This document shows positions 1-64,000 of a stretch of 64,000 nt of DNA, one piece after another; the stretch's first letter is position 1, and every line of letters starts with the position of its first letter. Source of the DNA: Parablautia sp. Marseille-Q6255 (GTDB taxonomy: Bacteria; Bacillota; Clostridia; Lachnospirales; Lachnospiraceae); the NCBI RefSeq assembly GCF_951230155.1, contig NZ_CATNVD010000021.1:1-64000 (forward strand), written 5' to 3'. The notes under the pieces are model-generated. The model was not told the DNA's origin, searched no databases, and was given only the letters and a program-made list of their open reading frames with translations. The position numbers were made by a program, and so were the translations under genes.

Positions 1-190
1 TGATTCTTCCATGATGCCTCACCTTTCTGTCCTGATGTATGTCCGCCGCGATCGCCGCCGTCCCCAGCACCCAGTTATAAAGCGCCATCATCGCGAATAT
101 GTACGCCCAGTCGCCTTTTGTCATCCACGTGTAGATGATCGTTGTTGCTGCCGCTGCGATAGCATGCAGCGTGATCAGTTTCTTTAACAA
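1..190 (-). CDS. small two-segment membrane protein, phage early/holin-like (runs off window)
   Basis: I read a leftward frame from a TTG at 190-188 with AGGAGGACAAACA just upstream; it stays open to the window edge (about 63 codons). Two hydrophobic stretches (about residues 4-20 and 27-47) suggest a two-pass membrane protein, and the tail is short and basic. A further ATG (12-10) preceded by AGGTGAGG overlaps its end, so another leftward gene begins there. It lies third in a leftward series behind the Cro-like gene, so it is probably an early phage or element gene. A holin is only one possibility; size and two membrane segments fit, but no specific family was recognised. Confidence 0.5.
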   Translation of the reverse strand, partial: MLKKLITLHAIAAAATTIIYTWMTKGDWAYIFAMMALYNWVLGTAAIAADIHQDRKVRHHGRI

Positions 191-212
191 TGTTTGTCCT
201 CCTTTTCCGCCA

Positions 213-374
213 TCAGGCGGTTTTCTCTTTTCTTGTAGCTTTAAATCCAATGTTCGCCGCCGCACGGATGATCGTCTGAGCAATCATCTGATGTGCGATA
301 TCCGGCGGCGCATCGTTCTGATTGATCCATTCGTCATTGATCTTGATCATGCTGATGATTGTAGGTTTTTCCAC
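213..374 (-). CDS. small hypothetical protein of the leftward phage early operon
   Basis: A 53-codon frame begins at GTG (374-372) with a good GAGGGG ribosome binding site 8 bases upstream and ends with TGA at 215-213, only 22 bases before the next small gene. The product begins MEKPTIISMIKIND, is mixed in charge and has no signal or membrane segment. Close spacing to the neighbouring small genes and orientation with the Cro-like gene suggest a compact early lytic operon. I do not recognise a family; length, start signal and spacing are the support. Confidence 0.5.
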   Translation of the reverse strand: MEKPTIISMIKINDEWINQNDAPPDIAHQMIAQTIIRAAANIGFKATRKEKTA

Positions 375-513
375 TTCACCACCCCTCTACTGTTTTATGC
401 TGTCTGGGTTGTCTGTGTTCCGCGTTACCAATCAAAAACAATCCACCTTCTATCATGATTGTGCGGACTGAGTCGAACTCCTCATTTCTGAAAGTTTTTA
501 CTTTCTCTATCTC

Positions 514-711
514 TCACCCCGCCTCAATACTCAGAAGTTCTTCAATTGATACTTTTAGGTAATCAGCAACCTTTTGTACTTTACGAATTCCCGGCTCATT
601 TTCATTCCATTTGCATATATAACTTCTCGGAAACCCCAAATCTCTTTCCATTTCGGAAATTGCTATCTTTTTTTCTGAGCATATTTTTTTGACATTATCG
701 TAGATCAACAA
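514..711 (-). CDS. Cro-like HTH regulator
   Basis: This 65-residue protein is almost entirely an XRE-type helix-turn-helix (about residues 5-60). It starts at TTG (711-709) right after an AGGAGGTG ribosome binding site. Its sequence parallels the N-terminal 65 residues of the divergent repressor at 913-1326 (shared pattern such as ER/EQ-DLGF/ELGF-RS), so the two are paralogues likely to read the same operators. Being short, without a C-terminal domain, and heading the leftward early genes, it fits a Cro-type protein that switches off the repressor. Function is inferred from arrangement and fold. Confidence 0.75.
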   Translation of the reverse strand: MLIYDNVKKICSEKKIAISEMERDLGFPRSYICKWNENEPGIRKVQKVADYLKVSIEELLSIEAG

Positions 712-759
712 ATTTCACCTCCTTCTTTTTCTATGTTGCGCAAAATTTTGAGATTTATA

Positions 760-788
760 TTGACTTTTTGCGTAAAATATTCTAAAAT
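760..788 (+). promoter_or_regulatory. rightward promoter (repressor side)
   Basis: TTGACT at 760-765, a 17-bp spacer and TAAAAT at 783-788 give a near-consensus sigma-A promoter reading towards the repressor gene at 913. One operator-like half-site lies inside the spacer. A second possible minus-10 (TATAAT, 884-889) lies closer to the gene but lacks a good minus-35. Confidence 0.55.
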
Positions 789-853
789 CAGAAGTACCAC
801 CAACTGAAACCAAAAAACCAATATACGCAATATCTTGCGCAGCTTATATTTTT

Positions 854-881
854 ATTATACACAAGATTTTGCGTATGTCAA
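854..881 (-). promoter_or_regulatory. leftward early promoter (Cro side)
   Basis: TTGACA (881-876), a 16-bp spacer and TATAAT (859-854) on the minus strand form a consensus promoter reading towards the Cro-like gene with a leader of about 135 bases. An operator-like sequence sits in the spacer. It faces the rightward promoter, so the two transcripts would overlap. Confidence 0.65.
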
Positions 882-912
882 GCTATAATTGCGCAAAATT
901 TTGAGGTAGTAT

Positions 913-1326
913 ATGGGACTATACGAAAACATAAGAGACATCGCTAAGACAAAAGGATTATCAATTAACCGTTTAGAACAAGAATTAGGATTTGCAAGAA
1001 GTTCTATAAATAAATTTAATAAAAATACCCCCAGTGTTGAAAAGCTTCAGCAAATAGCTGAACGCTTGGATGTGACTGTTGACAATTTAATGACGGGTAA
1101 AGAGGCTGATGAAAACACACTTACCTCAAGAGACGAACGAGACATTGAGAAAATTCTGGAACAAACCAGAACACAGCTATTAAATCAAGAAGGTCTGATG
1201 TTTGACGGCGATCCTGCCTCGCCAGAGGCAGTTGAGTCCATCATATCTGCAATGCAGATTGGCATGGAACTGGCGAAGAAAAAGAATAAGGAAAAATACA
1301 CACCGAAAAAGTATAAAAAGGATTGA
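913..1326 (+). CDS. CI-like phage repressor (XRE HTH)
   Basis: 137 residues with an XRE HTH at about 5-62, followed by a charged, lysine-rich C-terminal part with no recognisable peptidase domain. GAGGT upstream supports ATG 913. The stop overlaps the start of the ImmA-like protease (TGATG), a typical repressor/ImmA pairing in which the protease cleaves the repressor to trigger induction (known from ICEBs1 ImmR/ImmA). Position divergent from a Cro-like paralogue and between repeated operators supports a lysogeny repressor. Lower GC than the surrounding chromosome fits foreign origin. Confidence 0.8.
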   Translation: MGLYENIRDIAKTKGLSINRLEQELGFARSSINKFNKNTPSVEKLQQIAERLDVTVDNLMTGKEADENTLTSRDERDIEKILEQTRTQLLNQEGLMFDGDPASPEAVESIISAMQIGMELAKKKNKEKYTPKKYKKD

Positions 1327-1757
1327 TGCCCATGGACATTAAAAAAAGAGCCGACGATCTTGCTCGGTTCTTCAAAAGCAGGAATCCGTTCGAGATAATC
1401 CGGGGCTTGAATGTTATACTTGTTTATTATCCACTCGACGGGGTACGCGGTTTTTATCAATACTTTCAGAGAAATAATATCATTTATATTGATGAGCAAC
1501 TGCCAGAACATGAGAAAAAATTTGTTTTGGCCCATGAATTAGGACATATGATGCTGCACAAAGGAACAAATGCAATTTTTATGGATACTCGCACACATTT
1601 CAAATCATCACGTTACGAAACAGAGGCAGATTTATTTGCTATGTATCTTCTCGTCCCTGATGATATGATTGCTGAATATAACGACTGTACGACAGAGCAA
1701 GCCTCTCGTGCAATCGGGTATCATGAGAAGCTGATTGAACTGCGCATGCGGCATTGA
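1326..1757 (+). CDS. ImmA/IrrE-family metallo-endopeptidase
   Basis: The protein carries the zinc-protease motif HELGH near residue 70 followed by ExD/E-containing sequence (TEADLFAMYLLVP), characteristic of ImmA/IrrE (DUF955). The chosen ATG at 1326 overlaps the repressor stop codon, which suggests translational coupling; an upstream TTG at 1323 is also possible. In known systems such proteases relieve repression by cleaving the adjacent ImmR-type regulator. The pairing here makes the CI-like protein its likely target. Confidence 0.85.
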   Translation: MPMDIKKRADDLARFFKSRNPFEIIRGLNVILVYYPLDGVRGFYQYFQRNNIIYIDEQLPEHEKKFVLAHELGHMMLHKGTNAIFMDTRTHFKSSRYETEADLFAMYLLVPDDMIAEYNDCTTEQASRAIGYHEKLIELRMRH

Positions 1758-1821
1758 AAAAATCGAATTAAACCGCTTCAGCGATTTAATAAAAACTATA
1801 TGATAAAGGAGAGGAAATATT

Positions 1822-2901
1822 ATGGGTTTTAACGAAGATATTAAATCATTTGCTTCGAAAATTGAGGATCGCTTGTCCTCTATTCAAACTGAAGAGGGAA
1901 CTAAAATGTCTTTGATTGTTCCATTTTTTCAAATACTAGGGTATGATGTCTTCAACCCTGACGAATTTTGTCCGGAATATACAGCAGATGTCGGGATAAA
2001 GAAAGGTGAAAAAGTTGACTATGCTATTTTAGAGGATGGAAAACCGATTGTTTTAATCGAGTGTAAGTGGTGCGGTGACACTCTGGACAAGCATTCGTCT
2101 CAGTTGTTTCGCTATTTTTCCACAACCCCAGCAAAGTTTGGGATTCTTACCAATGGTGTCTGTTACAAATTTTACACAGACCTCGAGGAAGCAAATAAGA
2201 TGGATTTAGTTCCATTTTTAGAGTTGGATATGCTCAACTTGAAGGAAGCAAAAATCAATGAATTAAAGAAATTTTGTAAAAGTAATTTTGATCAGGAACG
2301 AATTTTTAGTACCGCAGAAGAACTAAAATACTCAAGCCTAATCAAACAAGTAATTACCGATGAACTGGAATCTCCAACAGATTCTTTCGTTCGTTTTTTA
2401 TTAACCAATATTTATGACGGTCAAAAAACACAAAAGGTAATTGATAAATTCACCCCTATTGTAAAGAAATCATTTACAGGTTTAATTAATGATATCGTCA
2501 ATCAGAAAATTTCTTCTGCCCTAACTCCAGATTCTGATACATCTGATTCCAAGAATCAGAGCACTTCCGATGCCGTTGAGGACGTTAATACCGAAGAGCC
2601 AGAATCAAAAATTTTCACGACCGAAGAAGAGATTGAAGCGTTCTATATAGTCCGTGGACTACTTGCAGGAGTGATTCCAGTTGAAGATATTGTGCATCGA
2701 GATACCGAAAGTTATTTTGGAATTTTATATAAAGATAACAACCGAAAGCCAATATGTCGAATCGATCTTGATCGCAAAATTAAGCGGATTTTAATTCCTG
2801 ATGAAAATAAGAAATTTGTAAAATACACAATAGAATCTTTAAATGATCTTTATTTATACAAAGATCAACTCACAGCTGTAGTCAAACGCTATTTAGAATA
2901 A
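1822..2901 (+). CDS. HsdR-N-like PD-(D/E)XK nuclease domain protein, stand-alone
   Basis: 359 residues starting after AAAGGAGAGGAA. The N-terminal ~180 residues resemble the type I restriction HsdR N-terminal nuclease domain: a VDYAI aspartate followed by LIECKW gives the PD-(D/E)XK pattern. No helicase domain and no HsdM/HsdS genes are nearby, so this is not a complete type I system. A middle acidic linker (about residues 235-265, rich in S, D, E) separates a C-terminal part of about 90 residues I cannot place. Found in the lysogenic module of the element, it may be a superinfection-exclusion or defence protein; this is inference. Confidence 0.7.
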   Translation: MGFNEDIKSFASKIEDRLSSIQTEEGTKMSLIVPFFQILGYDVFNPDEFCPEYTADVGIKKGEKVDYAILEDGKPIVLIECKWCGDTLDKHSSQLFRYFSTTPAKFGILTNGVCYKFYTDLEEANKMDLVPFLELDMLNLKEAKINELKKFCKSNFDQERIFSTAEELKYSSLIKQVITDELESPTDSFVRFLLTNIYDGQKTQKVIDKFTPIVKKSFTGLINDIVNQKISSALTPDSDTSDSKNQSTSDAVEDVNTEEPESKIFTTEEEIEAFYIVRGLLAGVIPVEDIVHRDTESYFGILYKDNNRKPICRIDLDRKIKRILIPDENKKFVKYTIESLNDLYLYKDQLTAVVKRYLE

Positions 2902-2917
2902 TTTGAAGTAATGCAAT

Positions 2918-2943
2918 AAAAACTCCCCTGCTCCGGCAGGGGG
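2918..2943 (-). terminator. hairpin with T tract on minus strand
   Basis: CCCCTGC-TCCG-GCAGGGG forms a 7-bp GC-rich stem at 2925-2942; on the minus strand it is followed by five T residues (2922-2918). No minus-strand gene ends directly upstream of it, so its role is uncertain; it could block leftward read-through. Confidence 0.4.
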
Positions 2944-3021
2944 CACATTGAAAATAATATACTTACCCGGGCAGCAGAATGAACAATACTTTGATGATTC
3001 AATCGGAAAGGAGTTGCCGCT

Positions 3022-3294
3022 ATGATGTATCCGCTTTTAACCTTAAACGACAATACCGAAATCACACACTCCGAAATGAAACCAGACGGAAAAGTGAAGG
3101 TGTATATTGAGACGCCGGATGAAAAATATTGTTTCCGGCATGCAACCTGTTGGCTGCCTGATTACAAATGGGAAGATGTGTATCAGTACTCTGACGACGA
3201 CATTGCAAAACTCGAAGAAATCATTCGCTCTACTGCACATTTAATCATGGAATTCTCGCAGGAAGGGGGATTCGACAATGCCGCAAGTTTTTAG
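3022..3294 (+). CDS. hypothetical protein, partner of DUF4160 gene
   Basis: 90 residues, acidic, no signal peptide. The start ATG ATG follows AAAGGAGTTGCCGCT. Its 3' end overlaps the DUF4160 gene by 17 bases, so the two are almost certainly co-expressed. DUF4160 genes are commonly found next to a small partner (often DUF2442), and this arrangement resembles a two-gene toxin-antitoxin-like unit, but I do not recognise the family of this protein securely. Confidence 0.6.
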   Translation: MMYPLLTLNDNTEITHSEMKPDGKVKVYIETPDEKYCFRHATCWLPDYKWEDVYQYSDDDIAKLEEIIRSTAHLIMEFSQEGGFDNAASF

Positions 3295-3556
3295 AATGGG
3301 CGAATACTGGATTTATTTCTGGACAAACGAAAACAAACCGCTTGAACCCATCCACGTCCATATTGCAAAAGGCGCTCCAACTGCAAACGCAACAAAGGTA
3401 TGGATTACAAGTACTGGAAAATGCCTTCTATGCAACAATACTTCGCGCATACCGAATCATACGCTTCGCAATATCATGCGAATGATCGAAGCGAGAAGTG
3501 CAGACATAGTAAATCAATGGATATCCTACTTTGGAGAAATACGTTACTTTTGCTAA
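3278..3556 (+). CDS. DUF4160 domain-containing protein
   Basis: The 92-residue protein opens with PQVFRMGEYWIYFWTNE followed by the EPIHVH segment, the typical DUF4160 pattern. The start at 3278 follows GGAAGGGGGATTC. It overlaps the upstream partner gene. Function of DUF4160 is not established; small size, overlap and location in an element's accessory segment are compatible with a toxin-antitoxin or regulatory pair. Confidence 0.75.
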   Translation: MPQVFRMGEYWIYFWTNENKPLEPIHVHIAKGAPTANATKVWITSTGKCLLCNNTSRIPNHTLRNIMRMIEARSADIVNQWISYFGEIRYFC

Positions 3557-3666
3557 ACATACAAAAACCGCCCGATGCGACCAACACCGAGCGGAATCTG
3601 ATAACTATTCAGTCCCGCAGGAATGATAGCTTATGAGTACGCATTGATTATAGCACATTCCTCCGG

Positions 3667-3693
3667 CACCTGTACAGGTGTATTTTTTATACT
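3667..3693 (+). terminator. palindrome with T-rich tail before recombinase gene
   Basis: CACCTGTACAGGTG is a perfect 14-bp palindrome followed by TATTTTTTAT. It can form a short terminator hairpin that would separate the DUF4160 pair from the recombinase gene; it could also be a protein-binding palindrome. Confidence 0.4.
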
Positions 3694-3727
3694 CTTTTTT
3701 CATATGTTTTACGGGAGGATGATGTAT

Positions 3728-5179
3728 ATGAAACAGCAGCAAACAGAATCGCTCCGCTACGGCGCGCTCTACGTGCGCGTGAGTACTGACAAACAGGAGG
3801 AACTTTCCCCCGACGCGCAGAAGCGCCTTGGCCTGGAATATGCCAAAAAGCACAATATCCTGATCCAGCCGGATCACATTTTCATTGACTCCGGTATATC
3901 CGGCAGGAAAGCCGACAAACGACCGGAATTTCAGCGTATGATCGCAATGGCAAAATCCGATGACCGTCCTTTCTCTGCTATCCTTGTGTGGAAGTTCTCA
4001 CGGTTTGCCCGCAATCAGGAAGAAAGCATCGTCTACAAATCTATGCTGCACAGACAATGTGGTGTGGACGTGATCAGCATCACCGAGCCGCTGATCGACG
4101 GTCCGTTTGGTAGCCTGATCGAGCGCATCATCGAGTGGATGGACGAATATTATTCGATCAACCTATCAGGAGAAGTGAGACGCGGCATGACGGAAAAGGC
4201 TATGCGCGGCGGTTACCAGACAACGCCCTGCCTTGGCTATGCATCGCCGGGACACAACCTGCCGTTTACCGTTGTCCCCGAAGAGGCTGATATCGTAAAA
4301 TATATATTCGATCAGTATGCAAACAAACACCGCGACGTCACAGCGATCGCACGCAGCCTGAACCGACGGAATATCCTCACCAAAAGAGGGAACACCTTTG
4401 AAAAGCGGAACGTGACATACATTTTAAAGAACAGATTTTACATCGGGAAGGTTATATGGAACGATATAGAGCGTGATGGTGTACATGATACGTTTATATC
4501 ACCTGAGCTGTTTCAGGCTGCAAATGACCGTCTCAGCGCGTCCTACGCGCCAAAGAAACGCCGCAATGTATCTGCCTGTGCGCATTGGCTGTCCGGTCTG
4601 GTAAAATGCTCGACCTGCGGCGCATCTCTCGGATACAATAGGGCGACGCAGCCGTTCTTCCAATGTTGGAAGTATGCGAAGGGCATGCATCCGGGCAGCT
4701 CATGGATCACAGAAAAAGTTTTGATAGACGGTGTACTGGAATACTTTGAACGTCTGCTCGACGGTGAAGAATTTTCTTTTACAGTCCGCTCTTCTGCCCC
4801 TATGCAGGAATTTGATGAAGTTGATATGTACCGCAAAGAGCTTGAGAAGCTGTCTTTCAGGGAAAAGAGGCTGCGTGAAGCGTATGAGGCAGGCGTGGAC
4901 ACCCTCGAAGAATATCGGTACGGAAAAGAACGTCTCGCAGCTGAACGGGGACGGATCGCTGCTCTGCTTGATGATGCAGCGGCTACTGAAGCGCCAAGCC
5001 AGACTGTCAGTCAGAATGATATGCTCAAGCAGATCAAAAGCGTGTATGATGTGCTGAAAAATGATGCTATCGATTATGAGATAAAAGGAGTATTTATACG
5101 CTCTGTTGTTGAGGAGATCGTGTGGAACCGCAAAGAGAATACTCTTTCGTTTCATCTGTATAGTCAGGAAAGTTTGTGA
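3728..5179 (+). CDS. large serine site-specific recombinase (integrase)
   Basis: 483 residues from ATG 3728, which has GGGAGG at a proper 9-base spacing; other ATGs at 3719 and 3722 lie too near it. The N-terminal resolvase domain has the catalytic serine in YVRVSTDKQ (Ser19) and the arginine-rich helix WKFSRFARNQEES. A recombinase domain follows (about 170-270), then a zinc ribbon (KCSTCG near residue 295) and a coiled coil (about 355-425). This is the full architecture of phage or element integrases that need only attP and attB. Its 3' end lies next to the truncated DUF1835 gene, consistent with an attachment site directly downstream. Confidence 0.92.
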   Translation: MKQQQTESLRYGALYVRVSTDKQEELSPDAQKRLGLEYAKKHNILIQPDHIFIDSGISGRKADKRPEFQRMIAMAKSDDRPFSAILVWKFSRFARNQEESIVYKSMLHRQCGVDVISITEPLIDGPFGSLIERIIEWMDEYYSINLSGEVRRGMTEKAMRGGYQTTPCLGYASPGHNLPFTVVPEEADIVKYIFDQYANKHRDVTAIARSLNRRNILTKRGNTFEKRNVTYILKNRFYIGKVIWNDIERDGVHDTFISPELFQAANDRLSASYAPKKRRNVSACAHWLSGLVKCSTCGASLGYNRATQPFFQCWKYAKGMHPGSSWITEKVLIDGVLEYFERLLDGEEFSFTVRSSAPMQEFDEVDMYRKELEKLSFREKRLREAYEAGVDTLEEYRYGKERLAAERGRIAALLDDAAATEAPSQTVSQNDMLKQIKSVYDVLKNDAIDYEIKGVFIRSVVEEIVWNRKENTLSFHLYSQESL

Positions 5180-5186
5180 AACCCTT

Positions 5187-5312
5187 ATTTTACGGGCGTT
5201 TCTGCGTTCCATAGGTTACCGCAGTACGGTGGTCCACATGGACAACTGCTGCCTTACTTTTTGCCGCTTTCATGGATGCCGCTTCACTTTCTCCAAATAA
5301 TACTTCAATCAT
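5187..5312 (-). pseudogene. 5' fragment of a DUF1835-type gene, cut by element insertion
   Basis: Leftward from ATG 5312 (ribosome binding site GGGAGGGG) the frame reads MIEVLFGESEAASMKAAKS, the characteristic N-terminus of DUF1835 proteins. After about 20 codons the similarity stops, and the frame ends at TAA 5187, beside the recombinase stop at 5179. The simplest reading is that the serine-recombinase element inserted here and the rest of the gene lies to the left of the element, outside the window. Confidence 0.7.
5236..5262. other. probable attachment junction (attR/attL) of the element
   Basis: Similarity to DUF1835 is lost around codons 17-22 of the fragment, so the crossover is placed roughly here, 60-80 bases beyond the recombinase stop. 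The other junction is outside the window, so no duplicated core can be shown and the exact core bases are not known. Confidence 0.4.
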
Positions 5313-5420
5313 GTCTGTTACCCCTCCCCCTGAAAATTTCCTTTCATCGAAATGATATCAGGGGCAAGATCACTTTTTCTTCCTTAGCTTCAGCAAAATG
5401 CCCTGCTCATCCGCTATCTT

Positions 5421-5978
5421 CTAAAATTTTCCTGCCATATAAGCAGCTTTCTCTTTTAATGACAGCGCCTCAAAATCACCGTCAGATTCTGCCTGCTTCA
5501 GCACATTCCTCACATCCTCCGCGCGCAAAAGGTTGACAGCCACACAGAAAAAAGTCTTTTTCCGCCCATCATTGCAATTCTTCAACAGCCACTGCAGGCA
5601 GCGCAGCTTTTCTTCCTGTTCTGCCCGATACGCCTCTGCGCCTGCTTCCTTCTGCCGTACCAGATCCCTTTTCTGGTTCTGGTGTGTGATAAATGAATCG
5701 AATGTATCAATCTCCTCATATTTTTCGCAGGGAAATTCCTGACACCGACTGCAATATTCCACCTTCCCGTGCTGCAGGCTGCATCTGGCTATTTTACATG
5801 ACTGGTTTCCCTCTCCGCCGCCGCATCCGGGGCAATGCCCGTCCAAGTGCATGGGACATAAGCCACAGTTTAAACCGCATAGGGAAAATAATAAATCTGC
5901 TCTCCTAAAATCCTTCAAGCCGTCCGCCTCCTCGCCGTTTCGCCTGATCCATACAGCAAAACTGTTTTCATGCTCCAA
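5421..5978 (-). CDS. DUF3795 cysteine-rich protein
   Basis: 185 residues with a dense cysteine region (LCGLNCGLCPMHLDGHCPGC, then SCKIARC and CSRCQEFPC), typical of DUF3795 and probably a metal or Fe-S site. A TTG start directly follows the stop codon of the GyrI-like gene, with CGGAGG overlapping that gene's end, so translation is probably coupled; the exact start is uncertain. The partnership with a GyrI-like ligand-binding protein is seen here, but the joint role is unknown. Confidence 0.75.
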   Translation of the reverse strand: MEHENSFAVWIRRNGEEADGLKDFRRADLLFSLCGLNCGLCPMHLDGHCPGCGGGEGNQSCKIARCSLQHGKVEYCSRCQEFPCEKYEEIDTFDSFITHQNQKRDLVRQKEAGAEAYRAEQEEKLRCLQWLLKNCNDGRKKTFFCVAVNLLRAEDVRNVLKQAESDGDFEALSLKEKAAYMAGKF

Positions 5979-6611
5979 TCACCTCCGTTTGATCGGGTGC
6001 CTGATCACGGTTTTGAGACGTTCAGGCGCAACCCTCCTCGCATCAGAAAGGTAGATTTCATGATGCAGACGTTTGTCTGTAATGTCAAGCGCATATCCCT
6101 CTTTCTCCATAAACTCATGCATAAGTGAAACCGTCCCCGGCTCTTCGTCATATGAGCCAATGTGCATACACTGCACACACAGCCCCTCGTCACAGGTCAT
6201 AAATTCCACCTTTGAATAATCGGTTTTCTTCTTAATCTCAGCCTCATGTACCGCCCATTCAAAATCTTCATTTGTTACAAAATCAGGCAGACGGATCGCA
6301 GAAATCCACTTGAAATTTTCTTTGTGGGTATAGTCGATACCCTCTGTGCCCTCCTGCCACCAGAAACCTTCCAGCGGAGGTACCACATAATCAAAATACC
6401 CCTTTATCTGATGACTGCCCTTTTTACTCATCTTAATTGTAAAAGCGATCCCATACAAAAGTCCGATAGACTGCTTATATTCGCCATCCTCCCTGTTCGG
6501 ATCACCCTGCCCCCGAACTGCTATGTAATTCATGGGCGGTACTGTAACAATACCGGGTTTATTCTTGGGCATATAGAATTCCTTGTATTCCTTTTTAAAG
6601 TCAAATGCCAT
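5979..6611 (-). CDS. GyrI-like small-molecule-binding domain protein
   Basis: 210 residues matching the stand-alone GyrI-like (SOUL/SRPBCC-like SHS2) family: early KEYKEFYMPKNKPGIVTVP, central aromatic residues (FWWQEG) and a late HEIYLSDARR...LKTVIRHPI segment. ATG 6611 follows AAAGGAGTCAGTCTCT. Such domains bind small hydrophobic ligands, or act in drug or stress responses; no DNA-binding domain is present here. It forms a two-gene unit with the DUF3795 gene. Confidence 0.8.
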   Translation of the reverse strand: MAFDFKKEYKEFYMPKNKPGIVTVPPMNYIAVRGQGDPNREDGEYKQSIGLLYGIAFTIKMSKKGSHQIKGYFDYVVPPLEGFWWQEGTEGIDYTHKENFKWISAIRLPDFVTNEDFEWAVHEAEIKKKTDYSKVEFMTCDEGLCVQCMHIGSYDEEPGTVSLMHEFMEKEGYALDITDKRLHHEIYLSDARRVAPERLKTVIRHPIKRR

Positions 6612-6677
6612 AGAGACTGACTCCTTTCAAATGATTGATCCCTGTCTGAATGCTGGTTCGCGAAAGCCTTTTCCTTG

Positions 6678-7094
6678 TCAATGACCTCTGTGCCTCTCTT
6701 TTCTCCTCTGCTGTTTCTGATTAAACTTGCGCTGCTGTCTGGCCTCTCGCTGTTCTTTGCTGATTTGTTTACGCCTGGCTTTCTTTTCCTCCCGTTGCAT
6801 CTGCAGAGCCTGCTGCGATTTTGTTCCAACACCAAAATTCTGTAATTGTTTTCTGGCATTACGCTGTCTGCGTTTTGGGTTATCCGCCGTTTGCTTTACC
6901 ACATTTTCAATAGGTGAACTAAAGCTCAACTCGTAGTAGTGTTTGAGGATGAATACCCAAACTTCATAATCTTTCGGTTCTGCACCAAATGTGACCTTGC
7001 AGACTGACAATTTTCCATTGGATATTCTCTCAAAGACTCCTACCCAAAAAGGATTTTCAAAATACACTGTCAGTTTCCCGTACGTCCTATCCAT
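6678..7094 (-). CDS. yjdF: YjdF family protein (DUF2992)
   Basis: 138 residues. The N-terminus (GKLTVYFENPFWVGVFER) and the very basic, glutamine- and arginine-rich C-terminal tail (about residues 70-138) are typical of YjdF (DUF2992). ATG 7094 follows AAGGAGGGAATGTT. In Firmicutes this gene is typically preceded by the yjdF RNA motif, a riboswitch that senses azaaromatic compounds; a structured leader is present here too. Function is unknown but thought to concern aromatic compound toxicity. Confidence 0.88.
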   Translation of the reverse strand: MDRTYGKLTVYFENPFWVGVFERISNGKLSVCKVTFGAEPKDYEVWVFILKHYYELSFSSPIENVVKQTADNPKRRQRNARKQLQNFGVGTKSQQALQMQREEKKARRKQISKEQREARQQRKFNQKQQRRKERHRGH

Positions 7095-7215
7095 AACATT
7101 CCCTCCTTAAAATGTGTTATGGACAAAGAATGGACAACCCGGAGGGGCAGGTTACTTACCCTGCCATAGCAGACAGGACGGCCGGGCTACCTACCGGCTC
7201 TGGTACGTCTTTCAA
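7095..7215 (-). promoter_or_regulatory. probable yjdF (azaaromatic) riboswitch leader
   Basis: The minus-strand leader of yjdF contains several GC-rich helices: AGCCGG...CCCGGCC (about 7205-7180), GGCAGG...CCTGCC (about 7165-7148), and finally a stem between CCATAACAcATT (7122-7111) and AATGTTATGG (7100-7091) that holds the ribosome binding site in its loop and pairs the start codon. This is what a translation-controlling riboswitch would look like. Assignment to the yjdF RNA class rests on gene context and structure, not on a covariance search. Confidence 0.65.
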
Positions 7216-7361
7216 GACATACGTTGCGTTTTTATCTTCGTCTTTATGAAGCATCTTACGGTGCAACATATTTTTATGTTTCTATTATCAAACTCTTTGC
7301 TTTTGCGAAAACATACACTTTCACCAAACTATATCACTCTGCATTGACAAAATCCTTTGAT

Positions 7362-7560
7362 TCATCGGAGTTCCACCAATTTTGCACCACCCTGATGCAA
7401 AATTTCTTCAGATGGTATTCGACGTGCAAATTGCTTCATATAGTTAAGATTTCTAACAGAGTATCCTTCCCTACTCGGATAAGTCATTTTTAAATCTTTT
7501 GATAATGTTTCAACAAATTTGTTTCCCCATTGGCTGTATTGGAGAATTACGTTCCCTATA
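7362..7560 (-). pseudogene. fragment of DUF1016 (YhcG-type) nuclease-domain protein
   Basis: An open stretch ending with TGA 7364-7362 reads ...QYSQWGNKFVETLSKDL then SVRNLNYMKQFARR, the DUF1016 N-terminal signature. It has no start codon, the frame is broken upstream, and the C-terminal nuclease domain is missing. The sequence from here to 7230 holds no further readable gene. Confidence 0.65.
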
Positions 7561-7683
7561 TTCCAAAATACCTCAAAACATCCTTTATCGCTTCCACTTT
7601 CTCGGCCATCGGATGTTTCCTTGGTTATTTCAGTTCTTCTACTGCGTTAGGAGCATCATACATTGGCAAGCCTAAATCCCTTT

Positions 7684-8061
7684 TTACCTCCGAAATATAT
7701 GCGGTATTTTGCCCTCACCCTCGCCAAACTCGACTTTGACATTGATATCAGTACCCAATAGATATTATCTAGTCAGTTTTTCTGCTTCTATGATCATCTT
7801 CTTTGCTCTGGCTGTGATCAAGAGATTTTCTGCATCTTCAATTTTATCATACATCTTGTACAACCGGTCATCAAGGTCTAACTTTCGTTTTATGTAATGT
7901 TTATCATCCGGGTCAAGGGAATCAATCTCATCCATCAGTCTGGATTTCACAGAATAGTTCTGTCTAAACTGTTTCTCATAATTAGAAATCTCCTGCTCTA
8001 TGGCTGTTGTATCTACTTTATATATCCCTTTGTTTTCTCTGGTGCTGTTAAAGTGTTTATT
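7684..8061 (-). pseudogene. C-terminal fragment of a serine recombinase
   Basis: A leftward frame without a start codon reads as the charged coiled coil and tail of a resolvase-type recombinase (DSLDPDDKHYIKRKLDLDDR, then YKMYDKIEDAENLL). A TAG at 7767-7765 interrupts it before a last conserved-looking segment NVKVEFGEGEGK and a final TAA at 7684. The catalytic half is absent. It marks the decayed remains of an older mobile element. Confidence 0.55.
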
Positions 8062-8099
8062 TCATCATAAAATATCAAACAGCACCTACACGCAAACAG

Positions 8100-8379
8100 A
8101 CTGATCTTGTCCCTGCGAAATCCTGCATTTAGAGTTTTCGCCAGACAAAATCAGCCTGTTCTACTGCCGCCGAAGGAACTCGTAAAGAAGCATTCCACCC
8201 ATTTTCCAGCGTCAGCGGCCATCAAAGGTATAACACACCAGACTTTCCAAGGAAAATCGTGTGCCAAAGGATATGCTGCTCGCCCCTTTGGAACCCCCAT
8301 ATTTGACGCACTCACGGATTTTCAAAAAACTGTCTGCGTCAAAATTTCCGCATCGCCTCCGATGCTCATGAGAGGAGCG
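8100..8379 (-). other. degenerate segment behind the ABC gene, no intact gene
   Basis: A leftward frame at about 8309-8151 (GRAAYPLAHDFPWKVW...) is open for some 50 codons but has no good start, and the overlapping frames are broken. I see no family for it. It joins the mobile-element debris to the ABC transporter gene and is likely a remnant of an insertion or rearrangement boundary. Confidence 0.35.
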
Positions 8380-10098
8380 TTATTGAGAAATCGTGAACAG
8401 CGAATAGAAATATCCTTTTTTCGCAATCAATTCATCAAATGTGCCAGTCTCAACAATGGAACCATTCTTCAAAGTGATAATGCCATCGTATCGTTTTAGC
8501 AAAGCTTCATCGAGGGCATGAGTAACAACGATGCTTGTGACACCATTAAGACAAAGAATTGCACTTGACACTTGATATGCAGTTTTGGCGTCCAGGGCTG
8601 CCGTGGCTTCGTCCACAAGAAGCACCTGAGATTTTTTCAGCAAGCTACGTGCAATGGAAATACGCTGTTTCTCACCGCCGCTGAGTCCACTTCCGTTTTC
8701 ACCGCACAGATAATCTGCTCCCTTTTCCTCAATCAACGCTGACAATCCGGAAAGACGAATTGCCTCGTTAATCTGTTTTTCGGGGAAATCACGGAACATT
8801 GTGATATTGTCCTTAATCGTTGCATTGAACACGAATACATTCTGCTGAATGATACTTTCGATTTCATAAAGGTTACTGCTACTGATATTTCTCAGTTCCG
8901 TATCATCATAGAGTATCTTTCCGTCATAATTCTGATATGACGCCATGAGCAGGTTCAACAATGTCGATTTGCCGCTGCCCGATGCACCAACGACGGCGTA
9001 CTTTTTACCAAGTTCAAAAGTGTAATTGATATTTGTAAGAACTTGCTTTTCGGGTTCATAGCCGAAAGAGAGAGCTTTTACTGTGATACTATGTGCAAGC
9101 TCTTTGTGTTCAGATTCGCTTTCTTCTCTGACATTCGCATTGAGGGCAGTTGCGATTTTTTCAATCAATGCTTTTGCCGCTTTTCTCTCTGCAATGCAAG
9201 TAGGTATCGTGCCAATGGGACTGAGGACATAGTTCATGAGCTGCACAAATATCATTGTCGTACCTGCGGTAACTCCTTTGCCAGATAAAGCAAGATACGC
9301 TCCAAAAATGAAAACGCCAAGCTGTGCTGTGATGCCTGCAACAGAGCCAAACATCTGAACAAGGATACGCATTTTGTGTTTTCTGCATTGTGCCTTTGCA
9401 AGCTCCCGTACATTTTCTTTGAAAAGGCGAATCATCTGTTCTTCAGCCTTAAAGGATTTGATAACAGAGAAGCCGCCCAAGCTATCCCTTAACGTTGAAG
9501 TGTATGCTTCGTTTCTGTCCGAGACCTTCTTTTCTTCCATTGCAACCGTATTGCCTGTCAGAATGGAAGCAATCAGCGGCAAAAGAGAAAGTCCAATCGC
9601 AGCCAAAGTGAGCAGTGGGCTGTACCATACCATCAGAGCCATCGCACCGATAAAGGTAAGCAAACTGTCAAGCATTAAGAAGGTATTCCAAAGGTAGCCT
9701 TGCTCTATGGTCTGAATATCATTTGTAAGTGCGGATATGTAGGTCGAAGAATTTTCACCAGAAAAGGCGGATATGTTTTTCTTTGTGAGTTCACCAAAGA
9801 CATATTCCTTATATTGAGAAATTCCTCGTGTAATAAATTTCGGCTTGGAGTGGTAAGAGATGATATTGGCAACTGCAATTCCTCCAATCAATACCAGAGT
9901 AATCATGGTGAGCTGAAGCAGATTAAATCCGGTCTCATATCCGCCGATCAGATCAATTAACTGTTGTATCAACCACGAAACGAGCAAAGCCTCAATCGCT
10001 CCGAGCAGGGTTTCACACAACGTGAAAATAAAATTCGCGATATTTCCTTTATAAAACTGTTTTGTGAATGGGCGAATAGCCGACTTTGTATTTTTCAT
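8380..10098 (-). CDS. ABC exporter, fused membrane and ATPase domains
   Basis: 572 residues from ATG 10098, chosen for its GGAGG site and ATGA overlap with the regulator's stop. Six predicted membrane helices (about 1-310) precede an ATPase domain with Walker A GASGSGKST, signature LSGGEKQRIS, Walker B VLLVDEATAALD and a switch histidine in VTHAL. It should work as a homodimeric exporter in the cytoplasmic membrane. The coupled XRE-TPR regulator suggests control by a signal such as a peptide or drug; the substrate cannot be told. Lower GC than the chromosome further right suggests transfer. Confidence 0.88.
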   Translation of the reverse strand: MKNTKSAIRPFTKQFYKGNIANFIFTLCETLLGAIEALLVSWLIQQLIDLIGGYETGFNLLQLTMITLVLIGGIAVANIISYHSKPKFITRGISQYKEYVFGELTKKNISAFSGENSSTYISALTNDIQTIEQGYLWNTFLMLDSLLTFIGAMALMVWYSPLLTLAAIGLSLLPLIASILTGNTVAMEEKKVSDRNEAYTSTLRDSLGGFSVIKSFKAEEQMIRLFKENVRELAKAQCRKHKMRILVQMFGSVAGITAQLGVFIFGAYLALSGKGVTAGTTMIFVQLMNYVLSPIGTIPTCIAERKAAKALIEKIATALNANVREESESEHKELAHSITVKALSFGYEPEKQVLTNINYTFELGKKYAVVGASGSGKSTLLNLLMASYQNYDGKILYDDTELRNISSSNLYEIESIIQQNVFVFNATIKDNITMFRDFPEKQINEAIRLSGLSALIEEKGADYLCGENGSGLSGGEKQRISIARSLLKKSQVLLVDEATAALDAKTAYQVSSAILCLNGVTSIVVTHALDEALLKRYDGIITLKNGSIVETGTFDELIAKKGYFYSLFTISQ

Positions 10099-11198
10099 TT
10101 TACCTCCGAGGATTCTTCTTGGGCGAGCGTTTTCCAAATTTGAATCAACCGCTTGTCTCTGTTTTCTTGCGTGATTTGTTTTACCACCGAAGAAATGGCA
10201 GATTCACCAAGATCGTCGTATGCAGTGGCTTTTTCAAAGTCACCAACGCAAAACTTTATATTTCCGACTTTATAAGTGGGTTCTGCATCAAAGCTTTTGG
10301 CAATCTCGTAAGCACGGCACAAATATGGTTCAACTTTTTCCCACTCACCAAGAAGAAGGGAAAGGTTTGCGCACTCGGAATAACAGGGTGCAATCACTTT
10401 ATCGACATATGCGACCGTATTTTTATCAATCTTAATTCCCTGAAGCAAATCCACCAACCAAAGCAGCGCATCACGGCTTGATGCATAGTTCTCTTTTTTA
10501 AAATAATAATTGGCATAAGCCATCATGGTGCGAGCTGCTGATGTAAGGATATTTCCGAATGCCCCTGCCATATACGGCTCTGCATCTTTGACGTCAAAAC
10601 CAGGATTGCCTGTATAGGCCATAGCAATGAGAGCGTTGTGGACTCCGCCAACATTATACTTTTTTAGAATTTCAATTCCTTCTTTGTGTTTGCCGAGACC
10701 AATATAACATTGAGCAATCTCGTTTTGTATGGATACCTCACTAATATCAGGATCGTTATTTTGTGATAAAAGCAAAATGGATTGGTCTAACAGTTCGATA
10801 CAGCGCAACAGGAGTTTTTCGTTGCTTCGCTCAATACTTGCAACAGCATACAATTCTCCGGCACGATAAACGATACGAAAATCATTCGGATAACGAATCA
10901 GTGCTTTTTCTGCTTCCGTGATAGCTTCATCGTATTTCTTTTCACGCTGTAGCTGATGTATTCTTTCTTCAAGTGCAGTCACACTTCCGTTTTGTATCTC
11001 ATAACCAACAAGTGCATCAAATGATACACCAAATAAATCCGCCATTTCTGCAATCAGATTTAATTCTGGTGTTGCTACGCCACGCTCCCACTTTGAAACA
11101 GAAGCGAAGGTAACACCCAGGGCTTCCGCTAACTGCTCCTGTGTCATGGAGTGTTCTTTTCGTAATTTGCTTATATTAGCAGGAAGTGATAACTTCAT
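10095..11198 (-). CDS. XRE HTH regulator with TPR-like C-terminus
   Basis: 367 residues: an XRE helix-turn-helix at about 8-62 (ISKLRKEHSMTQEQLAEALG) then a long helical, TPR-like region rich in paired helices (about 80-350). The gene overlaps the ABC exporter by four bases, so the two are translated together. Regulators of this form often respond to a peptide or metabolite bound by the TPR part and control a neighbouring transporter. No membrane segments. Inference of function is from architecture and coupling. Confidence 0.82.
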   Translation of the reverse strand: MKLSLPANISKLRKEHSMTQEQLAEALGVTFASVSKWERGVATPELNLIAEMADLFGVSFDALVGYEIQNGSVTALEERIHQLQREKKYDEAITEAEKALIRYPNDFRIVYRAGELYAVASIERSNEKLLLRCIELLDQSILLLSQNNDPDISEVSIQNEIAQCYIGLGKHKEGIEILKKYNVGGVHNALIAMAYTGNPGFDVKDAEPYMAGAFGNILTSAARTMMAYANYYFKKENYASSRDALLWLVDLLQGIKIDKNTVAYVDKVIAPCYSECANLSLLLGEWEKVEPYLCRAYEIAKSFDAEPTYKVGNIKFCVGDFEKATAYDDLGESAISSVVKQITQENRDKRLIQIWKTLAQEESSEVK

Positions 11199-11322
11199 TT
11201 TCTTCTACCCCCTTTTTTCTTTGCATCTATATTGTACTACGAATTTGTGAATAAAGAAGGTATCGCAGGTATAATTAGTTCAGATATTTTTGAACCAGCA
11301 GTTTAGTCACAGGCTGAACGCG

Positions 11323-11355
11323 TAAAAATACCGCCGCAGGATAATCCTGCGACGG
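11323..11355 (-). terminator. terminator of the rlmD-like gene
   Basis: On the minus strand, GCCGTCGCAGGA-TTA-TCCTGCGGCGG forms a stem of about 12 bp followed by a T-rich tract (TATTTTTA). It lies about 45 bases beyond the methyltransferase stop. Confidence 0.8.
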
Positions 11356-11399
11356 CAAAATCTTAGTCAGGCGTTTTGTATTCCTCGATGCTGCCGATT

Positions 11400-12863
11400 T
11401 TAAAGTTTTGACAATAAACATATCGTCTCCACATGCCCTGTAAACGGAAACAGGTCATACGGCCACGCCCCCCTGACCTGGTACCCGTGGTCGGTCAGGT
11501 AGCTGAGATCTCTCGCCTGTGTCTCCGGATTGCAGGAAATATAAATAATTCTGTCTGGTGAAAGGCAAACAACCGATGAAAGAAACGCCTCATCGCTGCC
11601 TGCGCGCGGCGGATCCATAAATACGACGTCTGCATGCCCGCCTGCCTGCGCCATCTCTGTCATGAAAATGCCTGCGTCATTCTCGTAAAACCGGATATTT
11701 TTCATCCCGTTCATTTTTGCATTTCGTATCGCATCACGCACCGCATCATGATTTAATTCTACACCGATCACTTCTCCTGCCTGTTTTGCAGCTACCATTC
11801 CGATCGTTCCGATCCCGCAGTATGCGTCGATCACCCGCTCTTTTCCGGTCAGAGCTGCCAGCTCCATTGCCTTCGTGTACAGCTGCTCCGTCTGAATGGA
11901 ATTAATCTGATAAAAGGATTTTGCCGATATGCGGAATCTGCACCCGCACAGAACGTCTTCAATATATCCCTTTCCATATAAAATACTTTCCTTTTCCCCG
12001 AGCACCATACTCGTGTTTTTATCATTGATATTTAAGATAATGGTCGTAATTTCCGGATGTTCCTTTCGAAGCGCTCTGACAAAATTATTTTTAGAAGGCA
12101 GGATCGGGGAGCCCAGCACGAGCACCACCATGATCTCTCCCGTCGCATGCGCCGTACGGATCAGTGCATGGCGAAACAGTCCGTATCCCGTATCTTCATT
12201 GTACGTCTTGATCTTAAAGGATTTCAAAAGCTTTCTGATTGTCGCGAGGATCGCATCTGCCCGCTGATCCTCCAGAAGGCACGTCTCTACCGGAACCACC
12301 TCGTGCGTCCCCTGTGCATACGTGCCAGAGATTACCTCGCCGCGATGATGCGAAAAAACGGCATGTACCTTATTTCTGTAATGGTATGGATCCTCCATCC
12401 CGGTTATCTTATGTACAGGACAAAAGGACTGCAAAAGCGCCTCTGCCTGCTTTTGTTTTACTGCCAGCTGCTGCTGATTTGTCAGGTGCAGATACTGACA
12501 GCCGCCGCATACGTTCTGCGCAGGGCATTTTGCTGATCCTTTTTCGCTCACTTTTCCTGCTTTTCCCCTTACTCTGCTGTCTTTTCTGTCTGTCCTGACC
12601 TCTTCTCTGCTTCCTGCCCCTCTTTCCTGTCTTGCCCCTGATCTGTTACTTTGTGTATCTCTTCTTCTGCTTTCTTCCTTACTGCTCTGTCCGGCTCTTT
12701 TCCCGTTTTCAAGTCCATTCTTTTTTCCTGATCTGCTTCTGAGGTTCTGTCTCATATTGTTCTCCATTCTTATCCCGCAGCCGTACCAAAAACCCGGTCC
12801 TGCTTTTCTGTCTCCTGTTCTTCCACAATCCTCTGCGGCTCCTGCCTGCCCCGGCGTTATCAT
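11400..12863 (-). CDS. rlmD: 23S rRNA (uracil-5-)-methyltransferase, RlmD/RumA type
   Basis: The core has an Fe-S cysteine cluster (CPAQNVCGGC), a SAM-binding motif VIDAYCGIGTIGM and the catalytic cysteine in ISCNPETQARDL, as in RlmD/RlmC/TrmA enzymes that make m5U in 23S rRNA. TRAM domain is not obvious. The start is uncertain: ATG 12863 overlaps the radical SAM stop (ATGA) and gives 487 residues with a long basic, low-complexity N-terminus; ATG 12755, with GGAG six bases before it, is an attractive alternative. Which of several paralogues this is cannot be decided from sequence. Confidence 0.85.
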   Translation of the reverse strand: MITPGQAGAAEDCGRTGDRKAGPGFWYGCGIRMENNMRQNLRSRSGKKNGLENGKRAGQSSKEESRRRDTQSNRSGARQERGAGSREEVRTDRKDSRVRGKAGKVSEKGSAKCPAQNVCGGCQYLHLTNQQQLAVKQKQAEALLQSFCPVHKITGMEDPYHYRNKVHAVFSHHRGEVISGTYAQGTHEVVPVETCLLEDQRADAILATIRKLLKSFKIKTYNEDTGYGLFRHALIRTAHATGEIMVVLVLGSPILPSKNNFVRALRKEHPEITTIILNINDKNTSMVLGEKESILYGKGYIEDVLCGCRFRISAKSFYQINSIQTEQLYTKAMELAALTGKERVIDAYCGIGTIGMVAAKQAGEVIGVELNHDAVRDAIRNAKMNGMKNIRFYENDAGIFMTEMAQAGGHADVVFMDPPRAGSDEAFLSSVVCLSPDRIIYISCNPETQARDLSYLTDHGYQVRGAWPYDLFPFTGHVETICLLSKL

Positions 12864-13831
12864 GTATTCTGTTCCGGCAGTACGCCCTCACAGTCAAAGG
12901 GCGGTATAAAGCTCTCCATCGCGGTCTCTCCCTCCTGATAAAATCCCTGCGTCACACCAAGTTCTGCAGCAAAGTCAAGCAGCCGCCCGTACTCCCGGGC
13001 AGTCACTCTTCTGCCAAGCAAAGGATCCTGCGTCGCCGCTGCCGCCATTGGCGTATATTGATTCATCATGCTGATATAGATCTGATCTCCATACGTCTCA
13101 TACAGGTACTGCACAACTGCCTTTGCTTCCCGCACATGTCCCGGCAAAAGCAGATGACGTACGATCACACCCTTTTGCATCAGTCCCTGTCCGTCAAATA
13201 CCGGCACAGGGCACTGCCGGACCATCTCGCGGACTGCCGCCTTCGCAACCTGCGGATAGTCTGCAGCCTGTGAATAACGCTGTGCAAGCTGTCCATCCAT
13301 ATATTTAAAGTCCGGCAGATAAATATCCACCAGACCTTCCAGCTGTCTTACTGTCTCTGCTTTTTCATAGCCACTGCTGTTATAGACGATCGGGATGCAA
13401 AGTCCCCGGCGTTTTGCCAGAAGCAGCGCTGCGCATACCTGCGGCACATAATGGCCGGCAGTCACCAGATTAATATTGTTTGCCCCCTTCTCCTGAAGCT
13501 CCAGAAAAATCTCTGCGAGACGTTCTACGGTTATGACCTTTCCGCTGTGCCCACGGGAGATTTCCTGATTCTGACAGTAGATACATCCCAGCGAACAGCC
13601 GGAAAAGAATACTGTCCCGGATCCCTGCGTGCCGGAGATACACGGCTCTTCCCACATATGGAGCGCTGCGCGCGCAACCAGAAGCTCGTCACTCGTATGG
13701 CAGACTCCCTTTTTTCCCGCCCTGCGGTCCGCACCGCATTCCCGCGGGCAGAGCATACACAGCTCAGATGCCGCGGCGCTTCTCGCAGCATACTCTCGTT
13801 TTCCCTGTAAATCCTGTCTTCTTTCCTGCAT
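12860..13831 (-). CDS. radical SAM protein, PFL-activase-like (COG1313 type)
   Basis: 323 residues with an N-terminal cysteine motif CMLCPRECG and the radical SAM cluster motif GCSLGCIYCQN (CxxxCxxC). The sequence pattern matches the uncharacterised pyruvate formate-lyase activase-like group that AmmeMemoRadiSam proteins belong to. ATG 13831 follows AGAGGGACCGTT. Its stop overlaps the methyltransferase start. No glycyl radical enzyme is nearby, so the target is unknown. Confidence 0.85.
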   Translation of the reverse strand: MQERRQDLQGKREYAARSAAASELCMLCPRECGADRRAGKKGVCHTSDELLVARAALHMWEEPCISGTQGSGTVFFSGCSLGCIYCQNQEISRGHSGKVITVERLAEIFLELQEKGANNINLVTAGHYVPQVCAALLLAKRRGLCIPIVYNSSGYEKAETVRQLEGLVDIYLPDFKYMDGQLAQRYSQAADYPQVAKAAVREMVRQCPVPVFDGQGLMQKGVIVRHLLLPGHVREAKAVVQYLYETYGDQIYISMMNQYTPMAAAATQDPLLGRRVTAREYGRLLDFAAELGVTQGFYQEGETAMESFIPPFDCEGVLPEQNT

Positions 13832-13848
13832 AACGGTCCCTCTTCACG

Positions 13849-13911
13849 CTGCATCGTTCCTACCTGCATCGTTTCTTGCCTGCATCGTTTCCTGCCTGCA
13901 TCGTTTCTTGC
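13849..13911. repeat. four tandem 15-16 bp units
   Basis: Units CTGCATCGTTTCTTGC (with C/T and one 15-bp variant) are repeated head to tail four times between the transporter and the radical SAM gene. No spacers, so this is a short minisatellite, upstream of the radical SAM start on the minus strand. Confidence 0.8.
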
Positions 13912-14005
13912 CTGCCTGTAATTTTCCGGCGCCTTCCTGTTCTCTTCGTACCGCTCCGTCTCTTTCCTGCCGAACGGTTCTTACCATATTTATTTGCAGC
14001 GTTTT

Positions 14006-14923
14006 TTATTCTCTGCTTTTTGGCTTTCGTGCCGGCAGCTGCGCCAGAATGATCGCCACAAACATCAGTACACAGCCTGACATCTCCCTCGCACTGAGCG
14101 TCTGTCCCAGCAGCAGCCAGCCGGCCAGTACGGACACGACTGATTCCAGGCTCAGGATCAGGGAAGCGATCGTCGGATCCATATCCTTTTGTCCCACGAT
14201 CTGGAGCGTATAAGCCACACCGCAGGACATGACTCCTGCATACAGCACCGGCATCCATGCTCCGAGGATCATCTGCCACGAGAAATCCTCTGTCAGAATC
14301 ATTCCCACCCCTGAGAGCAGACCGCAGACAAAAAACTGGATGCACGACATCCGCACTCCGTCCACCTGAGGTGAAAAATGATCGATCACTAAAATATGTA
14401 CAGAAAACATCAGTGCGCACAGTAATACGAGAAAGTCTCCCTTTCCGATAGACAGCCCGCCGTTCATACACAGCAGATACAGCCCGACAACTGCTAATGC
14501 AACACTTCCCCACACTTTAAGTCCTACTTTCTTTTTCAGGAAAATGCCAAGCAGAGGCACGATCACGATATACAGCGCAGTAATAAATCCTGCCTTCCCC
14601 ACTGTTGTGTATTTAATGCCGAACTGCTGCAGATTGCCTGCCACAAACAAAGCCGCGCCGCAGCAGATGCCGCCTGTGAACACTTCTTTTTTCTTCCATG
14701 TGTACAGACTCTGCGACAGACTCTTCTCCTTCTTCCCGCCGCGTATTTTATCGAGCAAAAAAATACAGGGGAGCAATACCGCCCCTCCGATCATGCATCG
14801 CATAAAGTTAAACGTAAACGGTCCGATATAATCCATACTCACGCTCTGCGCAACAAAAGCAATCCCCCATATTGCGGCTGTCAGAAACAGCAACAGAGGA
14901 TTTTTCCATGATACCTTTTTCAT
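14006..14923 (-). CDS. EamA/DMT family transporter
   Basis: 305 residues with about ten hydrophobic helices in two homologous halves, as in EamA (DMT) exporters. Typical elements are the opening LLLFLTAAIWGIAFVAQS, YIGPFTFNFMR, and the second-half repeat ASLILSLESVVSVLAGWLLLG. ATG 14923 follows GAGGAGACTGTT. It is a cytoplasmic-membrane carrier for a metabolite, perhaps an amino acid; the substrate is not deducible. Confidence 0.88.
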   Translation of the reverse strand: MKKVSWKNPLLLFLTAAIWGIAFVAQSVSMDYIGPFTFNFMRCMIGGAVLLPCIFLLDKIRGGKKEKSLSQSLYTWKKKEVFTGGICCGAALFVAGNLQQFGIKYTTVGKAGFITALYIVIVPLLGIFLKKKVGLKVWGSVALAVVGLYLLCMNGGLSIGKGDFLVLLCALMFSVHILVIDHFSPQVDGVRMSCIQFFVCGLLSGVGMILTEDFSWQMILGAWMPVLYAGVMSCGVAYTLQIVGQKDMDPTIASLILSLESVVSVLAGWLLLGQTLSAREMSGCVLMFVAIILAQLPARKPKSRE

Positions 14924-14977
14924 AACAGTCTCCTCATAATTTAAGCCCTATATTTTTTAAAATAACGGCGCAGCGTC

Positions 14978-16000
14978 TTAACAGCTTTCCAGACGTTCCA
15001 GGTACGCCTCCAGCAGCTTCATCCCCCGGATATTGATACAAAAGGCGTCGTCCCCCTGCTCGGCATGGCGCAGACATTCTTCATAATCCATCCACCGCAC
15101 ACTCTCTACCTCTTCCTCCTGTAACTGCAGGGAGGTCTCATCAACCGCCTGATGATATACATAGACCCGGGATATCTCCCGGTCAGAAAATGGCTCCCCG
15201 CCAAACTCTGTGCAGTCATACGAAGTCAATATCCCGGCACAGTGCAGCTCGCCCGGTGCGGCATCAATGCCGATCTCTTCTTTCAGCTCACGGTAGGCAG
15301 ACTCTTCATAATCATCCCCTGCCATGATATGCCCGGACGCAGATGTTCCATAGCAGCCAGGGTATGTCTTTTGCGCACTTCGCTTCTGCAGCAGGACCTG
15401 CCATCTGCCGCCGCTGCGGCGTACGACCCATACATATACGGTCCGGTGGCGGATCCCCAGATAATGCGCCACACTGCGCTCTGTCACAAGTCCGGTCGGT
15501 TCTCCCTTCTCATCGCAAATATCAAACAGCTCCAGCTGCTTTCCATCCAGCGCCGCATACTGCAAAACGTCTCCCCGATACGACAGCTTCAGAGAAAAAA
15601 ACGGAGCGTCCTGTGCGAGCAGCTTCAAAAAGATCTTATCCCCCTCCCATAGATTCAGGTTCATCAGATCTTCCTTTGCGACCCATTCCAGCGTCCCCTC
15701 ATCGCACGCACACAGCTCACCCTCAAATCCGTCTGCAGTGTACAGACACATATACTCTGTCTGCCATCCCTCTGCCATAAAAGTCACAATGCCGCGAAAT
15801 CTCCATGAGGTCAGCGTAAGCCCTGTCTCCTCCCTGGCTTCACGCAGCAGACATTCCTCCGGGCTCTCTCCCTCTTCAAAATGTCCGCCAATGCCGATCC
15901 ACTTATCCTTATTGACATCATGCTTCTTGCTGACGCGGTGCAGCATCAGATATTTTCCATCCTTTTCTATATAACAAAGTGTTGTAAGCGGTGATTTCAC
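14978..16000 (-). CDS. double Nudix hydrolase (MutT-like plus IPP-isomerase-like)
   Basis: 340 residues with two complete Nudix boxes. The first (GGHFEEGESPEECLLREARE...) lies in a domain resembling 8-oxo-dGTP diphosphatases. The second (SGHIMAGDDYEESAYRELKE...) lies in a domain resembling the IPP isomerase-like Nudix group, with the typical VAHYLGIRHRTVYVWV approach. Both boxes keep the metal-binding glutamates. The fusion suggests cleansing of oxidised nucleotides plus a second, unknown nucleotide-type substrate. The CCA enzyme gene lies 46 bases upstream. Confidence 0.85.
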   Translation of the reverse strand: MKSPLTTLCYIEKDGKYLMLHRVSKKHDVNKDKWIGIGGHFEEGESPEECLLREAREETGLTLTSWRFRGIVTFMAEGWQTEYMCLYTADGFEGELCACDEGTLEWVAKEDLMNLNLWEGDKIFLKLLAQDAPFFSLKLSYRGDVLQYAALDGKQLELFDICDEKGEPTGLVTERSVAHYLGIRHRTVYVWVVRRSGGRWQVLLQKRSAQKTYPGCYGTSASGHIMAGDDYEESAYRELKEEIGIDAAPGELHCAGILTSYDCTEFGGEPFSDREISRVYVYHQAVDETSLQLQEEEVESVRWMDYEECLRHAEQGDDAFCINIRGMKLLEAYLERLESC

Positions 16001-16046
16001 AGTACCCGCGCCTCCGTTTCTTTTCTTTCCTGATCCCGCCAGACGG

Positions 16047-17387
16047 TCACGCTTCCCCGCGCAGCTCCCGGCTCTTTTTCAGCAGATATTCCCGCTGATT
16101 ATGCTCCGGATATTCCAGAACATCCTGTAAAAGCCTCTCCAGCACTTCTCCCAGTCTGGATCCCGGCTCCATGCCATCTGCGATCAGATCTCTGCCATTT
16201 AGATCCAGCTCTTTTAACGTCAGACAGTCTCCGTGCAGCCTGACATCCCGCCAGATATGCTCTACTTCTTTTAAATAATCCAGCTTTTCCTCTACCACAT
16301 CCGGGTGCTGCGCCATGATATCTGCACGCTTTACCAGCAGAAAATCATCAAACGCATCCGGTCCGATCAAATATGCACATCTGCGCACGCCGGTCCCGGA
16401 AAGCTGCGGATACCACGAATGATTGCGGACGAGATTGCAGACTGCATAGAGCGTGTCGTTGTCAAACTTCAGATTTTTCATGATCCGCCGTGCAATTTTC
16501 TCACTGTAAGCCGCATGACCGCGGAAATGATCCTTTCCCGTCTCATCCGTTGTGAAAACCTCCGGTTTTCCCATATCATGAAATAATATCGCAAGACGCA
16601 GGCGCTTTTCTGCCGGAATATGCTGCAGCGCACACAGGGTATGGTCTCCTGTCGTAAACGCATGATGCGGATTGTTCTGGCGCTGTACCATGATCCGGTC
16701 AAATTCCGGCATGATCACAGAGGTAATGCCGCATTCATAGGCCAGCCGAAACCAATGTGGATTCGGGGAAATAAGCAGCTTCACAAGCTCTGTCTGGATC
16801 CGCTCGGCACTGATATGATCAAGCGCATCTGCCATCTCACGGATCGCGCCGCGCACATCCTGCGCAAGAGAAAAGCCAAGCTGTGCTGCAAAACGCACCG
16901 CACGCATCATCCGAAGCGCATCCTCGGAGAACCGCTCCTTCGGATCACCGACGCACCGGATCGTCTTATCCTTAAGATCCTCGATACCGCCAAACACATC
17001 CACCAGTCCCGTTTCCGGTGCGTACGCCATCGCATTGATCGTGAAATCGCGCCGTTTGAGATCCTCGATCAGATTGGACGTAAATATGACATCCTTTGGA
17101 TGACGGCAGTCCTCATATTCGCCATCGATCCGGTATGTTGTCACCTCAAATGCCTCTTTATCCACCAGCACCGTCACAGTCCCGTGCTCGATCCCTGTAT
17201 CCACAGTACGCGCAAACAGCGCCTTTACCTGCTGCGGAGCCGCAGACGTGGTAATATCCCAATCCTCCGGCACTCTTCCCATGATCGAATCACGGACACA
17301 GCCTCCTACAATATATGCCTCATATCCATTTTCACGCAAAACCTTCAAAATCCATCCTGCTTTTTCTGGAATTTCGATATACGCCAT
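16047..17387 (-). CDS. cca: CCA-adding tRNA nucleotidyltransferase
   Basis: 446 residues from ATG 17387 (ribosome binding site AGAAGGGA). The head domain has GGCVRD and the metal-binding DWDITTSA pattern, followed by the RRDFTINAMAY motif, then a C-terminal HD-type domain with FHDMGKPE. This is the class II poly(A) polymerase/CCA family with HD domain found in Firmicutes. It repairs or completes the CCA ends of tRNAs, needed where tRNA genes lack encoded CCA, such as tRNA-Pro in this window. Confidence 0.93.
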   Translation of the reverse strand: MAYIEIPEKAGWILKVLRENGYEAYIVGGCVRDSIMGRVPEDWDITTSAAPQQVKALFARTVDTGIEHGTVTVLVDKEAFEVTTYRIDGEYEDCRHPKDVIFTSNLIEDLKRRDFTINAMAYAPETGLVDVFGGIEDLKDKTIRCVGDPKERFSEDALRMMRAVRFAAQLGFSLAQDVRGAIREMADALDHISAERIQTELVKLLISPNPHWFRLAYECGITSVIMPEFDRIMVQRQNNPHHAFTTGDHTLCALQHIPAEKRLRLAILFHDMGKPEVFTTDETGKDHFRGHAAYSEKIARRIMKNLKFDNDTLYAVCNLVRNHSWYPQLSGTGVRRCAYLIGPDAFDDFLLVKRADIMAQHPDVVEEKLDYLKEVEHIWRDVRLHGDCLTLKELDLNGRDLIADGMEPGSRLGEVLERLLQDVLEYPEHNQREYLLKKSRELRGEA

Positions 17388-17527
17388 TGTATTTTCCCTT
17401 CTCTTCTGCCGGCAGATATACCGCAACCGCCTTCTGCCCGCTAGTGATTTCATCATAACACAACCGCCTTTTTCTGAAAAGTCCTGAAAAAGGAAAAGTG
17501 AAAAATCTGTGTCCTGTGGAAAAACTA

Positions 17528-17556
17528 TTTACATTCCCCGCCTATAAATGTTATAT
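17528..17556 (+). promoter_or_regulatory. promoter of the trigger-factor-like lipoprotein gene
   Basis: TTTACA (17528-17533), 17-bp spacer, TTATAT (17551-17556). The leader to ATG 17591 is short and holds AGAAAGGAAGC. Confidence 0.5.
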
Positions 17557-17590
17557 TTGTGTTAAATTTATATTTCAGAAAGGAAGCATT

Positions 17591-18943
17591 ATGAAAAAGA
17601 AAAATCTTCTGATACTTTTAGGCCTGATCGCAGCTGTGACTGTATCCGGCTGTGGAAATAACAAAGAAAAAGAAACGGAAGCAGAATTCACCACAGAAGC
17701 CCCTCCGGCATCCGCAGACGAGGACGTGACGATCGCAGAGGAAGAAACTGCAGCCCAGACAGAAGCGCAGCTCGATCCGATCACACCATCTGATTACCTT
17801 GTAAAAGATATAGATGATTACGTCACACTCGGGGAGATCTCCGGACTTCCAGTCACACAGTATACGTATGAGATCACAGACGAAATGGTGCAGGAGCGTA
17901 TAGACATGGAGCTTTCCATGTACTCGCAGGAAACAGAGGTGGACCGCAAGAGTCAGGCAGGAGACGTCGTTTATGCCGATATCACTTCTACGATTCAGGG
18001 CGATCCGGACTCTGAGTACACAGAAAGCACGTACATTACGCTTGGAGATGAAGAGTACGGCGCTGACTTTGACAAAGAGCTTACTGGCGTTTCTTCCGGT
18101 GATAAGCTGTCCTTCTCCGTCAGCTTCGACGAAGACATCTGGATGGAGGAGTGGATGAACCAGACGGTCGATTTCGATGTAACCGTGACGAATATCTGCG
18201 AGGTCAGCCTTCCAGAATACGGGGATGACTTTGTAGCTGAAAATACGGAATATACGACTACAGATGAATATGAGGCGTCGCTTCGCGAAGCGATGGAAGC
18301 AGAATACGCCCAGACCAGCTACACAGACGCAGTGGAGGAGCTGTATCTGGCTGCTGAGGGCAATGCCGTTTTCTCCGGTTATCCGCAGGAGCTTTATGAC
18401 CTGTGCAAAGAGGAGGTCCTTGCCTTCTACCGCACCTTTGCTGATACAGATGATGAAAATGAGATCTATGAAGCATTCGGCCTTTCCAAAGAAGATGTGG
18501 ATGCAGAGATCCTCGCCATGGTCAACCGCCGCCTGCTTGCCAGCGCGATCTGCGAAAAAAATGACCTGACCATTACAGAGGATGAATACACCGCTTACGT
18601 TTCTGAATACGCTGCTTATTATGGTTACGAAAGCGCCCTTCAGTTCGAGCAGGATAATTCGCGCACTGCGCTCATCTGGTCCCTGTTTGAGTCCAAAGCC
18701 GGCGACTATCTGTATGAGAATGCCAAAATTTCCGAGGAAGCCTACGTGGAAGAGCAGTTTGATGACCTTGATGTCGAGGAGATCGATGTTTCTGAGCTTG
18801 AGACAGCCGAGCCGGACAGTGAGATCGCAGACGGCATATCTCTCGATGGCGACCAGGCAGAAGAGCCATCCTCTGAGATGACAGAGACCTCCACAGAGGA
18901 AGAGCCGTCCTCCGAACTGGAAACTTCCACGGAAGAAGAATAA
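17591..18943 (+). CDS. trigger-factor-like peptidyl-prolyl isomerase lipoprotein
   Basis: 450 residues. A signal peptide ends in lipobox VSGC, so the mature protein is lipid-anchored outside the membrane. After an acidic linker, residues from about 95 to 220 follow the FKBP domain of trigger factor (GDVVYADITSTIQG, then DKELTGVSSGDKLSF), and the next ~170 residues resemble the trigger factor C-terminal chaperone part. The last 50 residues are an acidic, repetitive tail (SSE/TSTEEE). The ribosome-binding N-domain is missing. It is likely an extracytoplasmic foldase similar in role to PrsA. Confidence 0.82.
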   Translation: MKKKNLLILLGLIAAVTVSGCGNNKEKETEAEFTTEAPPASADEDVTIAEEETAAQTEAQLDPITPSDYLVKDIDDYVTLGEISGLPVTQYTYEITDEMVQERIDMELSMYSQETEVDRKSQAGDVVYADITSTIQGDPDSEYTESTYITLGDEEYGADFDKELTGVSSGDKLSFSVSFDEDIWMEEWMNQTVDFDVTVTNICEVSLPEYGDDFVAENTEYTTTDEYEASLREAMEAEYAQTSYTDAVEELYLAAEGNAVFSGYPQELYDLCKEEVLAFYRTFADTDDENEIYEAFGLSKEDVDAEILAMVNRRLLASAICEKNDLTITEDEYTAYVSEYAAYYGYESALQFEQDNSRTALIWSLFESKAGDYLYENAKISEEAYVEEQFDDLDVEEIDVSELETAEPDSEIADGISLDGDQAEEPSSEMTETSTEEEPSSELETSTEEE

Positions 18944-19096
18944 TCAAGTGTCCTGACAGCACAACTGTTCAAAGACAGTTCAGCCATATACCGTCTATAC
19001 AAAAATCTTCTTTTCAGACAGTCTGGAGCTCAGATTTTTGCAGTCTGGTACATGGCTGGACTGTTACAAAAAATGCGCAGATTTCATTCATTTCGC

Positions 19097-19124
19097 TTGA
19101 CAGAGATAAAGATTGTGTTATAAT
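19097..19124 (+). promoter_or_regulatory. cold-shock gene promoter
   Basis: Consensus TTGACA (19097-19102), 16-bp spacer and TATAAT (19119-19124). Transcription from about 19131 gives a leader of some 130 bases, as usual for cspA-type genes. The 150 bases between 18944 and this promoter contain only an imperfect inverted repeat (AAAAATCT / AGATTTTT). Confidence 0.8.
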
Positions 19125-19130
19125 AAAACT

Positions 19131-19260
19131 GCAAAAGGTTCACTGGTTAATATATTTCACTAACTATTATAGGGTATAAAATCAACGCCTTTGTATTCTA
19201 TAACAGTTAGTGGAATTTTTTTAACAGTCTTTTCAGCAATCTAGTTAGGAGGTACCGAGA
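19131..19260 (+). promoter_or_regulatory. long structured csp leader with terminator-like hairpin
   Basis: Within the leader, TTCACTAACT-A-TTATAG (19156-19172) pairs with CTATAA-C-AGTTAGTGGAA (19198-19215) around a 25-base loop, and seven T residues follow at 19216-19222. That is an intrinsic terminator shape 40 bases before the AGGAGG site. It may act as a cold-sensitive attenuator or thermosensor for the cold-shock gene. Confidence 0.6.
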
Positions 19261-19461
19261 ATGAATAAGGGTACAGTAAAGTGGTTCAACGCAGAAAAAG
19301 GTTATGGTTTCATCACAGGTGAGAATGGTTCCGACGTATTCGTACATTTCTCCGCAATTCAGGGTGAAGGATTCAAGACTCTCGAAGAGGGACAGGCTGT
19401 TTCTTATGACTTGACAGAAGGCGCTCGCGGTATGCAGGCAGCTAATGTCGTAAAGCTTTGA
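19261..19461 (+). CDS. cspA: cold-shock protein, CspA family
   Basis: 66 residues: a single cold-shock (OB-fold) domain with RNP1 KGYGFIT and RNP2 [21 protein letters not shown] precedes ATG 19261. It binds single-stranded RNA/DNA and melts RNA structure at low temperature. A strong own promoter, a long leader and a terminator make it monocistronic. Firmicutes usually have several such genes, so cspA is a family name here. Confidence 0.95.
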
Positions 19462-19494
19462 TGACTTTATAAAGAGTATAGAGAACATCCACAG

Positions 19495-19524
19495 GGACTG
19501 CTGCAGGCGCGGCAGTCCTTTTAT
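19495..19524 (+). terminator. cspA terminator
   Basis: GGACTGC...GGCAGTCC stem (19495-19518) followed by TTTTATT, 33 bases beyond the cspA stop. Confidence 0.8.
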
Positions 19525-19633
19525 TGACTCCGAACTATCATAAACGTATCTGCGTGACAAGAGCTTTCCTATGACGATAAGGGAGGGCAAAAGGCATTGA
19601 CCGTCTCTCACCCCCTTATCCTATAAAACAAAT

Positions 19634-19676
19634 AATTCCTCCAAAACGTCTTTTCACTTAACCGTTTTGGAGGAAT
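19634..19676 (-). terminator. terminator of the GH32/ABC operon
   Basis: ATTCCTCCAAAACG and CGTTTTGGAGGAAT form a perfect 14-bp stem; on the minus strand a T-rich stretch follows. It lies 25 bases beyond the stop of the solute-binding protein gene. May work in both directions. Confidence 0.75.
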
Positions 19677-19700
19677 CTGTTTATTCTTTATTCACTTTTG

Positions 19701-21404
19701 TTATTTTGAAGATTCACAGAACCGCTCATATGCACTCTGATAAGTCGCAACAAGCTCTTCTACGCCCGCCGCTTTCAAATCGCTCTGATACTGCTCCCAC
19801 ATATCATCTGTGGTTCCCTGCATAATGCCGTTCATCTGGAATGCATCCACAATATTTGCAATCTGCGGATAAATCTGTGCAATTTTCTGCTGTTCATCCA
19901 GTGTAAGCATCATCTTCGGTACTGTTTCAATATCTTCCATGATCGCTTCCTTACCGTTTTCTTTCTGACCAGCCAGAAGATCTACTGCATCCCACGTATA
20001 ATCTGCTACGGTACCATAGTAATCACTCAGAACAATCAGGGATCCGCGACCTGGTGTCGTGTTTGCACGTTGCTCTGTGAAAGACTGATACCCATCCTGC
20101 AGAATCATATTGTTATTTTCGTCCAGATTGAAATGGAGCACTCCGTCATCACCTTTATAATATGTGTATCCTTCCGGTCCCCAGTTCAATGTAACTGAGA
20201 TTTCCGGATCCATGCAGTACTCTACGAGTGCTGCAATTACTTCCGGATATTTACACTTATTTGTAATGGCAACCATAGATGTTTCCTGCATCTCAGAGTA
20301 ATTTACTTCTACTCCTCCTTCTCCTGCCTCACCCTTCAATCTGGGAATCGCAACATACTGACTTCTTACATTAGGATCAATAATCTCATTTACTGGCGCC
20401 CATGTTCCAAAACAGCCTATCACCGCATCGCTTCCTGCCATTTTGCTGATATAAAGTGGCGTATCTGCATTTGGACCCGGAGAGAATGAATCCATATCTA
20501 TAAGATTCTCGTTGTATAACATATTAAAGAAGTCTGCCGTCTTCCGGAACGCGTCATCTGCAGCTGTGAAATGTACTTTTCCATCTACAATTCTCAAATG
20601 ATTTGCCTGTGGATTGCCTGAGCACACAGAATCTGCTGATCCGAATGCGCCTGTGAAATAATAGAAGGTATCATAAGAATTAAAGAGACCATCACAGCCC
20701 ATACCAAAGGAATACGGAACCTCATCATCTACACCGTTTCCATTTAAGTCTCCCGCTTCTTTAAATGCTCGTAAACAGTCAACCCACTCATCTACTGTTG
20801 TCGGAACTTCTTTGCCTACTGCATCCAACCATGTTTTATTAATCAGGAACGGACCAGGTGTCAGAACGAGACCATACATTTCCTCTACATACGGAAATCC
20901 ATAGCTATGACCATTTGGTGCTGTTGACCCTCCCTTATACTCTGGATGCTCCTTAAAAATTTCTGTAAGTTTCGGACAGTATTTCTCAATCAAATCTTCC
21001 GTTGGTATAAATACGTCCTGATCACTATACTGAACTGCAATATCAGATGAGATTCCATTCCAAAATACATCTGGATAATCCCCACTATTTAGCATCAGAT
21101 TAATTTTTTCTACAGAACCGTCAGAAGGAATTTCCACCCACTCAATCGGAATACCGGTATCTTCTACAATTTTTTTTACCATCACGATATCTTCCGTTGC
21201 CGTTGTCCGTTCTGGCGGAACGACGATTGCAATTTCAATTGGATCCATTTCATCCGCATTTTTCACGATGGGAAGTGTTCCATCCAGATTAAAATTACTG
21301 TCTTTCGACTCCTCGGCAAATGCTGCAAATGGAAAACATGCCATTGTACATACTGCTGCTGTTGCCATACTGAGTGTTCTTGTTAGTTTTCGATTCTTTT
21401 TCAT
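19701..21404 (-). CDS. extracellular solute-binding protein, LipO-type
   Basis: 567 residues with an N-terminal basic and hydrophobic signal peptide (cleavage after FAAFA likely). Size and pattern match the large LipO/family 1 sugar-binding proteins that work with LplB/LplC permeases. Segments such as TWLDAVGKEVPTTVDEW and DLNGNGVDDEVPYSFG are typical. ATG 21404 follows AAGGAGGAAGAAC. A clear lipobox is missing, so the anchoring is uncertain. It is last in the LacI-controlled GH32 operon and should bind a fructose-containing oligosaccharide. Confidence 0.85.
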   Translation of the reverse strand: MKKNRKLTRTLSMATAAVCTMACFPFAAFAEESKDSNFNLDGTLPIVKNADEMDPIEIAIVVPPERTTATEDIVMVKKIVEDTGIPIEWVEIPSDGSVEKINLMLNSGDYPDVFWNGISSDIAVQYSDQDVFIPTEDLIEKYCPKLTEIFKEHPEYKGGSTAPNGHSYGFPYVEEMYGLVLTPGPFLINKTWLDAVGKEVPTTVDEWVDCLRAFKEAGDLNGNGVDDEVPYSFGMGCDGLFNSYDTFYYFTGAFGSADSVCSGNPQANHLRIVDGKVHFTAADDAFRKTADFFNMLYNENLIDMDSFSPGPNADTPLYISKMAGSDAVIGCFGTWAPVNEIIDPNVRSQYVAIPRLKGEAGEGGVEVNYSEMQETSMVAITNKCKYPEVIAALVEYCMDPEISVTLNWGPEGYTYYKGDDGVLHFNLDENNNMILQDGYQSFTEQRANTTPGRGSLIVLSDYYGTVADYTWDAVDLLAGQKENGKEAIMEDIETVPKMMLTLDEQQKIAQIYPQIANIVDAFQMNGIMQGTTDDMWEQYQSDLKAAGVEELVATYQSAYERFCESSK

Positions 21405-21458
21405 GTTCTTCCTCCTTGTATAAAGCTTATATCGCTAGGGATAGTTTCTGCAGTAAAC

Positions 21459-22343
21459 TCATCCCTTAACAGCTCCAACCATAACTCCCTTTGTAAAATA
21501 CTTCTGCACAAAAGGATACACAACCAAAAGCGGCAATGTTGAAACAACAATTACTCCATACTTTAACTGCTCGGCTAGCTTCTGTCGTTCTATCATATCC
21601 GCTCCTCCTGACAATACCGAAGAGGCCTGATTTGACAGTACAATGTTTCTTAGTATAACCTGAAGCGGCATCTTATCCTGTTCTCCCATAAACATTAGAG
21701 CATTCATAAAGGAGTTCCAGATAGAAGTCGCATAAAACAGAACCATTACTGCTATAATCGTTTTTGAAATCGGCATTACAATTTTGAAGAAAATACCGAA
21801 ATCAGATGCCCCATCCAGCTTTGCTGCTTCAACTAAATCATCCGATATCGTACTGTCAAAGAAAGAACGACTCACGATCAAATTATATACACTAACCGCT
21901 GTAGGCAAAATCATTGCAAAAATTGTGTTGTAAATGCCAAGTTTATTGATCACCAAATAGAGAGGAATAATTCCACCGTTAAAAAACATGGTGAATGTAA
22001 ATAAAAAGTTCAGTAAACGTCTTCCTGCAAGATCCTTTCTTGACAGGGCATAAGCACATGGGACTGTCACCGCAATCGCAACCATAGTTCCAGTCACCGT
22101 ATATAAAATCGTATTTAAAAATCCAGTCCACAAAGGCTTATAGGAAATAATCTTCTGATATCCGGCCGCAAACAGCTTTTCCGGATATAAAAGCAGCTTT
22201 CCGGAATTTACAATTGCCGGATCCGTAAAAGAAGCCATCAATACATAGTAGAGCGGATAGGCGATAAATACACAGACAACAATCATAATAAGTGTATTTA
22301 TCAAATCAAAGATTTTGTCGTTACGTGATTTTGCTTTTTTCAT
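21459..22343 (-). CDS. carbohydrate ABC permease, LplC type
   Basis: 294 residues, six predicted membrane helices and the EAA loop (EAAKLDGASDFGIFFKIVMP) that contacts the ATPase. It opens with a conserved FIAYPLYYVLMASFTDP stretch. It pairs with the LplB-type permease gene 27 bases upstream. No ATPase gene is in the operon, as usual for these systems, so a shared MsmK/MsmX-type ATPase elsewhere must energise it. Confidence 0.88.
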   Translation of the reverse strand: MKKAKSRNDKIFDLINTLIMIVVCVFIAYPLYYVLMASFTDPAIVNSGKLLLYPEKLFAAGYQKIISYKPLWTGFLNTILYTVTGTMVAIAVTVPCAYALSRKDLAGRRLLNFLFTFTMFFNGGIIPLYLVINKLGIYNTIFAMILPTAVSVYNLIVSRSFFDSTISDDLVEAAKLDGASDFGIFFKIVMPISKTIIAVMVLFYATSIWNSFMNALMFMGEQDKMPLQVILRNIVLSNQASSVLSGGADMIERQKLAEQLKYGVIVVSTLPLLVVYPFVQKYFTKGVMVGAVKG

Positions 22344-22369
22344 TGTTTTTTCCTCGTCAGACTCTGATA

Positions 22370-23293
22370 TTAGAAAATACTGATATCAGAGGTCTTTTTT
22401 GTAATCTGATTTGCAATAACAAGAATCACAAAATTTACTAGTGCATTAAAAAATCCTACTGCTGTTGCAAAACTGTATTGTGCATTTTGCAAACCAACCT
22501 TATATACATAAGTAGAAATAATCTCACTAACCTGTGTATTTGTTCCTGCCTGCATCAGATATACCTTCTCGTACCCCACTGTCATAATATTTCCCAGTGC
22601 AAGAATCAGCATAATAATAATCGTCGGCATAATCAGCGGAATATCTACATGAAGAATTCGCTGGAATTTTGTCGCACCATCCATAATGGCTGCCTCATGA
22701 TATTCAGGACTAATTCCAGTCAGAGCTGCGATATATACGATCGCCGAAAACCCCATAGTCTGCCATATATTTGAGACAATATACATCGTTCTGAAATATT
22801 CTGCAGACGACATCAAGAGAAGTGGTCTCCCAATGAACTGCTGAATAATCGTATTCACAAATCCACTCGGTGCACAGATTACATTCATAATGCTGACAAC
22901 TACTACATTAGATACAAAGTACGGTGCATAAGAGATCGTCTGTACAAGTTTTCTTTTTCTTTTCCCCTGAATCTGATTCAAAAGAAGCGCAAAAATAATT
23001 GGGATCGGGAACGAAAACAAAATAGTCAAAATGCTCAGTACTACAGTATTTACAATTACATTTTTTGCAATACTTGTGCTGAAAAATGCTGAAAAATGCT
23101 TCCAGATCGGTGTTGCCCAAGGAGATCCAAGGATTCCCAACGATCCTTTATAATCTTTAAAACTAATTAACAATCCATACATTGGATAATACGCAAAAAT
23201 AATCAACCATATCAATGCCGGAAGCATCAGTACATATAAGCGCCAATTATGTATCATCAGCTTTTTATATTTGTTTTTCTTTACTCTCCCCAT
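22370..23293 (-). CDS. carbohydrate ABC permease, LplB type
   Basis: 307 residues with six predicted membrane helices and an EAA loop (EAAIMDGATKFQRILHVDIP). Typical LplB motifs are YYPMYGLLISFKDYKG and the late NALVNFVILVIANQITKK. It overlaps the GH32 gene end by 13 bases, which indicates translational coupling, and precedes the LplC-type gene. Together they form the membrane channel of the importer for the GH32 substrate. Confidence 0.88.
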   Translation of the reverse strand: MGRVKKNKYKKLMIHNWRLYVLMLPALIWLIIFAYYPMYGLLISFKDYKGSLGILGSPWATPIWKHFSAFFSTSIAKNVIVNTVVLSILTILFSFPIPIIFALLLNQIQGKRKRKLVQTISYAPYFVSNVVVVSIMNVICAPSGFVNTIIQQFIGRPLLLMSSAEYFRTMYIVSNIWQTMGFSAIVYIAALTGISPEYHEAAIMDGATKFQRILHVDIPLIMPTIIIMLILALGNIMTVGYEKVYLMQAGTNTQVSEIISTYVYKVGLQNAQYSFATAVGFFNALVNFVILVIANQITKKTSDISIF

Positions 23294-24936
23294 ATTGCCT
23301 CCATCCGCCGCACGATAACGTGTGAAACCCTGTCCTCATTTGCAAACCAAAAAGAAATCCTTCCCGTTTTAGTTGGATACATGAAAATCTTTGTTCCAGC
23401 CTTTTCGCCATCATTTATATAAAGTTCTACTGTTCTGCGATCCATAAAGATTTCCAGCTTTTCCAGTTTTTCTATCTCTGCAATATATCTTGCCTGCTTA
23501 TCTTTACTCTTACTTGACTGCAATTCCACTATCGATTTTTTTCCAACTACTCTTAGGAAATCGCTTCCGTCATCAAAAAGAGTTACCGCAAATTCTGTTT
23601 TCCCGTTAAATTCCATACAGCAATAATAGCTATTTCCCGGAATTTCCAGTTCTGCAAACTTCCCAGTCTGCCATTCAAGCAAAACTTCTCTTTGAAGCGC
23701 GTAAACTGCATCAATTGGCTTCTGATAAAGCTTTCCATCTCTGATAGACAACTCTCTTGGAAGAGTAAAACCACCGCAGGCACCATGCTTAGTTGCAATC
23801 CGTTCTTCTGCCCAGTCACAAATCCATGCAATCATAATTCTCTTGCCATCGTGTTCCAAAGTCTGTGGCGCATAAAAATTGCAACCAAAATCACATACCT
23901 CCCTGCTTTGGACTGTGAATGTCTCGTTCTTCCATTCTCCTGTATAGTACATTACCGGCTGATATACTCCATATTTGGTACGAACCCCCATAACCGATGC
24001 CAAAAGCACCCAAGTATTATCCAGCGGAAAAAAATCTGGACATTCCATGCTCGGAATCTGCGGATCCTCCTCCTGAAGCAATGGCTTACAAAAGCTCCAT
24101 TGAATCATATCCTCTGAAGAAAATAACAACACGCTTCCCTTACCACAATAGTTGGAAGCCACCACCATATACCACTTATCTTCAATCCTATTCACTTTTG
24201 GATCCCGAAAGTTCATGTCAATTCCTTTTACCGCATAAGCTGGTAAAATTTCTTTTTCTTCCACAAAACTGATCCCATCTGTACTCCATGCAGTTGCCTG
24301 AGACTGGCGAACATCTCCTGCACCCCCTCTTTTTTCAATATCACGGGTAAAAAATATACGCATTCCTTCCGGCAATACCACCGCCGAACCTGAAAATGCA
24401 CCCCCTATCAGATCTGAAGAAGCAAGAATTTCAGCTTGAGGCTCCAGTGCATACGGGAGATGCTTCCAGTGAACAAGATCTGTACTCACTGCATGTCCCC
24501 AATACATATTATCCCATTTCTGATCATGTGGATTTGCCTGATAATACAAATGATATTTTCCATTCATCCAACACAATCCGTTCGGATCATTGTTCCAATT
24601 TACATATGGCGTAAAATGAAACTGTTCCCTGTAAGGAGTGTCCAACACTTCTGAGGGCTGTGGTTGTTCATTATTGACAATCAGATATTCAATTCCAGTC
24701 TCTTCTATTTCTTCATTTCCGCACAGATACATCTGACTGATCTGTGAATTCTCCCATACCACATGATATGCCGTATGCTCAGACAGCACGATTGTAACTC
24801 TGTGAAACAATTCATTTGACACCTCCGTGCCAAATACACGCTTACCTGCGCATTCCAGTAAAAATGTTCCATTCCGCTTTCCAGTTTTTCGAATAAACAA
24901 CTCTACCTTTTTATAACTTCTGCTGTAAAACTTCAT
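23281..24936 (-). CDS. GH32 beta-fructosidase
   Basis: 551 residues from ATG 24936, with GAGGAG six bases ahead. Diagnostic GH32 motifs: WNNDPNG (nucleophile aspartate), FRDPKV (transition-state aspartate) and ECPDFF (acid/base glutamate). A C-terminal beta-sandwich follows (about 420-551). There is no signal peptide, so it hydrolyses imported sucrose, sucrose phosphate or fructooligosaccharides in the cytoplasm. An extra ~90-residue N-terminal part precedes the catalytic domain. It heads the operon under a LacI-type operator and is followed by the permeases. Confidence 0.92.
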   Translation of the reverse strand: MKFYSRSYKKVELFIRKTGKRNGTFLLECAGKRVFGTEVSNELFHRVTIVLSEHTAYHVVWENSQISQMYLCGNEEIEETGIEYLIVNNEQPQPSEVLDTPYREQFHFTPYVNWNNDPNGLCWMNGKYHLYYQANPHDQKWDNMYWGHAVSTDLVHWKHLPYALEPQAEILASSDLIGGAFSGSAVVLPEGMRIFFTRDIEKRGGAGDVRQSQATAWSTDGISFVEEKEILPAYAVKGIDMNFRDPKVNRIEDKWYMVVASNYCGKGSVLLFSSEDMIQWSFCKPLLQEEDPQIPSMECPDFFPLDNTWVLLASVMGVRTKYGVYQPVMYYTGEWKNETFTVQSREVCDFGCNFYAPQTLEHDGKRIMIAWICDWAEERIATKHGACGGFTLPRELSIRDGKLYQKPIDAVYALQREVLLEWQTGKFAELEIPGNSYYCCMEFNGKTEFAVTLFDDGSDFLRVVGKKSIVELQSSKSKDKQARYIAEIEKLEKLEIFMDRRTVELYINDGEKAGTKIFMYPTKTGRISFWFANEDRVSHVIVRRMEAIWGE

Positions 24937-24958
24937 TTTCATCTCCTCTTTCCAAAAG

Positions 24959-25008
24959 TGGAACCCGTTCCATATCTGAATTATACATCGTCTCAGTTGT
25001 TCTGTCAA
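24959..25008 (-). promoter_or_regulatory. promoter and LacI-type operator of the GH32 operon
   Basis: On the minus strand TTGACA (25008-25003), 17-bp spacer, TATAAT (24985-24980) form a perfect promoter. TGGAACGGGTTCCA (24972-24959), with 6-bp inverted arms, starts at about +1, a classic position for repression by the adjacent LacI-family protein. A related TGGAACA...TGTTCCA pair lies at 25215-25236, across the end of the regulator gene. Confidence 0.75.
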
Positions 25009-25140
25009 TATTAACTTTCAGAAATTTTATATCTGAATCATTACTATATTATTCAAAACTCTTTCATAATTTTTAGGAGTATCTGTATAACACATTTTTG
25101 TTTAATTGCACCTACAATCGGAAGGCAACAGTTAAATATG

Positions 25141-25200
25141 AGAAACACACAAAACAGAGCTAACTATATTGTTTTCTTATCGTCAATATAGCTAGCTCTG
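25141..25200 (-). terminator. terminator of the LacI-family gene
   Basis: CAGAGCTAnnTATATTG (25155-25171) and CAATATAnnTAGCTCTG (25184-25200) pair almost perfectly over 17 bp. On the minus strand TTTTGTGTGTTT follows. It lies just beyond the regulator stop and insulates the GH32 promoter. Confidence 0.75.
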
Positions 25201-25223
25201 CCTTATAGTTTGTGTGGAACACT

Positions 25224-26216
25224 TCAAATTGTTCCACCCTTAATTAATTCTACATCACAGACCTGTTTTTCCTCCACATGAGTATCACCGTCCAAAAGTC
25301 GCATAATCGTATCCACACAACATTTTGCCATTTTAGGGATATCCTGTTTTACAGTTGTCAGAGGAGGACTTACAAGCTTTCCAAGATCCAATCCATCATA
25401 TCCTATGATCTTTAAGTCCTCTGGAACACGAATTCCCCTCTTTTTAACCACTGCCATACATGCTACTGCCAGAAGATCTCCCGCGTATACCGCATCCACA
25501 TCATCAAACAAATCTAAATACTTTTCAACTATCCACATATAATATTCATAACTCAATACATTCCACTCCACCTCGGCAGAAATGACAGAAATACCATTTT
25601 TGTTTAAAATCTGTTTCATACCGAGTCCACGTTCCTCAAACGGATGATGTATATACGTTTTTCCTTCCAAAGTCAGAATTTTTTTACAACCTGCCTGAAT
25701 AATCTGATCTGCAATCAGCTGTGCTCCTTTTTTATTATCTGATGTAATAATTGGAATTCCCTTCCCCCAGTTTCGGTCCATGCTGACAATCGGTTTTTTT
25801 ACCCTCTTCAGGATTTTTTCTGATGGCGGATCTACTCCAACAATCAGACCGTCCATTACATTTTTTTCCATCAGATCAATCAATTCTTCCACTCGATTAC
25901 TTATTTCAATCGTATTACATACAAGCGCGCGATATCCATAGCGAAACAGTTCCATCTCTGTGTATTTCATAAACTTTGCAAAAAACGGATTTTCCAGATC
26001 TGGAACAATCACGCCAATCACACCGCTCTTGTTTCGATATAAATTTCTTGCCAGCTCATTTGGCTGATAGTTCAATACTTTAACTGCCTCTTCAATTTTT
26101 TTCCTCGTTTCTTCCGACACATACCCAGTTTTATTTAACGCTCTTGATACTGTTCCTACTCCAACGCCCGCATAAGCGGCCACCTCTCTGATTCCCGCCA
26201 TTTCCTCTACACTCAC
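25224..26216 (-). CDS. LacI-family transcriptional regulator
   Basis: 330 residues: N-terminal LacI helix-turn-helix (IREVAAYAGVGVGTVSRALN) and hinge (YQPNELARNL), then a periplasmic-binding-like ligand domain starting GVIGVIVPDLENPFFAKF. GTG 26216 is used here; ATG 26201 is an alternative start. It lies upstream of the GH32 operon in the same direction and has a perfect operator candidate over that promoter, so it most likely represses sugar uptake until a fructose-related inducer binds. Confidence 0.88.
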   Translation of the reverse strand: MSVEEMAGIREVAAYAGVGVGTVSRALNKTGYVSEETRKKIEEAVKVLNYQPNELARNLYRNKSGVIGVIVPDLENPFFAKFMKYTEMELFRYGYRALVCNTIEISNRVEELIDLMEKNVMDGLIVGVDPPSEKILKRVKKPIVSMDRNWGKGIPIITSDNKKGAQLIADQIIQAGCKKILTLEGKTYIHHPFEERGLGMKQILNKNGISVISAEVEWNVLSYEYYMWIVEKYLDLFDDVDAVYAGDLLAVACMAVVKKRGIRVPEDLKIIGYDGLDLGKLVSPPLTTVKQDIPKMAKCCVDTIMRLLDGDTHVEEKQVCDVELIKGGTI

Positions 26217-26383
26217 TTTACTTTTTATCAGCCTTTACTGACTATTTTTTATCTTTTTGATGTCCGGCACAAATAATCTATTTACCTTACATTCTTATAA
26301 TAAGCATCATACCATCTCATCAAGATACTCTGCAATCCTTTTATGTGTATAACTTTTCATTTACTAGTATAAACCTCTATCCG

Positions 26384-26423
26384 TAGAAAACAGAAGCCTC
26401 TGCTGCTCACAGCAAAGGCTTCT
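26384..26423 (-). terminator. terminator of the flavodiiron gene
   Basis: AGAAGCC(T)CTGCTG...CAGCAAAGGCTTCT pairs over 26392-26423; on the minus strand TTTTCT follows. The remaining sequence up to the LacI-family gene holds its likely promoter but nothing else readable. Confidence 0.65.
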
Positions 26424-26472
26424 GCTCACTTTCAGAATTTTTTTAATTTCTGTTTTTCATGCGATCTGCAGA

Positions 26473-28338
26473 TCACAGCTTCTCAAAATCCTCTACGCCA
26501 TGCTTGCAAAGCGGACAGATATAATCTGCCGGAAGCTCATCGCCTTCATAGATAAATCCGCAGATCTTACATACGTAGCCTGTCTTATCGGTCGTCGGCT
26601 GTGGCTTCGGCTTAATGTGGTCAAAATAGTACTGATACGTCACGCTCGGCACGTTTGAGAGAACTGCTGACTCTGTCACATCTGCTACAAACAGCGTATG
26701 CGTATCGTAATCGTACTCTTCTGTCACCTTTCCGGAAATTACAGCATTTGAGTACTCCGGTACGTAGCGCAGACCGTTTGCTGTACGAGCTTCTGATCCG
26801 GCCTGAGCAAACTTGTCCACATCGCGTCCGCTCTGGAAACCGAACTGCTGGAATACCTTGAACGGAACGTCTGTCGTCAGAACAGATACGTTAAACTCGC
26901 CTGTTTTCTTGATAATATCATGCGTATAGTTTGCCTTGTTAACTGCGATCGCAATACGCTTCTTCACGTCTGTCACCTGCATCACTGTATTGATAATGCA
27001 GCCGTTATCCTTGCTTCCGTCGTTTGCACTCAGTACAAACAGACCATAGGAAAGCTTGAACATCGCATTCGGATCGATCTCTGCCTTCACTGCGATCTCT
27101 TCTTTCTTCGCCTCCGGCATCGGCAGCGTCTTAGCTGCGCCCGGAACAGATTCTGCGATCGCATCTGCAAGTGCGTCTACCTGTGCCAGCTGATCTTTCT
27201 TCAGAGAAGAGATCACTGTCAGCGTATTCTCCAGAATCGTCATATTCTTGCACTTTTCAAACTGCTCACGCATCAGGCTGCCGCTTGTCGGCGCCCATGA
27301 ACCATTCTCGATCAGGGCGATCGTACGGTTCTGGATATTATGTGCTACGAGATCGTAGATCAGCGCTTCCATATTTACGAAAATGCCTGCATTGTACGTC
27401 GTAGACGCAAATACAAGATGGCTCCACTTAAACGCAGCTGCAATAATATCAGACGCAGGAGTCACAGAGACATCGAACATCACCGTCTTCACACCGCGCT
27501 CACGCAGACGGCATGCAAGGATCTCAGCTACATTCTCTGTATGTCCGTAAACAGACGCATACGCGATCACTACGCCATACTCTTCCGGCGCATAGGAGCT
27601 CCAGTGCATGTACTTGCCGATAAAGTCACCGATATTTCTTCTCCATACAAAGCCATGCAGCGGACAGATCATGTTGATCTCCAAAGTAGCTGCCTTTTTG
27701 AGGAGAGCCTGTACCTGATCACCGTATTTTCCTACGATATTTGTATAATATCTTCTTGCTTCATCGAGGTAGTCACGCTCAAAGTCCACCTCATCTGCGA
27801 ACAGAGCGCCATTGAGCGCACCGAATGTACCAAAGCCATCTGCTGAAAACAGGATCTTGTCCGTTGTATCGTAAGAAACCATAACCTCCGGCCAGTGAAC
27901 CATCGGAGCCATCACGAATACCAGATTGTGCTTTCCAAAGCTGAAGCTGTCGCCCTCGTTCATCAGGATCGCACGGGAATCAATGTCAAACTCAAAATAC
28001 TGCTTCATCATATTCGCGATCTTCTGGTTACAGATGATCTGTACCTCAGGATAACGCATCACAACTTCCTGGATCGCCTCTGAATGGTCCGGCTCCATAT
28101 GGTGGATCACCATGTAGTCAAGCTTACGTCCGTCAAGAACCTCTGCAATGTTCTCAAAGAATGTACCCTTTACAGCTTTATCCACTGTATCAAAAAGAAC
28201 GGTCTTTTCATCCAGCAGCAGGTAGGAGTTGTAGGAAACTCCATCCGGTACGGAATATACGCCCTCAAACATCGCAAGGCGACGGTCATTACTGCCGACC
28301 CAATACAGGTCATCTGTCACTTTTCTGTAGCAATACAT
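26473..28338 (-). CDS. FprA-type flavodiiron protein with flavin reductase and rubredoxin domains
   Basis: 621 residues from ATG 28338 (GGAGGGAAAGAC). Order of domains: metallo-beta-lactamase-like diiron domain (HHMEPDHSEA, residues ~78-88), flavodoxin (~255-390), flavin reductase-like (~430-560), and C-terminal rubredoxin with two CxxC knuckles (CKICG, CPLCK). Flavodiiron proteins reduce O2 or NO to protect anaerobes; fusion with reductase and rubredoxin would give a self-contained electron path from NAD(P)H. It sits between two sugar genes but has its own promoter and terminator. Confidence 0.93.
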   Translation of the reverse strand: MYCYRKVTDDLYWVGSNDRRLAMFEGVYSVPDGVSYNSYLLLDEKTVLFDTVDKAVKGTFFENIAEVLDGRKLDYMVIHHMEPDHSEAIQEVVMRYPEVQIICNQKIANMMKQYFEFDIDSRAILMNEGDSFSFGKHNLVFVMAPMVHWPEVMVSYDTTDKILFSADGFGTFGALNGALFADEVDFERDYLDEARRYYTNIVGKYGDQVQALLKKAATLEINMICPLHGFVWRRNIGDFIGKYMHWSSYAPEEYGVVIAYASVYGHTENVAEILACRLRERGVKTVMFDVSVTPASDIIAAAFKWSHLVFASTTYNAGIFVNMEALIYDLVAHNIQNRTIALIENGSWAPTSGSLMREQFEKCKNMTILENTLTVISSLKKDQLAQVDALADAIAESVPGAAKTLPMPEAKKEEIAVKAEIDPNAMFKLSYGLFVLSANDGSKDNGCIINTVMQVTDVKKRIAIAVNKANYTHDIIKKTGEFNVSVLTTDVPFKVFQQFGFQSGRDVDKFAQAGSEARTANGLRYVPEYSNAVISGKVTEEYDYDTHTLFVADVTESAVLSNVPSVTYQYYFDHIKPKPQPTTDKTGYVCKICGFIYEGDELPADYICPLCKHGVEDFEKL

Positions 28339-28360
28339 GTCTTTCCCTCCTGTGAGTTTT

Positions 28361-28390
28361 TCAATAATAATAATCATTTTTATTATATCA
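28361..28390 (-). promoter_or_regulatory. fprA minus-10 with Fur/PerR-like AT-rich repeat
   Basis: TATAAT (28387-28382) lies on the minus strand upstream of the flavodiiron gene, followed by AATGATTATTATTATTGA, which resembles Fur/PerR-type boxes in composition. The minus-35 is weak. Regulation by oxygen or iron stress would make sense but is only suggested. Confidence 0.35.
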
Positions 28391-28482
28391 CAGGTTCTTT
28401 TAAATTTCCATAGGAAATCCTATAAAATTTTCTTAAACAAATTTACCCGGATTTGCCTGAACAAATCATCTAAATACTATGA

Positions 28483-28545
28483 AAAAAGCAGCCAGGTGCC
28501 TCCGATGCCTGATGCCGCCCGGAAAGCTCCCCTGCTGCTCTTTTG
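28483..28545 (-). terminator. terminator of the fructokinase gene
   Basis: On the minus strand an outer stem AGCAGCAGG / CCTGGCTGCT with inner pairing is followed by six T residues; it begins about 17 bases after the kinase stop. Confidence 0.6.
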
Positions 28546-28561
28546 TCTGTCAATTCTGCCT

Positions 28562-29506
28562 TCAGGCATTTTCTTTCATGTACGCTTCAATCTGCTCGCG
28601 CGTAGGAATCGAGGCGATAGCGCCCTTGCTCTGTACGCAAATGCATCCGGATACATTGCCATACTCCATCGCGTTGCGGATAATATCTGCGGTAAGATCC
28701 TCCGCTTTCTCAACTCCCTGGATCCTCAGACTGGAAAGGAAGCCGCCCCAGAAGGCATCGCCCGCACCAGTTGCGTCCACTGCCTTTACCTTGCGTCCCT
28801 GGATACGGATCACCTCGTCTCCGAAAAATGCCTGCGCGCCGTCTGCCCCGAGCGTCTCTACCAAAACCGTGATACCATGCTTCTTCATCAGGGCCGGAAG
28901 CGCCTCCACTCCGCCCATCATCTCGACCTCCTCATCAGAGATCTTGAGCAGATCTACATATTTTAAAACATCCATAACCGCATCCGTACATGCCTGTACA
29001 TCATCATTCCAGACTACGTTGCGGTAATTCACGTCAAAGCTCACAAGTCTGCCCAGCTCATGTCCTACACGCATCGCCTTTACCGTTGCGTCCACGGCCG
29101 GTCCGGAGGAAAGTGTGAAAGATCCTGCATGTACGATCGCAGAATCGCGGATATCTTCTTCTTTTACATCCGCCTCTGAGAGAAACAGATCTGCACCCGG
29201 CTTTCTTGCAAACGTAAATACACGCTCCCCGTCTTCCTTGAGCGTCACAAAGGCCATCGTCGTCACAGCCTCTTTACACAGATCCGGGCAGGCCGCCGTC
29301 ACATGATGCTCCGCCAGCGTATCCATCAGAAAATGTCCAAAATCATCCTCTCCCACCTTGCAGCACATGCTTGCCGAAAGACCATTCTTCGCCACTGCGA
29401 TCGCCACATTTGTCGGAGCTCCTCCTGCTTTTCTGATATAGCTTGCCGGTTCACTGCCCGGGATAAAATCAATCAGCATTTCTCCAATACTATATACATC
29501 CGTCAT
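28562..29506 (-). CDS. PfkB-family sugar kinase, probable fructokinase
   Basis: 314 residues from ATG 29506 (AGGAGGGTAACAGT). PfkB signatures are clear: N-terminal GGAPTNVAIAVAKNG and C-terminal DATGAGDAFWGG with the catalytic aspartate. Overall resemblance is to the ScrK/fructokinase group. Together with GH32 it would phosphorylate the released fructose to fructose 6-phosphate. It is separated from the GH32 operon by fprA, so it is not in the same transcript. Confidence 0.85.
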   Translation of the reverse strand: MTDVYSIGEMLIDFIPGSEPASYIRKAGGAPTNVAIAVAKNGLSASMCCKVGEDDFGHFLMDTLAEHHVTAACPDLCKEAVTTMAFVTLKEDGERVFTFARKPGADLFLSEADVKEEDIRDSAIVHAGSFTLSSGPAVDATVKAMRVGHELGRLVSFDVNYRNVVWNDDVQACTDAVMDVLKYVDLLKISDEEVEMMGGVEALPALMKKHGITVLVETLGADGAQAFFGDEVIRIQGRKVKAVDATGAGDAFWGGFLSSLRIQGVEKAEDLTADIIRNAMEYGNVSGCICVQSKGAIASIPTREQIEAYMKENA

Positions 29507-29655
29507 ACTGTTACCCTCCTGGATCTTCATAATTCAACCGCCGCACCATCCGCTTTTATGTATGATACGGCAGTTCCAGTATATCCGTTTCAAGGCGGAA
29601 AGTCAATCATATAGCAGAATCCTTCCCGGCCGCCCCCCCGGCACAGGTCTTCCTC

Positions 29656-29684
29656 TTGCAATATCTGCAGCTATCCTATATGAT
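29656..29684 (+). promoter_or_regulatory. promoter of the secreted Ig-like protein gene
   Basis: TTGCAA (29656-29661), 17-bp spacer, TATGAT (29679-29684), followed by a 50-base leader with GGGAGGATG before ATG 29734. Confidence 0.55.
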
Positions 29685-29733
29685 AATCATGCAGATTTTG
29701 TTCTGTAAAAAACAGGAACGGGAGGATGTTGTT

Positions 29734-30291
29734 ATGAAAACCTTGAAAAAGGCACTTCAGACGTTTTGTCTGGCACTTGCATTGTCACTTGTTGTACCAG
29801 CAGTTTTTCCTGCTGCCGGAGAGGTAGCGGCCGTCTCTGCCGCTTCCAGGATCAGTAAAAAGTCCGTCACACTGTCCAGAGGCGAATCGGTCAGACTGAA
29901 AGTCACCGGAACAAGCAAAAAGATCAAATGGTCAAGCAGTAAAAAATCTGTGGCATCTGTCACTGCAAAAGGAAAAGTCACCGCAAAGAAAAGCGGTACT
30001 GCCATTATTACTGCAAAGTTTGGAAAGAAAAAGCTTACCTGCAGGGTAATTGTCAAAAAAGCTGCTTCAAATAACAAAAACCCTGGAAATCAATCGGGAA
30101 GCCACGCACAGAACAGACCGGATCCTGATACTCCAACACAAAGCCCCTCTGTCGGAGACAGCGTCTGGATCCCGCGGACCGGATCCAAATACCACCGGAC
30201 TCCTGACTGCAGCGGTATGAATTCACCGACTCAGGTATCTCGCAGTGAAGCTATCTCGATGGGCTATGAGCCGTGCAAAAGATGTTATTAA
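29734..30291 (+). CDS. secreted protein with BIG2-like domain and C-terminal cysteine motif
   Basis: 185 residues with a signal peptide (about 1-38). Residues ~40-108 form a lysine-rich bacterial Ig-like group 2 domain (SVTLSRGESVRLKVTG, then SVASVTAKGKVTAKKSGTA). After a proline/asparagine linker comes a C-terminal motif YHRTPDCSGM...GYEPCKRCY, similar to small metal-binding ends found on secreted nucleases and Ada-like domains. Likely a cell-surface or secreted protein; the function is unknown. Confidence 0.75.
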   Translation: MKTLKKALQTFCLALALSLVVPAVFPAAGEVAAVSAASRISKKSVTLSRGESVRLKVTGTSKKIKWSSSKKSVASVTAKGKVTAKKSGTAIITAKFGKKKLTCRVIVKKAASNNKNPGNQSGSHAQNRPDPDTPTQSPSVGDSVWIPRTGSKYHRTPDCSGMNSPTQVSRSEAISMGYEPCKRCY

Positions 30292-30311
30292 GCCGCCGTA
30301 TGCTAAAATAT

Positions 30312-30372
30312 AAAAACCTCCGCGCCATACTGCTTTCCCTATAAGCCGTATGACGCAGAGGTTTTCTTTTTC
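30312..30372. terminator. bidirectional terminator
   Basis: AAAAACCTCCGCGCCATAC (30312-30330) pairs with GTATGACGCAGAGGTTTT (30348-30365), with T tracts on both strands. It ends the Ig-like gene from one side and the GH172 operon from the other. Confidence 0.8.
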
Positions 30373-30437
30373 TATGCTTCTTTGCATTATCCTGTCTGAT
30401 AAAATTCTTCTGTCATTATCTTTCTGGAGCTGCAGGC

Positions 30438-31541
30438 TTATTTATCCTCCAGCTCTCCTTCCCACTGAAAGCTTCCTTCCTCCACGGGAAGCCGTTTTTC
30501 CACCGGCAGTATCTCTTCAAAAGCCTTATGCGGTTCCGTCTGATACCAGTATGCCGTCGAAGACCAGTCGTCACTGCGGTGATTTGCATGGCCATGCTCG
30601 ATCGTCACCTTTATGGATTTTTCAAACATAACCGGATCCGTTATATGATACCGGTAATACGTGATCTTTCCCTTCCAGTTATCCTTTCCCCCGAGGATCA
30701 GACCATGATACGGAGCGCTGTACTCCTGCGTCGGACACCATGCCATATTGACATAATCCTCCGTGCCGGTCCCATGCAGTCTCGGCGGCCAGGGTTCCCC
30801 GTCAATAAAGATCATATCATCGCCTTCCCCCGGCCAGTCCCAAAGCGCATTCTGATGCAGATTATGGATATTTACATTGCAGCCGACATAATGGCCCTTT
30901 CCCTCTGCCTCCATCAGCACATAGTTCTCCTCTCCCGTAGTATTCTCACCGCCAAAACACCAGTCTCTGTGTGTTTTGAATTCCTGTTCCTCCCTGCCCT
31001 GTGTCGGCAGCTCACGGTGCCATTTTGCATGGAAGCGAAGCATATCCTCTGGAAGCGCCTTATACTCCTCATAGTCAATATAATAATACAGAAGCAGTTC
31101 TCTGCCGCTTTCATTAGTCACGGTGATTCTTGCCTGTGTCGCAAACGGCATCGGGAACCAACAGTTAAATCCTCTGCCATCCTCGGGACTCATCTGAAGT
31201 GGCTCACTCACAAAGTTTTTACTCATGGCATGACCCATGCCAAAAAAGTCTCCGGTCGGAGCAAGCACACTCGGCTCTTTTTCACCATCCCAGTACATAC
31301 GAAGCACAGACTTTCTCAAATAATGCTTCTCTTCCACCACGTCATCATTCGCCAGCGTAAACCAGATATGATTAATACAGCCTGCCGCATGAATATCACA
31401 CAGGGTAAACGTCTCTCCCGGCTGGATATGGATCCTGTCATCGTTTCCTCCCGTTCTGTCGTAACTGGATACTCTCATTCTTTTTGAGTCTCTGGCAACC
31501 GCGATCGTAGAAAGCGATGCCGGTAAAATAGTGTTTGCCAT
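30438..31541 (-). CDS. GH172 (DUF2961) glycoside hydrolase
   Basis: 367 residues of the DUF2961 family, now GH172. Typical passages: GETFTLCDIHAAGCINHIWF, GRGFNCWFPMPF, and the GTGTEDYVNMAW segment with conserved acidic residues. Characterised GH172 enzymes act on alpha-D-fructofuranosides (difructose dianhydride I synthase/hydrolase) or D-arabinofuranosides. No signal peptide, so it acts on imported substrate. It is last in an operon with its own binding protein and permeases, close to GH32 and fructokinase, which favours a fructose-based substrate. Confidence 0.85.
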   Translation of the reverse strand: MANTILPASLSTIAVARDSKRMRVSSYDRTGGNDDRIHIQPGETFTLCDIHAAGCINHIWFTLANDDVVEEKHYLRKSVLRMYWDGEKEPSVLAPTGDFFGMGHAMSKNFVSEPLQMSPEDGRGFNCWFPMPFATQARITVTNESGRELLLYYYIDYEEYKALPEDMLRFHAKWHRELPTQGREEQEFKTHRDWCFGGENTTGEENYVLMEAEGKGHYVGCNVNIHNLHQNALWDWPGEGDDMIFIDGEPWPPRLHGTGTEDYVNMAWCPTQEYSAPYHGLILGGKDNWKGKITYYRYHITDPVMFEKSIKVTIEHGHANHRSDDWSSTAYWYQTEPHKAFEEILPVEKRLPVEEGSFQWEGELEDK

Positions 31542-31593
31542 AATATACCTCCATTTTCTATCTGCTTTTGTATCGTCTGTTTTTGTATCGTTG

Positions 31594-32418
31594 TCAGCCC
31601 TTGATTCCCGCTGTTTTTACTCCTTCAGTAATCTGCTTCTGGAATACGAAGAATAATATGATGATCGGGAGTGCTGATACGCACGATGCCGCAAGCACGA
31701 GATTCCACTCAACGGCCTGTGCACTCTTAAAGTTCGCAATTGCAATCTGTACCAGCCAAAGCTCACGATCCTGTGCCACAATCAGCGGCCACAGATAGTT
31801 GTTCCAGTTCGCAAGAAAAAATGCTACTGCGAGCGTTACCGCAATTGGCTTGGAAAGCGGCAGTACAATTCTCCAGAACACACCAAAATACGATGCTCCA
31901 TCTATTTTTGCCGATTCCTCCAGTTCCTTTGGAATACCGAGGAAGAACTGGTGAAACAGGAAAATGCCGTATGCATTTGGGATCATCGGAATAATGATTC
32001 CCCACAGATTGTTGATCAGTCCCATATTTTTAATGATGATAAAAAGAGGGATCATAATAACGGAGAATGGAATCATCAGCGTACTGATAATCCAGGTGAA
32101 AATCACCTTTCTTCCTCTGAAGTTCAGACGTGCCAACGCATAACCGGACATTGCATGGAACAGCAGAGCTACTACCGTTACAATCGTTGCAACATAAAAA
32201 GAATTAAAAATATTACCTCCAAAGTTTTCTTCCGTAAATACTGTCTTATAATTTTCCAGAGTCAAAGTCGAAGGGTTCGGAAACAGATTCATATTAAATA
32301 CATCCTGCGACTCTTTAAAGGAGCTGATGATCAACAGGTAAACCGGAAATACGATCACGACCGCGATCGCCAGTGCCAGAAGCACCAGCAGAGCATTACA
32401 TACTTTCTTTTTTGTCAT
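31594..32418 (-). CDS. sugar ABC permease, MalG type
   Basis: 274 residues with six membrane helices and the EAA loop (ESAKIDGASYFGVFWRIVLP). Typical CUT1 inner-membrane protein. ATG 32418 follows GGAGGTGACGCAGT and lies 13 bases after the partner permease. It belongs to the GH172 operon. No ATPase is encoded here, so a shared MsmX-type ATPase is expected. Confidence 0.9.
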   Translation of the reverse strand: MTKKKVCNALLVLLALAIAVVIVFPVYLLIISSFKESQDVFNMNLFPNPSTLTLENYKTVFTEENFGGNIFNSFYVATIVTVVALLFHAMSGYALARLNFRGRKVIFTWIISTLMIPFSVIMIPLFIIIKNMGLINNLWGIIIPMIPNAYGIFLFHQFFLGIPKELEESAKIDGASYFGVFWRIVLPLSKPIAVTLAVAFFLANWNNYLWPLIVAQDRELWLVQIAIANFKSAQAVEWNLVLAASCVSALPIIILFFVFQKQITEGVKTAGIKG

Positions 32419-32431
32419 ACTGCGTCACCTC

Positions 32432-33322
32432 CTAATCTTCCTTTCCTTTCATCAGCTTCATCTGAATGAGCGTCAGCACCATGATAATAATAAACAATAC
32501 AAACGCCAGTGCGGAAGAATACCCCATCTCAAAGGTTCGAAACGCCTGATCGTATATGTACAGCACAGAAGTAGTGGTAGCACTTGCCGGTCCTCCTGCC
32601 GTCATGACGTTGATTTGGTCAAATGCCTGAAATGAACCGATCGCACACATAACAAGAACGAACACACTCGTATCTTTCACAAGAGGAAGCGTAATCTTGA
32701 AAAATTTCTGAATCGGTCCCGCACCGTCGATCTCTGCCGCTTCATAATAGTTATGCGGGATATCCTTGATCGCAGCAAGAAACAGGATCGTATTATATCC
32801 CAACACGAGCCATACGCCTACAACCACAGTGGACGGAAGCGCCTGCGTCGTTGATGCGAGGAAGCGCTGTTTTTCACCACCTGCCAATGCGAGGAGCTGG
32901 TTTAGAAATCCATTCATCGGATTGTAAATAAATGACCACACAATACCTGCAATGACTGTGGAAATCGCATACGGCAGGAAAAACGCCGTTCTGAAAAAAG
33001 ACTGGAGTTTCCCGTGCAGTGCATGTAGCAGGCAGGCCAGTAAAAGAGAAAGCACAAATACACTTGGCACATACATAAGCGCATATTTTACTGTCACAAT
33101 AATACTGTTAATGAATTTGGAATCTTTCGCCATCTTAATATAATTCTGGATTCCAATAAATTCCATCTCTGATAACCCATTCCAACTGTGCAGACTGATA
33201 AAAAATGCGTAGATAATCGGAATAAATACAAAAATCAGCAATCCGGCCACATCCGGCAGCAGCATGAGATATGCGGTCAGAGCTTCTTTTTTCTTTCCCT
33301 TCGCCATTCTTTTCTTTTTCAT
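32432..33322 (-). CDS. sugar ABC permease, MalF/UgpA type
   Basis: 296 residues with six predicted membrane helices and the EAA loop (EAAEIDGAGPIQKFFKITLP). The opening LMLLPDVAGLLIFVFIPIIYAF is typical of the CUT1 first permease. It lies between the binding-protein gene and the second permease in a tight leftward operon that ends with GH172. Confidence 0.9.
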   Translation of the reverse strand: MKKKRMAKGKKKEALTAYLMLLPDVAGLLIFVFIPIIYAFFISLHSWNGLSEMEFIGIQNYIKMAKDSKFINSIIVTVKYALMYVPSVFVLSLLLACLLHALHGKLQSFFRTAFFLPYAISTVIAGIVWSFIYNPMNGFLNQLLALAGGEKQRFLASTTQALPSTVVVGVWLVLGYNTILFLAAIKDIPHNYYEAAEIDGAGPIQKFFKITLPLVKDTSVFVLVMCAIGSFQAFDQINVMTAGGPASATTTSVLYIYDQAFRTFEMGYSSALAFVLFIIIMVLTLIQMKLMKGKED

Positions 33323-33385
33323 ACAGTTTTCACTCCTTTATGAAAGGGCTGCATATTGCAGCAGCCCCCTTCCTAAGACCCCATA

Positions 33386-34651
33386 TTATAATGCACCGTC
33401 GTAACTGCTCAGGAAATCGTTGATACTTTCTTCTGCCAGCGTCACTGTATCTTCCAGGCTTACACTTGTGTCAAAGTACGCTGACTGCAGCATATCCTGA
33501 AGAATTGTAGAAACCTCTGCCGGAAGCCTTTTCTCCGGCTGCTCTGTACCGAGAATATTATTTGTAAATTCCGCACACAGCCCCTGCTGATAAACTTCTT
33601 CGTTTGCATCAATAATGGACTGTCTCGGAGCAAAAGCAAACTTCGTCTGTGTACACCACTGCTCCATTCTCGCCGGATCATCGCCAAACATCCATACTGC
33701 AAATTTTGCTGCCTCTTCTGCGTTTTTAGAATTTGCATTTGCACAGATCTTCCATCCGCCTGCAACCGAAGCAGCTTCTCCGCCTTCCGGAACCGGAAGC
33801 GGTGCTACACCGATCTGCTCTGCCATTTCTGGATAATTATTCTGCATCTGCGAAATTGCCCACGTACCGTTGATCTGCATAGCTGTTTCACCCTCACAGA
33901 GCATACCAATCTCTGTATTTCCGCGGCTCGGTTTAATGTTTGCATACCCTTCTTCAAACATCTTGCGCTTAATCTCAAGATTATTAAGAACGCCTTCTTT
34001 GTTCAGAGCTGCTGCTGTCTTGTCCTCATTATATATATCATTTCCAGTCTGCCACAGGAACGGATACCACTCGAAAAGCTGATGTGTGCCCTTTACTGTC
34101 TCCATCGTAAATCCATATCTGGAATCTGTCGTAAGCGCTTTTGCTGCCTCATACAACTCATCCCATGTCTTCGGTACTTCTACACTTGCCTCTTCCAGAG
34201 CCGCTTTGTCATAATACAATCCGAACAGCTCCATCTCAAACGGAATGGCAAGAATCTCATCATCTACGCTCACACCTTCGATAGAAGACTCCGAGAAATC
34301 CTCCAGGACCTCCGGCTTGATATAGTCGTTTAGCGGCATCAGCACATCAGAGTTTGCATATTTCAGAAAAAGTCCCGGCGCTACGAGGAATACATCCGGA
34401 CCTTCCCCCGAAGCAAACGCAGTCGCCATCTTTGTTCCGTTATAATCGTCCCACGGAATCTGCTCAAGCACTACTTCCACGTTGCTCTGCTCGGAATTAT
34501 ACTGGTCTACACAATTCTGAAAAAATTCAAGTTCTTTGTCTGAATGAAATACCCAGAATTTCAGCTCTTCTTTATCGTCCTTCGCAGAAACTGCCATTCC
34601 CGGCATCGCCATTGCTGCACACAGAATGATACTTAAAAGTCTTTTCTTCAT
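33386..34651 (-). CDS. extracellular sugar-binding protein (family 1)
   Basis: 421 residues from ATG 34651 (GGGAGGGTTATCTT). A signal peptide ends at about residue 23 (AVSA), without a convincing lipobox. Family 1 features include KTWDELYEAAKALT and GGWKICANANSKN near the hinge. It opens the GH172 transport operon, 220 bases after the two-component genes. The gap holds AT-rich sequence with possible minus-10 elements and a small hairpin (TTTTTGCTGAAGCAAAAA) before the ribosome site. Ligand is presumably the GH172 substrate. Confidence 0.9.
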   Translation of the reverse strand: MKKRLLSIILCAAMAMPGMAVSAKDDKEELKFWVFHSDKELEFFQNCVDQYNSEQSNVEVVLEQIPWDDYNGTKMATAFASGEGPDVFLVAPGLFLKYANSDVLMPLNDYIKPEVLEDFSESSIEGVSVDDEILAIPFEMELFGLYYDKAALEEASVEVPKTWDELYEAAKALTTDSRYGFTMETVKGTHQLFEWYPFLWQTGNDIYNEDKTAAALNKEGVLNNLEIKRKMFEEGYANIKPSRGNTEIGMLCEGETAMQINGTWAISQMQNNYPEMAEQIGVAPLPVPEGGEAASVAGGWKICANANSKNAEEAAKFAVWMFGDDPARMEQWCTQTKFAFAPRQSIIDANEEVYQQGLCAEFTNNILGTEQPEKRLPAEVSTILQDMLQSAYFDTSVSLEDTVTLAEESINDFLSSYDGAL

Positions 34652-34872
34652 AAGATAACCCTCCCATTTTTGCTGAAGCAAAAACGGCGCCTCTGGATTT
34701 GCTTCGTAACCTTATTGATATATTTATTATAAAGTGTGTTTTGTTAATTTTCCATTTTAATTATTTTATATTCATTATACTTTCTTTTTCTCTTAATCAT
34801 TTTGCATAATAGTCTTTCTTTATAAAGAGAAAAAACCGCCATTTTGTATGACGATTTTTCCCATTTCTCTTT

Positions 34873-35496
34873 CTATTTTGTCAAACATTTTCTGTACTCC
34901 GCAGGTGTAATCCCCATCTTCTTCTTAAATGCTGTTACAAAATACTGCGAATTCTGATATCCGGTCAGTTCAGCGACGCGATAAATTTTTTCATTCGTAT
35001 GGATCAGAAGCTCCTTCGCCTTCTCCATACGAAAATTTGTCAGATAATCCGTAAAATTCATCCCCATCTTATTCTTAAAATAATTACTCAGATAGCAGAC
35101 AGACAGATGTACATGCTCCGCAACCTGCTCAAGAGACAGTTCCTTTGCATAATTTAGCTGCACATATTCCAGGATCTGGTTGATATAGAAGGAACTCATT
35201 CTGTTCCTCGCAACTGCATCTGCCTCCTGCGTCATCTCTGTAAGACTTTTCAACAACGACTCCGAAATCTCGCGAAAGTCCCGGATCTCCTCTACATTTC
35301 TTACAAATCCCAGGATTGCATCGCTGCAGTGCAGATCCATCCCCAATTCCTCCGCCACTGTCTCAATATTTTTCTGAAACAGCAATAAATGACGCTTCAG
35401 ACGCAAAATGCCGCACCGGTGGACGCGATAGCTTTCGAGAAATTCCTCCAGCGCTTCTTCCATACGCTCTGCATTCCCGGTTTTTACTGCATTCAT
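34873..35496 (-). pseudogene. response regulator, C-terminal part with AraC DNA-binding domain (split gene)
   Basis: 207 residues: about 100 residues of linker, then a full AraC-type double helix-turn-helix (LSLEQVAEHVHLSVCYLSNYF; KIYRVAELTGYQNSQYFVTAFK). YesN-type regulators normally have receiver, linker and AraC domain in one chain of about 500 residues; this part plus the upstream frame add up to that length. The frames meet at TTATGA, where the first stops and an ATG begins. One missing base there would explain it. It could still be translated by reinitiation, so loss of function is not certain. Confidence 0.7.
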
Positions 35497-36380
35497 AACC
35501 TTCTACAGGCTTCTTCCGAAAAAATCACTCTATCCGTCTTACATTGCCCTGCAACGTGTAGCTGTTCATCCTGCGCATAAATGTATTGCTTCGCTGCTTC
35601 CAGCGCCTCAAAATATGCTGCTTTCATATCAGAAAAGCTTTCCCATCTCCGGCTTATTCCAAGGTAAAGCTTTCCCTCAAGACAGCTCTCCAGCTCTTCC
35701 AGTGCGGCCGGAACAGCCCGGATATCCGGCTCCTGCTCCCATACGAGAATCATCTGATAACCAAAGCATACATATGCAGCCAGTGTCTGCGGGAACAATT
35801 CCCGCACCCTTTGCTTCCATATTCCTGATTCCTGCTGCATTTTTTCTGGAATATCTCCCATATCCAGCACAGCGATACGATAGCTGCCTTCTCTGTCTGA
35901 AAGACCAAGCTTCTCCAGATTGTTTCTTTCCTCCTGCGGCTGCGATGCCCGGATCAGATTAAAAAAATGATTGTCTTCCATACTCTGCGTCCGCGTCATC
36001 TGACTGTTTTCCCGCTTTGCGGCAACACCATCCAAAGCAGCATACAATTCTTCTGCCTTCAGAGGCTTCAAGATAAAGTCATACACCTGATATTGCAACG
36101 CCTTTTTTGCATATTCAAAATCACTGTATCCACTGAGAATAATAAAATCCAGATTATGATATCGGTGCTTCAGATATCCGATCAGCTCAAGCCCGTCCTG
36201 CTTTGGCATACGGATGTCTGTCACGATCACATCCGGCACCCGCTTTCCAAGCATTTCTATTACAGCTACAGCGCTCTGACAGCTTCCCATCAGCTCATAT
36301 TTATCCGGATACATTTCTATCAGCCGCGCTACCCCTCGTCTGACCTTTGGTTCATCATCTACCACTACTATTTTAAGCAT
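35493..36380 (-). pseudogene. response regulator, N-terminal receiver part (split gene)
   Basis: 295 residues with a complete receiver domain: acidic pocket VVVDDEP, phosphoacceptor in DIRMPKQDG (Asp about 55), conserved Lys in ILKPL. The linker region continues to SEEACRRL and then TGA, exactly where the AraC part starts in another frame. It forms a pair with the YesM-type kinase upstream. Together with the downstream frame this is one YesN-type regulator gene with a single-base frameshift, either in the strain or in the sequence. Confidence 0.75.
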
Positions 36381-36425
36381 AATGTCCTCCGTCTTCCAGC
36401 GGAATATTCTGGAAATTTTTTATAA

Positions 36426-38168
36426 TCACAGATTCAGCGACTCTTTGGGAAAACGCAGCACGACCGCAGTTCCCTCTCCCCTGGCGCTGATAATTTCCAG
36501 CCCATACTGTTCTCCATACAAAAGCTTCAGTCTCTGATTGATATTACTAAGTCCCACGCGATCGCTGTCCTGTGACAGCACATAGGTGATCCGTTCCTGC
36601 GATATCCCTGCCCCATTATCAATGATCCGCAGCACTGCTTCTTCCTCTTCCAGCTCCGCTCTCACCTCGATCACCGCATGTTCCATATCCTGCGCAAACC
36701 CATGCACAATACAGTTTTCTACGATCGGCTGCAGCAGCATTCGAAATGTTTTATATGGATATACACGTTCATCTACTGAAAATCTCCCAAAGTGCATTTC
36801 GTACCGTTCTTCATAAATGTTGATATAATTTCGGATACACGAAAGCTCATCCTTCAGCGTTACGATGCTTTCTTTTTTGCTGATCGAGTACCTGAGTATC
36901 TCAGAAAAGGACGTGATCATGCGACAGATATCCGGCGCCGGGATGTCAAGAGCCATCCAATGCAGTGTATCCAGTGTGTTGTATATAAAATGTGGATTGA
37001 TCTGTGCATTTAACGCCTGTATCTGATACTCCTTTTCTCTTTTATTCATTTCATTATTCTTCTGTATATAGCTTTCTATTTTCTGGTTCATTTCATTAAA
37101 GCTCTGATACAGCTTTCCGATCTCATCCTCCTGATCAATATACAGTCGTTTTCCTAACAGCTCTTTTTCCGGCACGCTCATTGCCACCACCATCTTCTGT
37201 ATTGGATGAATCATATATTTTTGGATCATCAGCGCCCCGGATACTGAGAATAGTATAATAAACATCAGCAGGACAACGGTCATCTGAACCACCCACCTCC
37301 CTGATTTCAACACTTCCTCACGACTTTTCATAGAAATGTAATTCCAGTCATTATACTCAGATCGCAATCTCGTCACTACATATTGTTCGCCCTCATACTC
37401 CTGTTCACTGCATGTCCGCTCCGAAGACTGTACTGCCTGAAAAAAGTCTTTATCAAGCATATTTGCTGCTTCCAGATGATTACTCCAGATGATACTCCCT
37501 TCATCATCCACGATCAGATAGGTCGAATGATCATCCTGCTGTCCAAGAAGCTCAAACAGGTTTTCAAACAAGTCCAGATCTATATTCAGTACCAGCACTC
37601 CCTGCGGTTCCCATGTAGACGCCAGGTCTTTCACTACAAACGCACAGGAAAAATATTTTTCCTGATTTCTCACACTTTTCACTTCATACGTGGAAAGCCA
37701 TGCTGCCGCCCCATTCTTTTCCCGTATCTGCTCCTGCCAGTGTACGTTATTGATGTAAAGCGTCTTAAAATTTCCAGTGACTGTTGAGTCCTGAAAGAAA
37801 ACTTCTCCATCATCTGCAAACAGATAAACAGATTCCACATACTCTCCCTCACTTTGAATCCCCCGCAGATAGTCTGTCATCCTTACATAATCCAGAGGGA
37901 TCCGCTCGTCCTCCTCTTCACGTATCATCTCGACAATACTAGTATCCTCATATATCTGATAGATAATATTCTCATAACGCTTAAGCTGCAGCTCTGTTGT
38001 TTTTAAAATATTTCCCAGCTCATTGGACTGATTGCTGTATTCCTGCTCGATCCAGGTCGTGCTTGCAGTCTGATATACCCATGCAGAGACGGCGCAGGTC
38101 GGTACCAATATAAAGATGATCAGTATCAGTATAAATTTTTTTCTAATTGATAAATCCTTTATTTTCAT
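36426..38168 (-). CDS. YesM-type sensor histidine kinase
   Basis: 580 residues: membrane helix (~13-33), extracellular Cache-like sensor region (~35-295), second helix (~300-322), HAMP (~325-378), His-kinase domain with the phosphoacceptor in NAQINPHFIYNTL, and ATPase with DNGAGI. This is the class of two-component kinases that control sugar ABC transporters in Firmicutes. It lies directly ahead of its (split) regulator and the GH172 transport operon, so it probably senses that sugar outside the cell. Confidence 0.92.
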   Translation of the reverse strand: MKIKDLSIRKKFILILIIFILVPTCAVSAWVYQTASTTWIEQEYSNQSNELGNILKTTELQLKRYENIIYQIYEDTSIVEMIREEEDERIPLDYVRMTDYLRGIQSEGEYVESVYLFADDGEVFFQDSTVTGNFKTLYINNVHWQEQIREKNGAAAWLSTYEVKSVRNQEKYFSCAFVVKDLASTWEPQGVLVLNIDLDLFENLFELLGQQDDHSTYLIVDDEGSIIWSNHLEAANMLDKDFFQAVQSSERTCSEQEYEGEQYVVTRLRSEYNDWNYISMKSREEVLKSGRWVVQMTVVLLMFIILFSVSGALMIQKYMIHPIQKMVVAMSVPEKELLGKRLYIDQEDEIGKLYQSFNEMNQKIESYIQKNNEMNKREKEYQIQALNAQINPHFIYNTLDTLHWMALDIPAPDICRMITSFSEILRYSISKKESIVTLKDELSCIRNYINIYEERYEMHFGRFSVDERVYPYKTFRMLLQPIVENCIVHGFAQDMEHAVIEVRAELEEEEAVLRIIDNGAGISQERITYVLSQDSDRVGLSNINQRLKLLYGEQYGLEIISARGEGTAVVLRFPKESLNL

Positions 38169-38253
38169 TTTTCTACCGGTCCCCTCCGTTTTCCTGTCCT
38201 CATCCGACCTTCTATACGCGGTACGGTTTTCTTATCTTCCCGACCTATTCATT

Positions 38254-39339
38254 TCAACGCCTGCCAGAGACTGCAACAGGCTTTTTCGTTACTATAAGCG
38301 CGGCTATTGCCGCCGCTGCACCGCCGATCAGCTTAGACACAAGCAGTGGAACGACCATGTCAGGCTCTGTGCCAAAAGTAAAGCCCATATGCGCAGCCAG
38401 TGCTGAAGCACCGCACACAAGAAACGCTGCATTGACGATCTTGCCTCTGTCATCCATATCCCTCATCATAGCCATCGCCGGCACCGGGCTTACAATTCCG
38501 ATCAGAAGCCCGGCGATACTGGTTTCATTCATCCCGGTCACTTTGCCCGCCCACCGAAGCGGGCGTCCGAGCATCCGTTTTAGAAGCTCTGCGACCGGAA
38601 GGCTGCCCAGCATCACAATACCAATAGAAGACACCACTCCCATCGCCTCCTCTATTGGCGCCAGATCCCCGGCTAACGACACGCCAGTCATATATCGGAC
38701 TGCTCCCGCGATCAGTCCGATCGTAGTAAGGATCCTGATCGCTCCTGCAAACCAACCGAACCCGCGAATCATTTTTTCCTGAAATCTGCCGATCCCTGCC
38801 ATGAGTAAAAATGACAGAAGGAAAATGGGGAGACTCTGAAGCAGCACCGTGCTCACACGCAGCCCGCAGAAGAGGCCGCCCACAAGAAGTGCCAGCGGCA
38901 TGACGCCAAGCCCCGTCAGAATACCCCTGGCAAACAGCGGACGATCCTCCTGTTCCAGCATCCCCATACCAACAGGGATCGTAAATGTAATCGTACAGCC
39001 AAACGTCGCCCCGATCACAAGCCCGGCATAGCTTGCCATCGCACTCTTTCTCGCAAGTTCTCCGGCAAGCTGATATCCGCCCATATCAATTGCCAGTATG
39101 CCTCCCAATGTCGCCGGGTCCAGCCCGGCCGCCAGCCACAAGGGCGCAGCAACGCGTTCCAGAAAGTCTGCAAGTACAGGCGCCAGACAGATAATCCCCG
39201 TCATAGAAAGCGCCGTGGCTCCAAGGAGCATAAATCCCTCTTCAAACCGTTTTCCAAATCCCAACCGGTTGCCCAGTATCCGGTCTGTCCCTCCGAGTAC
39301 AGCCCCGGCTGCCATAATCCACATCATGATCGTATTCAT
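38254..39339 (-). CDS. eutH: EutH-type ethanolamine permease
   Basis: 361 residues and about ten membrane helices. Signature parts of EutH are present: KRFEEGFMLLGATALSM, LAIDMGGYQLAGELA and HMGFTFGTEPDM. ATG 39339 follows GGAGTGGAAAACATACG. EutH brings ethanolamine into the cell. No other eut genes are visible in this window, so either the rest of the eut locus is elsewhere or this transporter serves another route. Confidence 0.9.
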   Translation of the reverse strand: MNTIMMWIMAAGAVLGGTDRILGNRLGFGKRFEEGFMLLGATALSMTGIICLAPVLADFLERVAAPLWLAAGLDPATLGGILAIDMGGYQLAGELARKSAMASYAGLVIGATFGCTITFTIPVGMGMLEQEDRPLFARGILTGLGVMPLALLVGGLFCGLRVSTVLLQSLPIFLLSFLLMAGIGRFQEKMIRGFGWFAGAIRILTTIGLIAGAVRYMTGVSLAGDLAPIEEAMGVVSSIGIVMLGSLPVAELLKRMLGRPLRWAGKVTGMNETSIAGLLIGIVSPVPAMAMMRDMDDRGKIVNAAFLVCGASALAAHMGFTFGTEPDMVVPLLVSKLIGGAAAAIAALIVTKKPVAVSGRR

Positions 39340-39537
39340 CGTATGTTTTCCACTCCGTTCACCCAGCCCCTGTGTATAAAGCGCATTACTTCCTGTCCAC
39401 CGGGCTGAAATACTTTCTTAATTGTAGCATCTGCATTTTCCTGTGACAACACCAACTGTCAATATTCTGATAAATGATATATCTCTCATTATTTCTCTTG
39501 ACACCTATCTATTACAATACGAAGGATCCGGCTACGC

Positions 39538-39834
39538 GATTCTGCACAGCAAAGTGATTATGCATATCTTCTGCCTGATGAAATTGCATCCTTTACAACA
39601 AATACTGTTTATAATAATGAGAATACTCACCTCTCCTTTACGCAGGGCGGCGGACACGGCGGCTCACACCCACATTTAGTCCATGATTTTGTCCGCTCTA
39701 TCATCGAAAACCGTAAACCGGCTATAGATGATATTATGGGCGCGTACTGGACGGGAACTGGAATCTGCGCACACGAATCCGCAATGCGAGGCGGAGAAGT
39801 CATCTCTATTCCTGCATTTGAAAATGTAGAATAA
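39538..39834 (+). pseudogene. C-terminal fragment of a Gfo/Idh/MocA-type oxidoreductase
   Basis: An open frame on the plus strand without start codon reads ...LPDEIASFTTNTVYNNENTH, then GGGHGGSHPHLVHDFVRSI and ICAHESAMRGG, ending at TAA 39832-39834. This is the C-terminal signature of sugar-type Gfo/Idh/MocA oxidoreductases. The NAD-binding domain is missing. Between 39340 and 39537 I see no gene. Confidence 0.65.
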
Positions 39835-39867
39835 GAGCTTTTTAAGGTTCCAGAGCAAACAATATTT

Positions 39868-39909
39868 AAAACGCTAAGTCACAGGTTCCCCTCCTGACTT
39901 AGCGTTTTT
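39868..39909. terminator. bidirectional terminator after the UbiD cluster
   Basis: AAAACGCTAAGTCA and TGACTTAGCGTTTTT make a perfect 14-bp stem with a 13-base loop, T/A tracts on both sides. It ends the leftward LpdD-like gene transcript. Confidence 0.85.
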
Positions 39910-39938
39910 GTTTACCCCTATATGGCTTCTGAAGAGCT

Positions 39939-40286
39939 TTATAACAGTTTTCTCAGAAGCTGCCTGCTTTTTTCGTGTATCAGCTTGATTTTATCCGGCG
40001 TAAGTGCGTCGATATGAATCCCACACGTACAGACTGCAGTACACGCTTTTTCTCTGGCAAATGTCTCTGCAAACAGCCTTGCCACTGCTTCTTCCTTATG
40101 TCCCATGCAGGACAGCACCGATGTAGTCACGCTCACGCCCTCTCCGGTAAGACTCGGCCGGGCTACGGATAAAACTGTGCTCCCTATGTGGGGACAGCTG
40201 CCCCCATATACGGCAAGTGTATAATCCCTTCCCATCTGAATCACATCACAAGTCAGAATATAACCATCAAATAGCTCAACTGTCAT
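39939..40286 (-). CDS. lpdD: LpdD-like protein (UbiD-system accessory)
   Basis: 115 residues from ATG 40286, overlapping the UbiX end by 11 bases, with GAGGCAGAGG upstream. It matches the small LpdD family (pattern YTLAVYGGSCPHIGSTVLS...ARPSL) that accompanies UbiD-type hydroxyaryl decarboxylases such as gallate decarboxylase of Lactobacillus plantarum, where LpdD has been proposed as a prenylated-flavin chaperone. It supports reading the three-gene block as one decarboxylase system. Confidence 0.75.
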   Translation of the reverse strand: MTVELFDGYILTCDVIQMGRDYTLAVYGGSCPHIGSTVLSVARPSLTGEGVSVTTSVLSCMGHKEEAVARLFAETFAREKACTAVCTCGIHIDALTPDKIKLIHEKSRQLLRKLL

Positions 40287-40854
40287 CCTCTGCCTCCATC
40301 CCCGTCCACGGCACAAAACGACCGCAGGTAATCCCAAACTGCAGCAGAACCTTTCCTACGACATGCCAGATCATATCCTCGACTGTTTTCGGATGATTAT
40401 AGAAAGTCAGCACAGGAGGAACAATGACACAGCCCAGATCTGATACCTCTTTCAGATTTCGGATATGTACTTTTCCAAAAGGCATCTCCCGCGGTACAAG
40501 TACCACCTTACGTCCCTCCTTCAGGCAGACGTCTGCTGCACGCAAGATCAGGTTCTCCGCATATCCGGTTGCAATTCCCGCCAGCGTTTTCATTGTACAT
40601 GGCATAATGATCATGCCATCTGTCACACAGGAGCCGCTGGAAATATCTGCCGCCATGTCCTCTACGCGGTAAACGGAATCTGCCAGCTCTAAAAGCTCCT
40701 CAAATGGGATTTTACTTTCCAGCTCCCAGGTCGTTCTTGCCCCGTTGCTTACGATCAAGTCTGCCTGACAGCCTGCTTCGCATGTTAATGCTTTTACCAG
40801 ATAATAGCTCATTTCTACTCCGGTAGCTCCCGTTACTCCTACTATGATCCTCAT
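40276..40854 (-). CDS. ubiX: UbiX-family flavin prenyltransferase
   Basis: 192 residues with the UbiX opening RIIVGVTGATGVEMSYYLV and later MIIMPCTMKTLAGIA and LVPREMPF. It prenylates FMN with dimethylallyl phosphate to make the prFMN cofactor of UbiD enzymes. It lies 12 bases after the UbiD gene. The linkage UbiD-UbiX-LpdD is typical for catabolic, non-ubiquinone decarboxylases. Confidence 0.92.
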   Translation of the reverse strand: MRIIVGVTGATGVEMSYYLVKALTCEAGCQADLIVSNGARTTWELESKIPFEELLELADSVYRVEDMAADISSGSCVTDGMIIMPCTMKTLAGIATGYAENLILRAADVCLKEGRKVVLVPREMPFGKVHIRNLKEVSDLGCVIVPPVLTFYNHPKTVEDMIWHVVGKVLLQFGITCGRFVPWTGMEAEDDS

Positions 40855-40866
40855 ACAGAATTCTCC

Positions 40867-42339
40867 TTATCTGCTTTGTTGCAGCCATTTGGAAACATCG
40901 GTTTCCAGAAAAGCAGCGCGTCGGAACCGTTCCTTCTGATCAAATGGTACGGTACAATCAAAAATTGTCTTGCATGCAATACCATGATCCCGAATCCATG
41001 GTGAGCAGGATGGATCATTTGACGGATCCAGGGGATGACAGCGCACTCCCGGGATTGTGATGATATCAGCGTCTCCCTGAAATCTTGTATTCATCGCCCA
41101 CAATACATCATTCATGTCAAAACAGTCCACATCCTCATCGACAAGAAAGACATGCTTCAGCTCTCCAAAAGCAGCAAATGCTAAAAGGGCAGCCTGACGC
41201 TGGCGTCCTTCATCACTTTGTACCGTTTTCTGAAACTGTAAAACAGCCATGTATTTCCCGCCTCCCGATGAAGCACAGTATACATTTTTTAGCTTTCCGG
41301 GCATTGCTTTTTCCACCATCCCATAAATACTTGCTTCTGTCGGAATGCCTGCCATCGAAACGTGCTCCTCACTTGGTCCGATACACGTCTGCATGATCGG
41401 ATGCCTGCGATGGGTCACCGCTTTTACTTTAATCAGCCAGCACTGGCCGCTTGCCGGTCCCGTATACCCGGGAAATTCCGGCATCGCATAACCGCTGTGG
41501 CTGTTCTGATCTTCCTGCACCCGGACATTTGGGACAACTTCCCCTTCGATTACGTATTCTGCGTTCGCAATCGCCCGCTGTTGTACCGTCATACAGCGGC
41601 ACAGCTTCACCGGCTCTCCCCGCAGAGCTCCTGCGATCGCCAGCTCATCATACCCCATCGGTGTAGACGGCGGCTCAAAACATGACCCAATCTCAATAGC
41701 CGGATCCACACCAATGCTGACCGAAATCGGCAGCGGTTCTCCTCTTCTTTCTGCACACTCTGCCATCGCTCCGATGTGTCTTGCACCTGGCACAAAGTAA
41801 ATGGACAGTTCATCCCTGCTCTGAATACACATACGATGGATCGTCACATCGCTCTTCCCTGTCTCCGGGTGCGTGGCATAGCACATCCCCATCGTAATAT
41901 AAGGCCCTGCATCGTCCGGTGTATTTGTCGGTGCCGGGATCAGCTTATACAGGTCAAAATCCTCATCAGATGCCAGATGTATCACTTCCTGACACTGTGC
42001 CTTTTCTTCTGTCACAACCGGCTGTATCGGATGTTCCAGACAGGCATGCAATCTTTTCCCCAGATCCTGAGGCGGGCAGTCTAAAAGCGCCGCTACACGT
42101 TTACGGCTCGCCAGCACTCCAATGACTACCTTCGCATCCGGATGCCCCTTTACACAGTGAAAAAGCATAGCCGGTCCCTCTTTTGTCGGTCGCTTTACGG
42201 TCCCTCCGGCACCTATGTATCGATATACGCCTGCAAGCTCCGCATCTGGATCCACTTCAATCTCTGTCTCAAGCAGCTCCCCATCCAGCTTCCGCAAAAG
42301 CTCCAGCGCACTTCTTAAATCATCTACCTTTTTTTTCAT
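40867..42339 (-). CDS. UbiD-family prFMN-dependent decarboxylase
   Basis: 490 residues, full family length. Seen: QNSHSGYAMPEFPGYTG near residues 278-294 with the acidic residues of the active site, and HRRHPIMQTCIGPSEEHV. The pattern is closer to hydroxyaryl decarboxylases (LpdC/gallate type) than to UbiD of quinone synthesis. The enzyme would decarboxylate an aromatic or unsaturated acid, or carboxylate in reverse. Substrate not deducible; the linked transporter and 2-oxoacid oxidoreductase hint at a carboxylic acid pathway. Confidence 0.88.
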   Translation of the reverse strand: MKKKVDDLRSALELLRKLDGELLETEIEVDPDAELAGVYRYIGAGGTVKRPTKEGPAMLFHCVKGHPDAKVVIGVLASRKRVAALLDCPPQDLGKRLHACLEHPIQPVVTEEKAQCQEVIHLASDEDFDLYKLIPAPTNTPDDAGPYITMGMCYATHPETGKSDVTIHRMCIQSRDELSIYFVPGARHIGAMAECAERRGEPLPISVSIGVDPAIEIGSCFEPPSTPMGYDELAIAGALRGEPVKLCRCMTVQQRAIANAEYVIEGEVVPNVRVQEDQNSHSGYAMPEFPGYTGPASGQCWLIKVKAVTHRRHPIMQTCIGPSEEHVSMAGIPTEASIYGMVEKAMPGKLKNVYCASSGGGKYMAVLQFQKTVQSDEGRQRQAALLAFAAFGELKHVFLVDEDVDCFDMNDVLWAMNTRFQGDADIITIPGVRCHPLDPSNDPSCSPWIRDHGIACKTIFDCTVPFDQKERFRRAAFLETDVSKWLQQSR

Positions 42340-42403
42340 TATGATTTTTCCTTTTCTGCTGATTTTTTACTGTATGTGATTTTATCGTACTCCAGTCTGA
42401 AAA

Positions 42404-42424
42404 GGGAGAGGCGCCGCCTCTCCC
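42404..42424 (-). terminator. hairpin between ptb and ubiD genes
   Basis: GGGAGAGGCGCCGCCTCTCCC is a perfect palindrome; on the minus strand CTTTTC follows. It lies 7 bases after the phosphate acyltransferase stop. The short T tract suggests partial termination and separate levels for the UbiD block. Confidence 0.65.
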
Positions 42425-42430
42425 TTACAG

Positions 42431-43333
42431 CTACATGCACTGCATAATAGCGGTCAGAATCGAATAATATTTATCTTCCGGAGAGTCCGTCCTGCTCGTC
42501 ATAACAACAGGAACCGTCGTACCGCAAAGCGTTCCAGAGGATACAATATTCGCAAAATAGTGAATTGATTTTGTAAAGATATTTCCGGCGCACAGATCCG
42601 GCATCAGAAGGATATCCGGCTTTCCTGCAACCGGACTGTGGATTCCTTTACATCTGGCAGCCTCCTGCGAAATCGCATTATCAAGCCCGAATGGTCCGTC
42701 TACGATGCAGCCCCTGATCTGGCCTCTGTCACAGGCCTTTGCAAGGAGCGCCGCATCTACCGTGGATGGCATTTTCGGATTGACTGTTTCCAGAGCGCAG
42801 ACAACTGCCACCTTCGGGCATTCAATATGAAGTGCACCTGCCAGCCTGACTGCGTTTTTAATCAGCTTCAGCTTGTCATTATAGTCCGGCGTCACATTCA
42901 CTGCGCAGTCTGTCACGATCATCATCCGATCCTGAAACTCCATCACCGTTGCCTGGCTCAAAAGCGCTCCGTCCGGGACAAAACCATATCGTTCCTTATC
43001 CAGAATACAGCGCATAAAGGTCGCTGTCTGCATCAGTCCCTTCATCGGCATATCCGCTTTTCCGTCTTTCACCATCTGGCAGGCCAGCATACCGGCTTTC
43101 CGCTCATCTGCTTCTTCGATTATTTCATACGCATTCCGATCTTCCCCCATTTTTTCGAGAAGATCCGCGATTTTTTCCGGAATGCCAATGAGTACCGGCT
43201 CAATAACGCCTCTTTTCGCTGCCATGACAACAGCAGAAAGTGTATCCTCATCCTGCGCATTCGCAAGTACAAGCCTCTTTTTGATTTTCTGATCTAAAAT
43301 ATATGCTTCGATTTCTTTAAAACAATGAAACAT
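42431..43333 (-). CDS. ptb: phosphate butyryltransferase (Ptb)-type acyltransferase
   Basis: 300 residues, the size of Ptb. Features include DTLSAVVMAAKRGVIEPVLIG, ADMPMKGLMQTATFMR, VDGPFGLDNAISQEA and PDLCAGNIFTKS, conserved in Ptb/Pta. It exchanges CoA on an acyl-CoA for phosphate. Next to butyrate kinase, it would make acyl phosphate for ATP. The real acyl group may be butyryl, isobutyryl, isovaleryl or another short or aryl acid. Confidence 0.88.
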   Translation of the reverse strand: MFHCFKEIEAYILDQKIKKRLVLANAQDEDTLSAVVMAAKRGVIEPVLIGIPEKIADLLEKMGEDRNAYEIIEEADERKAGMLACQMVKDGKADMPMKGLMQTATFMRCILDKERYGFVPDGALLSQATVMEFQDRMMIVTDCAVNVTPDYNDKLKLIKNAVRLAGALHIECPKVAVVCALETVNPKMPSTVDAALLAKACDRGQIRGCIVDGPFGLDNAISQEAARCKGIHSPVAGKPDILLMPDLCAGNIFTKSIHYFANIVSSGTLCGTTVPVVMTSRTDSPEDKYYSILTAIMQCM

Positions 43334-43376
43334 CGTTCTCTCCTATCGTAATCTGCTCTACATGTTCTGAAATTGT

Positions 43377-44441
43377 TTATTTCAGTTCCCTGATCTCGAT
43401 CTCGCCATTCAGAGCGGCAAGTGTATTAAGGCCGAGTGCCTGCATCTCGTACTCTCCCGGATATACGGCGATCGGTGCAATAAACCTGACTGCATCTGCA
43501 ATCATACCGACAATCCACTCAGAATAAGACATTCCTCCCGTAAACAGTATGGCATCTACCTCTCCTTTGAGTACCGTTGCATCCGCTCCAATCTCTTTTG
43601 CAACCTGATAGCACATGGCCTGCATCACTTCCTGGCACATCTCATCGCCTGCCTTGGCTCGTTCTTCGATCGTCTTTGCATCATTTTCTCCAAGATATCC
43701 GACTAATCCTGAATTTCCATTGATCAGCTTTTTCATCTCCGGATAGGTATAGTCTCCTGAATAGCAAAGTCTCACAAGCTCACCAACCGGAACCGTACAG
43801 CAGCGGTTTGCAGAAAACGGGCCGTCTCCATCCAGAGCATTATTTGCATCCACCAACTTTCCTTTTTTATGCACCGCAACACTGATGCCGCCTCCCATAT
43901 GTACGCCGATCAGATTCAGATCCTCATATCTTTTCCCCTGATCCTTCGCATACTGTCTGCCTACTGCACGGTGATTGAGTACGTGGAAACTGCTTCTTCT
44001 TTCCATACCCGGGATACCGCTGTAACGGGCCAGCGGTTCAAATTCATCCGTAGACGGCGGATCAACGGTAAATGCCTGAACTCCTCTTTTTGCAAATTCT
44101 GTTACAATCTGCAGACCGAGGTCGGTCGGATGATTCCCATATTTCTCACTCCTTGACTGTTCCAGCATTTTTTCCGTCACGCGGTAGATGCCGCCTGTGA
44201 TCGGCTGCGTATGCCCGCCTCTTGTCGCTACCGCATCCAGTTCTTCTATTTTGATCCCCTTTTGCTCCAGATACTGCTCAATCTGCTTCGTCCTGTAATC
44301 CAGCTGATCCCAGATACTGTCAAAAGCGCGGATGACGGATGCCTCGTGTTTGATATTATCCTTAAAAACGCACCTTTCATCCTCATAATAAGCAATCTTC
44401 GTAGACGTTGAGCCCAGGTTAATTGCTACAATTTTTTTCAT
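43377..44441 (-). CDS. buk: butyrate kinase-type acyl kinase
   Basis: 354 residues of the acetate/butyrate kinase family: phosphate motif LGSTSTKIAYYED, HVLNHRAVGRQYAKD, GVHMGGGISV and late ILFTGGMSYS. The length is that of Buk, shorter than acetate kinase. It turns acyl phosphate plus ADP into acid plus ATP, completing substrate-level phosphorylation with the Ptb encoded 43 bases downstream. Confidence 0.92.
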   Translation of the reverse strand: MKKIVAINLGSTSTKIAYYEDERCVFKDNIKHEASVIRAFDSIWDQLDYRTKQIEQYLEQKGIKIEELDAVATRGGHTQPITGGIYRVTEKMLEQSRSEKYGNHPTDLGLQIVTEFAKRGVQAFTVDPPSTDEFEPLARYSGIPGMERRSSFHVLNHRAVGRQYAKDQGKRYEDLNLIGVHMGGGISVAVHKKGKLVDANNALDGDGPFSANRCCTVPVGELVRLCYSGDYTYPEMKKLINGNSGLVGYLGENDAKTIEERAKAGDEMCQEVMQAMCYQVAKEIGADATVLKGEVDAILFTGGMSYSEWIVGMIADAVRFIAPIAVYPGEYEMQALGLNTLAALNGEIEIRELK

Positions 44442-44456
44442 TTACGTTCCTCCTCG

Positions 44457-45848
44457 TCAGATGATCCCTATTGACTTACCCAGCAGCATAGATAATGCGC
44501 AGACTGGAATCCAGATCAGTGAAATAATAATACCCGGCTTTGCCATCTCGCCAAGCTTCCAGTAACCGTATCCGTACGTGGTAAGCGGAATCGGGTCAAG
44601 CGGAATAATGAATACGGCAGACGCTGTAAATCCAAGCGGCAGTACGAGATAAAGCGGATTTACGCCGATCGAGGTGGCAAGTACGGTTACGATCGGTACG
44701 CAAACTGCCAAAACGGCATTCGCTACCGGAACAAGCAGATGACTGAAAATTCCAAACGCTGTCACTACCATAAGTAATACGATCAGGGACGCGCCTTCCA
44801 CAGACCCTAATATACTGTTCGAAATCCACTCGGCTGTTCCCTGTGTGCTTAATATCATTGCGATCGCATTCGCAGACCCAATCAGCAAAACAGACTCCCA
44901 ACTGATCGCATCTTTTGCAGTTTTCCAGTCCATAAGATCCATACCTGGCAGGAAAAAGACGCAAACTGCCAGCAAAGATGCAAATGCCGTCTCAATCCCA
45001 GTCATTGACTGCGTAAACCAAAGCACCATAACAATAATAAAAATGACCAGAAACTTTTTTTCATTTGTTGTCATCGGTCCGATTTCACGTCTCTTGGCCT
45101 TAATATCATCCAGACCCTTTACCGTTTCAATTTCCGGTTTAAATACAAGAGTGATGACAAACCATGCAATCAGCACCAAAACGATTGCCATCGGAAAGCC
45201 AATCGCAGTCCACTGCAAAAATGTAATATTTTTTCCTGCTACATTATTCAACAGGTTGATCGTCAAAATATTCAGTCCGCTTCCCGCCGGTGTCGCAATA
45301 CCCCCAAGAGCCGCTGAGATCGGAATGCCGATCATGACCGCTTTTCCGTATTTACTCTTCCCCGGTTCACATCCGCTCTCTTTTAAAAGCGGCAGTGCAA
45401 TCCCGGCCAGAATGATCGCCGTCGGAATATCTACCAAAACAGAAGAGATCAGACATCCGCATAGCATGATACTTAAAAGGACCATATTGCTTTTCGCACC
45501 AAACAGCGGAGTAATATACAGGGAAATACGATAGCCAAGCCCGCTGCTGATAAATACCTTCGCGATAATCAGTGATGCCATAACAAAAAACATGGTCGCG
45601 ATACCAAAATTGCCCAGAACCGCAGGTGTTTTTTCAATGCCAAGAAATCCCGGTAAAAAGAGCAAAAAACAGGAGGAAATCCCGATCGGGATAAATTCCG
45701 TCACCCACGTATAAACACAGCAGATCATAAGGAGCAAGGCTTTCCATCCATTTTCTGATAATCCGAACGGCGGCGCCATATTTGAAAAAATAAGATAAAA
45801 AGCAACTGCTACAAGCAACTCAATATATATTTTTGCAGACTTCTTCAT
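44457..45848 (-). CDS. SLC13/DASS-family carboxylate transporter
   Basis: 463 residues from ATG 45848 with about twelve hydrophobic helices. SLC13-type signatures: an early ATMFFVMASLIIAKVFISSG, PAGSGLNILTINL and a late PLGFTASAVFIIPLDPIPL. Members carry di- or tricarboxylates, 2-oxoacids or sulfate, driven by Na+ or by exchange. In this cluster it is the likely importer of the starting acid or exporter of the product acid. Confidence 0.88.
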   Translation of the reverse strand: MKKSAKIYIELLVAVAFYLIFSNMAPPFGLSENGWKALLLMICCVYTWVTEFIPIGISSCFLLFLPGFLGIEKTPAVLGNFGIATMFFVMASLIIAKVFISSGLGYRISLYITPLFGAKSNMVLLSIMLCGCLISSVLVDIPTAIILAGIALPLLKESGCEPGKSKYGKAVMIGIPISAALGGIATPAGSGLNILTINLLNNVAGKNITFLQWTAIGFPMAIVLVLIAWFVITLVFKPEIETVKGLDDIKAKRREIGPMTTNEKKFLVIFIIVMVLWFTQSMTGIETAFASLLAVCVFFLPGMDLMDWKTAKDAISWESVLLIGSANAIAMILSTQGTAEWISNSILGSVEGASLIVLLMVVTAFGIFSHLLVPVANAVLAVCVPIVTVLATSIGVNPLYLVLPLGFTASAVFIIPLDPIPLTTYGYGYWKLGEMAKPGIIISLIWIPVCALSMLLGKSIGII

Positions 45849-45882
45849 ACTTAAGTAAAACCTCCCTCTTTTCAAAACTTTG

Positions 45883-46755
45883 CTACATGGCAGCAAGCTT
45901 TTCCAGGTATTCATACCGGGAAATCAGATGTTCTCTGGTCGCCTGCTTCTCTTCTTCTGAAGCACCCCGAAATCTCTTTTGCAGAGAAAAATAATTTTCT
46001 ATATCCCCAAGTTTTGACGGCTTTTTCCCAAGTTTTATTTTTCCATTTTCATATTCCAATAAAACCCAGGCTCCGCTCTCAATCGCCTCTCTCGCCACTT
46101 CAACGGTCTTGTTCATTTTGTATCCCCAGCCAGTCGGACACGGACTCATAATATGAAGCACACGGCATCCCTTTACTTCTTTTGCCTTCTGTACCTTCTT
46201 TCTCAGATCAGAAAGGTTGGCAACGGATGCGGTAGCTGCATACGGCACATGATGAGCCATCACGATCTGAATCAGATCCTTATTATTTACCGGCTTACCG
46301 GCAGGCGTTGTTGTCGTGCTTGCCCCCAGTGGCGTCGAGCTGCTTCCCTGTACCCCCGTGTTCATATACGCCTCATTATCGTAACAGATGTACAAGATGT
46401 TATCATTACGCTCCATCGCTCCACTTAAGGACTGAATACCGATATCCACTGTTCCCCCATCACCGGCAATCGCTACGACCTGCGTATGTTCGTTACCCTG
46501 ATGTTTCAATCCTGCCGCAATACCTGCCGCGATCGCCGCTGAGTTTTCCAGGTTTCCCTGGATACCGGGCACTGTTACGGAGGATTCCGGTCCGCATCCA
46601 GAAAACTGAGCCGCGCATCCTGGCGGAATAACAAGAATAGTATCCTCCCCCATAATATCCAGTACATTTCTGAAAATCACATCGATCATACAGCCCTGGC
46701 ATGTATTGATACCAGGAGACACTGCCCCCTTTGGCTGAACTTTATACGTTAACAT
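45883..46755 (-). CDS. porB: 2-oxoacid:ferredoxin oxidoreductase, beta subunit
   Basis: 290 residues from ATG 46755 (GGGAGGTGGAAACGT). The TPP-binding motif GDGGTVDIGIQSLSGAMERN, cysteine pair CQGC near the start and CYDNEAYMNTGVQ loop identify the beta subunit of four-subunit POR/VOR enzymes. It overlaps the alpha gene end by 14 bases. It carries the thiamine cofactor and the Fe-S cluster that passes electrons to the delta subunit. Confidence 0.92.
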   Translation of the reverse strand: MLTYKVQPKGAVSPGINTCQGCMIDVIFRNVLDIMGEDTILVIPPGCAAQFSGCGPESSVTVPGIQGNLENSAAIAAGIAAGLKHQGNEHTQVVAIAGDGGTVDIGIQSLSGAMERNDNILYICYDNEAYMNTGVQGSSSTPLGASTTTTPAGKPVNNKDLIQIVMAHHVPYAATASVANLSDLRKKVQKAKEVKGCRVLHIMSPCPTGWGYKMNKTVEVAREAIESGAWVLLEYENGKIKLGKKPSKLGDIENYFSLQKRFRGASEEEKQATREHLISRYEYLEKLAAM

Positions 46756-47953
46756 ACGTTTCCACCTCCCTGATATCCATCGCATCCGGTCTTACATCAA
46801 ACCAGGAATGTACCTGCTCCGCTTTTCCATGGTATACATCAAACAATTCTCCAAATATCTTATGGAAAGAGCCATCGGAAATATCACGTCCTGCAATACC
46901 TCCGTGAAATCCAAACACCTTTGCCGGCAGACCGCAAAGTGCTGCCTTTACCTCCGTACAGACCGGTCCCTGAGCTGCTCCCAGACCACTGGAGCGATCT
47001 ACTACACCGATCACCGGGATATTTTTGAGCGCTTCCCTTATCTCCTCTGCCGGGAACGGGCGGAACATGCAGATCCTGAGAAGCCCTGCCCGGACTCCTT
47101 TTTCACGAAGCTGATCTACGACATATTTTCCAGTACCGGACATTGAACCAATTGTCACCACTGCAACCTGGGCATCCTCCAGACGATATGTTTCTACAGC
47201 CTGCAGCTTTCTGCCAAAACGTTCCTCATATTCAGCAAATACCTCTTTCGCTACAACTGCCGCTTTATCAAATCCTGTCTTTTGCTGGTATTTCATTTCT
47301 GTATGCTCCACAGTCGGGCATAAATCGTTGATAAACATGACATCTTTTGGATCAAGATACATGTTTTTACGCACATACGGCCTGACAAAATCCCATGCCT
47401 CTTCATCAGACGGCGTATCCACACGCTGCATGGAATGTGACAGGTAAAATCCATCAAAGCAGACCATCGACGGCGTCATTACTTCCTCGTGTTCACTGAT
47501 ACGATATGCACATAACTGCAGATCCAGAATTTCCTGTACTGTAGAGCAATAAAACTGCAGCCATCCTGTATCTCTCTCAGCCATTGTGTCAGAATGATCG
47601 CACCACAGGGACCACGGCGCCACAAGAGAACGGTTCACGACCGGCATAACGATCGGAACACGGCAGCCTGCCGCCACGCCGCACACCTCATGCATCAGCG
47701 CCAGACCTACCGATGCGGTCGCCGTAGCAACACGCACCCCTGTCAGCTGCGCTCCGATCGAAACAGACATAGCAGAATGTTCTGATTCTACACGCACATA
47801 TTCTGCCTGGATTCTTCCTTCCGCAACTTCATCCGCCAAATGCTCCGCAATTGAACTCTGTGGTGTGATCGGATAAGCCGCTATCACACCCGGGCGCGCC
47901 AGCCGGATCGCCTCCACCGCTGCACCATTACCATCAAACATTTTGATCGCCAT
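46742..47953 (-). CDS. porA: 2-oxoacid:ferredoxin oxidoreductase, alpha subunit
   Basis: 403 residues, the size of PorA/VorA rather than the shorter KorA. Opening GNGAAVEAIRLARPGVIAAY and YPITPQSSIAEHLAD plus the EHSAMSVSIGAQLTG loop are diagnostic. ATG 47953 overlaps the delta gene stop. With beta, gamma and delta it oxidatively decarboxylates a 2-oxoacid to acyl-CoA. Sequence alone does not tell pyruvate from branched or aryl 2-oxoacids. Confidence 0.93.
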   Translation of the reverse strand: MAIKMFDGNGAAVEAIRLARPGVIAAYPITPQSSIAEHLADEVAEGRIQAEYVRVESEHSAMSVSIGAQLTGVRVATATASVGLALMHEVCGVAAGCRVPIVMPVVNRSLVAPWSLWCDHSDTMAERDTGWLQFYCSTVQEILDLQLCAYRISEHEEVMTPSMVCFDGFYLSHSMQRVDTPSDEEAWDFVRPYVRKNMYLDPKDVMFINDLCPTVEHTEMKYQQKTGFDKAAVVAKEVFAEYEERFGRKLQAVETYRLEDAQVAVVTIGSMSGTGKYVVDQLREKGVRAGLLRICMFRPFPAEEIREALKNIPVIGVVDRSSGLGAAQGPVCTEVKAALCGLPAKVFGFHGGIAGRDISDGSFHKIFGELFDVYHGKAEQVHSWFDVRPDAMDIREVETYVNV

Positions 47954-48237
47954 TACTTTTCACTCCCTTCCGGCACCATGGTAAGCGCCTGCTTCGGACA
48001 TTCATTGGCGCAAATCCCACAGCCTTTACAGTAATTCCAGTCAAACTCCAGCGTTTTTTTATCTTTGTCCACCGTAATACAGGCAGTAGGGCAGTATTTT
48101 TCACAGATTCCACACCGGATGCAGACATCATTGTCAACCTCTGGTCTGACCAGCCTCCAGCTTCCTGTATTGTACGCCACTAAAATGTGAGAACACGGTC
48201 CAAGTACTCTACGCTTCCCAGGTGTGCTCGTATGCAT
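47953..48237 (-). CDS. porD: 2-oxoacid:ferredoxin oxidoreductase, delta (ferredoxin) subunit
   Basis: About 94 residues with two 4Fe-4S motifs (CIRCGICEKYCP and CKGCGICANECP), the usual PorD ferredoxin-like subunit. The frame is open further upstream; ATG 48237, 48255 or 48276 could be used, all overlapping the gamma gene end. It transfers electrons from the TPP subunit to external ferredoxin. Order gamma-delta-alpha-beta is that of archaeal and Thermotoga POR/VOR operons. Confidence 0.88.
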   Translation of the reverse strand: MHTSTPGKRRVLGPCSHILVAYNTGSWRLVRPEVDNDVCIRCGICEKYCPTACITVDKDKKTLEFDWNYCKGCGICANECPKQALTMVPEGSEK

Positions 48238-48760
48238 ATCTTGCTGCTTTTGCATTCTTTTCACCAACCTTTCCAAAACTTTCTGTTACAGCCTTTTCTA
48301 TCGCATCCAGTGTTACTACTCCGCTTTTTGCAAGTGCTCCAAGCATGGCGCTGTTTGGAATATTCAAGCCGATATTCTCCAGCGCTGCTGTTGTCGCATC
48401 ACACGCATATACCGTTTTAAGGCCACACGCCTTTTTATACCGCTCTGCCATTTCTTTGCTCGATGTATTCAGAACGAGAACCGTCTCCTGTGTGCACCCT
48501 TCTTTCACATCGACTCCCATATCGAGCAGATTTTCATCAAAAACAACAATAATATCCGGCTCATATACATAACAATTAAGCAGCACCGGTTTCTCATCCA
48601 CAATAATATGCGCATAGACAGGTGCTCCTCTTCTCTCATGCCCATAGGCCGGAACTGTGATGGCATACTCGTCCTGATGCAGCGATACAGCGATCGACAA
48701 AATCTTGGCGGCTGTAACGGCACCCTGCCCTCCTATCCCGTAAAATTTAATTTTTTTCAT
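48209..48760 (-). CDS. porC: 2-oxoacid:ferredoxin oxidoreductase, gamma subunit
   Basis: 183 residues with the gamma-subunit signature YGIGGQGAVTAAKILSIA and YGHERRGAPVYAHI. ATG 48760 follows AAAGGAGGAAGGAAA. First gene of the leftward cluster, with its promoter 70-95 bases upstream. Gamma is a structural subunit of the complex. Confidence 0.92.
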   Translation of the reverse strand: MKKIKFYGIGGQGAVTAAKILSIAVSLHQDEYAITVPAYGHERRGAPVYAHIIVDEKPVLLNCYVYEPDIIVVFDENLLDMGVDVKEGCTQETVLVLNTSSKEMAERYKKACGLKTVYACDATTAALENIGLNIPNSAMLGALAKSGVVTLDAIEKAVTESFGKVGEKNAKAARYAYEHTWEA

Positions 48761-48798
48761 TTTCCTTCCTCCTTTAATTCTTTATATGAATTATTTAC

Positions 48799-48915
48799 TT
48801 CGTATATAGAAATACTATGATCTGTATTATACTTATAAAACCATATTTTGTCATTATAAGTAGTTTACAAATCGTCAAGTTTATTTTTGTTGAATTTTAC
48901 TTTTCTCTATACGAA
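48799..48915. promoter_or_regulatory. IclR / por divergent control region
   Basis: On the minus strand ATGACA (48854-48849), 17-bp spacer, TATAAT (48831-48826) form the por-cluster promoter. TTCGTATATAGA (48799-48810), just downstream of the start site, and its inverted copy TCTATACGAA (48906-48915) upstream are candidate sites for the divergent IclR protein. The rest up to 49014 is AT-rich with only a weak rightward promoter. Confidence 0.55.
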
Positions 48916-49014
48916 CTATTCATCCATTTCTTTTTGCTTCACACAGAGAAATAAATATGCTATTCTAAAAATGGTAATTCCGTAGAAATCAATAAGGGAG
49001 GGAGAAAAGTTACG

Positions 49015-49791
49015 ATGGAAACAAACGAAAAATATATTTTGCAGTCAGTTGCAAATACTTTAGATATTCTTGACCTTCTTGCAGAACAGCAGAATCTGAG
49101 CGTTCCTGAAATTTCTGAAAAATCCGGCTTGGGAAAAAGTTCTGTTTTTCGTATCCTTGCCACTCTTGAATCAAAAAATTATGTGCAGAAATCAGAGTCT
49201 GCCCGTTACTCGTTAGATATCAGACTTTCCTATCTGGGGCAGGCAGCCATGGAGCAGAATAACCTGATCAAATACGGACACCCTTATCTGGAAACATTGA
49301 CCGAGCGATCCGGCGAGACATCCCATCTGGCAGTTCCTTACCGGGCAGTTTATGTCCGCTTTATTGATAAGGTTGTCAGCAGCGCTACTATCCATATGGA
49401 CTCTCACCCCGGCTTTTTCCGCCATTCACATTACGTAGCCTGCGGCAAGGTCCTCCTTGCCTATGGATCAGAAATAACCCGGGATAATTATGTCCGAAAT
49501 GTTCCATTTTCCTCCATGACACGCCACAGCATCCCTTCTGCAAAGGAGCTGCTCGTCGAACTGGAAACAATCAAAAAACGGGGATATGCTATTGATAACG
49601 AAGAAAGTGAATATGGCCTGATCTGTGTTGCTGCTCCTGTCCTGAGCCATAACGGTCAGGCGATTGCTGCAATCAGTATCTCGGGGCCTTCTTCCCGTAT
49701 GCTGGAAAACATGGAAAAAAACATTGCAATTGTAACAGAGACCGGAAAAGCGATTACTGAAAAGCTTGGCTCGCTCGCTTCTCCAGATTGA
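49015..49791 (+). CDS. IclR-family transcriptional regulator
   Basis: 258 residues: winged HTH at about 8-70 (QSVANTLDILDLLAEQQN; SEKSGLGKSSVFRILATL) followed by the IclR effector-binding domain (ETSHLAVPYRAVYVRFIDKV; HYVACGKVLLAY). GGGAGGGAG lies upstream of ATG 49015. IclR proteins often respond to aromatic or carboxylic acids and control a divergent catabolic operon, exactly the arrangement with the por-Ptb-Buk-UbiD cluster. Confidence 0.92.
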   Translation: METNEKYILQSVANTLDILDLLAEQQNLSVPEISEKSGLGKSSVFRILATLESKNYVQKSESARYSLDIRLSYLGQAAMEQNNLIKYGHPYLETLTERSGETSHLAVPYRAVYVRFIDKVVSSATIHMDSHPGFFRHSHYVACGKVLLAYGSEITRDNYVRNVPFSSMTRHSIPSAKELLVELETIKKRGYAIDNEESEYGLICVAAPVLSHNGQAIAAISISGPSSRMLENMEKNIAIVTETGKAITEKLGSLASPD

Positions 49792-49843
49792 TTTGACAGA
49801 TAGAAAAAATGCAAAGCGTAACGGGGAATGAAGGCAAGAATAT

Positions 49844-49960
49844 ATGATATTGCTAATGCGTGATAAAGAAAATATCGAAAAAGGAACTTTCTCCGATCTG
49901 GAATTAGCCAGTATGATAGGAATCTCTTTGGAGGAGCTATTGGAGATCAAAGACCGGTAA
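49844..49960 (+). pseudogene. small open frame, possible remnant of a short regulatory protein
   Basis: A 38-codon frame (ends ...ISLEELLEIKDR) is preceded in another frame by ATG at 49829 with a ribosome-like ACGGGG; the two would join after a one-base change. No family recognised. The rest of the 310 bases between the IclR gene and the toxin contains only this and a long inverted repeat. Confidence 0.3.
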
Positions 49961-50056
49961 CCGAAACAGCCATAATATCCGCTGTATCTCTTGAAGGAGA
50001 GGAATACAATTCTTGGGGTACGGCGGTGATTTGAAATGATTTGGCGATCCTGGATC

Positions 50057-50105
50057 AGGACAAAGAAAAACCGGAAATCTTTGATTTCCGGTTTTTCTTT
50101 GTCCT
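50057..50105. terminator. 23-bp perfect inverted repeat, bidirectional terminator
   Basis: Arms at 50057-50079 and 50083-50105 are perfectly complementary around a TTT loop, with A/T-rich outer parts giving a T tract on either strand. It touches the stop codon of the YoeB-like gene. Confidence 0.8.
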
Positions 50106-50364
50106 AATCCTCATAATGATATTTACACGCATATATAATCAGGTTTTGATTACTATCCATATTATATACTAGCCTATGCTCATCTGTAATGCGCCTGCTA
50201 CACGCCTTACGGTATTTTAACAGCTCAGGTTTACCAATACCGTTCAAAAGTCCACTGCGGTCAATATCTTTGATAAGTTCATTGATCCGCTTTACTATCT
50301 TTTTATCTTCTTTCTGCCATTCGGTGTATTGCTCCCACGCAGTAGGCGTGAATACTATGTTCAT
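50104..50364 (-). CDS. yoeB: Txe/YoeB-family toxin
   Basis: 86 residues of the YoeB mRNA-interferase family: WQKEDKKIVKRINELIKD, GKPELL, SRRITDEHRLVY and the C-terminal CKYHYED with the catalytic His-Tyr. Compared with E. coli YoeB, the loop before SRRI is shorter (KYRKAC instead of an SGFW-type loop), so activity could be altered. ATG 50364 abuts the antitoxin stop. Such toxins cleave mRNA at the ribosome. Confidence 0.9.
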   Translation of the reverse strand: MNIVFTPTAWEQYTEWQKEDKKIVKRINELIKDIDRSGLLNGIGKPELLKYRKACSRRITDEHRLVYNMDSNQNLIIYACKYHYED

Positions 50365-50619
50365 TTACTTGCAAGCCTCCAACTCTGCAATAGTCTTTGC
50401 AATAAATCCGCCTGTCTCGGCTTCTTCCATAGATTTATCTATCATGGCAAGATAATCTGCATTTCTCTTGATTTTCATCATTTCATTGTATTCTTGTTCA
50501 GACAGCATGACAACATTTTCATTTTTGGGTCTTGATATAATCAATGTTTCGCCTCTAAAAACTTTATCGCATAAACTCTTGAAATTATCTCTAACATCCA
50601 TGCTCTTTACAGCTAACAT
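50365..50619 (-). CDS. yefM: Phd/YefM-family antitoxin
   Basis: 84 residues from ATG 50619 (AAAGGAGTGCTTT). The N-terminal part (VRDNFKSLCDKVFRGETLII, then RPKNENVVMLSEQEYNEM) is the YefM DNA-binding fold; the acidic C-terminus neutralises the toxin. It comes first in the operon, as usual, and represses its own promoter. Confidence 0.9.
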   Translation of the reverse strand: MLAVKSMDVRDNFKSLCDKVFRGETLIISRPKNENVVMLSEQEYNEMMKIKRNADYLAMIDKSMEEAETGGFIAKTIAELEACK

Positions 50620-50668
50620 ATAAAGCACTCCTTTCCGTATCAAAAATCGTATTGTTTTTCGTACTTTT

Positions 50669-50697
50669 ATTATATGTTATTATTATTCCCTCGTCAA
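50669..50697 (-). promoter_or_regulatory. toxin-antitoxin promoter
   Basis: TTGACG (50697-50692), 17-bp spacer, TATAAT (50674-50669) on the minus strand. CGTA direct repeats between promoter and gene (about 50647-50664) may be antitoxin sites. Confidence 0.7.
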
Positions 50698-50774
50698 TAA
50701 TTTTATAAAAACTCAAAAATACCCCCAAAAGAATGGACCGAGAGGCTCGCTTTCTTTTGTCCAATTTATTAACA

Positions 50775-51420
50775 TGTTGTAGTTGACGGACTGATCCAAA
50801 TAAATCCGGTTGACAATGTATCCGTTCACGGGCATAAAGATAAGGATTATCAGGAAGAACTGTTGTTCATGACGGAAGAAGAAATCGCGGATCTTCTGCA
50901 TTTTCTGTCAGAACACTATCCGCGTTTAGTAGGAATCGCATTTATGGCCGCTTATTATGGGTTACGGCGTTCCGAAATTTTAGGCTTAAAATGGTCTGCT
51001 ATTGATTTTCAGAAAGACATTCTTCACATTCAGCATACCGTTACATCTGTAAAACAGATTCATGCAGAAGATTCTGCAAAAACAGTTGCAGGCAAACGGG
51101 ATCTTGTTCTTTTTGAAACAGCCAGAAAATGCTTATTGCAAATCCGGCAGGAGCAGGAAGTAAACAAAGCATTTTTCAAAAATGCCTATAAAATACGGCT
51201 GGGTATGTTTTCACGTGGGAAGATGGCACTTTATATTGACCGGATTACATATATCATCTTTTCAGAAAGGCAATGATAAAATTTGGTCGTCCGGAAATTT
51301 CTCTGGCTACGGCAGATTTATTTGATTAGTTTTTTGGGTAACGTTTTGGGTAACGCCTTGAAAAAGATGAGAACCGGAGGACTTATATCATCGAAAGAAA
51401 GATATGAAAAACGCCGGAAA
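50775..51420 (+). pseudogene. broken tyrosine recombinase/integrase
   Basis: Catalytic-domain remains: INPVDNVSV, EEIADLLHFLSEHYPRL and AAYYGLRRSEILGLKW with the first catalytic arginine. The frame then shifts near 51190: FTWEDGTLY continues in the next frame, meets a TGA and goes on as PDYIYHLFRKA. The N-terminal domain is missing. It lies 3' of tRNA-Pro(CGG), a usual insertion place for such elements, so it is probably what remains of an excised or decayed island. Confidence 0.75.
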
Positions 51421-51445
51421 CACTGATAAAATCAGTATTTCCGGC
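51406..51445 (-). terminator. terminator of the tRNA-Pro gene
   Basis: GCCGGAAAnACTGAT and ATCAGTnTTTCCGGC (51413-51445) pair over 15 bp with one mismatch; on the minus strand GTTTTTC follows. Confidence 0.8.
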
Positions 51446-51460
51446 ACTTCCTAAATGAAG

Positions 51461-51534
51461 TCGATGCGACAGGATTTGAACCTGCGACCTCTGCGTCCCG
51501 AACGCAGCGCTCTACCAAGCTGAGCCACGCATCG
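51461..51534 (-). tRNA. tRNA-Pro (anticodon CGG)
   Basis: Read leftward: acceptor CGATGCG/CGCATCG, D-arm with GGTAGAGC, anticodon stem CTGCG/CGCAG around loop TTCGGGA (anticodon CGG), T-arm AGGTTCAAATCCT, discriminator A. The 74 bases fit a complete tRNA. CCA is not encoded, so the CCA-adding enzyme encoded in this window is needed for it. Confidence 0.93.
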
Positions 51535-51729
51535 TTATTTTGTTTTGCTGTTTTGTGTCTCTCACGTTTCAGCTTGTTTAGTTTATCATTCCTTTCCAGA
51601 AAAGTCAAGCACTTTTTTAAATTTTTTTTATTTTTTGCAGTTTTTTTCAACAGGATTTTACAGCAGCTCAGTACAGGCAGCAGACGGAAGCTGCTCTGGC
51701 AGCAAACCGTCTCCCCTGCGCAAAAACCA

Positions 51730-53133
51730 TCACTGTACCATTCGCCAGCCTGGATGGTATTTATTTTTAAGCGTACCGTTCACAAGCTTCCCCCAGCCAA
51801 GCGGATAGCCGTTGACGCATACCAGCTGCCAGCCCTTTGTCCGGGCAGGCGACATATCGTCTGCCTCCACGGTCTCACCGCTCAGGTAGCGGCGTACACG
51901 CGGGTCTTTCTGGTCAAAATCAAGGATCGAAGCGTATTCGCTGCTGCGCAGCGCCATCGCGAATGCCTGCGCAGGCTCAAAACGTCCGCGCTTTATCTCG
52001 CCTAAATACAGTCCGTTCCTCAGGAAAGGAAGCTTTCCCATCATATGCGGAGGCTGCGGCACAAAGTACACCTGACCGGCACGCACCTCGATCTGCTCCA
52101 TTTTCCAGTCCATTGTCACATCACTGAAAAAGTCGCACAGTACCTTTTCTTCTCTGGAGGGTCTTCCGCCCTTTCGCTGCACCTGTGTATGGATGCCGGA
52201 AAGCTCTCCCCTTTTGCGCAGCAATGCAAGGAAATGTCCCTCGCCGCCCATCCTGTGTGGAAAGATACGCACACATTTTTGCAGATCAGACACTCCCTTT
52301 ACCTCCTGCAAGCTGTCATTTAGCCATCTGGCGCCGCCATGTACGAAACCTTCCTGCCAGGGAATATCCACGAGCTCCATCTCCGGACAGTGCTCCAGGA
52401 GGTATGCGATCGTCCCCTCGTTTTCTTCCGGAGCGAAGGTGCAGGTAGAATACAGCATCCATCCTCCGGGGCGCAGCATCCGCACTGCCTGCTGTGTGAT
52501 GTCTCTTTGAATCTTTGCACAGGATGCGACCTTTTCCAGGCTCCACGCCCTCGCATTTGCTATATCCTTGCGGAACATACCCTCGCCCGAACACGGGGCA
52601 TCAACAAGGATCTTATCAAACGTCTCTTCAAACTGTTCTGCCATCTTTGCAGGAACAGCGTTTGTAACAAATGCATTTTTTGTACCAAATACCTCGATAT
52701 TTTTCAGAAGCGCCTTTGCGCGCGATGCACTGATGTCATTAGCCACAAGAAGCCCCTGTCCCTGAAGCTTTGCCGCCAGTGCGGTTGCCTTGCCTCCGGG
52801 CGCTGCGCACAGGTCGAGCACATAGTCTCCCGGCGTGACCGGAAGGATGTGAGCCGGCGTCATCGCACTCGGCTCCTGGAGATAATACAGCCCGGCATAA
52901 TAAAAAGGATGTCTTGCCGGATCATCCTCTTTCTCATAATAAAAACCGTTCTCCAGCCATGGGATCTTTGTCAGGTGAAACGGTACGAGCTTTATGAATT
53001 CTTCCACGCTGATCTTGAGTGTATTTACACGAAGACCAAACCTGCGCGGTTCTTCATAGGATGCCAGAAATGCTCCATACTCCGCTCCAAGCAGATTTTT
53101 CATCCGTTCAAGAAATTCCCGTGGAAGTTCCAT
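51730..53133 (-). CDS. rsmF: RsmF-type 16S rRNA (cytosine-5) methyltransferase
   Basis: 467 residues of the NOL1/NOP2/Sun family. SAM site VLDLCAAPGGKATALA, catalytic motifs VDAPCSGEGMFRKD and YSTCTFAPEENEG with the two cysteines. A C-terminal part (about 320-467) resembles the RsmF RNA-binding extension (ending in LVNGTLKNKYHPGWR). It makes m5C in 16S rRNA. ATG 53133 follows AAGGAGGAAACGGT. Last gene of a leftward series. Confidence 0.9.
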   Translation of the reverse strand: MELPREFLERMKNLLGAEYGAFLASYEEPRRFGLRVNTLKISVEEFIKLVPFHLTKIPWLENGFYYEKEDDPARHPFYYAGLYYLQEPSAMTPAHILPVTPGDYVLDLCAAPGGKATALAAKLQGQGLLVANDISASRAKALLKNIEVFGTKNAFVTNAVPAKMAEQFEETFDKILVDAPCSGEGMFRKDIANARAWSLEKVASCAKIQRDITQQAVRMLRPGGWMLYSTCTFAPEENEGTIAYLLEHCPEMELVDIPWQEGFVHGGARWLNDSLQEVKGVSDLQKCVRIFPHRMGGEGHFLALLRKRGELSGIHTQVQRKGGRPSREEKVLCDFFSDVTMDWKMEQIEVRAGQVYFVPQPPHMMGKLPFLRNGLYLGEIKRGRFEPAQAFAMALRSSEYASILDFDQKDPRVRRYLSGETVEADDMSPARTKGWQLVCVNGYPLGWGKLVNGTLKNKYHPGWRMVQ

Positions 53134-53174
53134 ACCGTTTCCTCCTTTTTGATACCTTACCCTTTATCTGATAT

Positions 53175-53310
53175 TGCTCCGCTTCTCTGCCGCTGCTCCG
53201 CTTCTCTGCCGCTGCTCCACTTCTCTGGCGCTGTATCTCCTTGCTGCAGCTGTTCCGCTTCCCTGGCGCTGTGTCTCCTTGCTGCAGCTGCTCCGCCTCT
53301 CTGGCACCGC
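53175..53310. repeat. compound tandem repeats between trmL and rsmF-like genes
   Basis: Two identical 19-bp units TGCTCCGCTTCTCTGCCGC (53175-53212) are followed by a variant and then by two ~38-bp units containing CTCCTTGCTGCAGCTG and CTGGCGCTGT. A leftward open frame of 72 codons (53326-53108) crosses them and overlaps the methyltransferase start, but its product is merely the translated repeat and I do not count it as a gene. Confidence 0.75.
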
Positions 53311-53335
53311 GTCTCCTGGCCGTCATCTTCCTGGA

Positions 53336-53833
53336 TCAGTCCCAGCTGTATCTTGTCAGCTCTCCATGCAGCTTCATCTGTGAAAAACCATTCTGCCGCA
53401 GCGCCTCATAAAGTACGATCGCTGCTGCATTGCTTAAATTCAGCGAGCGCGTATCACCAAGCATCGGGATGCGGATCGCCTCACCCGGATGCTCTTTTAA
53501 GATCTCCTCCGGAATCCCGGCGCTCTCTTTGCCGAACATCAAAAAACAGTCCGGCTCATAAGCCACCTCTGTATAAACCCTGCGCCCCTTTGTCGTCGCC
53601 ATATAGACCTTTGCACCGGGATTTTTCTCCAGAAAATCCTGGTAGTCTATGTAGCGCGTCACGTCAAGCTGCGGCCAGTAATCCATTCCCGCCCGCTTGA
53701 GGGCTTTCTCAGTCAGCTGAAACCCCAGCGGCTCGATCAGATGGAGCCTGGTGCCTGTCGCTACGCAGGTGCGCCCGATATTTCCTGTATTTGCCGGTAT
53801 CTCCGGCTCATAAAGTACAATGTTCAGTCCCAT
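53336..53833 (-). CDS. trmL: tRNA (cytidine/uridine-2'-O-)-methyltransferase TrmL
   Basis: 165 residues of the SPOUT class: NIVLYEPEIPANTGNIGRTC at the N-terminus, LMFGKESAGIPEEIL, and the knot motif IPMLGDTRSLNLSNAAAIVL. It methylates the 2'-OH at wobble position 34 of tRNA-Leu isoacceptors. The short distance (3 bases) to the aminotransferase stop suggests a joint transcript. Confidence 0.92.
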   Translation of the reverse strand: MGLNIVLYEPEIPANTGNIGRTCVATGTRLHLIEPLGFQLTEKALKRAGMDYWPQLDVTRYIDYQDFLEKNPGAKVYMATTKGRRVYTEVAYEPDCFLMFGKESAGIPEEILKEHPGEAIRIPMLGDTRSLNLSNAAAIVLYEALRQNGFSQMKLHGELTRYSWD

Positions 53834-53836
53834 TTT

Positions 53837-55015
53837 CTAACACTCCTGCTTTTGCGCCCTCAGCCGGCGGATAAACCGCTCCAGACGCTCCAGGGCCACT
53901 TTCAGCGCCTCGATCGAATATGCATAGGAGATACGCAAAAATCCCTCGCCGCAGGCGCCGAATGCTGTACCCGGAACGACTGCCACATGCTCTTCCTCCA
54001 AAAGTCTCATTGCAAATTCATCAGAGCTTAAGCCGAACTCCCTGATGCACGGAAATACATAAAATGCGCCAAACGGCTCAAAGCATTTCAGCCCCATCTG
54101 TGCAAACGCATGCATCAGATACCGTCTGCGCTGGTTGTAGGATTCGCGCATGCGCGCCACATCCTCATCTCCGTGACGCAGCGCCTGCACAGCAGCATAC
54201 TGGCTCGTCGTAGGAGCACACATGATCGCAAACTGGTGGATTTTTGTCATCTGCTCCACGATCACCTGCGGTCCGCAGATATATCCAAGTCTCCATCCGG
54301 TCATTGCAAATGACTTTGAAAAGCCATTGATCGTCAGCGTCCGCTCCTTCATGCCGGGAAGACTTGCAATCGATACATGATCCTCCCCATAGGTAAGCTC
54401 TGAGTAGATCTCGTCTGAAAGCACAAACAGATCATGCTCGATCACTACCTCGGCGATCGCCTCCAGATCCTCTCTGCGCAGCACTGCTCCTGTCGGATTA
54501 TTCGGAAACGGGAGCACCAGCACCTTTGTTTTGTCTGTAATCTTTTCAAGCAGCTCCTCTTTTGTCAGCCGGAACTGATTTTCTTCTTTCAGCTCTATCG
54601 TCACCGGCACTCCGTCCGCCAGCACGACACACGGCAGGTAGGATACGTAGCACGGCTGCGGGATCAGGACCTCATCGCCGGGGTCAAGCATCGCACGCAG
54701 CGCAATATCGATACCCTCGCTGCCTCCTACCGTCACAAGTATCTCATGGAGCGGATCGTAGTCGAGATGACAGCGGCGCTTCAGATAGCGGCTGATCTCC
54801 TGGCGCAGCTCCTTTAACCCGGAATTGGAGGTGTAAAAGGTGCGCCCCTTTTCCAGAGAGTAGATCCCCTCATCGCGGATATGCCACGGCGTATCAAAAT
54901 CCGGTTCCCCTACGCCAAGAGAGACGACATCCTCCATCTCATTTGCAATATCAAAAAATTTGCGGATACCGGACGGTTCAATAGACATTACTTTCTGTGA
55001 TAATGGATTTCTCAC
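53837..55015 (-). CDS. class I/II PLP-dependent aminotransferase
   Basis: 392 residues: SLGVGEPDFDTPWHI, PNNPTGAVL, and the PLP-lysine region NGFSKSFAMTGWRLGY, typical of the PatA/AspC-like group. It overlaps the Lrp-type regulator by four bases. Amino-group donor and acceptor are unknown. The set AIR-synthase-like, Lrp regulator, aminotransferase in one operon suggests a small amino-acid metabolic unit. Confidence 0.9.
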   Translation of the reverse strand: MRNPLSQKVMSIEPSGIRKFFDIANEMEDVVSLGVGEPDFDTPWHIRDEGIYSLEKGRTFYTSNSGLKELRQEISRYLKRRCHLDYDPLHEILVTVGGSEGIDIALRAMLDPGDEVLIPQPCYVSYLPCVVLADGVPVTIELKEENQFRLTKEELLEKITDKTKVLVLPFPNNPTGAVLRREDLEAIAEVVIEHDLFVLSDEIYSELTYGEDHVSIASLPGMKERTLTINGFSKSFAMTGWRLGYICGPQVIVEQMTKIHQFAIMCAPTTSQYAAVQALRHGDEDVARMRESYNQRRRYLMHAFAQMGLKCFEPFGAFYVFPCIREFGLSSDEFAMRLLEEEHVAVVPGTAFGACGEGFLRISYAYSIEALKVALERLERFIRRLRAQKQEC

Positions 55016-55494
55016 GGTGTCACCAGCATCCTTTCATCTTTGACTTTCTTTCCCAGGATCGTGCCATAGTCTTTGTATTTTTTCAAAATAAAATGTGTCG
55101 CTGTGCTCAGTACCGTATCAAGCGTAGAGAGCTTGTCGCTCACAAATGCAGAGACATCGCGAAGTGTCCTGCCCTCCAGGATCACGAGCAGATCGTATGC
55201 GCCTGAGATCAGATATACGGACTGTACCTCCGGGTAATTGTAAATCCGCTCTGCGATAGAGTCAAAGCCCTGCCCTCTCTGCGGCGTCACGCGGACCTCG
55301 ATCAGTGCCGTCACCTTTTCCGAGGAAGTCTTCTCCCAGTCAATCAGTGTATGATAGCCGCAGATGACCTGTTCCTGCTCCATCTTTGCCACCTCATTTG
55401 CGATCACCTCTTCGCTTGACCCAAGCAGGATCGCCAGCTCCTGCAGATCGATCTTGCTGTTTTTCTCCAGAAATGTCAAAATCTGTTCTCTCAT
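55012..55494 (-). CDS. Lrp/AsnC-family transcriptional regulator
   Basis: 160 residues: winged HTH (EKNSKIDLQELAILLGSSEE) and a RAM effector domain (IEVRVTPQRGQGFDSIAERI...VYLISGAYDLLVILEG). ATG 55494 overlaps the AIR-synthase-like stop, and its own stop overlaps the aminotransferase start, so all three are co-translated. It probably senses an amino acid that the aminotransferase handles. Confidence 0.9.
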   Translation of the reverse strand: MREQILTFLEKNSKIDLQELAILLGSSEEVIANEVAKMEQEQVICGYHTLIDWEKTSSEKVTALIEVRVTPQRGQGFDSIAERIYNYPEVQSVYLISGAYDLLVILEGRTLRDVSAFVSDKLSTLDTVLSTATHFILKKYKDYGTILGKKVKDERMLVTP

Positions 55495-56507
55495 TCCTCA
55501 AACCTCCTGTACCACTCATCCTGCTGCGGCCGGTCAAGAAAACGCATCTCTGCGCCATTTCGGATGACGCGCCCGTTCTCATCTGTCGCCCTTCCGATCA
55601 CTGCTGCCGGCACTCCCTCTTCTGCAAGCGCTGCAATGAGTCCTTCCGGCTGCGCCGTACCGATCAGCAGAGCCCCTGCCGAATACAGATTGTATGGATT
55701 GATATCAAAATATTCACACAGCTCTACGGTTTCCTGCCGGATCGGGATCTTTTTCAGATCCACCTCGAGCCCGACGCCCGCTCTGTGCGCCATCTCCCAC
55801 AAAGCCGTAAAAATACCGCCCTGTGACAGATCATGCATCGCACACGAACCGAAGCTGCCGGCGGCTCTTGCCTCCTTTGTCACAGACATCAGCTGCTCGA
55901 ACGCTCTGGCATGATCCAAAAGCGAGACAGGGAATCTCCTGCCAAGCTCATCCGCATGAGAAAGTGCGAGAGCCGCCGTCCCGGCCAGCGCGATCCACTT
56001 TGTCATAACAAGCGCATCTCCCGGCCTGAGGAGACGCACCCCGGTCAGGTCAGACGCACTGCCGCACTCTCCCTGCTGCGCTGCGCTTCCGATCCCGGTC
56101 ACATGGTACATGGGACGCTTCACACCGGAGGACACCTGTGTATGCCCTCCGAGCACCTGCATCCCTTCTGCCTTTGCGGCCCGGATCAGCCCGCGCATAT
56201 CTTCCCTTAGCACCGCCTCGCTGCAGTCTGTCGGAAGCACTGCATGGACCATAAGCGCCTCCGGCTGCGCACCCGCAGCAGACAGGTTATTCGCTGCCGC
56301 AACCGCAAGCGCACCCGGCCTGTATGCAAGTCCAGGCACCGCGCTCACCGCTGTATATGCAGATACGCAGCCGCCTTTGTGCGGAAGAAACGCACAGTCG
56401 GCTCCATACCGGTCTGCATGATCCGCTGTCTCTGTATCCAGTTGTCTCAAAATGCTGTGCAAAAGCACTGCCTCTGCAAGCTTTCCTGTCCGCATGCTCT
56501 CACCCAT
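55491..56507 (-). CDS. AIR synthase-related (HypE/ThiL-like) protein
   Basis: 338 residues with the AIR synthase fold pattern: AVAAANNLSAAGAQPEALMV in the N-half and MHDLSQGGIFTALWEMA plus GVGLEVDLKKIPI in the C-half. This uncharacterised COG1973-like group is often near Lrp and aminotransferase genes in Clostridia, as here. An ATP-dependent step on an unknown metabolite is likely. The start could be ATG 56507 or 56495. Confidence 0.8.
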   Translation of the reverse strand: MGESMRTGKLAEAVLLHSILRQLDTETADHADRYGADCAFLPHKGGCVSAYTAVSAVPGLAYRPGALAVAAANNLSAAGAQPEALMVHAVLPTDCSEAVLREDMRGLIRAAKAEGMQVLGGHTQVSSGVKRPMYHVTGIGSAAQQGECGSASDLTGVRLLRPGDALVMTKWIALAGTAALALSHADELGRRFPVSLLDHARAFEQLMSVTKEARAAGSFGSCAMHDLSQGGIFTALWEMAHRAGVGLEVDLKKIPIRQETVELCEYFDINPYNLYSAGALLIGTAQPEGLIAALAEEGVPAAVIGRATDENGRVIRNGAEMRFLDRPQQDEWYRRFEE

Positions 56508-56585
56508 CCCTTACTGTATCCTCGCCCGGGCAAACACGCTTCGCCCTGTTGGTCCTTTCCGGCACGCTCTGTTCTTTGTATTGCC

Positions 56586-58193
56586 CTAGCCGATCACTGT
56601 CACGCCGCCTTCATCCCATACCTCCGGCGGATCTGCCTGAGGTGCATCCGTCTGAGGCGCGTTTGTCTGCGGCGCCTCGGTCTGTGGTGCGTCTGTCTGA
56701 GGCGCATCCGTCTGAGGCGCATCTGTCTGTGTCGTCTCTGACTGCGGCGCTTCTGTCTGCGGCTGTACGCCATTTGCCAGAATGCTCTGCACCTGAGAAA
56801 GGTTGTTCTGCCCGATCGCCCCGTAGAGTGCCGTTGCGAGCGCCTGATTATCTGTCACAACTCCGACCTCATAGATCGCCGGAGACGCCTGATAATTGCT
56901 GCTGTTCACCTGTATTGTCTCAGAAAGAACACCGTCGTAATAGATATTTTTCCAGAGCACTGCCGACAGCCCCTGATGCGGGGACTGCACCTGCGCCAGG
57001 TAGCCGACATTCTGATCCGTCTTTGCCACAAGCTTGATATTCTGCGCCGGATCTGTCTGCCCTGTCGTCTCGCTGACAAATTCTATAGAACGATTTGCCG
57101 GACGCGTCTCCACGCCAAAAATAGTGAAATTCAGTGTACCGGCATACGCAGATCCTGAAATATAGATCGGGTATTCCAGTGTATTGGTAAATGCAAGATC
57201 CATCACACCTTCCGCGATCGCTGCATCCTTGGACGGATCTACGTAGTTGACGATCATCGTGTGGTTTGATCTGGCATCGATCTGCACCTCTGATTTTAAA
57301 AGTGCATTATAAAGAGTCGTCGACACCTGGCAGATACCGCCTCCATAGGAATCTACTACCTGCCCCGCCTCATAAGACGGCGCCAGCTCATATCCATTTT
57401 CTGCTGTAAAAGGCACGACCGCATCCGTGACCGAAAAACTTTCTCCCGGGAGCAGCAGCGTTCCGTTCAGCTTGGAAACGCCGTTTTCAACGTTCTTTGC
57501 ACGCCCTGCTGAAGATGCCGAATAGTCTGTTGTCGCCGAGCCGAGCACATCATCCATCTGCTCCAGAAGCTCTGCTGTGACCACCGGAGAGACACGGTCC
57601 ACAATCGCCTCGACCGTCCGGTCGCCTGCCTCGTAGTCAGACATCTCCTCCTGCAGACTCGCCAGAGTCGCCTGTGCATCAAGGGTCAGGCCGTCTGTAC
57701 CGCCCTCTACATGCAGTCCGCCATCCTCTCCAACGTAGCAGGTTCCCTCGACCGGCTCGGAATTAAACTGTGCGCATGACTCTACGAAAGCCTCCTGTGC
57801 CTCTTCATCCAGCTCATATTCTATCTCATATTTCGCACTCTGATTCTGAAGATCCTTCTGCTCTTTGTAGCGGCGCACGATATTCCCCGTCTGCCCAAGC
57901 TGACTGATCTCCTCGATCAGCTCCGGGTTGTCCCATTTCAGTCCAAGCTCGCCCCAGCTCTTTGAGACAGTGGAATCCCCCATCTGTATCGTGATCACAG
58001 AAGAAGACAGCTTCTCTACCTCGCTCTCCACATACTCCTGCGCCTCCTCCGGCGTCATCCCGCTTACGTCCTTATCTCCGATAAAGACGCCCTCGCTGAT
58101 CACACTCTCTCCAGAGGACGCATATACGGCACTGCCAAGCCCGCACAGCAAAAGCACTGCCGCGCCTGCCGCTATGTTCCATTTGTTCTTCAT
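56586..58193 (-). CDS. VanW-domain cell-wall protein with repetitive tail
   Basis: 535 residues from ATG 58193. An N-terminal membrane segment (~5-25) is followed by two peptidoglycan-binding-like regions of the YoaR type (~30-240), then the VanW domain (GTLLLPGESFSVTDAV; GGGICQVSTTLYNALL) and a G5-like stretch. The last ~45 residues are a run of APQTD/APQTE repeats. Likely an anchored surface protein that works on the cell wall. VanW proteins occur widely outside vancomycin-resistance clusters, so no resistance is implied. Confidence 0.88.
   Translation of the reverse strand: MKNKWNIAAGAAVLLLCGLGSAVYASSGESVISEGVFIGDKDVSGMTPEEAQEYVESEVEKLSSSVITIQMGDSTVSKSWGELGLKWDNPELIEEISQLGQTGNIVRRYKEQKDLQNQSAKYEIEYELDEEAQEAFVESCAQFNSEPVEGTCYVGEDGGLHVEGGTDGLTLDAQATLASLQEEMSDYEAGDRTVEAIVDRVSPVVTAELLEQMDDVLGSATTDYSASSAGRAKNVENGVSKLNGTLLLPGESFSVTDAVVPFTAENGYELAPSYEAGQVVDSYGGGICQVSTTLYNALLKSEVQIDARSNHTMIVNYVDPSKDAAIAEGVMDLAFTNTLEYPIYISGSAYAGTLNFTIFGVETRPANRSIEFVSETTGQTDPAQNIKLVAKTDQNVGYLAQVQSPHQGLSAVLWKNIYYDGVLSETIQVNSSNYQASPAIYEVGVVTDNQALATALYGAIGQNNLSQVQSILANGVQPQTEAPQSETTQTDAPQTDAPQTDAPQTEAPQTNAPQTDAPQADPPEVWDEGGVTVIG
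56630..56770. repeat. 15-bp coding tandem repeat in the VanW gene
   Basis: Units GGCGCATCCGTCTGA and variants repeat about eight times and encode the pentapeptide D/E-A-P-Q-T. Such tracts can change length by slippage in-frame. Confidence 0.8.
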
Positions 58194-58207
58194 AAAATAA
58201 ATCCCCT

Positions 58208-58318
58208 TTAAATGCCGAGCGCCGGCAGAATGGAACCGCACACCATCGCAAGCACAATGATGATCACGATCGCTGCCGCTATCTTTTTCTGTGTCTTAGA
58301 GTTGTTAAAGTTCATCAT
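58208..58318 (-). CDS. 36-residue single-pass membrane protein
   Basis: The frame starts at ATG 58318 with GAGGTGATCAAT ahead and ends at TAA 58210-58208. Product: NFNNSKTQKKIAAAIVIIIV and onwards, one hydrophobic helix after a basic start. It fills the gap between the exonuclease stop (58324) and the VanW gene (58193) with tight spacing, so it is very likely a real small gene. Similar short proteins occur in this gene neighbourhood in Lachnospiraceae; the role is unknown. Confidence 0.7.
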   Translation of the reverse strand: MMNFNNSKTQKKIAAAIVIIIVLAMVCGSILPALGI

Positions 58319-58323
58319 ATTGA

Positions 58324-59037
58324 TCACCTCTTCATTTTTCCATACTCCAGTATAATACCGTCAATCATCCGGGAAGCTTCGCTTTTCGTCAGCATCTCGA
58401 TTTTAACGTTATTTTCTATTCTATGATATTTTAATAAATCCCGCAAGTATACTTTTTGTGAATTTGTGATCGGGCTTTCCTTCTTAATCTTAAAAACAAG
58501 CGGCACCGCTTTAAACTGCTCCGGGTGATCCTCTCCAAAATCCTCCTTCAGACGCTCATACAGCCTTGCCGCAGTCAGCGCGTCATCCAGCGCCCGGTGA
58601 TGCTGCTCCTGTGTGATCCCATAATATGCAGCCATTTTATCCAGAGATTTTCCGGGCAGCTGCGGCAGGCACGATCTCGATATGGCAAGCGTGTCGATCC
58701 CTCTGCGCTCAAAGGTCCCGCCCAGATTTACGACGCTGCGCTTCATAAAGCTGTAATCAAACAGTACGTTGTGCCCGAGCAGGATCTCCTCCCCGGCAAA
58801 ATCCAGAAAGCCCTCCACAGCCTCCCGCGTCCCCGGACTGCCCTGTATCATTTCCTGCGTGATCCCGGTAAGCTGTGTGATCCGCTGCGGGATCTCTATC
58901 CCGCAGTCGATAAATGTCTCATACGTCCCCGTCACTTCTCCGCCTTCTACCCGTACTGCGCCAATCTCCAGTATCCTGTCGTATTTCGGGCGCAGCCCCG
59001 TAGTCTCCAGATCAAACGCTACATAACTGTCTTCCAT
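58324..59037 (-). CDS. DnaQ/PolC-type 3'-5' exonuclease domain protein
   Basis: 237 residues from ATG 59037 (AGGAGGAAGAG). DEDDh motifs are complete: AFDLETTG, HNVLFDYSF and HHRALDDAL. The C-terminal ~60 residues are basic (SQKVYLRDLLKYHRIEN) and may bind DNA. Could serve proofreading or repair; there is no polymerase domain. Its start overlaps the end of the radical SAM gene. Confidence 0.88.
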   Translation of the reverse strand: MEDSYVAFDLETTGLRPKYDRILEIGAVRVEGGEVTGTYETFIDCGIEIPQRITQLTGITQEMIQGSPGTREAVEGFLDFAGEEILLGHNVLFDYSFMKRSVVNLGGTFERRGIDTLAISRSCLPQLPGKSLDKMAAYYGITQEQHHRALDDALTAARLYERLKEDFGEDHPEQFKAVPLVFKIKKESPITNSQKVYLRDLLKYHRIENNVKIEMLTKSEASRMIDGIILEYGKMKR

Positions 59038-60952
59038 CTCTTCCTCCTGTTCCTTCTCCCGCCTGTTTCCCCGGCCTGAAGATACACTGCACGGACGCAT
59101 TGCCTGTGAGCGGACTGCGTTTCTGATAGTCAAACAGCAGCCACACGCCGGACTCGCAGACTTCCCGGGAGGCTTCGATACCGGATACTTCCACGCCGGC
59201 CGCTGCGGCTGTCTGCAATGAAACGCGCTCCAGATGTGTCATCCGCATCAGCTGCTTCCAGGTCCTGTCTTCATACTGCATCAGATATTGACGCGCTCCC
59301 TCCCCGCTTTGATAAAACGCTGCGATCGCCTCCCTGTACTCCTTCTGATCCTGCGCCCAGTCCGGTCTGGTCTTCGCATTTTCTCTGAGGTACAGATCAA
59401 CCGTCAGCAGCTCGTCAAAGCGGCGCCTCTCTTCATCTGTATGGCCGTCTCCTGCTGTTATCTCTGCGATGAACCCGCGCAGCATCTCAAAGCGCTGCAG
59501 TCTCGAATAGGATCTGCCATCCTCCCCGTGCGCGCGGTAATACCGGGCAAGCGCCTCATAAAGGGCAAACGGCCGCTCAAACAGCTGCTCCAGAGCTTCT
59601 ATGGTGCAGCAAAACTGGCGGCTGTTATAATAAACCTCCAGCATTTCTTCTATATCTTTTAAATGCAGCAGCTCCCCGCAGGAGATCCACCGTGTCGCAA
59701 GTACCTCATACGGCGGCTCGCTGCGGTAAAGGATCCCGTACTCCTTCGCACAGCGATGCATCCGGGAACCGCGCAGAACTTTCAGAAAACCAAGCTGCAG
59801 CTCCTGAGGCTTCAGACGATATACCTCATCAAAAGATTTTTTAAAGCTGTCGAGATCCTCATACGGAAGTCCGGCGATCAGATCCAGATGCTGATGGATA
59901 TTGCCTCCGGCGGCGATCCTTTGTACCGCATTCTGTATCTTTTCAAAGCTGTCCGAGCGGCAGATCGCACGAAGCGTCCGGGGATTTGTTGTCTGCACAC
60001 CGATCTCCAGCTGCACCAGTCCCGGCCGCAGCGTGGCAAGCAGAGCGATCTCCTCGTCAGTCAGAAGATCAGCCGCTATCTCAAAGTGAAAATTAGTCAC
60101 GCCATTATCATGCTCTTTGATAAATTTCCAGATCTCGATCGCATGGCTGTGTCTGCAGTTGAACGTGCGGTCTACAAACTTTACCTGCGGGACGCGCCGC
60201 TCCAGAAAATAGAGAAGCTCCTGCTTTACAAGGGAAAGACTGCGAAAACGCACCGTACGGTCCAGCGAAGAAAGACAATAGCTGCAGGAAAACGGACAGC
60301 CTCTGCTGCTCTCATAATAGATGATCCGGTTCGCGAATATCTCCTCCTGCTCCTGCACAAATGGCTGCCCGTAGACAAATGGCAGCTCATCAAGCGTACC
60401 CATATGCGGCGCTGCCGCTGTAGTGACGATCCCGTCACCATTCCTGTATACGATCCCGGCAATATCTTTCAGAGCCATCCCGGGTCTGCTCCCTTCCCCC
60501 TGCTCCTTTGTTTCCCGGACGATCCTCTGATCCGTCATCACAGGTACGCCCGCAGCATCCTCCCGGGTCAGATAATATTCCAGGACCTTTGCAAAGGTTC
60601 GCTCTCCCTCCTGACACATCACACCGAAAAACTGCGGATTTTCCATCAGAAATGCCTCTGCGTCATAGGAGACCTCCGGTCCTCCGACCCAGATCACAAG
60701 CTCCGGCATCACCTTTTTCAGGTTCGCCGCAAGCTCACAGATCACGCTGCGGTTCCAGATATAGCAGGAAAAAAACAAAAGCTGCGGCTGTCTGCGCCAG
60801 ATCGACCGGAAGATGTCATCCGTATGGTGGTTGATCGTATACTCTGCCAGCTCAACCATCTCTGCGTACGCTCCCGCCGCTGCCTTCAGGCTGTACACAG
60901 CCAGATTTGAATGTATGTATTTGGCGTTGATCGCCACAAGTAAACTATTCAT
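59012..60952 (-). CDS. B12-binding-domain radical SAM protein with DUF4080
   Basis: 646 residues from ATG 60952. N-terminal cobalamin-binding-like domain (INAKYIHSNLAVYSLK ... VWVGGPEVSYDAE), central radical SAM domain with SRGCPFSCSYCLSS (CxxxCxxC), and a C-terminal DUF4080 region. The substrate is unknown; members may be methyltransferases or act on tRNA or lipids. The terminator in front and overlap with the exonuclease gene suggest it heads a separate operon. Confidence 0.9.
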   Translation of the reverse strand: MNSLLVAINAKYIHSNLAVYSLKAAAGAYAEMVELAEYTINHHTDDIFRSIWRRQPQLLFFSCYIWNRSVICELAANLKKVMPELVIWVGGPEVSYDAEAFLMENPQFFGVMCQEGERTFAKVLEYYLTREDAAGVPVMTDQRIVRETKEQGEGSRPGMALKDIAGIVYRNGDGIVTTAAAPHMGTLDELPFVYGQPFVQEQEEIFANRIIYYESSRGCPFSCSYCLSSLDRTVRFRSLSLVKQELLYFLERRVPQVKFVDRTFNCRHSHAIEIWKFIKEHDNGVTNFHFEIAADLLTDEEIALLATLRPGLVQLEIGVQTTNPRTLRAICRSDSFEKIQNAVQRIAAGGNIHQHLDLIAGLPYEDLDSFKKSFDEVYRLKPQELQLGFLKVLRGSRMHRCAKEYGILYRSEPPYEVLATRWISCGELLHLKDIEEMLEVYYNSRQFCCTIEALEQLFERPFALYEALARYYRAHGEDGRSYSRLQRFEMLRGFIAEITAGDGHTDEERRRFDELLTVDLYLRENAKTRPDWAQDQKEYREAIAAFYQSGEGARQYLMQYEDRTWKQLMRMTHLERVSLQTAAAAGVEVSGIEASREVCESGVWLLFDYQKRSPLTGNASVQCIFRPGKQAGEGTGGRDGRQLCSV

Positions 60953-60975
60953 CGTCCCCTGTCTCTCCACGGAAA

Positions 60976-61012
60976 AGGGGGTGCCGCAAAACGCATCTAT
61001 TTTGCAGCACCC
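60976..61012 (-). terminator. terminator after the ROK kinase gene
   Basis: GGGTGCnGCAAAA and TTTTGCnGCACCC form a 13-bp stem at 60979-61012; on the minus strand CCTTTTCC follows. Confidence 0.75.
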
Positions 61013-61036
61013 GCCTGATCGTTATATCATCACAGA

Positions 61037-61969
61037 TTACAGTACCATCTTTGCTGCGCCGCAGATCCCGGCATCATTGCCGAGCGTCGCCAGTGCAAAC
61101 TCCGTCTGACGGCACATAGAAAACGCATATTTGCGGTACGGCCCCGTCACATAATCCAGAAGGATCTCTCCCGCCTTGGAAACTCCTCCTCCGATCACGA
61201 TAATCTCCGGGTCTGACACTGCGGCAAAAACAGCAAGCGCCTTTCCAAGATATGTACCGAAGCGCTCTGCCACCTGGATCGCCAGTGCATCGCCTTCCTT
61301 TACCGCATCCCACACAGCCTTTGCCGTCACCTCCGTATCCCGCAGTGCGGACGGAGCATTCGTTGACGCCAGAAGCTCTCTGGCAAGACGCACGATACCA
61401 GTCGCGGAAGCTACCTGCTCCAGACAGCCGCAGTTGCCGCAGTTGCACGGCTCTGTAATTGCATCCTCTACGTGAGCATGTCCGATCTCCCCGGCAGCCC
61501 CATGTGCTCCTGCCACGATCCTGTCATTGATAATGATGCCCCCGCCGACGCCAGTGCCAAGCGTCACCATGATCATACTGTGATGACCGGCGCCGCCGCC
61601 CTTCCACAGCTCTCCGAGTGCTGCCACATTTGCGTCATTTCCTGCCCTGACCGGAAAGCCTGTCAGCCGCCCGAGATCTCCTGCAATGTCCACATATCCC
61701 CAGTGCAGATTTACTGCGCACGGCACTTCTCCCGCCTCATTGACCGGTCCCGGCACACCGACTCCGACGCCTGCGATCTCCTCGCGTTCCAGTCCTTTTT
61801 CCGCGATCTTTGCCATAATCGTTTCTGCCACATCCGGGAGGATATGGACGCCGTTATCTTCTGTGCGCGTCGGGATCTCCCATTTGTCGAGGAGTTCTCC
61901 GCTCACATCAAACAGACCGCATTTTACCGTGGTACCTCCGACATCGATTCCAAAACAATATTTCTTCAT
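61037..61969 (-). CDS. glcK: ROK-family glucokinase
   Basis: 310 residues with ATP motif DVGGTTVKCGLFD, the ROK signature around GHAHVEDAI and the zinc-binding cluster CNCGNCGCLEQ. The family phosphorylates glucose. It lies three bases beyond the hprK stop, which links glucose phosphorylation with carbon catabolite control in one transcript. Confidence 0.93.
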   Translation of the reverse strand: MKKYCFGIDVGGTTVKCGLFDVSGELLDKWEIPTRTEDNGVHILPDVAETIMAKIAEKGLEREEIAGVGVGVPGPVNEAGEVPCAVNLHWGYVDIAGDLGRLTGFPVRAGNDANVAALGELWKGGGAGHHSMIMVTLGTGVGGGIIINDRIVAGAHGAAGEIGHAHVEDAITEPCNCGNCGCLEQVASATGIVRLARELLASTNAPSALRDTEVTAKAVWDAVKEGDALAIQVAERFGTYLGKALAVFAAVSDPEIIVIGGGVSKAGEILLDYVTGPYRKYAFSMCRQTEFALATLGNDAGICGAAKMVL

Positions 61970-61972
61970 TTT

Positions 61973-62923
61973 TTATTCCTGCTTTCCTGCATTTTTCATT
62001 AAACTGTTCTGTACGCGGTTGTAAAGCTCCTGCGCCGCATTGTAGCCCATCTTTTTCTGACGGTGGTTGACTGCTGCCGACTCTACGATGACAGCGAGAT
62101 TTCGTCCCGGGCGGATCGGAAGGGAATGACATACCACACGGTTTCCGAGGAACTCTGTGTACTCCTCCTCCAGACCGAGCCGGTCGTACTCCTTGTCTCT
62201 GTCCCACTCCTCCAGCTTGATCACCAGATCGATCGACTGTGTATTCTTTACACTCTCTACACCGAAGAGCGTTTTTACATCAATGATACCAATACCCCGC
62301 AGCTCGATAAAGTGCCGCGTGATATCCGGCGCTGTACCGATCAGCGTCTCATCGCTGACTCTGCGGATCTCCACCACATCATCTGTCACGAGGCGGTGTC
62401 CTCTCTTGATCAGCTCCAGAGCTGCCTCACTCTTTCCGATGCCGCTCTCACCCATGATCAGGACACCCTCACCGTACACATCCACAAGCACCCCGTGGAT
62501 CGAAATACACGGAGCCAGCTCAACGTTCAGCCACCGGATGATCTCCGCCATAAAATCAGAGGTCGTCATTTTCGTGGAAAAAATAGGAACCTCATATTTT
62601 TTCGCAAGGCGGAGCATGTCCTCGTCCGGCTGCATCATCGTTGTATAAATAATGCACGGAACCTGATAGGACAAGAACTTTTCGTATACAGGAAGCTTCT
62701 GCTCCTGTGTCAGATGCTCCAGATATGTGTACTCTACATATCCGATGATCTGTACGCGCTGTGAATAAAAGTGGTCAAAATATCCTGTAAGCTGAAGCGC
62801 CGGACGATTGATCTCAGAAGTAACAACCTTTTTTCCGGACATGTCGATCTCCGGAGTCAGGTTTTCCAGTTTCATCTTATCGGCCAGCTTTTCGAGCGTA
62901 ACACTGCTCACCATACCTGTCAT
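61973..62923 (-). CDS. hprK: HPr kinase/phosphorylase
   Basis: 316 residues: N-terminal domain, then Walker A GESGIGKSEAALEL and the HprK signature IELRGIGIIDVKTLFG. ATG 62923 follows AGGAGGGTTTTGCA. It phosphorylates Ser46 of HPr when glycolytic intermediates are high, and so directs catabolite repression through CcpA. Likely regulator of the sugar operons in this window. Confidence 0.95.
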   Translation of the reverse strand: MTGMVSSVTLEKLADKMKLENLTPEIDMSGKKVVTSEINRPALQLTGYFDHFYSQRVQIIGYVEYTYLEHLTQEQKLPVYEKFLSYQVPCIIYTTMMQPDEDMLRLAKKYEVPIFSTKMTTSDFMAEIIRWLNVELAPCISIHGVLVDVYGEGVLIMGESGIGKSEAALELIKRGHRLVTDDVVEIRRVSDETLIGTAPDITRHFIELRGIGIIDVKTLFGVESVKNTQSIDLVIKLEEWDRDKEYDRLGLEEEYTEFLGNRVVCHSLPIRPGRNLAVIVESAAVNHRQKKMGYNAAQELYNRVQNSLMKNAGKQE

Positions 62924-63004
62924 TGCAAAACCCTCCTGTTCTATTTTCTTCTTTATTATAATAATTCCTTCCTGCTTTGTCCAGACGTAAGGCGTGTTTA
63001 TTTC

Positions 63005-64000
63005 CTATTCCTCTCCCTCCGTCACGGTCACCTGCACAGAGGCATCCGGCGCATGAAAAAACTCATAAACCTGCCGCGCGCTGCGCGCGTTCATTGACGG
63101 TGCGTTTGCAAGCTGCTCCAGCGTCGCATCCCGTATCGCCTCCTGCGTCTTAAAGGTCCGCAGCAGCGCCTTGCGCCGCGTCGGCCCGATCCCCTCAATA
63201 TCATCCAGAATGGATCTGACCTGCCCTTTGCTGCGCAGACTTCTGTGATATTCGATCGCAAACCGGTGCGCCTCATCCTGGATCCTCGTCACCAGCTTAA
63301 ACGCCTCTGACCGCGTATCGATCGGAATTTCCAGATTATTAAAATAAATCCCCCGCGTCCGGTGGAAATCATCCTTTACCATACCGCAGACCGGAATCGA
63401 AAGACCAAGCTTCTCCAGCACGCCAAGTGCAATGTTGACCTGTCCGCGTCCGCCGTCCATCAGCAGCAGATCCGGAAACCGGCTGAAGCTTCCCATCTCG
63501 TAGCCAAGCCCCTTCTCCTCCAGTTCCCTTCGTTCTTCCAGCCCGTGCGTTAAGCGTCTTACAAGTACCTCCTCCATACTTGCATAGTCGTTTGGTCCCT
63601 GTACGCTTTTTATCTTGAACTTGCGGTAATCGCTGCGCTTTGGCTTGCCTTTCTCATATACGATCATAGATCCGACCGACTCAAAACCGCTGATATTTGA
63701 AATATCAAATGCCTCCATCCGCATGGCTCTCTCGATCCCAAGCAGCTTTTCAATCTCATGGACAGCGCCGATCGTCCTTCCTTCCTCTCTCTTGATCCGT
63801 TCCCGGTCCTGTGATAAAACGATCGAAGCATTTTCTCCTGCCAGCTCCACAAGCTTCTCCTTCGTCCCTTTTTTCGGCACCTTCAGGTATACGCGCTGCC
63901 CACGCTTTTCACTGAGCCATTTTTCAATGATCTCCTGATCCTCTACCTCTGTCTCAAGCATCAGCTCACGCGGAACGAACGGTGTTCCCGCATAATACTG
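63005..64000 (-). CDS. uvrC: UvrC excinuclease subunit, C-terminal part (cut by window edge)
   Basis: The frame is open through the right edge, so only the last ~331 residues are seen. Present are the RNase H-like endonuclease domain (AFDISNISG with the catalytic Asp, then [13 protein letters not shown]) and the C-terminal helix-hairpin-helix ([13 protein letters not shown]). The start lies outside the window. UvrC makes both incisions in nucleotide excision repair. It precedes hprK by 81 bases in the same direction, a neighbourhood common in Clostridia. Confidence 0.95.

Follow-up and report, generated by a model that had tools for sequence, protein, structure and literature searches.

In the bkd cluster of Enterococcus faecalis, Ptb and Buk stand behind an acyl-CoA-forming lipoamide dehydrogenase complex, and no UbiD is known from it. 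The Pad phenylglyoxylate dehydrogenases contain a fifth subunit. In Clostridium scatologenes, HpdDEFG, HpdJ and HpdK were described in 2026 as a POR, a Ptb and a Buk for hydroxyphenylpyruvate, with the last step performed by a glycyl-radical decarboxylase, and Buk-like kinases of C. difficile were found to use aryl acids (PMC13285125). In Blautia hydrogenotrophica and Intestinibacter bartlettii, loci that combine an OFOR with homologues of phosphate butyryltransferase and butyrate kinase were described for 2-oxoacids derived from amino acids (PMC13290082). UbiD does not occur in the main text of the former paper or in the accessible text of the latter, and no system uniting UbiD, butyrate kinase and a ferredoxin oxidoreductase was found in the literature among the matches listed.

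Gene content of the locus

The window is a stretch of 64,000 nucleotides from Parablautia sp. Marseille-Q6255 (GCF_951230155.1, contig NZ_CATNVD010000021.1, positions 1 to 64,000, forward strand). A sequence-only reading had proposed that ten leftward genes and a divergent IclR gene form one catabolic unit. All of these genes were complete and correctly placed, the family assignments held, and the reading as one catabolic unit was supported. On the minus strand, a four-subunit 2-oxoacid:ferredoxin oxidoreductase is encoded by porC (48209..48760; gamma subunit; TIGR02175, 160.6 bits against a cut-off of 81.1), the overlapping porD (47953..48255; delta subunit, 2x[4Fe-4S]; TIGR02179, 93.1 against 60), porA (46742..47953; alpha subunit, by domain matches and orthologues) and porB (45883..~46755; beta subunit, TPP), which overlaps porA. 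These are followed on the same strand by genes for an SLC13/DASS-type carboxylate transporter (44457..~45848; TIGR00785, 203.5 against 198.6), a Buk-family acyl kinase (43377..44441; butyrate kinase model TIGR02707, 454 against 289) and a Ptb-family phosphate acyltransferase (42431..43333; PTA_PTB, PF01515). The last genes on this strand encode a UbiD of the AroY (3,4-dihydroxybenzoate decarboxylase) type (40867..42339; UbiD N, Rift and C domains), a UbiX flavin prenyltransferase (40276..40854; TIGR00421, 207 against 109) and, overlapping ubiX, an LpdD-type protein (39939..~40286; PF21758, 106 against 27), for which a role as prFMNH2 chaperone has been described (PMC10865409). The starts of porD, porB, the SLC13 gene and lpdD were refined by eye. 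The IclR-family regulator gene lies on the plus strand (49015..49791).

The combination of PorCDAB, Ptb/Buk and UbiD had been regarded as unusual for one unit. This does not stand for POR, Ptb and Buk, a trio already known (PMC13285125, PMC13290082); UbiD/UbiX/LpdD with SLC13 is the new element. Like the Hpd system, the locus has a four-subunit POR-family enzyme, a Ptb-like and a Buk-like protein and a terminal decarboxylase in one cluster, with ATP and reduced ferredoxin as predicted yields. In PMC13285125, HpdE falls in cluster 3 with VORs and the Hpd route leads from hydroxyphenylpyruvate through HPAD to p-cresol, whereas the window has a POR that appears PorA/PadG-like, with UbiD, SLC13 and IclR. 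No glycyl-radical decarboxylase HPAD was detected among the ten cluster proteins, and UbiD stands there instead. Ptb and Buk are shared with bkd, with a ferredoxin enzyme in place of the lipoamide complex, and the suggestion that this enzyme feeds Ptb and Buk for ATP formation is supported.

We tentatively read the locus as an operon under IclR control that ferments an aromatic 2-oxoacid. The likeliest substrate is an arylglyoxylate with a para-hydroxyl group (4-hydroxy-, 3,4-dihydroxy- or 4-hydroxy-3-methoxyphenylglyoxylate); we rate this reading slightly below an even chance.

Specificity of the encoded enzymes and carrier

The domains PF01558, Fer4, PF01855, PF17147 and PF02775 account for all of the alpha, beta, gamma and delta subunits. 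Judged by HMM scores, by which it was placed here, the POR appears to resemble the PorA/PadG group, cluster 6 of PMC13285125. It scored 428 bits with the pyruvate synthase PorA model NF040682 (cut-off, 550) and 344 and 226 bits with the phenylglyoxylate dehydrogenase models PadG (NF045764) and PadI (NF045766), neither reaching the cut-off of 700. The PadE and PadF cut-offs were also not reached, nor were those for oxalate oxidoreductase alpha and beta (269 and 216 bits; cut-offs, 500 and 590). The PadG and PadI scores were rejected as proof of substrate: other models matched better, and the two lack diagnostic value, since higher scores were obtained for the PORs of L036, beside an acetate-CoA-ligase-alpha-like gene (PadG 496, PadI 377), and L035, with Ptb, Buk and IclR nearby (PadG 464, PadI 374). 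The same objection applies to a second POR next to por in L048 and L139, for which PadG was the best alpha model (420 and 439). Substrate specificity cannot be read from the POR sequence, and this counts against the arylglyoxylate reading. PadEFGHI of Desulfotomaculum gibsoniae (PMC4148979) belongs to the same broad POR group and has the same proposed chemistry, arylglyoxylate to aroyl-CoA. The window cluster differs in having no fifth subunit, and its product would pass to acid and ATP, not to benzoyl-CoA ring reduction. PorB positions P44, A48, Q65, L68 and G136, among others, set this clade apart from other PORs. A plasmid search with PorB returned 44 records, every one below 60% identity.

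Ptb fell outside both equivalogs tested, with 321 bits against 410.5 for the phosphate butyryltransferase model TIGR02706 and 133 against 475 for the branched-chain model TIGR02709. The same genome carries a separate one-chain PFOR on contig 1 (1787 bits), and no second butyrate kinase was found above the cut-off in it. A housekeeping role in pyruvate or butyrate metabolism is disfavoured by these two results, and a function beyond such fermentation holds as far as gene content shows.

Substrate in SLC13/DASS carriers is bound by SNT motifs. Both motifs are replaced in the window SLC13, by VDI and VPV at the aligned places; in five SLC13s at 74-82%, VDI is kept and VPV or IPV occupies the second place. 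The SLC13, 2HCT, TRAP and DctA-like carriers had raised the idea of a dicarboxylate (oxaloacetate, 2-oxoglutarate) or sulfonate substrate. For the window this was given up, as its carrier lacks the SNT motifs and such a substrate would leave UbiD without an explanation.

The best PDB matches of the window UbiD were AroY structures (5ny5, 621.9 bits; 5o3n, 621.7; 5o3m, 603.6), and the next type scored 231. AroY residues R188, H327, K363, H436 and E289 are kept as R187, H326, K362, H435 and E288; they were mapped by hand on the printed alignment, with Arg181 of PMC5656893 left out and the roles of the catechol and carboxylate residues taken from the same source. The window UbiD is predicted to be a protocatechuate decarboxylase of the AroY type, alike in sequence and in these five residues to the described AroY enzymes (PMC5656893) and differing from them in its tie to por-Ptb-Buk in some genomes. 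The VdcC hydroxyarylic acid decarboxylase model NF041204 (cut-off, 650) was not reached by the window UbiD (468) and was reached by that of a more distant relative, G465/L137 (758). The L137 protein is of the VdcC type, its nearest PDB entry being the phenolic acid decarboxylase 7ae4 (716 bits). Both types fall in groups named for para-hydroxybenzoates.

With a UbiD of the AroY type, the unit as a whole is unlikely to serve branched-chain or aliphatic dicarboxylic acids; of the branched-chain, aromatic and unsaturated or dicarboxylic substrates considered earlier, the aromatic class is favoured. Because this type of UbiD needs an aryl carboxylate and an arylglyoxylate is a 2-oxoacid yielding one, we infer an arylglyoxylate. 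One option in the sequence-only reading had UbiD act directly on the imported acid; the AroY type makes the last position more likely than the first. 4-Hydroxybenzoylformates have been discussed as lignin-derived aryl-C2 fragments (PMC9811514, PMC11288888).

Gene neighbourhoods in relatives

Thirteen other Clostridia genomes, several of them from gut or rumen by title, contain PorA orthologues (74-88%), and the gene association recurs there, outside the 64-kb window. The usual neighbours of por in these genomes are an organic-anion carrier and a step from acyl-CoA to acid, either Ptb plus Buk or a CoA-transferase, a replacement expected if the job is conversion of acyl-CoA to acid. In 5 of the 14 genomes, counting that of the window, UbiD is next to por, in three arrangements: por-SLC13-buk-ptb-ubiD-ubiX-lpdD in the window, buk-ptb-por-SLC13-ubiD-ubiX-lpdD in Diplocloster agilis L041 and D. 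modestus L050, and por-SLC13-CoA-transferase-ubiD in L038 and L039, with ubiX next in L039. The order in G465/L137 is M20 hydrolase-PanE-buk-UbiD-lpdD-ubiX-porCDAB-ptb, and an order-wide search detected no second case like it among 200 genomes. Gene order is partly conserved, with modules recurring in different orders and not in one fixed order. An LpdD-like match (26%) upstream of IclR in L038 was discarded, as no Pfam family matched the ORF at that place.

PanE-like genes lie beside por in L045, L046, L051 and L137, and in relatives with such a dehydrogenase the matching hydroxymandelate may be the substrate; this forms part of the favoured reading and shares its slightly less than even confidence. 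The L137 PanE had no match in the window's genome at E 1e-10 and weak matches in Diplocloster (23-24%). A relationship to D-mandelate dehydrogenase was considered and set aside. The structures nearest to the L137 and L051 proteins are named 2-dehydropantoate 2-reductase, among them 3wfi, a D-mandelate dehydrogenase.

It is possible, if doubtful, that the modules act in parallel and not in sequence, with por-Ptb-Buk serving arylpyruvates or branched-chain 2-oxoacids (as HpdDEFG-J-K or VOR) and UbiD/UbiX/LpdD separately decarboxylating phenolic acids, the two sharing only a habitat and perhaps the IclR signal. The trio is established for hydroxyphenylpyruvate (PMC13285125), and L044 and L048 have aminotransferase genes in the vicinity of por, which fits such a role. 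AroY-type UbiD, present in 20 of 200 family genomes, mostly occurs in the family as a cassette on its own, and por appeared in none of 24 stretches examined. Between ptb and ubiD, immediately behind ptb, there is an 11-bp hairpin with a trailing UUUU (42402..42426, minus strand; -31 kcal/mol over a 76-nt stretch, z -4.9), a possible terminator or attenuator missed by the terminator scan, which requires a T-run of 5 where this one has 4. This strong hairpin suggests that the ten genes may not form one uniform transcript, and similar hairpins, with no z-score, precede ubiD in L041 and L050, making three clusters that favour parallel action. Separate control of the UbiD block is possible in the window and Diplocloster but unlikely in L038 and L039, where 8 and 11 bp separate ubiD from the CoA-transferase gene that precedes it; in L137, ubiD lies between buk and por. 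Parallel action is further opposed by the joining of two different para-hydroxybenzoate decarboxylase types to por-Ptb-Buk cores, by the presence of SLC13 in all five AroY-linked clusters and by the lack of any homologue of the L044 aminotransferase, the one query used, in the stretches of the four AroY-linked relatives. Upstream of por, a promoter-like site, ATGACA-17-TATAAT (48854-48826, a consensus match only), lies inside an inverted repeat with 20-nt arms, 80% complementary (48819..48873, strand not assigned), which is a candidate operator.

The partners of por in some relatives are aminotransferases, TRAP or 2HCT carriers, or NRPS genes, so a common substrate need not be assumed across the wider clade. 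POR reactions are reversible, and G575/L138 has a POR from this wider clade next to PaaK-like ligase, aminotransferase and NRPS genes. Both points suit a synthetic direction, in which an imported aryl or branched acid would be activated by Buk/Ptb or a CoA-transferase, and POR would then carboxylate it, the resulting 2-oxoacid serving the synthesis of amino acids or natural products. We consider this very unlikely for the window, as its cluster includes no aminotransferase, the UbiD decarboxylase and carrier fit breakdown, and ATP would be spent.

Chance may instead have set a mobile UbiD cassette beside a por operon, the pair then being inherited or transferred jointly. The patchy distribution would suit this: PorA orthologues at >=85% occur in 5 of 397 family genomes, and the one same-genus genome yielded neither a PorA orthologue nor UbiD. 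Of the 13 other genomes with a por orthologue, 5 (G202, G205-G208) yielded no AroY-type UbiD and 4 have it unlinked, so por can occur without it, a point against the arylglyoxylate reading. The recurrence of linkage in varied orders, with another UbiD subfamily in G465, makes chance improbable, as does the enrichment of UbiD in por genomes (8 of the 13 others versus 17 of 197 family genomes sampled; Fisher p 1e-5, indicative only, as the groups were not matched). In the AroY-type UbiD tree, the four other linked UbiDs grouped together with support (97/95), apart from the window's; the latter shared a 12-row set (95/92) with 11 copies that are not linked. The linked label required at least two changes on the AroY-type tree against a shuffled mean of 4.7, with 0 of 500 shuffles as low, indicating that linked copies cluster. 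A single origin of the AroY-type linkage, which would suit chance placement, was not rejected (AU p 0.0502), and the evidence for independent assembly is only suggestive.

Proposed pathway and its meaning

In the arylglyoxylate pathway that we favour, the SLC13-type carrier would import the acid and PorCDAB would oxidise it to aroyl-CoA, releasing CO2 and reducing ferredoxin. Ptb would then form aroyl-phosphate, from which Buk would yield ATP and a hydroxybenzoate; in the window this acid would be protocatechuate. UbiD, supplied with prFMN through UbiX and LpdD, would release catechol or phenol and CO2, pulling the pathway forward. More broadly, and with rather less than even confidence, we propose a previously undescribed, energy-yielding pathway of gut and rumen clostridia that may turn plant- or host-derived hydroxyarylglyoxylates and hydroxymandelates into catechols and phenols, with an arylglyoxylate:ferredoxin oxidoreductase, ATP formation by way of aroyl-phosphate, a prenyl-FMN decarboxylase as thermodynamic pull and assembly more than once from separate modules. 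If this is true, gut anaerobes could draw ATP from aryl-C2 acids with no need for oxygen or for reduction of the ring, the 2026 Hpd pathway would be extended to a new last step, and a gut source of catechol and phenol would be indicated. The proposal also makes a prediction, open to testing, of the substrate of an orphan POR clade that is present in Diplocloster, a named and isolated genus presumably of human-gut origin.

The cluster and its host genome

All ten leftward genes of the cluster (porCDAB, SLC13, buk, ptb, ubiD, ubiX and lpdD) and the divergent IclR gene were present and intact, and the sequence-only reading had named them correctly in outline. The por genes overlapped one another. 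The reverse-strand starts of PorD (near 48255), PorB (near 46755), SLC13 (near 45848) and LpdD (near 40286) were refined by eye. By consensus matches only, a putative promoter overlaid by an inverted repeat was detected 5' of porC, and the gap between ptb and ubiD contained an 11-bp hairpin followed by UUUU (z -4.9). The host genome (3.79 Mb in 40 contigs, with the window on contig 21) encoded a separate one-chain pyruvate:ferredoxin oxidoreductase (1787 bits), indicating that the POR of the cluster is not the housekeeping enzyme. The only butyrate kinase over cut-off was that of the window, and hence the cluster Buk does not duplicate a second one. UbiD and UbiX were each represented once over cut-off in this genome, in both cases inside the cluster.

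Downstream of the cluster was a gene for an EutH-family ethanolamine-type transporter (38254-39339; PF04346, 404 bits). An open fragment on the forward strand (39601-39828; GGHGGSHPHLVHDFVRSII...GGEVISIPAFENV) resembled, by eye, the C-terminus of a Gfo/Idh/MocA-type oxidoreductase. Genes for a YefM-type antitoxin and a YoeB-type toxin (50104-50643, reverse strand) were located near the IclR gene. At 1 to 2 kb past the IclR gene, an integrase fragment (50863-51276, forward strand) adjoined a tRNA-Pro gene (51460-51534, reverse strand), and integration may once have taken place there, close to the cluster.

Distribution and neighbourhoods of por

PorA matches (E 1e-60) were detected in 68 of 200 family genomes, three at 85-100% (the host, G154 and the Diplocloster agilis genome G015), a single one at 55% (G149) and all others at ~36-46%. 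PorA of at least 85% was present in 5 of 397 family genomes, the host included, with two more at 55-56%; 391 genomes of the class yielded the host and five at 53-61%. A pattern-based contig scan, which reaches close relatives only, gave 33 loci, of which 13 (L038 to L050) were at 74-88% and one (L051) was at 60%; L041, L042, L049 and L050 among them correspond to G015, G154, G694 and G735. These 13 orthologue records came from Lachnospiraceae (the family of both the window genome and Diplocloster), Oscillospiraceae and other Clostridia, and rumen, omasum or duodenum appeared in several of their titles. G152, the one sampled genome of the same genus, had neither a PorA nor a UbiD match in these searches, indicating a patchy distribution of the cluster.

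An SLC13 of 74-82% adjoined por in 6 of 14 orthologues (window, L038, L039, L041, L043 and L050), and weaker SLC13s were found near por in L049 (44%) and L044 (30%). Buk and Ptb occurred in four of these neighbourhoods: the window, the two Diplocloster loci (L041 and L050) and, split, L044. A CoA-transferase gene lay 3' of por in L038, L039, L042, L043, L047 and L048 and in a divergent neighbouring operon in L049; the L038 copy was assigned to PF01144 by scan and the other copies were grouped with it by BLAST. Neither Ptb plus Buk nor a CoA-transferase was found in the por neighbourhoods of L045 and L046, which had PanE-like and URO-D-like genes near por, and L040, a 4-kb contig, was too short for a neighbourhood call. 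In the group with PorA at 53-61% (L034, L051, L134 to L138 and L140), Buk and Ptb adjoined por in six of eight loci; L135, on a 4.4-kb contig, carried Ptb, and L138 had PaaK-like ligase, aminotransferase and NRPS genes instead. UbiD adjoined por in 5 of the 14 orthologues (window, L038, L039, L041 and L050). Gene orders differed, with buk-ptb behind SLC13 in the window, before por in Diplocloster and replaced by the CoA-transferase in L038 and L039. Overall, the common core is por with a module leading from acyl-CoA to acid, usually with an organic-anion carrier, and UbiD beside por is a recurrent but not a constant addition.

The L138 cluster (G575, 3-12163), whose POR (53%) belongs to the same wider clade and whose NRPS genes are of the adenylation and condensation types, may use reductive carboxylation to supply an amino-acid building block. 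The URO-D-family proteins adjoining por in L044, L045 and L046 may be methyltransferases, which could act on methoxylated aromatics. In the distant relatives L034, L054, L063 and L140, porC was immediately preceded by genes for two proteins of unassigned role; one, of 252 aa in L034, has [4Fe-4S] motifs, and the other, of 209 aa in L034, had no Pfam match. The por orthologues of L048 and L139/L049 had a second POR nearby, which was more PadG/PadI-like and adjoined the CoA-transferase gene.

UbiD type and linkage to por

Comparison of the window UbiD with solved structures gave 604-622 bits for AroY and 231 for the next type, and AroY residues R188, H327, K363, H436 and E289 were kept; judged by sequence, this UbiD is of the AroY type. 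UbiDs of 61-80% identity were present in 20 of 200 family genomes, the host included. Among 24 stretches around such UbiDs outside linked clusters (one place present twice, and three from other por-orthologue genomes), ubiX was found in 22 and por in none. The 13 other por-orthologue genomes included eight with a UbiD at 62-79%, four linked and four unlinked, and five in which it was not found. The nine unlinked or undetected cases counted against a por-UbiD unit, as did hairpins 5' of ubiD in three clusters (the window and the Diplocloster loci L041 and L050), although in L038 and L039 ubiD lay 8 and 11 bp behind the CoA-transferase gene. A por operon and a mobile UbiD cassette might also have been brought side by side by chance or hitch-hiking, a reading in keeping with the patchy distribution but one that we consider improbable: the linkage occurred in different gene orders and, in G465, with another UbiD subfamily, and UbiD was in excess in the por-orthologue genomes (8/13 versus 17/197 in the family sample; p 1e-5, indicative only because the groups differ in taxonomy and sampling). 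The cluster is a real, recurrent catabolic unit.

In a tree of AroY-type UbiDs, the four other linked UbiDs formed a supported set (97/95), whereas that of the window fell outside it and grouped with unlinked copies in a set of 12 rows (95/92). The linked label required two changes, versus 4.7 when shuffled. A tree with the five linked UbiDs constrained to one clade was worse by 8.6 log-likelihood units (AU p 0.0502); a single origin of this linkage was therefore not rejected, which weakens the argument for independent joining. A firmer case for repeated joining was provided by G465, a genome of another family with a por relative at 54% (L137), which had genes for an M20 hydrolase, a PanE-like protein, Buk, UbiD, LpdD, UbiX, PorCDAB and Ptb. 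Its UbiD was of the VdcC type, with 758 bits for the 'hydroxyarylic acid decarboxylase' model (cut-off, 650) and 716 bits against PDB 7ae4. Two UbiD subfamilies named for para-hydroxybenzoates, AroY and VdcC, have thus been joined to the same por-Ptb-Buk core, and no other observation points as strongly to a para-hydroxybenzoate as the acid that the core releases. The VdcC-type linkage was seen in one genome, and no second case was found among 200 genomes of the order of G465.

Proposed pathway and relation to known systems

In the proposed pathway, POR would convert R-CO-COOH to R-CO-SCoA, and Ptb/Buk or the CoA-transferase would release free R-COOH. Were this acid a para-hydroxybenzoate, R would be a hydroxyphenyl group, and POR would act on a hydroxyphenylglyoxylate. 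An arylpyruvate would give an arylacetate, and arylacetate decarboxylation by AroY or VdcC is not known. The final UbiD decarboxylation would release CO2 and make the sequence hard to reverse. The outline of the sequence-only reading held, but its UbiD step is better placed last. The window SLC13 carrier lacked both SNT motifs, having VDI and VPV instead, a loss that argues against a plain C4-dicarboxylate carrier. The PanE-like 2-hydroxyacid dehydrogenases of L045, L046, L051 and L137 could feed in hydroxymandelates. The L137 PanE had no match in the window genome at E 1e-10, and therefore the host would need either to take up the 2-oxoacid as such or to rely on a different dehydrogenase. Two papers discuss 4-hydroxybenzoylformates as lignin-derived aryl-C2 fragments (PMC9811514, PMC11288888).

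No substrate-specific equivalog cut-off was reached by the window PorA or PorB, and models of phenylglyoxylate dehydrogenase (Pad) scored higher on PORs of other clusters, so that POR specificity is unreadable from sequence; one study likewise reports no motif predicting indolepyruvate oxidation (PMC13290082). The por-Ptb-Buk genes might ferment arylpyruvates or branched-chain 2-oxoacids while UbiD separately decarboxylates phenolic acids, parallel roles that we regard as rather doubtful given the two UbiD subfamilies on one core. Fermentation of an arylglyoxylate to catechol or phenol, with UbiD last, is our tentative preference, at somewhat below even chances.

C. scatologenes converts hydroxyphenylpyruvate to p-cresol by POR-Ptb-Buk and a terminal decarboxylase, C. 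difficile Buk-like kinases are active on phenylacetate and hydroxyphenylacetate (PMC13285125), and homologues of phosphate butyryltransferase and butyrate kinase are reported at OFOR loci of B. hydrogenotrophica and I. bartlettii (PMC13290082). The pairing of a ferredoxin enzyme with Ptb and Buk, initially taken as new, had therefore already been published. POR-Ptb-Buk and a terminal decarboxylase are common to C. scatologenes and the window, and novelty is confined to UbiD as the last enzyme, to the carrier and to the substrate that is predicted. The por-Ptb-Buk-UbiD combination was not reported in the literature searched, which left most subscription papers out of reach. Gut and rumen clostridia may possess a pathway from hydroxyarylglyoxylates and hydroxymandelates to catechols and phenols that was assembled more than once, a possibility that we put forward with some reserve.
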